From a virus: DNA of 20,489 nt. The DNA is taken from positions 1 to 20,489 of IMG/VR virus record IMGVR_UViG_3300048879_000049; one strand, given 5' to 3'. The notes under the pieces are model-generated. The model worked only from the letters and a program-made list of their open reading frames with translations. It did not search any database and was not told the origin of the DNA. Of this stretch, positions 1-20,489 are shown in pieces. Each line of letters starts with the position of its first letter. Within the stretch, counting starts at the first letter, position 1. A program made the position numbers and the translations under genes.

Positions 1-1306
1 TATAAGGGTCTCTTACTTCCATATGAGTAATCATATGCGCTAAATCAACACCCGTTAAATTTTTTCGATAAAGTTCCCTATAGATAATTAAAGTACCATC
101 TGTGGGGTCAATACTGCCCCATATACAAGCACTTTCAGAAGCATAGCCGTAGTCTATCCCCTTAGTTCGTTCCCACCCAAAGGGGATCTCAAAAGGAATA
201 ATAACGTGCGTTTGTAAATCAAACTCAGTAAAGGCTGCTCCTTCCGCCACATCCCAATCGCCCTCCAAAAGTTGCTTTCGCTGTACAGCCGGTAAAGCTT
301 GTAGCATGTGCTCATAACGACCATCCTGACAAAGATATGGATTATCTTGTAGTCTTGCTGGAATAAACTTCCGCGTTAGACCGTCCTCACCCTCAAAAGA
401 TTCATTCGGCGGAGCAGAGGTCACATATCTTTTTTTAACCCACTGTGATCCTACACCGCCGGGATTAGCCGTACAACGTAAATAAGGCGTTATTTCCGAA
501 TCTGTTGTACGCAATCTCGATGCTAAATAGTTCCAAGAGAATTCTGTTGGCAGATGCGTAATCTCGTCAAACCCTATCCATGAATAAGCTTGTCCTTGAT
601 AACGATAAACATCAGCATCCCTTTCTAAAAAACCAAATTCTATTTTAGCCCCACTCGGAAAGTTCCATAGTTTTTCTACTTCTCTAAATTTACATCCGGG
701 GAAAGCTTGTGGATAAAGTTCTCTAGATTTATCGATAAGCTCTCGTAGTTCAGGCATTGACCTTCTTAATATTAAAGCCCGATGAGCAGCCCTGTGAGCA
801 TACCTCAAAGGGTCTACTAACATCGCATAAGACTTCCCGCCTCCTGCTGCTCCACCATAAAGAACATCTATCTCCGGTGAAGCTAAGAAATCTGTTTGCG
901 GACCAGCATTAGGTTTAAAAACAATATTATTAGCAATTTCTTTTTGGACCCTTAAGGGGGCATTATCAATAACATCCGTTGTTGTAACCTGTCCTGTCTT
1001 TGTTGTTTTGTCTTTATTAAGTTTATTTAATAATTCTTTCGAGTTATTTAATGCCTTACGCTGATTCTGTAATTTTATTTCAACTGCTTTAACTCTTCTT
1101 TGCTTAGTTTTAACAGCTTTCTTAGCTTGCATACGTGCTTTTGTATCGCTATGATAATTATATCCTCTTCCTTTTGAACCTTTTGCACGACCAGTTTTCT
1201 TACAAGGTGTACCATCCTTTTTAAGGATAAAACTTCCGTTGTCGTCTGTAGCATATTTCTCGGGATATATCTCCCAATCAAGTTTAGTAACGGTCTCTGA
1301 TGACAT
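1..1306 (-). CDS. terL: Terminase large subunit (TerL), 3' end cut by the window edge
   Basis: This is the ATPase-nuclease motor that packages phage DNA into the prohead. I translated it by hand; about 435 codons are open from the ATG at 1306 to the left edge. AAGGA lies 6 bases upstream of that ATG. Residues 1-110 form a charged, Lys/Arg-rich extension. A Walker A motif (GGAAGGGKS) lies at about residues 151-159, Walker B (WIGFDE) at 243-248, and a coupling motif (CTANPGG) at about 278-284. The RNase H-like nuclease domain begins with GIDYGY, whose Asp is about residue 385. The remaining nuclease acidic residues lie outside the window. The gene overlaps the end of the upstream 74-aa gene by 23 bases. 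The family assignment is secure; which packaging type it serves (cos, pac or direct terminal repeats) cannot be told from this fragment. Confidence 0.95.
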   Translation of the reverse strand, partial: MSSETVTKLDWEIYPEKYATDDNGSFILKKDGTPCKKTGRAKGSKGRGYNYHSDTKARMQAKKAVKTKQRRVKAVEIKLQNQRKALNNSKELLNKLNKDKTTKTGQVTTTDVIDNAPLRVQKEIANNIVFKPNAGPQTDFLASPEIDVLYGGAAGGGKSYAMLVDPLRYAHRAAHRALILRRSMPELRELIDKSRELYPQAFPGCKFREVEKLWNFPSGAKIEFGFLERDADVYRYQGQAYSWIGFDEITHLPTEFSWNYLASRLRTTDSEITPYLRCTANPGGVGSQWVKKRYVTSAPPNESFEGEDGLTRKFIPARLQDNPYLCQDGRYEHMLQALPAVQRKQLLEGDWDVAEGAAFTEFDLQTHVIIPFEIPFGWERTKGIDYGYASESACIWGSIDPTDGTLIIYRELYRKNLTGVDLAHMITHMEVRDPY

Positions 1307-1508
1307 TCTTTAATCCTTGGTGGCTTATGTTACGTCCAGTTTTAAAGGTGAGCCAAGCTGCTCCATCACGAAGAGATATTGATTTATCCGAAACTAGTGT
1401 TTGGATCTTATCAAGTGCCTCTAGTTCTTCTGGAACCTCTTCGAGTTCCTTTGAACCTTCTGTATATGGTCTATAGCCAAATGGCGTTTTACCTAACTTC
1501 GGCCTCAA
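1284..1508 (-). CDS. Small protein between TerS and TerL, serine-recombinase-linker-like
   Basis: This is a 74-aa protein of unknown function. It starts at TTG, not ATG, but AAAGGAGG, an almost complete ribosome binding site, lies 9 bases upstream inside the end of the TerS gene. It overlaps TerS by 20 bases and TerL by 23, so all three are probably translated together. The sequence has TPFGYRPY near the N-terminus (residues 8-15), then an acidic Glu-rich stretch, then a pattern like KSISLRDGAAWLTFKTGR (about 42-59) and an ending IRDRY. That order (PFGYR, then a helix-turn-helix-like part with spaced ILNNRY-type ending) resembles the DNA-binding linker region of large serine recombinases without the catalytic domain. 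This is a resemblance by eye only; a DNA-binding packaging helper is an inference. Confidence 0.75.
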   Translation of the reverse strand: MRPKLGKTPFGYRPYTEGSKELEEVPEELEALDKIQTLVSDKSISLRDGAAWLTFKTGRNISHQGLKNVIRDRY

Positions 1509-1869
1509 TGATTATTTCCTCCTTTGCTGGTAATATAAACACTCCACCTGAAACTGCGTGTTTAACCTCCAATGTATCTTTTTTACCTAACCCTACGCGG
1601 TCTAAGATCGTCTGCGCTGCCTGAATTCTCATACTTGCTTGTGGGATTGGTTCATTAGATTCCATCACATCTACAAGTTTTTGTGCAGCTTGCGGGGCTG
1701 ACTGAGCAAGAATAGTCGAAGCCATCTCTAAAATTTCAGATTTAAGTGCTTTAACTACATGCCAATGAGATGTATATCCTGATAGTTCAGCGGCTTTTCT
1801 AGGATCACCCCCAGTTGCAATTAAGTTTTCAAGGAAATTCTCTTGTTTAGTTGTTAATTGTTTATTCAT
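1489..1869 (-). CDS. Terminase small subunit-like protein (TerS)
   Basis: This 126-aa protein is the probable DNA-recognition subunit of the packaging enzyme. The N-terminus (LTTKQENFLENLIATGGDPRK, then AAELSGY, residues 5-32) is the helix-turn-helix pattern typical of phage small terminase subunits. A middle helical part (residues 44-95, with repeated Ala/Gln/Leu heptads and LDRVGLGKK) would form the oligomerisation core. The C-terminus is GGVFILPAKEE plus an acidic tail. Its place directly upstream of TerL supports the call. No ribosome binding site precedes the ATG; instead a consensus promoter ends 8 bases before it, so the mRNA is predicted to be leaderless or nearly so. The annotation is by pattern and position, not by a database match. 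Confidence 0.82.
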   Translation of the reverse strand: MNKQLTTKQENFLENLIATGGDPRKAAELSGYTSHWHVVKALKSEILEMASTILAQSAPQAAQKLVDVMESNEPIPQASMRIQAAQTILDRVGLGKKDTLEVKHAVSGGVFILPAKEEIIIEAEVR

Positions 1870-1877
1870 ATTATTAC

Positions 1878-1906
1878 ATTATAGGGCTGTATTTCAGGTT
1901 TGTCAA
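1878..1906 (-). promoter_or_regulatory. Consensus sigma-70 promoter for the packaging genes
   Basis: Reading leftward, TTGACA (1906-1901), a 17-base spacer and TATAAT (1883-1878) match the consensus at all 12 positions. The expected transcription start is about 1871, only two bases before the TerS ATG at 1869. Confidence 0.85.
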
Positions 1907-1926
1907 GTAGTTTGATAAAAAAGGAC

Positions 1927-1955
1927 TTGACAAGTTCCATATTCAACCCTATAAT
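1927..1955 (+). promoter_or_regulatory. Consensus sigma-70 promoter pointing into the gene-free region
   Basis: TTGACA (1927-1932), a 17-base spacer and TATAAT (1950-1955) match the consensus at all 12 positions. It is the mirror image of the TerS promoter: CTTGACAA and CCCTATAAT here face TTGTCAAG and ATTATAGGG at 1900-1907 and 1878-1886, and both pairs are centred on 1916.5. The expected start is near 1962, at an imperfect palindrome (1962-1980) around ACCCC and GGGGT. No rightward coding region follows until 6996, so the product would be a non-coding or antisense RNA if the promoter is active. Confidence 0.8.
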
Positions 1956-1985
1956 ACTAAGTATACCCCCAGGGGTTATAGTACT

Positions 1986-2043
1986 TAAGAGTGTATAAGT
2001 TTTATAGTTTATGTTTTTAAAGAGTTCTAAAACTATTTTAGAA
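1986..2043 (+). repeat. Dispersed hairpin repeat, copy A
   Basis: This stretch is closely similar to 8334-8392 in the same orientation, about 6.3 kb away. Both have TAAGAGTGTATAAGTTTTA at the left, then a T-run, then GAGTTCTARAACTATTYTAG. Arms AGTTTTATA (1998-2006) and TCTAAAACT (2026-2034) can pair over 9 positions with one mismatch. It lies 24 bases downstream of the predicted start of the rightward promoter at 1927-1955. Confidence 0.75.
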
Positions 2044-2281
2044 TAATTATAGAATTAAACTGGACTGTCCGCATTAAATGAGTTAGATGCAGTACAAGAC
2101 CTCAATATAAAATACCTATAGAAAGAATAAGTGACTACGAGACATTAGCGAAATAAGAGCATCCCAAAAGTATAAGACTATTTTCAAGCCCTATTAGAGA
2201 GCATCTCTAAGCCTCAGATAGTGTGTATCAACTTTACATTTGAAAATGGCTCAAAATGTTTATGATTTAGTATATATGGTG

Positions 2282-2310
2282 GGGAGGGGGGGTGGTCTCC
2301 TGCCCCTCCC
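2282..2310. repeat. GC-only inverted repeat
   Basis: GGGAGGGG (2282-2289) pairs with CCCCTCCC (2303-2310) around a 13-base loop. No T-run follows on either strand, so it does not look like an intrinsic terminator. The loop contains GGTGGTCTC, which occurs again at about 2666-2674 next to a second short hairpin (GAGAC at 2658-2662 with GTCTC at 2670-2674). Confidence 0.6.
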
Positions 2311-2470
2311 AAGTCTCCGAAGTCCTCCGAAATCTTAAGTCTAAGCTATAACATTCAGAATATTCTATAACTAATTGTTTTATCTCAGAATACTTCAAGG
2401 GATTTTAAAATAATTTTAAAGTGAGCGGCAAGTTGACATCAGGTTGCGTCGCTACGAGAGTCTTAAATAT

Positions 2471-2552
2471 CATTCTCGAACTGCTAGAACGCTATTAAAT
2501 TTAATAACTTATCCTAAAATAAGCATAGTAAATTCTAGCAGTTGAAAGAATG
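2471..2552. repeat. Nested inverted repeat, possible structured RNA or origin element
   Basis: Outer arms AACTGCTAGAA (2479-2489) and TTCTAGCAGTT (2533-2543) pair perfectly over 11 bases. After a 2/3-base internal loop the pairing continues for 6 more (CATTCT 2471-2476 with AGAATG 2547-2552). The interior holds two further hairpins: the perfect 14-base palindrome TATTAAATTTAATA (2493-2506) and CTTAT/ATAAG (2508-2512 and 2519-2523). The fold is a junction of three stems, unlike a simple terminator. Confidence 0.7.
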
Positions 2553-2731
2553 ACACCGAGCGACACCAATACCGAACGATTCTAAACGACGCACAGGGTC
2601 CGCGCTAAACGGTAGGCAGTAGGTAGGTATAGGGGTGCATTAGATAATGGCATGGCGGAGACTAGGGGTGGTCTCAGGGGTGTATTTTGATGGGGGTTGG
2701 CGAGTATGTTTCGAGTACTCAAATTCTAGAC

Positions 2732-2754
2732 AAAAAAAAGTCCCCGAAGGGACT
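2732..2754 (-). terminator. Intrinsic terminator with UUCG tetraloop, leftward
   Basis: On the - strand the order is AGTCCC, TTCG, GGGACT, then a run of T (2739-2732). The 6-bp stem closed by C(UUCG)G is a classic stable tetraloop. It lies 29 bases past the stop codon of the 188-aa gene and would end the leftward transcripts before the gene-free region, insulating the packaging genes. Confidence 0.9.
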
Positions 2755-2782
2755 AAATGGTCTGGGTTTATTTTAGTTTAGA

Positions 2783-3349
2783 TTATGAGTTTAATAGTGC
2801 TTTCAGGTCGATTCCAAGTTCGGACGCCATGTCCAAAAATGCATCAAGTTTAGCATCGCGCTCATTATCGACAGCGGTAATTTTTACGCTTGCTGGCTTG
2901 TTCCCAAATCCGTTTGGCTTGAGCACCTTAGCTGCTGCGACCTTATGCTTCGCGGTAGTCTTTTTTGTAGTCTTTTTGGTAGTGTTATCGACCTGTAAAA
3001 ACATAGGATATTTAGTAATATCGACGCCGTCTGCTTTGAAAGCGTAATTGAACTTATCTAATTGAATTAAAGCTTTAAGATTAGCCGGTATTTTTTTAAT
3101 TTTCTTATAGGCTTCAACTTCACCGGCGGTTACCGCGCCATTGTGCAGAGCACTCATGGAGGCTTTAATATTCCCGACAAACTTGTTACGGATTTTAGTC
3201 TTACTTGAGTCAATACCTAGTTCAGCAAGTATTAGATCCGCTAAGTGATAGGATGGCGTCCACAATGCCCTGTGATTAACTACGGAATCGGCGTTTATCG
3301 TTACTTTATCGCCGCGTTTGGTCGTATAAGTTACTGTTTTATTTGACAT
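2783..3349 (-). CDS. Hypothetical Lys/Thr-rich protein, last gene of the left early block
   Basis: I do not recognise this 188-aa protein. Residues 1-120 look like a folded domain with mixed charge. Residues about 122-145 are a low-complexity basic linker (repeats of TTKK, then Ala/Lys), and the C-terminal 40 residues are acidic and helical with ELGIDLKALL near the end. A phrase of the same kind (AELGID) occurs near residue 43, which may mean an internal repeat. The basic linker suggests contact with nucleic acid, by inference only. The ribosome binding site is weak (GAGG about 12 bases upstream). Two promoters lie upstream (3434 and 3610) and a terminator lies directly downstream, so it may be an independently expressed unit. 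Confidence 0.8.
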   Translation of the reverse strand: MSNKTVTYTTKRGDKVTINADSVVNHRALWTPSYHLADLILAELGIDSSKTKIRNKFVGNIKASMSALHNGAVTAGEVEAYKKIKKIPANLKALIQLDKFNYAFKADGVDITKYPMFLQVDNTTKKTTKKTTAKHKVAAAKVLKPNGFGNKPASVKITAVDNERDAKLDAFLDMASELGIDLKALLNS

Positions 3350-3405
3350 TTCGGGTAATAACCTCGTTTTAGATTAAGAATCGACGGAACCCCGCCAGAA
3401 ACCGA

Positions 3406-3434
3406 ACATTAATTCATTCGACAGGCATTGTCAA
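3406..3434 (-). promoter_or_regulatory. Sigma-70-type promoter upstream of the 188-aa gene
   Basis: Leftward TTGACA (3434-3429), a 17-base spacer, and TAATGT (3411-3406). The start would be near 3400, giving a leader of about 50 bases to the ATG at 3349. Confidence 0.65.
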
Positions 3435-3528
3435 ACGTCGCGCTAACTGATTGTTTCTACTGTTATTATTTTCAATGAAACTTAGTCCTATTTATAAAAT
3501 ATAATTAATTATTTAAGTTGGTTATTTA

Positions 3529-3572
3529 GAATATTGGTGAATTTAATTTGGAATATCGGTGAGTTTAATATA
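3529..3572. repeat. Two 22-bp direct repeats next to a promoter
   Basis: GAATATTGGTGAATTTAAT and GAATATCGGTGAGTTTAAT start at 3529 and 3551, 22 bases apart. They are two helical turns apart and lie just downstream of the -10 box at 3582-3587, so they could be operator sites. A 12-bp palindrome (ATAATTAATTAT, 3501-3512) lies just beyond. The rest of 3350-3648 holds only promoters and AT-rich DNA. Confidence 0.5.
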
Positions 3573-3581
3573 GTAACATGC

Positions 3582-3610
3582 AATATATCTTGACAATTAC
3601 TTGCGGTCAA
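3582..3610 (-). promoter_or_regulatory. Second leftward promoter candidate for the 188-aa gene
   Basis: Leftward TTGACC (3610-3605), a 17-base spacer, and TATATT (3587-3582): ten of twelve consensus positions. Transcripts would carry a leader of about 230 bases that includes the 22-bp repeats. Confidence 0.5.
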
Positions 3611-3648
3611 ACACTAGTACATGTCGGTCATCATATTTATTTTTTTAT

Positions 3649-3738
3649 TTATACATGCTCTAAAAAATAAACTGCACCAATAACAATTGTTAAAAGGATA
3701 ATAAAAGAGTTAAGAGTTTCTTTAGTTTCTTTTTTCAT
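3649..3738 (-). CDS. 29-aa single-span membrane protein
   Basis: This very small gene translates as MKKETKETLNSF followed by a hydrophobic stretch (IILLTIVIGAVYFL, residues 13-26) and EHV. One membrane span with a positively charged N-terminus is clear. Its ATG overlaps the TGA of the upstream 65-aa gene as ATGA, so translation is probably coupled. I do not recognise the protein. Small single-span phage proteins include holin-like, superinfection-exclusion and host-takeover factors; nothing here chooses among them. Confidence 0.65.
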   Translation of the reverse strand: MKKETKETLNSFIILLTIVIGAVYFLEHV

Positions 3739-3932
3739 GATGTACCGTTGACTAGCGTTATTTTACCTGCGTGTTGCAATGCAGCAGCTTTTTCATCAGT
3801 TGTAAGATAGATTAGCGTCGTGTTGTTGCCGACAATATCACCGTTTGCTATCGCGTCGCTATAGCCTGCTTCAATCTGCGCTGTGGTAACGCTTCGCACT
3901 TCCGGGTAGCAGAGATGGTAAATTTTGCCCAT
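3735..3932 (-). CDS. Hypothetical 65-aa protein
   Basis: A small soluble protein without a recognised family. GAGGA lies 9 bases before the ATG. The sequence is rich in Ala and Thr, with a Tyr pair near the N-terminus (IYHLCYPEV) and a middle helix (TAQIEAGYSDAIANGD). Its stop codon is used in an ATGA overlap with the 29-aa membrane protein, suggesting that the two work or are expressed together. A weak extended -10 (TGCTAATAT, leftward, 3977-3969) lies upstream without a clear -35 box. Confidence 0.7.
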   Translation of the reverse strand: MGKIYHLCYPEVRSVTTAQIEAGYSDAIANGDIVGNNTTLIYLTTDEKAAALQHAGKITLVNGTS

Positions 3933-4000
3933 AATCTTAGTCCTCTATTGTTGTTTGACTGGAATTACATATTAGCATAAGAGGTCCGTAATGAATCCTT

Positions 4001-4177
4001 TTATTTACTTTCCTTTTTGTTAGAGTGATATAAGGTTATACGATAATTGATGTCATTCTCGTCTGTGATTACGATTTCTGTTACTTTGTAGCCTGCATCG
4101 ACACACAATTTCTTATTTGCTTTTACTCTACGCGAACTACGTTTGATATTGGTTACGTTGTGAAGTGATAGGTACAT
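4001..4177 (-). CDS. Hypothetical basic 58-aa protein
   Basis: This gene starts at ATG 4177, three bases after the stop of the upstream gene, and ends at TAA 4001. It has an N-terminal basic half (IKRSSRRVKANKKLCVDAGY) and a C-terminal half with beta-strand-like pattern (KVTEIVITDENDINYRITLY) ending in KKESK. The ribosome binding site is poor (GGGAAAA), so coupling to the upstream gene is likely. No family recognised. Confidence 0.7.
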   Translation of the reverse strand: MYLSLHNVTNIKRSSRRVKANKKLCVDAGYKVTEIVITDENDINYRITLYHSNKKESK

Positions 4178-4180
4178 ATT

Positions 4181-4402
4181 TCATTTTCCCTTGTTTGCGG
4201 TATATGCTTGGTCAGTAAAAATATCTTCAAGGTCATAGTAGCCAGTGAGATGAGGCGATTTCTTTAGGTGGTTTCGGACAGCATTTGCTAAGCCTCGGTT
4301 CGTTCCCTCCCAAAAATATCTATCTTGACCAAATGCCTTACCCTCTACGGCAGCGGCGTCTTGCTGCTCAATGGTAGGTTGACGATACTTCCAGGTTGCC
4401 AT
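4181..4402 (-). CDS. Hypothetical 73-aa protein, first gene behind the 4447-4475 promoter
   Basis: The start at ATG 4402 is chosen because AGGAG lies 7 bases upstream. A longer frame reaching 4456 begins with TTG inside the promoter and could not be translated from it. The protein starts MATWKYRQPTIEQQDAAAVEG and has two aromatic patches (DRYFWEG and GYYDLED). It is probably helical and soluble. No family recognised. Confidence 0.78.
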   Translation of the reverse strand: MATWKYRQPTIEQQDAAAVEGKAFGQDRYFWEGTNRGLANAVRNHLKKSPHLTGYYDLEDIFTDQAYTANKGK

Positions 4403-4446
4403 GATAACTCCTAATATTTTTGCTGGATTTTGTGGGTGAGCGAAAC

Positions 4447-4475
4447 ATCCTAGCAACCGACAGCGTGATTGTCAA
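4447..4475 (-). promoter_or_regulatory. Phage early promoter, extended -10 type (leftward)
   Basis: TTGACA (4475-4470), a 17-base spacer ending in TGC, and TAGGAT (4452-4447), followed by TGTTTCGCTC. It belongs to the family also seen at 5891, 6825, 6913, 8705 and 10905. The start is expected near 4440, 38 bases before the ATG at 4402. Confidence 0.85.
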
Positions 4476-4508
4476 CCGTGAGCACCATGTTATTAAGTTA
4501 TCTTTTTA
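4453..4508. repeat. 56-bp promoter-upstream repeat, copy 1
   Basis: Identical to 5897-5952 except at two positions and in the same orientation. It covers the promoter spacer, the -35 box and about 33 bases upstream, including the conserved block read on the + strand as CCGTGAGCACCATGTTATTAA. Conservation well beyond the -35 box suggests an activator site or an UP element, or a recent duplication. Confidence 0.9.
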
Positions 4509-4691
4509 CTTACTTTTAGGTATAGTATTTTGTTCAAGACTATCAAAATTTTCCTTACATTCTAAGCACATATGATTGAGTTTAGACTTGTAACAGTAGC
4601 CTGATTTCACATACCAGCAACAATATGAAACTCCTAATGGTGCTAAAATATTTTCTGCAGTATTAAAAGTCTTTTGCTTAAGTTGTTTCAT
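4506..4691 (-). CDS. Cysteine-rich 61-aa protein
   Basis: A small protein with five Cys: C24-C25, C33 and a CLEC pair (C42, C45). The Cys spacing could hold a zinc ion, but the pattern does not match a family I know. The N-terminus is basic and helical. It is the last gene of the block that begins at 5818, and the 56-bp repeat starts right after its stop. No good ribosome binding site is seen. Confidence 0.65.
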   Translation of the reverse strand: MKQLKQKTFNTAENILAPLGVSYCCWYVKSGYCYKSKLNHMCLECKENFDSLEQNTIPKSK

Positions 4692-4741
4692 AGTATTAAA
4701 ATATCTTGGATAATAGTGGTTGGTTTAGTTTGCTGTAACAT

Positions 4742-5014
4742 TTAACAACTCTCTATTTTTGGTAATTTAATTTTAACTATTTCATACGCCGACCAAACAT
4801 CTTTACTTTCCGAATGTATTACTTTGTTACCTTCTATTGTTGCATAGCTTTCCCATTTCCAACCAAGGGAATCTTCCCAATCATCATTTAATCTTATGTT
4901 CATAGCACCAATCGCATCTTGTTCGCTATCAAACATACCAATACATTCCCACTCCTCATAATTAAGGGATGACATTATGCAATTAGCATAGCTCAGTAAA
5001 ATAAATTGATTCAT
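4742..5014 (-). CDS. Hypothetical 90-aa protein
   Basis: AAGGATTAATAG precedes the ATG, the same leader seen for the next gene at 5320 and for TerL. The protein is acidic with many Trp (WEC, DDWEDSLGWKWESY) and an ending KIKLPKIESC. The phrase EWECIGMFDSEQDAIGAMNIRL looks like a small alpha/beta fold. No family recognised. It lies between the paralogous 97-aa gene and the Cys-rich gene in one operon. Confidence 0.72.
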   Translation of the reverse strand: MNQFILLSYANCIMSSLNYEEWECIGMFDSEQDAIGAMNIRLNDDWEDSLGWKWESYATIEGNKVIHSESKDVWSAYEIVKIKLPKIESC

Positions 5015-5026
5015 TCTATTAATCCT

Positions 5027-5320
5027 TTATGCAAATTTCATATCAAAACTTGGGGGTTTACAGTATAAATTTTTATATCTAGTAGGGTTAAAACCGGAAC
5101 CTACAATCGGCAAACTTTTAATCTCTAATAAAATAACATCTACAGTTTCAGGTGTACAGTACCCTGTGACCGAAGTAACCGTATCATATTCTAATAGTGT
5201 CACTTCAAATACCCCGTCATGGTGAGGCTCCTTGACGACACTAGCACTATATCCGTTATCGAATGTGTATATTTCGTGCCACGATAGCAGCGAACTATCA
5301 TTAATTATTTCAACATTCAT
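5027..5320 (-). CDS. NGY-ASV-K family protein, paralogue of the gene at 8424
   Basis: This 97-aa protein contains TFDNGYSASVVK (residues 19-30), then FEVTLLEYDT, a Thr/Val-rich strand, GYCTPETVDVILLEIKSLP and a short tail. The same order appears in the rightward 94-aa protein (FNNGYGASVIK, LWELAILD, GYLTDDKVKETLNKIKKF), so the two are homologous. I believe similar proteins with the NGYGASV core are common in phages, but I know no function. AAGGATTAATAA precedes the ATG. It is the third gene behind the promoter at 5891-5919. Confidence 0.8.
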   Translation of the reverse strand: MNVEIINDSSLLSWHEIYTFDNGYSASVVKEPHHDGVFEVTLLEYDTVTSVTGYCTPETVDVILLEIKSLPIVGSGFNPTRYKNLYCKPPSFDMKFA

Positions 5321-5336
5321 TTTATTAATCCTTTAT

Positions 5337-5615
5337 TTAAGGCCACGTTCGATGAACTTCGGCCACCCATTCAGCCCCATCGTACTCCTCAATAGTATAC
5401 TCTACATCGTCCGGGATTTCGATAACCTTTAGTTTCGCATGTTCACCATTGGCTCTACTACCTAGTTTTTCTACCACTTCAATTAACTTTAAGCTATCTC
5501 TATTATTCCTGTCGTAAAATGGATTAGCCTTCCGAATTGAGCTTTTTAATTCGATCAACGCCTCTTGAGACAGACCAAACCCGCCATAACAGTTATTGAT
5601 AACTATCTTTTTCAT
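5337..5615 (-). CDS. Conserved phage hypothetical protein (NNCYGGFGLS family)
   Basis: The start at ATG 5615 is chosen because GGAG lies 7 bases upstream, within the end of the preceding gene; a TTG at 5621 is less likely. The 92-aa protein begins MKKIVINNCYGGFGLSQEA and later has RDSLKLIEVVEKLG and LKVIEIPDDVEYTIEEYDG, then EWVAEVHRTWP at the very end. This arrangement is a recurrent small phage protein that I recognise from many tailed phages, always without a known function. It follows the zinc-ribbon gene by two bases. Confidence 0.85.
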   Translation of the reverse strand: MKKIVINNCYGGFGLSQEALIELKSSIRKANPFYDRNNRDSLKLIEVVEKLGSRANGEHAKLKVIEIPDDVEYTIEEYDGAEWVAEVHRTWP

Positions 5616-5617
5616 CT

Positions 5618-5818
5618 TCAATCTCCAAAAACATTATCTTGACATGTCTGACACATGGCAGAAATTTGAAATTCTTTTCTGCTCAATTCATCAGTAAAAT
5701 TATCGGCAGGTTCGCCGCATGTTACACACTGATTGTTATCTTTACATTCAGTATAATTTGTTCCAAACATTTGGGTTGTGAAACTCGAAAGAAAGTTTTC
5801 CATTGCTTTAGTTTTCAT
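5618..5818 (-). CDS. Small phage zinc-ribbon protein
   Basis: A 66-aa protein with two CxxC pairs: C31/C34 (CVTCG) and C56/C59 (CQTCQDNVFG), with FTDELSRKEFQIS between them. This is a widespread phage zinc-ribbon family of unknown function that often begins small-gene operons. A weak GAGAAA lies 6 bases before the ATG. It is the first gene behind the promoter at 5891-5919, with a leader of about 65 bases. Confidence 0.85.
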   Translation of the reverse strand: MKTKAMENFLSSFTTQMFGTNYTECKDNNQCVTCGEPADNFTDELSRKEFQISAMCQTCQDNVFGD

Positions 5819-5890
5819 TTACTTTTTCTCATCAGTTGCTATTAATTTAAAATCTTTATCATCTGTCGAATGAATCCAGCGAAGCGCAAC

Positions 5891-5919
5891 ACCTTAGCAA
5901 ACGACAACGTGATTGTCAA
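5891..5919 (-). promoter_or_regulatory. Phage early promoter, extended -10 type (leftward)
   Basis: TTGACA (5919-5914), a 17-base spacer ending in TTTGC, and TAAGGT (5896-5891), followed by GTTGCGCTTCG. It drives the five genes from 5818 down to 4506. The expected start is near 5884. Confidence 0.82.
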
Positions 5920-5952
5920 CCGTGAGCACCATGTTATTAAGTTATCTTTTTA
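5897..5952. repeat. 56-bp promoter-upstream repeat, copy 2
   Basis: Partner of 4453-4508, with 54 of 56 positions identical by eye. Downstream of the -10 box the two regions diverge, so selection or recent copying acts on the upstream half. Confidence 0.9.
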
Positions 5953-5981
5953 ATTAATTACTGTATATATATCTACCTATT

Positions 5982-6203
5982 CTACATACATAATTTTACT
6001 CGCCCGTCCAAAGCTCTCCGCCATGCTATAATTGTGGCCGCATCATTGATTTGGTCAGCATAATTCCTCCGCCCGTGAATACACTTCGGATTGTTAGGGT
6101 TCGCTTCCATCGCGGCGTGACAATCACTAATGATATATCTAAGGGAGGCATCTGACAGCCGCCAAAAGCTATCATTCTCAAGATATTGTGGCTTCGCTTT
6201 CAT
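5982..6203 (-). CDS. Conserved phage hypothetical protein (FWRLSDASLRYI family)
   Basis: A 73-aa protein with FWRLSDASLRYIISDCHAA (residues 13-31), then NPNNPKC, then NYADQINDAATIIAWRR (about 47-63). I recognise this order from small proteins of many phages, annotated only as hypothetical. GAGGTGG lies just before the ATG. It is the third gene behind the promoter at 6825-6853. Confidence 0.82.
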   Translation of the reverse strand: MKAKPQYLENDSFWRLSDASLRYIISDCHAAMEANPNNPKCIHGRRNYADQINDAATIIAWRRALDGRVKLCM

Positions 6204-6252
6204 TATACCACCTCATTGATTTTTAAAAACTTTAAAGAGATTTTAAAATTTA

Positions 6253-6573
6253 TTAAATACTTACTACTTCTTTAAGTAATTTCCGCGCACCTTTTGTGAT
6301 ACCTAATATCTTGCCAGCATTGAGAATTTTTCTCGCTGCTTTCTTAGGTATATATATTTCTTCGAGCGGTCGAGCGTAGCGCAGAACAGATTCTAATAGG
6401 ACGCGATGAATGCGTATACCGAACCCGCCTATCCTACTATCAATCCAAATTAGTTGTGCATACTTACGACCTAATTTACAAACTAACGTAAGTCTAGAAT
6501 GCCCTTGCTTATCCGCAAACCAAACGACACAAGGTGATTCTAGCTTTTTAATTAGATTTATATATTTACTCAT
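6253..6573 (-). CDS. Hypothetical basic 106-aa protein
   Basis: The start at ATG 6573 follows the stop of the preceding gene by one base, which implies coupled translation. A longer frame to 6678 would add a hydrophobic stretch, but that lies over the coding part of the previous gene and has no ribosome binding site. The protein has SPCVVWFADKQGHSRLTLVCK, then RKYAQLIWIDSRIGG, and a strongly basic helical C-terminus (PKKAARKILNAGKILGITKG). The basic tail suggests nucleic-acid binding, by inference. Confidence 0.7.
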   Translation of the reverse strand: MSKYINLIKKLESPCVVWFADKQGHSRLTLVCKLGRKYAQLIWIDSRIGGFGIRIHRVLLESVLRYARPLEEIYIPKKAARKILNAGKILGITKGARKLLKEVVSI

Positions 6574-6574
6574 C

Positions 6575-6781
6575 TTACTTAACCCTAGCAATTTTGCCAT
6601 CTTGCATTGTAACCTTAGCGAAAAACTCGCGGCCAATACCAGTAATATGAGGACGATTAGCCCCAAATAACATCCCATTTAAAACATATTCCTCACCAAA
6701 TACAGAAGTCTCTATATAATTCAGAGGGTTGCCAATGTTTTCCTTGAGTACCTTTTTGCTCGGATAATTAAAGACAATCAT
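6575..6781 (-). CDS. Conserved phage hypothetical protein (FNYPSKKVLKE family)
   Basis: The start at ATG 6781 is chosen for GGAG nine bases upstream and because the longer frame to 6859 reads through the promoter. The 68-aa protein begins MIVFNYPSKKVLKENIGNPL and ends GREFFAKVTMQDGKIARVK. I recall very similar proteins in marine phages near the replication genes, none with a function. It is the first leftward gene from the divergent control region at 6825-6941, so probably among the earliest expressed. Confidence 0.85.
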   Translation of the reverse strand: MIVFNYPSKKVLKENIGNPLNYIETSVFGEEYVLNGMLFGANRPHITGIGREFFAKVTMQDGKIARVK

Positions 6782-6824
6782 ACTAGTTTCTCCATTTTGG
6801 TTGGTTGTGTGATTGAGCGGAAAC

Positions 6825-6853
6825 AGCCTAGCAAACCGCATCGGGCCTGTCAA
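6825..6853 (-). promoter_or_regulatory. Phage early promoter, extended -10 type (leftward)
   Basis: TTGACA (6853-6848), a 17-base spacer ending in GGTTTGC, and TAGGCT (6830-6825), followed by TGTTTCCGCTC. It starts the left arm and is back to back with the rightward promoter 60 bases away. Confidence 0.85.
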
Positions 6854-6912
6854 CCCCATGTACCCTGTGTAATAAAACTATTAAGTATTCAATATAATTT
6901 TGCAACTGGTCC

Positions 6913-6941
6913 TTGACAACGACTTGATGGTGCTTTAGGCT
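6913..6941 (+). promoter_or_regulatory. Phage early promoter of the right arm
   Basis: TTGACA (6913-6918), a 17-base spacer and TAGGCT (6936-6941), the same -10 as the leftward promoter at 6825-6830. TGC here lies two bases further from the -10 box than in the other members. Together the two promoters mark 6825-6941 as the divergence point of the two arms. Confidence 0.75.
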
Positions 6942-6995
6942 GCTCCCAAACCGATGACAACTAACACAAAAATGCTAATCACTAAGGAGAAAAGC

Positions 6996-7259
6996 ATGAA
7001 AAATTTCGTCGCACAAGCCAGCCGAAAACTGGGTAAAAAGCGGATGAAATACGTTGAATTTATTGAGGTCGATTTTGGTGTGGATACAGTCTTTATAGTT
7101 GGTCTGAACCAAGGCTACCACAACGAAGGTTATGGTGAGACAATGTGGCAGTTTGGCGCTCACTGTTTAAAAACTTATGGTGGAGACATGACCACGCAGC
7201 AAATGTGGGATGACCTTATATTCTTTTTTAATGATGTTCAAAAGGTAGAAGTAGCATGA
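6996..7259 (+). CDS. Hypothetical 87-aa protein
   Basis: The start at ATG 6996 has AAGGAG six bases upstream; an in-frame ATG at 6954 lies only about 5 bases past the expected transcription start. The protein begins MKNFVAQASRKLGKKRMKYV, then VDFGVDTVFIVGLNQGYHNEGYG and ends in a helical acidic part (MTTQQMWDDLIFFFNDVQK). No family recognised. The stop overlaps the next start as ATGA, tying it to the GP88-like protein. Confidence 0.78.
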   Translation: MKNFVAQASRKLGKKRMKYVEFIEVDFGVDTVFIVGLNQGYHNEGYGETMWQFGAHCLKTYGGDMTTQQMWDDLIFFFNDVQKVEVA

Positions 7260-8050
7260 AAGTTTCAATTAAAAATTTACCAGTTGCGAACCGTTCGGCT
7301 TTAAATAAAATTAAAAAGGGTTTCGGCTACAGTTTTCAAACTTTGCTGAGTCCACCAGAAGCTAACCCAAAGATTAAAAAGAATAGTAAGGTAGGTGTAT
7401 TGACAGCAGGTATGCATTTATCACCGAGTGATAGTGCTGGTGTCCACTACGGTGAATCTTGGAACGTCTGCCCTAAAGCATCTGACGGTTGCAAGGCAAT
7501 GTGTTTACATACGGCAGGTAATCCAGCATACATGGAAGGTAAGATTCGTGCGAGGCTTGACCGTACTCGGATGTTTTTCCTTAATCGAGATTTGTTTGCT
7601 GCAATATTGGTAAATGAGATTACTTCTCTCCTACGGAAGGCTACCAAGGCGGGTATGCAATGTGGCATTAGGTTAAATGCTACGTCAGATATTTGTTGGG
7701 AGTCGTTTTATATTGACCATCGATTACTTATGAAGATGTTCCCTACCGTAGAGTTTTATGATTATACTGCTATTGCTAACCGAACTACACCAAGCAATTA
7801 TCATTTAACATTCTCGCTAAAAGAAAATAACATGCACGAAGCGATGAATGAATTAAATCGTGGCTCGAATGTTGCAGTAGTTTTTGATACTAAACGTGGT
7901 CAAGAGTTACCAAGTACATACTTAGGATATGATGTTATAAATGGTGATGAGCACGACTTCAGGCCACTAGATGCTAAAGATTCTATTGTCGGACTTAGAG
8001 CTAAAGGTAAGGCAATCTATGATGTTTCAGGGTTTGTTCAAGGAGTTTGA
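7256..8050 (+). CDS. GP88/DUF7227-like phage protein of unknown function
   Basis: This 264-aa protein has a Cys cluster SWNVCPKASDGCKAMCLHTAGN (C72, C79, C83), an Arg-rich helix, then IRLNATSDICWE (about 138-149), FPTVEFYDYTAIANR, YHLTFSL, and VINGDEHDFRPLD followed by IVGLRAKGKA. I recognise this as the phage family known from mycobacteriophage gp88 and DUF7227-type proteins; the name is from memory. The conserved Cys, Asp, His and Arg residues suggest a metal-dependent enzyme, but no reaction is established. It is coupled to the preceding gene through ATGA and sits early in the right arm, a place typical of host-takeover or nucleotide-modification genes (inference). Confidence 0.8.
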   Translation: MKVSIKNLPVANRSALNKIKKGFGYSFQTLLSPPEANPKIKKNSKVGVLTAGMHLSPSDSAGVHYGESWNVCPKASDGCKAMCLHTAGNPAYMEGKIRARLDRTRMFFLNRDLFAAILVNEITSLLRKATKAGMQCGIRLNATSDICWESFYIDHRLLMKMFPTVEFYDYTAIANRTTPSNYHLTFSLKENNMHEAMNELNRGSNVAVVFDTKRGQELPSTYLGYDVINGDEHDFRPLDAKDSIVGLRAKGKAIYDVSGFVQGV

Positions 8051-8052
8051 TT

Positions 8053-8289
8053 ATGATGCTTACAAGTTCAAAAGAATATTTCGGTGAGGGTATAGGTATC
8101 ATACTGAAAACTAAAAGCTTTTTATTTGATGCTTATATCACGAAACGATTACGTTTAAAATTTAGTATTGGATTGGATTTAAAACATATAATCTTATTGT
8201 TGTGGGTCGGACCATTCGCCTTTGAAGTAACCCGTAATTTAAAGCAAGAAGATTTTCATTTTAAAGTTATTGAAGATTCTTTAGAGTAA
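8053..8289 (+). CDS. Hypothetical 78-aa protein with hydrophobic C-terminal half
   Basis: AAGGAG lies 8 bases before the ATG at 8053 (a second ATG follows at once). The protein has a Lys/Arg-rich middle (ITKRLRLKFSIGL) and HIILLLWVGPFAFEV, a short hydrophobic strand or membrane-touching segment rather than a full span. Small phage proteins with a WVGPF-type phrase are common; their role is unknown. Confidence 0.72.
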   Translation: MMLTSSKEYFGEGIGIILKTKSFLFDAYITKRLRLKFSIGLDLKHIILLLWVGPFAFEVTRNLKQEDFHFKVIEDSLE

Positions 8290-8345
8290 GTTTTATAGAA
8301 CAACTAAGAGTTGTATAAGTTTTTTAGAACAACTAAGAGTGTATA
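8287..8345 (+). repeat. Tandem 28-29-bp repeats
   Basis: TAAGTTTTATAGAACAACTAAGAGTTGTA starts at 8287, is repeated at 8316 with small changes, and a third start (TAAGTTTTAGAG) lies at 8344, where the dispersed hairpin repeat continues. ACAACT and AGTTGT (8300-8305 and 8309-8314) form a short hairpin before a T-run, weak for a terminator. The array fills the gap between the first block of the right arm and the gene at 8424. Confidence 0.75.
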
Positions 8346-8392
8346 AGTTTTAGAGTTTATTTTTTTAAAAGAGTTCTAGAACTATTCTAGCA
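8334..8392 (+). repeat. Dispersed hairpin repeat, copy B
   Basis: This is the partner of 1986-2043. Arms AGTTTTAGA (8346-8354) and TCTAGAACT (8375-8383) pair over 9 positions with one G-U wobble where copy A has T-A, which is consistent with selection on RNA pairing. AGTTCTAGAACT (8372-8383) is also a perfect 12-bp palindrome. Confidence 0.75.
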
Positions 8393-8423
8393 TACTTTTT
8401 AACCTTTGTAAAGGGTAATAGAA

Positions 8424-8708
8424 ATGGAAAAATTTGGACACGAAACAACAGTATCGGAACGAGCTAAAGATATAACCTTTGAAAGGTATTTATTTAATTT
8501 TAATAATGGCTATGGTGCATCCGTAATTAAAGCTGACTATTCTTATGGCGGTTCAAGTGGACTATGGGAATTAGCCATACTTGATATAGGTGGAAATATT
8601 ACCTACGAAACACCTATCACAAATAATGTATTAGGGTATCTAACTGATGATAAAGTAAAGGAGACATTGAATAAAATTAAAAAGTTTCATAGAAAAGATG
8701 GGGCTTGA
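8424..8708 (+). CDS. NGY-ASV-K family protein, paralogue of the gene at 5027
   Basis: This 94-aa protein has FNNGYGASVIKADYSYGGSSG (about 28-48), LWELAILDIGGN, and VLGYLTDDKVKETLNKIKKF. It matches the leftward 97-aa protein block by block. AAGGG lies before the ATG. Its last codons overlap the promoter at 8705-8733, so the -35 box is partly coding sequence. Function unknown. Confidence 0.8.
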   Translation: MEKFGHETTVSERAKDITFERYLFNFNNGYGASVIKADYSYGGSSGLWELAILDIGGNITYETPITNNVLGYLTDDKVKETLNKIKKFHRKDGA

Positions 8709-8733
8709 CAGCGTTTGCGAAATGCGCTAGACT
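8705..8733 (+). promoter_or_regulatory. Phage early promoter (rightward), second block
   Basis: TTGACA (8705-8710), a 17-base spacer and TAGACT (8728-8733), followed by GTTTCGCG. The preceding GATGGGGC also occurs before the promoter at 10905. The expected start is near 8740. Confidence 0.82.
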
Positions 8734-8771
8734 GTTTCGCGTTGATACAAACACCTCTAATGGAGAAGGAT

Positions 8772-9701
8772 ATGTTAACAGCATTAAATGATAATCATGA
8801 AGCAATTCAAGAACTAAGAGACACCGGCTACGGTGAGGCAGATTTTGAAGTTAAGAAGGCAACGGTAGAATTTTCTATACTTGATTCTTTGGGAGCAGTA
8901 CATCACCACTTTCCAAGTAAAGAAGTTTATTATCGAACTGATACTTTAGAGCCTCTAGCAGTTCACGGTCAGCATTATAAACCCTTACAGTACCGTGAAA
9001 TGATTGACAAAACTAGGGATATGATTGAACGCTGTAGCTTAGATGCAACAGGAGTCAAAGAAAATATACAGGTATCACCGAATGGTGGGATGTGTGCAGT
9101 TAATTATACCTTACCTGCCAAAGAATATATAACACCTGATGGTGACAAGGGATGTGTTAAAGTAATGGCACTATCTAGCTTCAACGGGGTTTGGAGCTTT
9201 ATATTATCTTTAGGGTTTCAGCAATGGGCCTGCTTTAATTCTCAAATCTTTATCAGGAACCCTGCCTCAATATATAAGGCTCGACACACTAATAAACTTG
9301 ATATTGAGAAGGGTGTATATGTTCTCGGCAAGGTTGCTAATGTTATTGAAGATGAGATTGAACTTTGGCACGATTGGTATAATACTCCGGTCAATCAGGT
9401 TGAAAGAACTATGATCTTTGCGAAGTGTGCAAATTTCAAGGGTGATTTTAACATGTTACTTCAAGATATGAGATGCTATAATCAGTTAGACCATGCGACT
9501 AACAAAACTCTAGCATACTTAAATGAAGTATATAATACTAACTATGGCCCTCGGATGGGTGACAACCGATGGTCAGTATATAATGCTATCACTGATTGGA
9601 GCACTCACGCCCCATCATCTAGTAAAAATACGATAGCATTGTCACAACGTAGAACTGAAAGAGCTTCAGAAGTAATTAATGAGTATTTACTAGCAGCATA
9701 A
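8772..9701 (+). CDS. DUF932-like phage/plasmid protein
   Basis: The start at ATG 8772 (309 aa) is chosen because GGAG lies 6 bases upstream and the longer frame to 8715 runs into the promoter. The protein has NGGMCAVNYTLPAKEY, ALSSFNGVWSF, a central helix region with VERTMIFAKCANFKGDF, and near the C-terminus RWSVYNAITDWSTHAPSSSKN followed by Arg-rich and RASEVINEYLLAA. The YNAITDWSTH signature and overall length fit the DUF932 family found in phages and plasmids, whose role is unknown. It is the first gene of the second rightward block. Confidence 0.78.
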   Translation: MLTALNDNHEAIQELRDTGYGEADFEVKKATVEFSILDSLGAVHHHFPSKEVYYRTDTLEPLAVHGQHYKPLQYREMIDKTRDMIERCSLDATGVKENIQVSPNGGMCAVNYTLPAKEYITPDGDKGCVKVMALSSFNGVWSFILSLGFQQWACFNSQIFIRNPASIYKARHTNKLDIEKGVYVLGKVANVIEDEIELWHDWYNTPVNQVERTMIFAKCANFKGDFNMLLQDMRCYNQLDHATNKTLAYLNEVYNTNYGPRMGDNRWSVYNAITDWSTHAPSSSKNTIALSQRRTERASEVINEYLLAA

Positions 9702-9724
9702 ACTAAACCTAAAGGAAAATGAAA

Positions 9725-9997
9725 ATGGAATCAGCTAAAGAATACACAACATCTAATGTACTTACACATAAATCTAAAATAGATTACTTATCTATTCAAA
9801 ATTCTCAAGCACCTCCGCGTAAGACTCAGCCGCACTCTGCTTGGCGTGATTTATTTATTTCAATGAAAGTAGGTCAGTGGATGTTTATTCGTAAGTCAGA
9901 CTACGGTAGGGTATGTGCCGCCGCTAATAGTTATGTCAAAGGACGCTATACAATGTATCAAGTACCTGAAGGGTATTGTTTTCTAAAAACTAAGTAA
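9725..9997 (+). CDS. Hypothetical 90-aa phage protein
   Basis: AAGGA ends 8 bases before ATG 9725; an ATG two codons earlier (9719) is too close to it. The protein has a Ser/Lys-rich N-terminus, then SAWRDLFISMKVGQWMFIRKSDYGR and VCAAANSYVKGRYTMYQVPEGYCFLKTK. The C-terminal half looks like a small alpha-beta domain common in phages (GQ-W-x-I, then A-Y-x-KGRY) of unknown role. It follows the DUF932 gene by 23 bases. Confidence 0.75.
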   Translation: MESAKEYTTSNVLTHKSKIDYLSIQNSQAPPRKTQPHSAWRDLFISMKVGQWMFIRKSDYGRVCAAANSYVKGRYTMYQVPEGYCFLKTK

Positions 9998-10026
9998 AGG
10001 GAGGTGTTGCGCCCCATATAGCTATG

Positions 10027-10049
10027 TGACCTGAGTAAGTCCATAAACT
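10027..10049 (+). repeat. 23-bp motif with GAC/GTC stem, copy 1
   Basis: TGACCTGAGTAAGTCCATAAACT matches 11678-11700 at 20 of 23 positions. GAC and GTC frame an 8-base loop, and a T-run follows at about 10056-10062. It lies in the 94-base gap before the 83-aa gene. Confidence 0.6.
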
Positions 10050-10091
10050 TCTCATCCTTTTTTAAAATTTAAAATAGCGAGTAAATAAATA

Positions 10092-10343
10092 ATGAAAAAG
10101 CCTACAACAGCGAGAAGGAACGCACAATTAAAAGAAACAATTTTAAAAATTTTATTTGGAAATAGCATTAGCAACGAGAATTTTAGTGATGAAGAAATTA
10201 TCCTTCGTATAAAAATGCTTTCAGATTTTTATGAGAAGGTGATTGAAACTGCATTGGATAAAGATTTAGAAACTTACTTAGATTCTTCAGATACAACTAG
10301 CTCTGAAAAATGGACTCGTTGGGCATTAGATAATATCTCCTAA
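10092..10343 (+). CDS. Hypothetical 83-aa acidic helical protein
   Basis: It starts MKKPTTARRNAQLKETILK, then mostly acidic helices (SDEEIILRIKMLSDFYEKVIE) and ends SEKWTRWALDNIS. No family recognised. The ribosome binding site is weak. It is followed by several similarly small genes. Confidence 0.65.
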   Translation: MKKPTTARRNAQLKETILKILFGNSISNENFSDEEIILRIKMLSDFYEKVIETALDKDLETYLDSSDTTSSEKWTRWALDNIS

Positions 10344-10359
10344 GTTAGGAGTAATTGAT

Positions 10360-10541
10360 ATGAAAAAACAAACAGGAACTCCAGAGATTCTAAAAAATCT
10401 CATGCTCATCAATCTGATAAAGACTATTCAAGAAAGAATACGTCCGATTGGTTTGATGAATACTACCGTAATCGTTACTTAGTAAAAGATAACTTACTAA
10501 GCTCCTTCTCTAGTAAAGGAAATTTTTATAGTGTTATATAA
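10360..10541 (+). CDS. Possible 60-aa gene with its frame broken at an A6 tract
   Basis: TAGGAG lies 8 bases before the ATG at 10360, a clear start site. The zero frame gives only 40 codons with poor composition and stops at 10482. From the A6 tract (10363-10368) the -1 frame gives a hydrophilic, protein-like sequence (NRNSRDSKKSHAHQSDKDYS, then SDWFDEYYRNRYLVKDNL) to TAA at 10541, overlapping the next gene by 11 bases. A single added A would join the good start to the good frame. A sequencing or assembly error, a real mutation or frameshifting could explain this; the -1 heptamer A-AAA-AAC is not in the standard phase. Confidence 0.4.
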
Positions 10542-10677
10542 AACACACAACGAAACAGACGATATTGATATTAATTTTTCTTCACGCAAAGGTTCTATTA
10601 GCATAAGCTATAATAATATTTTAAATACAAATGAATTCAGTACACTTAGGCAGTTAGCCGGTAGTCTAAAAATTTGA
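10531..10677 (+). CDS. Hypothetical 48-aa protein, GTG start
   Basis: It begins at GTG 10531 with AAAGGA ten bases upstream and ends at TGA 10675-10677. The sequence has an acidic run (NETDDIDINFSS) and ends LRQLAGSLKI. It overlaps the end of the shifted-frame gene before it. No family recognised. Confidence 0.5.
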   Translation: MLYKTHNETDDIDINFSSRKGSISISYNNILNTNEFSTLRQLAGSLKI

Positions 10678-10685
10678 GGTGTTCT

Positions 10686-10892
10686 ATGACAAATGAAATA
10701 ATTATTGATGATTTATGGACGAAGTTATTTGCATTACACATTGGATGTAAATGTCCTAACGAAAGAGTAAAGGAAAAATTTATTAATTTTATACTCGCCC
10801 TTAAAAATGACCAAGAATCTGATAATAATTTAACAGAAGAATTTGTATTCTCGCAATTTCCAGAATTTATTAATTATCTAGCGGAATATTAA
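10686..10892 (+). CDS. Hypothetical 68-aa protein
   Basis: GAGG lies 6 bases before ATG 10686. The 68 residues are mostly acidic and aromatic (DDLWTKLFALHIGCKCPNER, later EEFVFSQFPEFINYLAEY). A short CKC is the only Cys group. No family recognised. It is the last gene before the promoter of the replication operon. Confidence 0.72.
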   Translation: MTNEIIIDDLWTKLFALHIGCKCPNERVKEKFINFILALKNDQESDNNLTEEFVFSQFPEFINYLAEY

Positions 10893-10904
10893 GTGAAGAT
10901 GGGG

Positions 10905-10933
10905 TTGACACCACACCTCGACTGTGCTAAAGT
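10905..10933 (+). promoter_or_regulatory. Promoter of the replication operon
   Basis: TTGACA (10905-10910), a 17-base spacer ending in TGC, and TAAAGT (10928-10933). GAAGATGGGG just upstream matches the sequence before the promoter at 8705. No later promoter of this family was found to the end of the window, so it probably serves SSB through nrdB. Confidence 0.82.
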
Positions 10934-10973
10934 GGTGACGTAGCTGAACAACTAACTAAAGGAGAGATATTTT

Positions 10974-11402
10974 ATGGTTTATGAAGGTACAGCTTATTGG
11001 GCATCTGTTACTACACCGAATACTAGGTTTGAACCTAAGTATACGATTGATTTAGTAGTAGATGAAGACACTGCCGAACAGCTTCGGACTAGTGGCATAA
11101 CTATTAAAGATAAAGAGGAGGGTCCAACCGTTACCATGAAGCGTAATGTTAATGGACCGAATGGTATGGTTCGTAGAGCGCCACGGCTCATCGACCGGAA
11201 TAAAGACGAGTTAGATTGTCTAGTTGGCAACGGCTCTAAGGTAAGGGTTCAAGCAAAGGAATGGGAAATCAACCGCAACGGTCAGGCTTTTAAGGGACTC
11301 GAACTCCAAGCTGTACAGGTTTTGGATTTAATTGAGTACAACCCTGGTGATGGGGATGAGTTTGCTACCTTGTCAGATGAGGCTGAAGTTGACAGCTTGT
11401 GA
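10974..11402 (+). CDS. Single-stranded DNA binding protein (T7 gp2.5-like)
   Basis: A 142-aa OB-fold protein that coats single-stranded DNA and helps polymerase and helicase. It starts MVYEGTAYWASVTTPNTRFEPKY, then strands TIDLVV and VTMKRNV, and NGSKVRVQAKEWEINRNGQAFKGLELQAVQVLDL. The last 20 residues are acidic and end in hydrophobic residues (GDGDEFATLSDEAEVDSL), the typical partner-binding tail of phage SSBs. AAAGGAGAG precedes the ATG. Its place before the helicase and polymerase supports the call. It is shorter than T7 gp2.5. Confidence 0.85.
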   Translation: MVYEGTAYWASVTTPNTRFEPKYTIDLVVDEDTAEQLRTSGITIKDKEEGPTVTMKRNVNGPNGMVRRAPRLIDRNKDELDCLVGNGSKVRVQAKEWEINRNGQAFKGLELQAVQVLDLIEYNPGDGDEFATLSDEAEVDSL

Positions 11403-11665
11403 GTGAAGAAAAGAAACAAGTTATCTACGCAAAGGATGATTCTAAATACAACGTAAATGACTTTACCGATGAAGCTAAAATATCATTTACTTATCTTATT
11501 GAAATTAATCAGGAAGTAATGGCGCTAACAAAACGGATCACTATACTACAAGCAGCTTCCGTTACGTTAAGTCAAAAGATTAATGATCAATTAACAAGTA
11601 ATATGGTTATAGAAAATGCTGAGGCTGCTAATGAACTAGCAGACAATGAGCACCTCGGGTATTAA
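11399..11665 (+). CDS. Small coiled-coil protein (possibly DUF6447-like)
   Basis: An 88-aa protein that starts at GTG in a GTGA overlap with the SSB stop codon. The first 25 residues (YNVNDFTDEAKISFTYL) are followed by a long heptad-like helix (INQEVMALTKRITILQAASV). I recall small phage proteins of this shape called DUF6447; this is from memory and not tested. The overlap suggests it is made with SSB. Confidence 0.7.
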   Translation: MSEEKKQVIYAKDDSKYNVNDFTDEAKISFTYLIEINQEVMALTKRITILQAASVTLSQKINDQLTSNMVIENAEAANELADNEHLGY

Positions 11666-11677
11666 TTTCTAAAAGTT

Positions 11678-11700
11678 TGACCTCGGTAAGTCTATAAACT
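11678..11700 (+). repeat. 23-bp motif with GAC/GTC stem, copy 2
   Basis: The partner of 10027-10049. Here the flanking AGTTT (11674-11678) and AAACT (11696-11700) extend the stem with a 3-base bulge, and T-run GCCTTTTTT follows. It lies in the 62-base gap before the helicase. It could be a weak terminator or attenuator or a conserved RNA element. Confidence 0.6.
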
Positions 11701-11727
11701 GCCTTTTTTAAATACAGGAGAAATGCA

Positions 11728-13380
11728 TTGGCTTTTGTAAAATACCATCAGCCGTGTCCCTTATGCAAATCTAGCGACGCCGCAAGTTTAAATGAGGATG
11801 GGTCGGCATATTGCTTTAGTTGCGATAAGAGGATTAATAATTATCAAAACCTTATGGGAGAACCAGCAGCAAACAATGTAAAGGAATTTAAAGTTTATAA
11901 AAATAATTCAGTTAATGACATAGAGGGTAGCTTCGCTGCTCTAACTGACCGTAATATATCTTTAGACACCGCGAAAAAATATAATGTTAAATCGCTTTCA
12001 AATTCTGACGGCGAAATTGTAAGACATTTTTATCCCTATTATATAGCCTCAGAAATTACAAGTTATAAAATTCGTGGGGCCGATAAACATTTTTCATGGC
12101 AAGGAAATTCAGAAGGTACTGGGCTGTTTGGAGAATCTATATTCAAGGCTTCCGGTAAGTTCGTTACTCTTGTGGAAGGTGAGTGCGATGCAATGGCGGC
12201 TTACGAATTACTAGGGTCTAAGTGGCCTGTAATTAGTCTTAAAAGTGGAGCCGCTGGAGCAGTTAGGGATGTTAAACATTCAATAGAATTTTTAGAAAAG
12301 TTTGATAATATAGTTATAAATTTTGATAGTGATAAAGTTGGTAGGGAAGCCGCGCAGAAAGTCGCTCGGTTATTAACTCCGGGCAAAGCTAAGATCTTAA
12401 CACTTCCCGATGACTTCAAAGATGCTAATGAAATGCTCAAGGCAGGACGAGCACAATCTTACGTCGATGCGTGGTGGAGTGCAAGGCTATATACACCGTC
12501 CGGTGTTTTAAATATCTCAGAGCAAAAGAAAAACTATAATAATCGTAAGAGCCGGGAAAGCATTCCGTATCCTTGGGAAGGTTTAAATAAAAAGTTATAT
12601 GGACTACGCAGTGGAGAATTAGTAACACTTACCGGCGGTACAGGACTAGGTAAATCCAGTATCACCCGAGAATTAGAACATTGGTTAATAATGCAGACTA
12701 AGGATAACGTAGGTGTTATCGCTCTTGAGGAAGATTGGCGGCGCACAGTAGACGGTATCGTTTCAATAGAAGCGAATGCTCGATTATATATTGACCAAGT
12801 TCGAGATAAATTTTCTCAAGAAGAACTAGATAAATATTTTGATAATGTGTATAGTGGTAAAAACGAAAACCGCTTTTGGGTTCATAGTCATTTCGGCATT
12901 ACAGACCTTGACGAAATTTTTAGTAAGATTCGATTCTTAATAATTGGGTGTTCATGCAAGTGGCTAGTAATAGATCATCTTCAGATGCTGGTAAGTTCAG
13001 TGATGGAGAGTGACGAACGTAGATCAATAGATAATATTATGACCAGACTAAGAAGCATTGTCGAAGAGACAAGTGTAGGATTAATCTTAGTGAGCCATTT
13101 GCGGCGCGTTGATAGTAATCGTGGGCATGAGAATGGAATAGCGGTGAGCTTATCCCATCTTCGAGGCTCTCAAAGTATTGCACAATTATCTGATTGTGTG
13201 ATAGCATTAGAACGCGACCAACAAGCAGACGATCCCCAAGAAGCTCATACGACCCACGTTCGGGTATTGAAATCCAGATACACAGGTGATGTTGGGATGG
13301 CTGCACATTTAATTTACGACAAAGAAACAGGGAGACTTAAAGAAACATTTATTGATGAAGATGAAGAGGTTGAATTATGA
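11728..13380 (+). CDS. Primase-helicase (T7 gp4 type)
   Basis: A 550-aa bifunctional replication protein. The N-terminus is a zinc-binding primase part (C10/C13 and C29/C32). A Toprim core follows, with VEGECDA (E150) and INFDSDK (D200, D202). The helicase half has Walker A GGTGLGKSS (303-311), Walker B LVIDHLQ (413-419, D416), and later HLRGSQSIAQLSD. This fits a ring helicase that unwinds DNA and primes the lagging strand. It starts at TTG 11728, with CAGGAG seven bases upstream; an ATG five bases earlier is out of frame and stops after five codons. Its stop overlaps the polymerase start as ATGA. Confidence 0.95.
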   Translation: MAFVKYHQPCPLCKSSDAASLNEDGSAYCFSCDKRINNYQNLMGEPAANNVKEFKVYKNNSVNDIEGSFAALTDRNISLDTAKKYNVKSLSNSDGEIVRHFYPYYIASEITSYKIRGADKHFSWQGNSEGTGLFGESIFKASGKFVTLVEGECDAMAAYELLGSKWPVISLKSGAAGAVRDVKHSIEFLEKFDNIVINFDSDKVGREAAQKVARLLTPGKAKILTLPDDFKDANEMLKAGRAQSYVDAWWSARLYTPSGVLNISEQKKNYNNRKSRESIPYPWEGLNKKLYGLRSGELVTLTGGTGLGKSSITRELEHWLIMQTKDNVGVIALEEDWRRTVDGIVSIEANARLYIDQVRDKFSQEELDKYFDNVYSGKNENRFWVHSHFGITDLDEIFSKIRFLIIGCSCKWLVIDHLQMLVSSVMESDERRSIDNIMTRLRSIVEETSVGLILVSHLRRVDSNRGHENGIAVSLSHLRGSQSIAQLSDCVIALERDQQADDPQEAHTTHVRVLKSRYTGDVGMAAHLIYDKETGRLKETFIDEDEEVEL

Positions 13381-15128
13381 AATCTTTAGTTTTCGATATT
13401 GAAACTGATGGTTTACAACCAACTAAAATTTATTGTATGTCAGTTTTAGATGTAGGTACTCAAGAGCAGGTTAATTTTAAACCAAAAAATATCACAGAAG
13501 GTATTGAACTTCTTAGCAGTGCCGATAAATTAATAGGGCATAACATTATTGGTTTTGATATTCCAGTTATACGAAGACTACATGGTACTAATCTACTTGA
13601 TAAAAAGATAATAGATACCCTTGTACTCTCAAGACTATTTAATCCAGTAAAGGCTTCTCATAGTTTAAAAACTTGGGGGTACGATCTCCAGTTTCCAAAG
13701 ATAGACTTCGATGATTACAGTACTTATTCAGAAGACATGATGCAGTATTGTGCTCAGGATGTCATTGTAAATTATAAAGTTTATGAGAAATTAAAGCGGG
13801 AGAGCAGGGGCTTCACATCCGAAAGTGTAGATTTAGAAATAGAAGTTTATAAAGTTGTAGCCAAGCAGCAGGAGCATGGTTTCGTATTGGATAAAGACTT
13901 AACTCATACCCTGCTTGCAGAATTTTTAAATCGACTTACTGAGATCAATGATGAAGTACATAAAACTTTTAAACCTAAAATTAGCGAACGTATTATTTAT
14001 CCTCAACATACAAAAGATGGTGTATTAAAAAAGTTAGGTATAGATAAGGAAGGGCATCAGACCAGACTAACCGATGAGGAATATAATAAATTTAAAAATT
14101 GTAATTCATCGCAGACCATACGAATTACTGAAGAAAAATTTAATCTTGGTTCTCGTCAACAGATAGGTCAATACTTACAAGAGTTTGGGTGGAAGCCTAA
14201 AGATTTTACTCCTACAGGGCAACCGAAAATAGATGAGAAAATTTTAGGTGCTGTAAAAAATATACCGGAAGCAGCACTTATAGCTAAGTATTTAATGCTT
14301 CAAAAACGTATTGCACAAGTTCAATCTTGGCTGTCATTTTTAGTTGGTAAGCGAGTACACGGATCAGTTATATCTAACGGTACTATTACTGGTAGAATGT
14401 CCCATCGAGATCCAAACATGGCTCAGGTTCCTAGTTTAGCATCGCCGTATGGCAAAGAATGCAGGTCTTGTTGGACAGTACCTAGAGGTTATAAACTTGT
14501 GGGCGTTGATGCTAGTGGTCTTGAACTACGAATGCTTGCACATTATTTAGATGATAAGGAGTTTATTAATGATATTCTCAACGGCGACATACACACAGCT
14601 AATCAAATTAGGGCAGGTTTGCAATCAAGAAATCAGGCTAAAACTTTTATCTATGCCTTCTTATACGGAGCAGGAGATGAAAAAATTGGAAGAGTGGTCG
14701 GGGGAAGCAAAGCTGAAGGTAAGAGAATTAAACAATCTTTCCTTAATAATTTCCCATCACTTAAATCTCTTAGGTATAGAATTACAAGAAAAGCTGACGA
14801 AAATGGATTCATCAAAGCATTAGACGGTCGAAAAATATTTATACGAAGTTCTCACGCAGCCCTTAATTCTTTATTACAAGGTGGAGGGGCTATCATTATG
14901 AAGCGAGCTTTGATAATATTAGATAAGAATCTAAAAGATACTGATATTGATGCACGTTGTGTAGCAAATGTACATGATGAATGGCAGATTGAGACATGGC
15001 ATGAAGATGTTGATAGACTTGGGGAACTAGCAGTAAATGCTATCAGGTCGGCTGGAGATTACTATAAACTTAAATGTCCAATGGACGCTCAATATAAAGT
15101 AGGAGAAAACTGGAGTGAAACTCATTGA
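13377..15128 (+). CDS. DNA polymerase, family A, with 3'-5' exonuclease
   Basis: A 583-aa replicative polymerase like T7 gp5 but shorter (about 700 in T7). Exonuclease motifs: DIETDG (D7, E9), GHNIIGFD (D61) and YCAQD (Y124, D128). Polymerase motif A is VDASGLELRML (D378). Motif B, RNQAKTFIYAFLYGAGDEKI, gives R418, K422 and Y426; motif C is VHDEWQ (D534). The motif B block is nearly identical to T7. Y426 aligns with E. coli Pol I F762 and T7 Y526. The thioredoxin-binding loop of T7 is not evident by eye. It follows the helicase with an ATGA overlap. Confidence 0.96.
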   Translation: MKSLVFDIETDGLQPTKIYCMSVLDVGTQEQVNFKPKNITEGIELLSSADKLIGHNIIGFDIPVIRRLHGTNLLDKKIIDTLVLSRLFNPVKASHSLKTWGYDLQFPKIDFDDYSTYSEDMMQYCAQDVIVNYKVYEKLKRESRGFTSESVDLEIEVYKVVAKQQEHGFVLDKDLTHTLLAEFLNRLTEINDEVHKTFKPKISERIIYPQHTKDGVLKKLGIDKEGHQTRLTDEEYNKFKNCNSSQTIRITEEKFNLGSRQQIGQYLQEFGWKPKDFTPTGQPKIDEKILGAVKNIPEAALIAKYLMLQKRIAQVQSWLSFLVGKRVHGSVISNGTITGRMSHRDPNMAQVPSLASPYGKECRSCWTVPRGYKLVGVDASGLELRMLAHYLDDKEFINDILNGDIHTANQIRAGLQSRNQAKTFIYAFLYGAGDEKIGRVVGGSKAEGKRIKQSFLNNFPSLKSLRYRITRKADENGFIKALDGRKIFIRSSHAALNSLLQGGGAIIMKRALIILDKNLKDTDIDARCVANVHDEWQIETWHEDVDRLGELAVNAIRSAGDYYKLKCPMDAQYKVGENWSETH

Positions 15129-15540
15129 ACAACTTTCACTTTCTTTTGAGGATGACCACTATGACTTGGGTGGAGGTGATTATAAGTTATGCAGTAAATG
15201 TAATAAAAAATTATCGTTGTCTGCATTCGGTAGGACTAGCGGAGGAAACTATCTTAGACCAGAATGTAAAAAATGTAATAACGAACTAGGGAAAATAAGG
15301 GCTAAATTAAAAGAACAACATGGAATGCCTAAAGAAAATTACATATGCCCAATATGTCTAGGCAATGAAGAAGATGTGAATGGCAGAGGAAATACAAAAA
15401 ATGGTTCATGGGTGTTAGATCATTGTCACGAAACAGAAAAATTTAGAGGCTGGCTTTGTCATAAATGTAATAGGTCATTGGGCGGTTTCGATGATGATGT
15501 AGAGATGTTATTAAGAGCTATTAAATATTTAAAAGGTTAG
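15115..15540 (+). CDS. Endonuclease VII-type nuclease with an extra zinc ribbon
   Basis: A 141-aa His-Me-finger nuclease of the T4 gp49 family. It starts at GTG 15115, with AGGAG nine bases upstream, overlapping the polymerase end. Two zinc sites are seen: an N-terminal one (C26, C29, C51, C54) and the core one (C78, C81, C115, C118). Between the latter is LDHCHE (D102, H103, H105), then RGWLCHKCNRSLGG. In T4 this enzyme cuts branched DNA before packaging. The extra N-terminal zinc ribbon is common in phage homologues. It could also be a free-standing HNH homing enzyme, but the location in the operon argues for a resident function. Confidence 0.88.
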   Translation: MKLIEQLSLSFEDDHYDLGGGDYKLCSKCNKKLSLSAFGRTSGGNYLRPECKKCNNELGKIRAKLKEQHGMPKENYICPICLGNEEDVNGRGNTKNGSWVLDHCHETEKFRGWLCHKCNRSLGGFDDDVEMLLRAIKYLKG

Positions 15541-15548
15541 AAATTTTT

Positions 15549-16415
15549 ATGGATAACTACACAGAGAAAAATCTATCGACATTAGTTGAAGATATTTATC
15601 AAACAGTCTCCGATTTAAATTCAGGGAATAAAAGTATCCCAGAAGAAGATTTGGAAACCTTAACTGTTGGAATTAAAAAGTCAATATCAAATTGGGCTGA
15701 ACCAAAACATAAAAATGACTTCTCTATTAGAATGTCTAACATTGGTAAGCCGACACGACAACTATATTATAATAAAAAATATCCTAGTAATAGTACTCCC
15801 GATGCGCCTACACTAATTAAGTTCTTGTATGGTCATATACTGGAAGAAGTTTTACTATTCCTAGTTAAATTATCGGGCAACGATGTTACAGACCAACAAA
15901 AAAAAGTGACAGTTAATGGTGTGACGGGGCATCTCGATTGTAAAATTAATGGGGAGGTAGTTGATGTTAAGACCGCCTCCAACTTTGCCTTTAGAAAATT
16001 TAAAAATGGTACGCTTCGGGAGGATGATCCGTTCGGATACATGAGCCAGCTTGCAGGATATGAACACGCAGAAGGGACAAGTCATGGAGGGTTTTTAGTA
16101 ATCAATAAAGAATCTGGTGAGCTTACATTATATCAACCGGAAGAATTAGATAAACCAAATATAGAAACTTTAATAAATAAAATATTTAATATATTTAAAT
16201 TAGATACGCTTCCAGAGAAATGCTATAGTCCTATTCCTGCAGGAACTAAGGGTAACATGAAGCTTCCAATAGGATGTGTTTACTGCCCCCATAAGATTGA
16301 ATGTCATAGTGATACCAACGGTGGGAAAGGATTACGTCTATTCAAATATGCTAAAGGCATTGAGTATCTAACACGAGTTGATCAAGCACCTAGAGTTGAA
16401 GAAATAATCGCGTGA
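15549..16415 (+). CDS. PD-(D/E)XK nuclease (Cas4/RecB-like exonuclease)
   Basis: A 288-aa protein with the PD-(D/E)XK nuclease core: GHLD (D130), EVVDVKTAS (D139, K141) and the QLAGY motif (Q167-x3-Y171). A GH with acidic residues at 95-100 provides the upstream catalytic part. The C-terminal portion carries C225 and GCVYCPHKIEC (C243, C246, C252), four Cys that could hold a metal or an iron-sulfur cluster as in Cas4, although the usual N-terminal Cys is absent. In T7-like phages the equivalent slot holds gp6 exonuclease, which degrades host DNA and removes primers; that role is inferred here. The ribosome binding site is weak. Confidence 0.85.
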   Translation: MDNYTEKNLSTLVEDIYQTVSDLNSGNKSIPEEDLETLTVGIKKSISNWAEPKHKNDFSIRMSNIGKPTRQLYYNKKYPSNSTPDAPTLIKFLYGHILEEVLLFLVKLSGNDVTDQQKKVTVNGVTGHLDCKINGEVVDVKTASNFAFRKFKNGTLREDDPFGYMSQLAGYEHAEGTSHGGFLVINKESGELTLYQPEELDKPNIETLINKIFNIFKLDTLPEKCYSPIPAGTKGNMKLPIGCVYCPHKIECHSDTNGGKGLRLFKYAKGIEYLTRVDQAPRVEEIIA

Positions 16416-16720
16416 GAAAAAAGATTTTAAAAAGAATAGAGAGTAGGGCATCCGAGTTATTAGTTGAGTGGCTGCGAAGCATTGTAAGTGAAGAAGACGC
16501 AGATAAAGTAACGAAAGAAAATTATAAATCTTTACTTCCTAAAGAAGAATATATCTCAATAAAGAGAACTTATTATCTAGCGTTATACACACATAGGTGG
16601 GCTAAACAAAATATAAAAAAACTACTAAAGAAAGGTACTAAGCTAGAAGATATTACAATAGGAGATCTAATATGGATTCAGAAAAAGACGAAGCAAAACG
16701 ACCTATCGAGTATATTTTAA
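16412..16720 (+). CDS. Hypothetical 102-aa basic protein
   Basis: It begins with GTG in a GTGA overlap with the nuclease stop. It is strongly basic and helical: RKKILKRIESRASELL, YISIKRTYYLALYTHRWAKQNI and ITIGDLIWIQKK. I recall small phage proteins with the pattern Y-T-x-RW and ending D-L-x-W near endonuclease I genes, with no known role. It probably binds nucleic acid (inference). Confidence 0.78.
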   Translation: MRKKILKRIESRASELLVEWLRSIVSEEDADKVTKENYKSLLPKEEYISIKRTYYLALYTHRWAKQNIKKLLKKGTKLEDITIGDLIWIQKKTKQNDLSSIF

Positions 16721-16836
16721 TAGCTATATCTTGTAATATACAACTACGGCAAAGCCAATTAGCATTAGATGAATTGTTTTTTCTTAGGGAAGAAATTGAT
16801 GAAGCAATAAAAAACTTTAGGATGAAATTACATTGA
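16672..16836 (+). CDS. Hypothetical 54-aa protein overlapping its neighbour
   Basis: It starts at ATG 16672 with TAGGAG six bases upstream, inside the end of the preceding gene (49-base overlap in another frame), and stops at TGA 16834-16836. The sequence is MDSEKDEAKRPIEYI, then a hydrophobic stretch and an acidic helix (LDELFFLREEIDEAIKNF). The strong ribosome binding site and the TTGA overlap with the endonuclease I start support it. No family recognised. Confidence 0.7.
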   Translation: MDSEKDEAKRPIEYILIAISCNIQLRQSQLALDELFFLREEIDEAIKNFRMKLH

Positions 16837-17324
16837 AAAGAAAACCAAGAATTAAACGTCCAAGAAGCAAAAATGTAAAAGGATACGATAGTATTTGGGA
16901 ATATGTACTCCACGATACCTTACTAAAAAACTGGAAACATCATACAGATAAGGTTGAATACAGCATAACTCATTCCTATGAGCCAGATTTTGCAAGGACT
17001 TTACAAGACAAGTTAATTCTGTTAGAATCCAAGGGTCGCTTTTGGGACTATGTAGAATATTCTAAGTATATCTGGGTCAGAAAAAACCTTCCGGCCAATA
17101 CAGAATTAGTTTTTCTATTTGCTAATCCCTCCGCTCCAATGCCTGGAACTAAAATCAGAAAGGATGGAACCAAAAGAACCCATAGTGAGTGGGCGACAGC
17201 AAACGAATTTAGATGGTTCACAGAACAGACATTACCTGATGAGTGGGTAGATATTAAAGTTAAGAAATCAGAAGAATTTATAGAGAGGCAACGAGAAAAC
17301 GAGGAATCAAAAGATGACTATTGA
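16833..17324 (+). CDS. Endonuclease I (T7 gp3-like Holliday junction resolvase)
   Basis: A 163-aa PD-(D/E)XK enzyme that cuts branched DNA and, in T7, helps break down host DNA. Catalytic residues in order are E23 (SIWEYVLHD), D52 (SYEPDF) and E65/K67 (LESKGRFWDYVEYSKY); in T7 they are E20, D55, E65 and K67. Later parts are VFLFANPSAPMPG, KRTHSEWA and FRWFTEQTLPDEW, typical of phage members. The first 17 residues are basic. It starts at TTG in a TTGA overlap with the small gene before it; AGGA lies ten bases upstream. The C-terminal tail is acidic and charged. Confidence 0.92.
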   Translation: MKRKPRIKRPRSKNVKGYDSIWEYVLHDTLLKNWKHHTDKVEYSITHSYEPDFARTLQDKLILLESKGRFWDYVEYSKYIWVRKNLPANTELVFLFANPSAPMPGTKIRKDGTKRTHSEWATANEFRWFTEQTLPDEWVDIKVKKSEEFIERQRENEESKDDY

Positions 17325-17667
17325 TAAAGAAGAACAGTCAAAGCTAAATTTTAAAAATGATCTAGAGGAGTTTAAATATTTTAGAAATAAAAGCAAACAA
17401 AAAGCAGAAGATTCTGTAAACAGTCCAGCACATTATAATAATGGGAATATAGAATGTATTGATGCGATAGAGGCGATGCTAACTTCTGACGAATTTATTG
17501 GTTACCTAAGAGGTAATTCATTAAAATATCGATGGCGCTTCAGATATAAAAACGAACCAATTCAAGACATGCTTAAAGCTACGTGGTACGAAGAAAAACT
17601 TTTACAGTTCTATAAAAAAATTAATATTTCATTGGAGAAACAAGGTGAGCACAGACAGAAAAATTGA
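17314..17667 (+). CDS. DUF3310 protein
   Basis: A 117-aa protein with SPAHYNNGNIECIDAIEAML (residues 37-56), then SDEFIGYLRGNSLKYRWRFRYKN and MLKATWYEEKLL. This is the DUF3310 signature, common in phages (sometimes joined to nucleotide-metabolism enzymes) with unproven function. GAGGA precedes the ATG by 8 bases. The N-terminal 30 residues are charged and likely disordered. Being between endonuclease I and nrdA, a link to nucleotide supply is a weak inference. Confidence 0.85.
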   Translation: MTIDKEEQSKLNFKNDLEEFKYFRNKSKQKAEDSVNSPAHYNNGNIECIDAIEAMLTSDEFIGYLRGNSLKYRWRFRYKNEPIQDMLKATWYEEKLLQFYKKINISLEKQGEHRQKN

Positions 17668-17803
17668 TCGCGTAGCTAAGTTTAACAAAAATAAAGAGGC
17701 TAAAAATAAACAGAATTTTAAAAGATATAGAAAAGAAAAAAAGGAATATGATAATGACGTTAAAGACACAAGAGTACCTCGGAATACAGATAGACCTGAA
17801 TAA
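17645..17803 (+). CDS. Small basic 52-aa protein overlapping both neighbours
   Basis: It starts at GTG 17645 with GGAG seven bases upstream and ends at TAA 17801-17803. It overlaps the DUF3310 end by 23 bases and the nrdA start by 50. The sequence is very rich in Lys/Arg (STDRKIDRVAKFNKNKEAKN, then FKRYRKEKKEYDNDVKDT). It would bridge the 86-base gap. Possible RNA or DNA binder; not recognised, and the composition could partly reflect AT-rich DNA. Confidence 0.5.
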   Translation: MSTDRKIDRVAKFNKNKEAKNKQNFKRYRKEKKEYDNDVKDTRVPRNTDRPE

Positions 17804-19631
17804 AGAAAATAACCTTAGTAAATTTTCAATCAATACATTACAAGACAGATATTTTTGGGAGAATGAAACTTATGCTCAACAAGCTTTTGCGAGGGCTTCA
17901 GTATTTGGCGCAACGTACAAAGAAAATACTGACTACGATCTTGCACAACGACTTTATAACTACGCAAGTTCTTGCTGGTTTATGTTTAGTACTCCTATAC
18001 TTAGCAACGGGGGAACCTCTCGCGGCCTTCCCATTAGCTGTTTTCTTAATTATGTGCCTGATTCAAGGGTTGGCTTATCTGATCACTATGATGAGAACAT
18101 ATGGTTGGCAAGTGCAGGTGGAGGTGTCGGTGGATATTGGGGTGATGTTAGGAGTAGTGGTGCTTGGACTTCTAGTGGCAGTAAGTCTTCTGGATCTATC
18201 CCTTTCATGCATGTAGTTGATTCTCAAATGTTAGCATTCAATCAAGGCATTACGCGACGAGGCAGCTATGCAGCTTACCTGAATGTTAGCCATCCTGAAA
18301 TAGAAGAGTTTATTGCAATGAGGAAAACCACGGGCGGGGATTTAAATCGTAAATGTCTTAACTTACACAACGGAATAAATATCACAAATGAATTTTTAGA
18401 TGCCGTTAGTGAAGATAAAGATTGGCGATTGATAGACCCTAAGACTAAAGAAGCAGTAAAAAATATAGGAGCTAGAGATTTATGGTGGCAAATAATACAT
18501 ACCAGAGCCGAAACAGGTGAGCCATATCTTATTAATTTAGATAATTGTAATGCTAGTCTCCCAAAAGAACAAAAGGATTTAGGACTTGAAATTAAACAAA
18601 GTAACTTGTGTTCTGAAATAACATTACCAACCAACGAAGAACGCACAGCCGTGTGTTGTTTGTCCAGCGTTAATCTTGAAAAGTTTGACGAGTGGGAAGC
18701 TAATGATTTATTTATTAAAGATTTAGTTATTATGCTTGATAATGTTTTAGAATATTTTATTGAAAGTGCTGTTGATACCGATGAGTTAGGAACATATCGG
18801 GCAGGGCCAGAACGATTTAAAAATTATATTAAGGAGGGGAAAAATGGATATAAAAAATCAGCTTATTCTGCTTATAGAGAACGGAGTATCGGCCTTGGAG
18901 CGATGGGGTTCCACAGCTATCTCCAAAGCAAACTTATTCCTTTCGAAGGTCTCTTCGCGAGTTCATTTAACCATAGAGTATTTAGTCATATCAAATCTCG
19001 TGCTGTTGAGGCAAGTAAGGGATTGGCTGAAGAGAGGGGGGAAGCACCTGATATGGCTGGGAGTGGATTGCGTAATGCTCATTTGCTTGCCGTTGCTCCT
19101 AATGCTTCTAGTTCCATTATATGTAACAGCACAAGTCCTAGCATTGAGCCTACGAGGGCTAATATTTATACTCACAAAACTTTAACGGGTTCTTATAAAG
19201 TGCAGAATAAATATCTTGAAAAACTTTTAAAGTCTAAAAAGAAAAATACCTCTGAAGTTTGGACAGATATTTCTGCACATGATGGGTCCGTTCAACATTT
19301 AGATTTCCTAACAGAGGATGAGAAGAACATATTTAAAACGGCACCGGAAATAAATCAAATATGGATAATAGAACATGCTCATCAGCGACAGAAGTATATA
19401 TGTCAAAGCCAAAGCGTTAATCTATTCTTTTCTCCGCCTAAAGCCACGGAGCCACAAGAGGTTCACAATGAGTTTTTACAATATGTTAATGATGTTCACT
19501 GGGCAGGGATCAAGAAGTTAAAATCTCTTTATTACTTACGCTCTGATGCGGCGCGAAACCCCGAGAATGTTAATATAAAAATCCCAAGAATTAATCTTGA
19601 AGATGTAGAATGTCTAGCTTGCGAAGGATAA
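17754..19631 (+). CDS. nrdA: Ribonucleotide reductase class I, large subunit
   Basis: The catalytic subunit that turns ribonucleotides into deoxyribonucleotides, to supply phage DNA synthesis. The start at ATG 17754 (625 aa) has AAGGA eight bases upstream; ATG 17748 is too close. Seen residues: C96 in PISCFLN and C301 in AVCCLSS form the redox pair, N284, C286 and E288 lie in SNLCSEI, Y593-Y594 in SLYYLR carry the radical path, and the C-terminus ends with CLACEG (C620, C623), the reducing pair. It lacks the N-terminal ATP-cone (about 625 aa versus 761 in E. coli), so overall activity control by dATP is probably absent, as in many phages. Confidence 0.96.
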   Translation: MTLKTQEYLGIQIDLNKENNLSKFSINTLQDRYFWENETYAQQAFARASVFGATYKENTDYDLAQRLYNYASSCWFMFSTPILSNGGTSRGLPISCFLNYVPDSRVGLSDHYDENIWLASAGGGVGGYWGDVRSSGAWTSSGSKSSGSIPFMHVVDSQMLAFNQGITRRGSYAAYLNVSHPEIEEFIAMRKTTGGDLNRKCLNLHNGINITNEFLDAVSEDKDWRLIDPKTKEAVKNIGARDLWWQIIHTRAETGEPYLINLDNCNASLPKEQKDLGLEIKQSNLCSEITLPTNEERTAVCCLSSVNLEKFDEWEANDLFIKDLVIMLDNVLEYFIESAVDTDELGTYRAGPERFKNYIKEGKNGYKKSAYSAYRERSIGLGAMGFHSYLQSKLIPFEGLFASSFNHRVFSHIKSRAVEASKGLAEERGEAPDMAGSGLRNAHLLAVAPNASSSIICNSTSPSIEPTRANIYTHKTLTGSYKVQNKYLEKLLKSKKKNTSEVWTDISAHDGSVQHLDFLTEDEKNIFKTAPEINQIWIIEHAHQRQKYICQSQSVNLFFSPPKATEPQEVHNEFLQYVNDVHWAGIKKLKSLYYLRSDAARNPENVNIKIPRINLEDVECLACEG

Positions 19632-19637
19632 ATAAAA

Positions 19638-20489
19638 ATGAGTTTACTAAGTAGTAGAGATTATTATAAACCTTTCGATCATCCTTGGATGTTCGATTAC
19701 TATGTTCAACAAAATCAAATGCATTGGTTCCCAGAAGATGTTCCACTACATAATGATGTTAAAGATTGGCAAGACCTAAACGACACCGAACGTAACCTAC
19801 TAACACAGATATTTAGATTGTTCACACAGTCTGACGTAGACGTAGGCTCTGGTTACATCGATAAGTATATGCGCATCTTCAAGAAGCCAGAGGCGCGTAT
19901 GATGATGGCGGCATTTGCTAATATGGAATCAATTCATCAACATGCCTATAGCTTACTACTTGATACGGTTGGGATGCCCGAAACAGAATACAAAGCTTTT
20001 TCAGAATACGAAGCTATGTCAGATAAGCATGATTATATAGACAAAATAAAGATTTCTATTAAGGACAAGGAAAGTATTGCCAAGACTTTAGCGGTCTATA
20101 GCGCGTTCACTGAAGGTCTTCAGTTGTTCAGTAGCTTTATAATACTGCTGAACTTCCCTCGCTTTGGAAAGATGAAGGGTATGGGACAGATAATTACTTA
20201 CAGTATTCGAGATGAATCATTACACGTAGAGGCAATGACCAAGCTGTTTCGGGAATTTATAAAAGAAAATATATATCTTTGGACAGATGATTTCAAAAAA
20301 GAAATATATCAGGCGTGTCGTGACATGGTAGATTTAGAAGACAGATTCTTAGACTTGGTATTTGAGATGGGAAATATCGAGGGGCTAACTAAAGTAGAGA
20401 TGCGGGAATATATAAGATATATAGCAGACCGCCGCTTGCTACAACTAGGCTTGAAGACTAATTATAACGTAAAGAATAATCCGATAACG
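19638..20489 (+). CDS. nrdB: Ribonucleotide reductase class I, small subunit, 3' end cut by the window edge
   Basis: The radical-generating partner of NrdA. It starts at ATG 19638, nine bases after AAGGA and seven bases after the nrdA stop, and stays open for 284 codons to the window end. Metal and radical residues are present in the correct spacing: D66 (SDVDVG), E97 and H100 (MESIHQHAY), the radical Tyr Y104, E159 (TEGLQLF), and E193 and H196 (RDESLHVEA). This fits a class I diiron-tyrosyl enzyme. The rest of the protein, including the C-terminal peptide that docks to NrdA, lies beyond the edge. Confidence 0.95.
   Translation, partial: MSLLSSRDYYKPFDHPWMFDYYVQQNQMHWFPEDVPLHNDVKDWQDLNDTERNLLTQIFRLFTQSDVDVGSGYIDKYMRIFKKPEARMMMAAFANMESIHQHAYSLLLDTVGMPETEYKAFSEYEAMSDKHDYIDKIKISIKDKESIAKTLAVYSAFTEGLQLFSSFIILLNFPRFGKMKGMGQIITYSIRDESLHVEAMTKLFREFIKENIYLWTDDFKKEIYQACRDMVDLEDRFLDLVFEMGNIEGLTKVEMREYIRYIADRRLLQLGLKTNYNVKNNPIT

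Follow-up and report, generated by a model that had tools for sequence, protein, structure and literature searches.

A conserved pair of divergent consensus promoters beside TerS in HMO-2011-type phages: a putative early/late hub with a predicted leaderless TerS mRNA

Gene content and layout of the locus

The 20,489-base virus record analysed here over its full length (the window) comes from an HMO-2011-type phage, judging by its homologous TerL, and phages of this type are among the dominant groups in the ocean. The best match of the window TerL is in the Pelagibacter phage HTVC115P (64% identity over 91%), followed by the HMO-2011/CRP group, and TerS finds its matches in the same phages; a near-mode comparison with GenBank phages returned no nucleotide match to the window. 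On the plus strand lie genes for a family A DNA polymerase that carries an exonuclease domain, a primase/helicase, endonuclease VII and ribonucleotide reductase, and the contig ends short of the capsid gene. Two conserved genes near the replication genes, at 7256-8050 and 8715-9701, encode GP88-family and DUF932 proteins. Homologous TerS and TerL, similar gene content and divergent arms are common to HTVC115P, HTVC103P, HTVC104P, HTVC033P, the CRP phages and HMO-2011 (PMC9038755).

Between TerS and the first gene to its right in the window are two promoters that point away from each other, which we refer to as the hub. On the gene map of HTVC115P, the hub marks the boundary between a rightward early/replication arm and a leftward late arm. 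The features on the TerS side and the promoter pair itself are as follows.

2..1306, minus strand: TerL (phrog_979, 1.5e-67), a late-arm gene downstream of TerS
1489..1869, minus strand: TerS, a relative of the Terminase_2 family (phrog_51)
1878..1883, minus strand: -10 box TATAAT of the leftward TerS/late-arm promoter (sequence and relatives)
1901..1906, minus strand: -35 box TTGACA of the same 12/12 promoter, present in nearly all relatives
1907..1926, no strand: AT-rich 20-bp interval between the -35 boxes, variable in relatives; possibly a shared UP-like region
1927..1932, plus strand: -35 box TTGACA of the rightward (RNA-side) promoter (sequence and relatives)
1950..1955, plus strand: -10 box TATAAT of the rightward promoter (sequence and relatives)

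The promoter pair in the window

Sigma-70 promoters are recognised by TTGACA and TATAAT hexamers spaced 16-18 nt apart. Inspection of the sequence and a promoter scan both confirmed the first-pass annotation's reading of 1878-1955 as two divergent TTGACA-N17-TATAAT promoters, each matching at 12 of 12 positions. These were the sole sites above 10/12 in a scan of positions 1-20000, and the strict divergent pattern, found once in the window, was absent from 100 dinucleotide shuffles. Across 867 kb from 112 dereplicated relatives, just one further divergent pair of at least 11/12 turned up.

The pair had also been described as an exact 78-bp dyad about position 1916.5. This holds for the hexamer arms, which are centred there, but symmetry outside the hexamers is partial: the 36-nt arms are 72% complementary, and by our own count the inner 20 bp are symmetric at 6 of 10 positions. 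Any two divergent consensus promoters whose spacers have the same length will show such symmetry, so the exact dyad simply follows from the pair. The interval between the -35 boxes varies from 6 to 42 bp among the 112 dereplicated loci and is wider in several more, reaching about 90 bp; apart from its AT content (76%, versus 62% for the loci as a whole), which would suit a shared UP-like region, it has no common sequence. This variability led us to reject a fixed symmetric 20-bp operator. It also speaks against the earlier proposal that a symmetric protein bound to the 20 bp between the -35 boxes switches both promoters, as does the lack of within-phage similarity beside the -35 boxes (see below); the exact dyad of the hexamers is in its favour, and we consider the proposal very improbable.

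Conservation of the pair in relatives

Searches with the TerS sequence only returned 103 loci with a TerS open reading frame, and in 86 of these the two promoters each score at least 11/12, within 60 bp. Strong host-type promoters flanking TerS are thus conserved in relatives, and the absence of conservation that would have refuted the first-pass annotation is not observed. Of twelve exceptions inspected by eye, ten have the pair: in eight the gap is wider, and in two the scan had overlooked it. Of the other two, one is truncated by the contig end, and L193 is without the pair. A separate scan for divergent consensus promoters yielded loci that are selected for their hexamers; these were excluded from the conservation counts and included in the co-variation tests. 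Among the matches listed in that scan, many loci have this TerS family adjoining one of the promoters. The conservation statistics thus rest on the TerS-only searches and on a scan with a second conserved motif (element 2, below), which hit 83 contigs; among the 76 newly fetched, TerS is present in 71 and the complete promoter pair in 65.

Over 112 dereplicated hubs, a number whose effective size is inflated by clade structure, the early promoter matches at 12/12 in 76 and 11/12 in 36, and the late promoter at 12/12 in 81. The same picture emerged from the 91 dereplicated loci that were not promoter-selected, with perfect early promoters in 63 and perfect late promoters in 67. Pelagiphage isolates share the hub of the window, which is present in HTVC115P, HTVC103P, HTVC104P and HTVC033P, the last having promoters of 11-12/12 and a TerS located further downstream. 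HMO-2011 and CRP-2 differ in that a 12/12 promoter stands at the arm boundary in the late direction only, with TerS inside the late operon and not adjacent to it. By sequence comparison, then, the divergent promoter pair is conserved in HMO-2011-type phages. Further promoters of 11-12/12 lie inside the early arm in L263, L275, L121 and L108, some of them ahead of genes with a Shine-Dalgarno-like sequence.

The TerS start and its predicted leaderless mRNA

Sigma-70 transcripts usually begin about 7 nt past the -10 box, with a range of 6-9 nt. In the window only GTAATAAT separates the -10 box from the TerS ATG, which lies 8 nt past the box, and there is no Shine-Dalgarno sequence before the start codon, as is typical of leaderless mRNAs. 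Most loci have the ATG at an offset of 6-8 nt, and 80 of the 91 dereplicated loci not selected by promoter fall within 6-10 nt. The mRNA would therefore begin at or next to the AUG, and we predict from this geometry that TerS is expressed from a leaderless transcript. In L004 and L007, another gene with a Shine-Dalgarno sequence is inserted between the late promoter and TerS. The first-pass annotation overlooked both that TerS begins at the predicted transcript start and that the opposite promoter faces non-coding DNA.

Leaderless transcripts are known in relatives of the likely hosts, with 171 leaderless starts reported for Sinorhizobium meliloti (PMC3616915). Alphaproteobacterial mRNAs of this kind, with AUG at the transcript start, would be translatable by such relatives; the predicted case here differs in being a packaging gene of a lytic phage, conserved across a phage group. 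Our literature search found nothing on a leaderless terminase, on promoters or on expression timing in HMO-2011-type phages, and a text search of the main comparative paper on the group found no mention of promoters or intergenic regions (PMC9038755).

The rightward promoter and the non-coding stretch

In most relatives the rightward promoter is aimed at early genes, and the genes beyond the non-coding stretch point away from the hub. The arrangement in the window is given below.

1962..1980, plus strand: hairpin (TATACCCC/cag/GGGTTATA) where the rightward transcript is predicted to begin; arm covariation over 40 loci
1962..2780, plus strand: non-coding stretch past the rightward promoter, with no plausible open reading frame; parts nearly identical in L004
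2229..2310, plus strand: conserved element 2, ACTTTACATTTGAAAATGG..AAAATGTTTATGATTTAGTATATATGG, a G/C-only tract, then TGGTCTCCTGCCCCTCCC (scan and relatives)
2739..2754, minus strand: strong intrinsic terminator (AGTCCCTTCGGGGACT TTTTTTT) that closes the leftward-pointing early block ahead of the hub (sequence scan)
2783..6859, minus strand: block of early genes whose orientation is inverted in the window and L004; homologues in other relatives on the opposite strand relative to the hub

Early-block genes of the window and L004 face the hub, and elsewhere the homologues of 2783-3349 and 6575-6859 are found on the other strand. Because of this inversion, the rightward promoter of the window cannot be the promoter of the early-block mRNA; it nevertheless still matches at 12/12 in both phages. 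The stretch from about 2088 to 2340 is also nearly identical between them, yet the protein encoded at 2783-3349 is just 71% identical. Promoter and non-coding stretch have thus survived the inversion of the block, and they therefore seem to be retained for more than early-block expression.

For the hairpin at the predicted transcript start, real folds average -6.7 kcal/mol as against -4.6 kcal/mol for chimeras of unrelated halves (p 0.0002, with the non-independence of clades left in), and G-U pairs outnumber A-C mismatches in the stem by 19 to 9. Rfam gave no match to a known RNA family. Strong terminators stand 40-60 nt downstream in L022, L094 and HTVC115P, but overall only 11 of 112 loci have one, with 6.2 expected, and a short terminated sRNA was accordingly rejected as the general product. 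The palindromes ACTTTAAAGT, TCTTTAAAGA and ACTCTAGAGT recur in the leader of the 112 loci, roughly 45-445 nt past the early -10 box and 3.5-fold more often than in shuffles; they may be binding sites of a dimeric protein. In the clade of L006, L008, L009, L010 and L027, a short open reading frame (METPHDLK... in L006) directly follows the 5′ hairpin, and it is possible that the rightward promoter drives a protein gene there.

Element 2, a single-copy non-coding motif, consists of an AT-rich box, a sequence-free G/C tract and TGGCCTCCTGCC, and lies roughly 85-200 nt past the -10 box in most loci. Its consensus, built by eye and then tested as an exact pattern, reads AAAATGTATATGTATTAGTATATATA, about 14 nt of mostly G/C with neither fixed sequence nor polarity, and then TGGCCTCCTGCCC. 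The motif also occurs in L314 and L312 at the arm boundary; HMO-2011 and CRP-2 have related sequences in that position, with TerS lying elsewhere. We regard it as a candidate for the origin or the pac site. Clustering of contig ends, which a cos site would require, is not seen at the element: in 38 whole contigs none falls within 200 nt on its 3′ side and two fall within 30 nt on its 5′ side. An R-loop primer on the G tract is disfavoured by the occurrence of the tract on either strand.

Resemblance of the two promoters within one phage

The spacers of the two promoters agree at 8.29 of 17 positions within a phage, compared with 6.94 after shuffling of promoters between phages (p 0.0001, with relatedness among loci left in), and 79 loci that had played no part in finding this resemblance showed it again. 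The signal is concentrated in the last three bases before the -10 box (z 5.6, 7.3 and 6.0) and at position 5 of the box itself (z 5.2), is weaker at -21 to -16, and is absent beside the -35 box. At -10 position 5, the choice of A or C is concordant between both promoters of one phage (Fisher 6e-7). Shared control of the two promoters is plausible given this pattern at -21 to -13 and -10 position 5. Homogenisation of the pair by gene conversion is disfavoured, the resemblance being confined to the vicinity of the -10 box.

The two hub promoters of HTVC115P have the context AGGTG-TATAAT or GGGTG-TATAAT, as do another two 12/12 promoters in its late arm. Four perfect promoters of this phage (L149 554, 536 and 3894; L158 18860) place (A/G)GGTG ahead of TATAAT; two lie far inside the late arm, and the four could possibly form a late regulon. 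At other strong sites of the same loci, many of which lie within coding sequence, the triplet is shared below chance (0.67). Promoter distances and TerS distances show a weak partial correlation (0.11), too weak to decide whether TerS reads the promoters. Ten window proteins were scanned, with no regulator family among them.

Interpretation and alternative explanations

The reading we favour, to which we give a probability of roughly 0.6, is a divergent early/late promoter hub of HMO-2011-type phages that is read by host sigma-70 and combines a leaderless TerS with a structured RNA leader. The DNA itself shows the promoter pair and that it is conserved, that the gap varies, how far the ATG stands from the -10 box, that the hairpin covaries and that the promoters of one phage resemble each other; transcript starts, leaderless translation, timing and regulator we infer as follows. 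Host sigma-70 RNA polymerase would read both promoters at the boundary of the early and late arms. The leftward one would initiate late/packaging transcription on the TerS AUG or no more than two nucleotides from it, and TerS would be translated from the resulting leaderless mRNA. The rightward transcript would open with the stem-loop and continue for several hundred non-coding bases in the direction of the early arm. The pair may be tuned together at -21 to -13 and -10 position 5 by a phage DNA-binding protein or by a preference of the host RNA polymerase. One candidate regulator is TerS itself, given that autorepression at PL1 is reported for the TerS of SPP1 (Chai et al. 1997, as cited in PMC6316719). 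SPP1 resembles the window in having a promoter upstream of TerS, a DNA-binding protein with a double role, and differs in the Shine-Dalgarno sequence of gene 1 and the atypical -35 of PL1; TerS autorepression in the window phage is thus only an analogy.

Lambda-type cI/cro switches offer another comparison, above all PY54, whose cI and cro are both expressed as leaderless mRNAs from strong divergent promoters (PMC4488713). The hub would have in common with it strong promoters placed back to back, leaderless mRNA (predicted for TerS) and an AT-rich, possibly UP-like region, but such switches are flanked by repressor genes and have shared operators between their promoters, whereas in the window TerS takes the place of the repressor gene, the other side is non-coding, the interval is variable and no operator set was found.

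Several observations fit the hub less well: the early block of the window is inverted and faces the hub, HMO-2011 and CRP-2 keep only the late-direction promoter without TerS beside it, and the promoter-TerS correlation is weak. The two promoters might instead be constitutive host-type promoters with no dedicated regulator, their resemblance reflecting what host RNA polymerase prefers at and upstream of the -10 box and late timing arising from other steps. Sigma region 2.4/3.0 reads DNA in the -10 neighbourhood, to which the co-variation is confined, and both the concordance at -10 position 5 and the scan of the ten window proteins agree with such an explanation. The recurrence of AGGTG-TATAAT at late-arm promoters of HTVC115P, as in a phage regulon, and the below-chance sharing at other strong sites, many being intragenic, argue the other way; we hold constitutive promoters to be possible, with some doubt.

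Two further explanations concern the non-coding side. A functional non-coding RNA (a regulator, a packaging RNA or a transcriptional activator of an origin) beyond an early leader would account for the covarying hairpin, for the excess of G-U over A-C expected of RNA on this strand, for the retention of promoter and non-coding region in the window and L004, and for the nearby terminators in L022, L094 and HTVC115P. The scarcity of terminators elsewhere, the Rfam result and the coding frame directly after the hairpin in L006 and its relatives make it doubtful in our judgement. Alternatively, this side may act as DNA, as a replication origin or pac site across which transcription is incidental; in favour of this are the single-copy element 2, retained even by HMO-2011 and CRP-2, which lack an adjacent TerS and the rightward promoter, and the enrichment of palindromes such as ACTTTAAAGT. 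We rate this as unlikely, since it leaves a near-invariant rightward promoter and a hairpin at +1 unexplained, and the scatter of contig ends is against a cos site. A bolder version of the hub, in which the rightward promoter makes a dedicated structured RNA for replication or packaging, kept despite the inversion, and TerS, made from its leaderless mRNA, acts in packaging and also as repressor of the hub, so that one compact element times the early-to-packaging switch in a dominant group of marine phages, appears quite unlikely as a whole.

If the favoured early/late hub is correct, it would give HMO-2011-type phages a concrete and testable point of expression control, and isolates that carry the hub exist (HTVC115P and others on SAR11 strains).

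Follow-up and report, generated by a model that had tools for sequence, protein, structure and literature searches.

A conserved promoter, core and repeat module beside terS in HMO-2011-like marine phages as a possible transcription-linked origin, with a lineage-specific inverted repeat in its repeat zone

Origins of the iteron type in plasmids and phages carry repeats about one helical turn apart, beside an AT-rich stretch and promoters, and the primary origin of phage T7 is transcription-primed, with a promoter upstream of an AT-rich non-coding stretch. At the packaging sites of SPP1 (pac) and lambda (cosB), repeated short terminase recognition sites lie near the small-terminase gene. Human mitochondrial CSB II is described in PMC5027508 as a G tract at which transcription ends and replication is primed. 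According to PMC9038755, the HMO-2011-type phages are dominant in the ocean and widely distributed there; the words promoter, intergenic and noncoding do not occur in the main text of that paper. Our search of the open-licence PMC literature recovered no paper on the module set out below, which in HMO-2011-like marine phages has the order terS, back-to-back sigma-70 promoters, core and repeat zone.

The sequence analyzed here (hereinafter the window) is a 20-kb marine phage fragment of 20,489 nucleotides, whose terL is closest to those of the Pelagibacter phages HTVC115P, HTVC103P and HTVC104P (63–64% identity), followed by those of HTVC033P, the roseophages and HMO-2011. Its replisome genes code for DnaB_C/Toprim, DNA_pol_A and gp2.5-like SSB proteins; a GP88-family protein (PF17338, phrog_1617) and a DUF932 protein are encoded at 7256–8050 and 8715–9701. 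A 913-bp gap between terS and a gene for a 188-aa protein, both on the minus strand, contains an inverted repeat and a pair of GACACC units, lying 0.2 kb downstream of the far more conserved part of the module. The features of this region are:

1489–1869, minus strand: terminase small subunit gene (terS), by a weak PHROG 51 match and its position beside terL
1878–1906, minus strand: sigma-70 promoter, 12/12 consensus, spacer 17, directed at terS
1927–1955, plus strand: sigma-70 promoter, 12/12 consensus, spacer 17, directed at the core and inverted repeat
2233–2306, plus strand: core, with TTTACA at 2233–2238, TGT at 2257–2259, GTATATAT at 2270–2277, the G tract GGGGAGGGGGGG at 2281–2292, and TGGTCTCCTGCCCC
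2306–2334: three 10-bp repeat copies (CTCCCAAGTC, CTCCGAAGTC, CTCCGAAATC), set 9 and 10 bp apart within the conserved repeat zone
2471–2489: left arm of the inverted repeat, outer 6 bp at 2471–2476 and inner 11 bp at 2479–2489 (AACTGCTAGAA)
2493–2506: 14-bp AT palindrome TATTAAATTTAATA
2508–2523: small hairpin CTTAT-CCTAAA-ATAAG
2533–2552: right arm, 11 bp at 2533–2543 (TTCTAGCAGTT) and 6 bp at 2547–2552
2552–2567: two GACACC units 10 bp apart, beginning an array that extends further in relatives (loci L042 and L047, in 11-bp units)
2739–2754, minus strand: intrinsic terminator of the minus-strand operon
2783–3349, minus strand: gene for a 188-aa protein of no family, adjoining the GACACC array in the window, L042 and L047

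The 188-aa protein belongs to no family in PHROGs or Pfam, gave only a sub-cutoff hit in NCBIfam, has no match among named phages, and yields a low-confidence structure prediction (mean pLDDT 54.9). A minus-strand cassette at 2783–6678, which includes its gene, faces the rightward of the two back-to-back promoters, such that RNA made from this promoter would, if not terminated, be antisense to the cassette; the stretch from the promoter to position 2782 showed no terminator-like site on the plus strand. Being on the plus strand, the same promoter would give a transcript that crosses the inverted repeat and the GACACC site. At the start of this transcript (1962–1990) there is an apparent small hairpin, which by eye occupies the same place in relatives, where its arms differ yet pair. 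A small open frame of ~90 aa sits between promoter and core in L004, L006, L007 and L008, and a small frame in this position is also seen in L011, while the window has none (all by eye). A candidate short coding frame on the plus strand near 2648 was set aside, as it is interrupted in L042 (by eye).

Comparison of the neighborhoods of terS yielded the core as TTKACA, N17/18, TGT, ~10 bases, TATATATA, and a G or C tract, the last usually followed by TGG and CCTGC. A short pattern built from the AT-rich and G-tract part alone, and selecting G-tract cores, retrieved 96 stretches, 95 of which were used as loci (several being the same contigs as earlier loci). Across all 95 (one earlier analysis covered 80 of them), both promoters, at no fewer than 11 of 12 matches, lie within 1 kb upstream of the core in 90 stretches, and a terS match is found on the minus strand 65–938 bp left of the core in 88. 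Of the exceptions, L119 and L131 look like chance core hits, and the other misses begin within about 390 bp of the core. A C-tract pattern retrieved 18 stretches, four of which fall in the HMO-2011-like core family. By hand count of 23 recognized cores, the tract has G on the plus strand in 14 (the window included) and C in six, and is mixed in three. Upstream of the core, a unit containing CCTATTAG occurs in two to five copies 29–30 bp apart in L005, L006, L007 and L008, and once in the window, near 2190.

The zone downstream of the core is characterized by short repeats. We examined autocorrelation and inverted repeats in loci L065–L144 minus L119 and L131, together with the window and 14 terS loci (L145–L159 being left out); the resulting 93 regions were reduced to 75 by removal of exact duplicates and to 47 by clustering and a length filter. 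In these 47 non-redundant loci autocorrelation peaks at lags 9, 10 and 11 (z=15.1, 14.1 and 9.8, respectively) and again at lags 18–20 and 28–29. The upstream side is also periodic (z=11.2 at lag 9 and 10.5 at lag 12), and hence periodicity alone is not specific to the repeat zone. A near-palindromic octamer, CTYTARAG, marks the zone more sharply: in 85 of 106 loci (duplicates removed) its density per kb reaches 7.22 at +60 to +300 from the core; it is 3.18 within the core, 1.64 over the 460 bp preceding the core, and 0.10–0.56 from 300 bp rightward or beyond 500 bp leftward. The octamer is thus at least 12-fold denser just downstream of the core than in bins at least 300 bp away, and it repeats every 9–11 bp. 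Inverted repeats with arms of at least 10 number 64, against 3.9 ± 2.5 in shuffles, and occur in 31 of the 47 loci. Moreover, some units switch between direct and inverted orientation in a sister-clade alignment (AGACT, AGTCT; by eye). We infer that the repeats probably act as sites recognized by sequence, in either orientation, and do not form a conserved RNA fold. Across whole records, periodicity does not single out this zone: the most periodic 300-bp stretch of the record falls in the 700 bp after the core for 13 of 30 records, near-duplicates among them, and elsewhere for the other 17; the window ranks 3 of 404.

In the window itself the zone is weaker, with lag-10 z-scores of 4.2 over 2306–2740 and 3.4 over 2420–2570, and no exact CTYTARAG is present downstream of its core. 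The initial annotation had drawn attention to an outer stem of 6 and 11 bp, a 14-bp AT palindrome, a second small hairpin, and GACACC recurring at 10-base spacing. A base-by-base check bears out the stem, which pairs 2471–2476 with 2547–2552 and 2479–2489 with 2533–2543, the 11 inner pairs being perfect; the palindrome and the small hairpin are likewise present, as is the spacing of GACACC, with two copies in the window, at 2552 and 2562; the G at 2552 belongs both to the first copy and to the outer arm. A perfect 11-bp inverted repeat with a spacer of up to 60 occurs once in the window, against 0.45 times per shuffled window (20 shuffles), so that the 11-bp arms alone are unremarkable, and it is the six added pairs that make the stem unusual. 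From their resemblance to the repeats of the zone, the arms AACTGCTAGAA and TTCTAGCAGTT appear to be two oppositely oriented units of the same type.

Relatives of the inverted repeat were found in two contigs, 3300031886_000017 (L002, L036 and L042) and 3300032138_000023 (L035 and L047). As the latter begins inside the right arm, only L042 carries both arms, and the zone of this site is complete in that one relative. The other matches from two pattern searches (6 of 7 and 3 of 5) are not relative-like in the stretches read, and a nucleotide search of named phages recovered no relative of the site. Two GACACC copies alone would mean little; the repeat is nonetheless real because the array recurs in relatives, with 4.6 copies of an 11-bp GACACC unit in L042 (TRF, period 11) and about five units in L047 (by eye). 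At a comparable place, L003 has 3.1 copies of a different 10-bp unit, GACAGGGCAC, where its contig ends. Thus, the length and unit of the array vary among relatives and its location persists, and the GACACC repeat holds up better across them than the adjoining stem structure. The inverted repeat and the GACACC units are best explained as a lineage-specific component of the repeat zone within a conserved non-coding module, which lies between terS and the next rightward genes.

The module shows both likenesses to and differences from the described systems. Like iteron-type origins, it has repeats at about helical spacing, clear in relatives and weaker in the window, next to an AT-rich stretch and promoters; unlike them, its units are short, near-palindromic and used in both orientations, no initiator gene was identified for it, and DnaA boxes are not clearly enriched (five exact boxes at +60 to +300 over the 85 loci). 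In L010 the ~130 bp following the tract contain, by eye, two exact matches to the DnaA box, TGTGGATAA and TTATGCACA. As in T7, a promoter lies upstream of an AT-rich non-coding stretch, and the window encodes a T7-like primase-helicase, SSB and family A polymerase; however, the promoters of the module are of the host sigma-70 type, and it has a G/C tract and a repeat zone in addition. The G-rich tract GGGGAGGGGGGG, downstream of a promoter and beside AT-rich DNA, resembles that of CSB II. The module differs from CSB II in its host sigma-70 promoters and family A phage polymerase; in addition, 9 of the 23 recognized cores have a C-rich or mixed tract on the strand in question, which counts against a simple G-rich RNA primer. 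This comparison is one of likeness and not a claim of family relationship.

We tentatively favor the possibility that the module is a transcription-linked replication origin, preferring this to a packaging-initiation site, which we consider less likely. Under such an origin, host RNA polymerase starting from the rightward promoter would traverse the AT-rich core and the G/C tract, and transcription through the core would open the duplex and leave a primer, to be used by the window-encoded phage family A DNA polymerase and primase-helicase. In this model a protein of the phage or its host would bind the phased repeats, all presented on one side of the helix, and each perfect 11-bp arm would be a copy of the repeat unit, the two facing opposite ways. 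Consistent with an origin are the position of the module between divergent promoters and the rightward genes, the AT-rich core with its phased repeats, the T7-like replisome genes of the window, and a cumulative GC skew that reaches its minimum at or close to the core in HTVC103P, G004, G005 and G006. Against it, the minimum lies away from the core in the window and in G007. On the coding strand, skew keeps one sign across the left genome arm, the minus-strand cassette to the right of the core, and the right genome arm; as skew follows the gene strand, a skew minimum can be purely transcriptional, and no switch in strand asymmetry independent of gene direction was found at the core. Of the origin proposed in the initial annotation, the part that stands is a circumstantial one, namely an origin-like setting adjoining the conserved promoter-core-repeat module, and neither DnaA boxes nor strand skew lend it support.

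The proximity of terS suits packaging no less well than an origin. The corresponding alternative, which we regard as unlikely, is a pac-like initiation site at which the small terminase would recognize the core and phased repeats, with a headful start nearby and no fixed terminus. Like SPP1 pac and lambda cosB, the module has repeated short sites near terS; unlike them, divergent promoters separate terS from the repeats, and no fixed end is seen. The distance of 65–938 bp from terS to the core in 88 of the 95 stretches is an argument from position, and, with terS also adjoining divergent promoters, such an argument is not specific to packaging. Packaging is favored by a second group of phages, whose terS and terL differ from these: about 200 bp upstream of their terS they carry a conserved element made up of TATATATA with a C-tract and a G-tract. 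Upstream of terS, members of this group (L161, L162, L167, L173, L174 and L175) show the tract GGGGGAGGG, AATTTCTAGC and GTATATATACCCCACCCCC; the near-palindromic GGGGAGGGGTATATATACCCCTCCCC is seen in L171 (441–466). Two circularly closed contigs (with matching ends) open away from the core, as would fit permuted DNA. Within 500 bp of the core, 10 contig ends lie to the right (one being that of the chance hit L131) versus three to the left, a mild excess that the repeats could cause. The ends within 3 kb (from a contig-end list typed by hand), 44 of 73 on the right and 32 of 72 on the left, are spread out and may reflect only the repeats. The packaging site suggested earlier is not supported as far as a fixed virion end is concerned, since contigs run through the site and ends do not pile up at one position; pac-like initiation is still viable, terS being next door.

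It is also conceivable, if unlikely, that the repeats serve transcription control, as operators or as pausing or termination sites for the rightward transcript, and have no direct role in replication. The location of the repeat zone downstream of a near-perfect promoter points this way, as do terminator-like hairpins with T runs between promoter and core in L020, L029 and L003 (by eye). Nevertheless, most of the repeats are 200–700 bp downstream of the promoter, which is unusual for operators, and the core would need another job.

A functional RNA junction, raised earlier as a possible reading of the same shape, or a DNA cruciform at 2471–2552 appears very unlikely. In its favor, the site folds better than shuffled sequence on both strands, with z-scores of about −3.4 to −5.8: for RNA, −4.71 (plus strand) and −5.55 (minus strand) over 2455–2570, and −5.82 and −5.18 over 2471–2556; for DNA, −4.07, −3.35, −5.21 and −4.96. 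In each case, with RNA and DNA parameters and on both strands, none of 200 shuffles folds as well; these z-scores are post hoc, as the site was picked as the best-looking in the 20-kb window. The sole comparative result leaning this way is that 14 of the 17 stem pairs are retained in L042, against 11.6 expected under a random-substitution model (P=0.06): nine are unchanged, three are G-U on the plus strand, two are changed on both sides and still pair, and three are broken. However, the same stem falls from −16.8 kcal/mol in the window to −2.9 in L042. The best fold of L042 uses different pairings and does not stand out from shuffled sequence (z=−1.68 and −1.20). The palindrome has two of seven pairs broken there, and the small hairpin one of five broken and one turned to a wobble, none of them compensated. 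The two sister clades give RNAalifold covariation terms of −0.2 and +1.42, offering no support for covariation, and Rfam has no match in the window at gathering score. The loss of stem energy and pairs in L042 thus leaves the structure reading unsupported, with one complete relative giving little power; by the same token, the compensatory change of the arms sought as a check is upheld neither in L042 nor in the two sister clades.

Most improbable is a mutational accident, for instance by template switching, in which an ancestral imperfect inverted repeat was perfected in the lineage of the window and is functionless itself: the left arm is indeed the diverged one, the right half matching L042 better, and 0.45 such 11-bp repeats are expected per shuffled window, but inverted repeats are strongly enriched in the repeat zone of relatives, which the zone thus favors beyond accident. 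A mobile element with the arms as terminal repeats was rejected, as the 82-bp stretch aligns gap-free in L042; no target duplication is visible around it (by eye).

The components of the module are of known kinds; their combination, fixed beside terS across the group, may be new. A broader proposal, which we hold to be unlikely, is that the whole of this abundant marine phage group shares one origin design, whereby a host-type promoter would lead into a core of TATATATA plus G/C tract, a transcript stopped or trapped at the core would serve as primer for the family A polymerase, and phased repeats downstream would open the duplex. If true, the shared design would parallel, in form, the CSB II priming of mitochondria. 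The inverted repeat itself is of minor interest; the module beside terS offers a defined place for testing where HMO-2011-type phages start replication or packaging.
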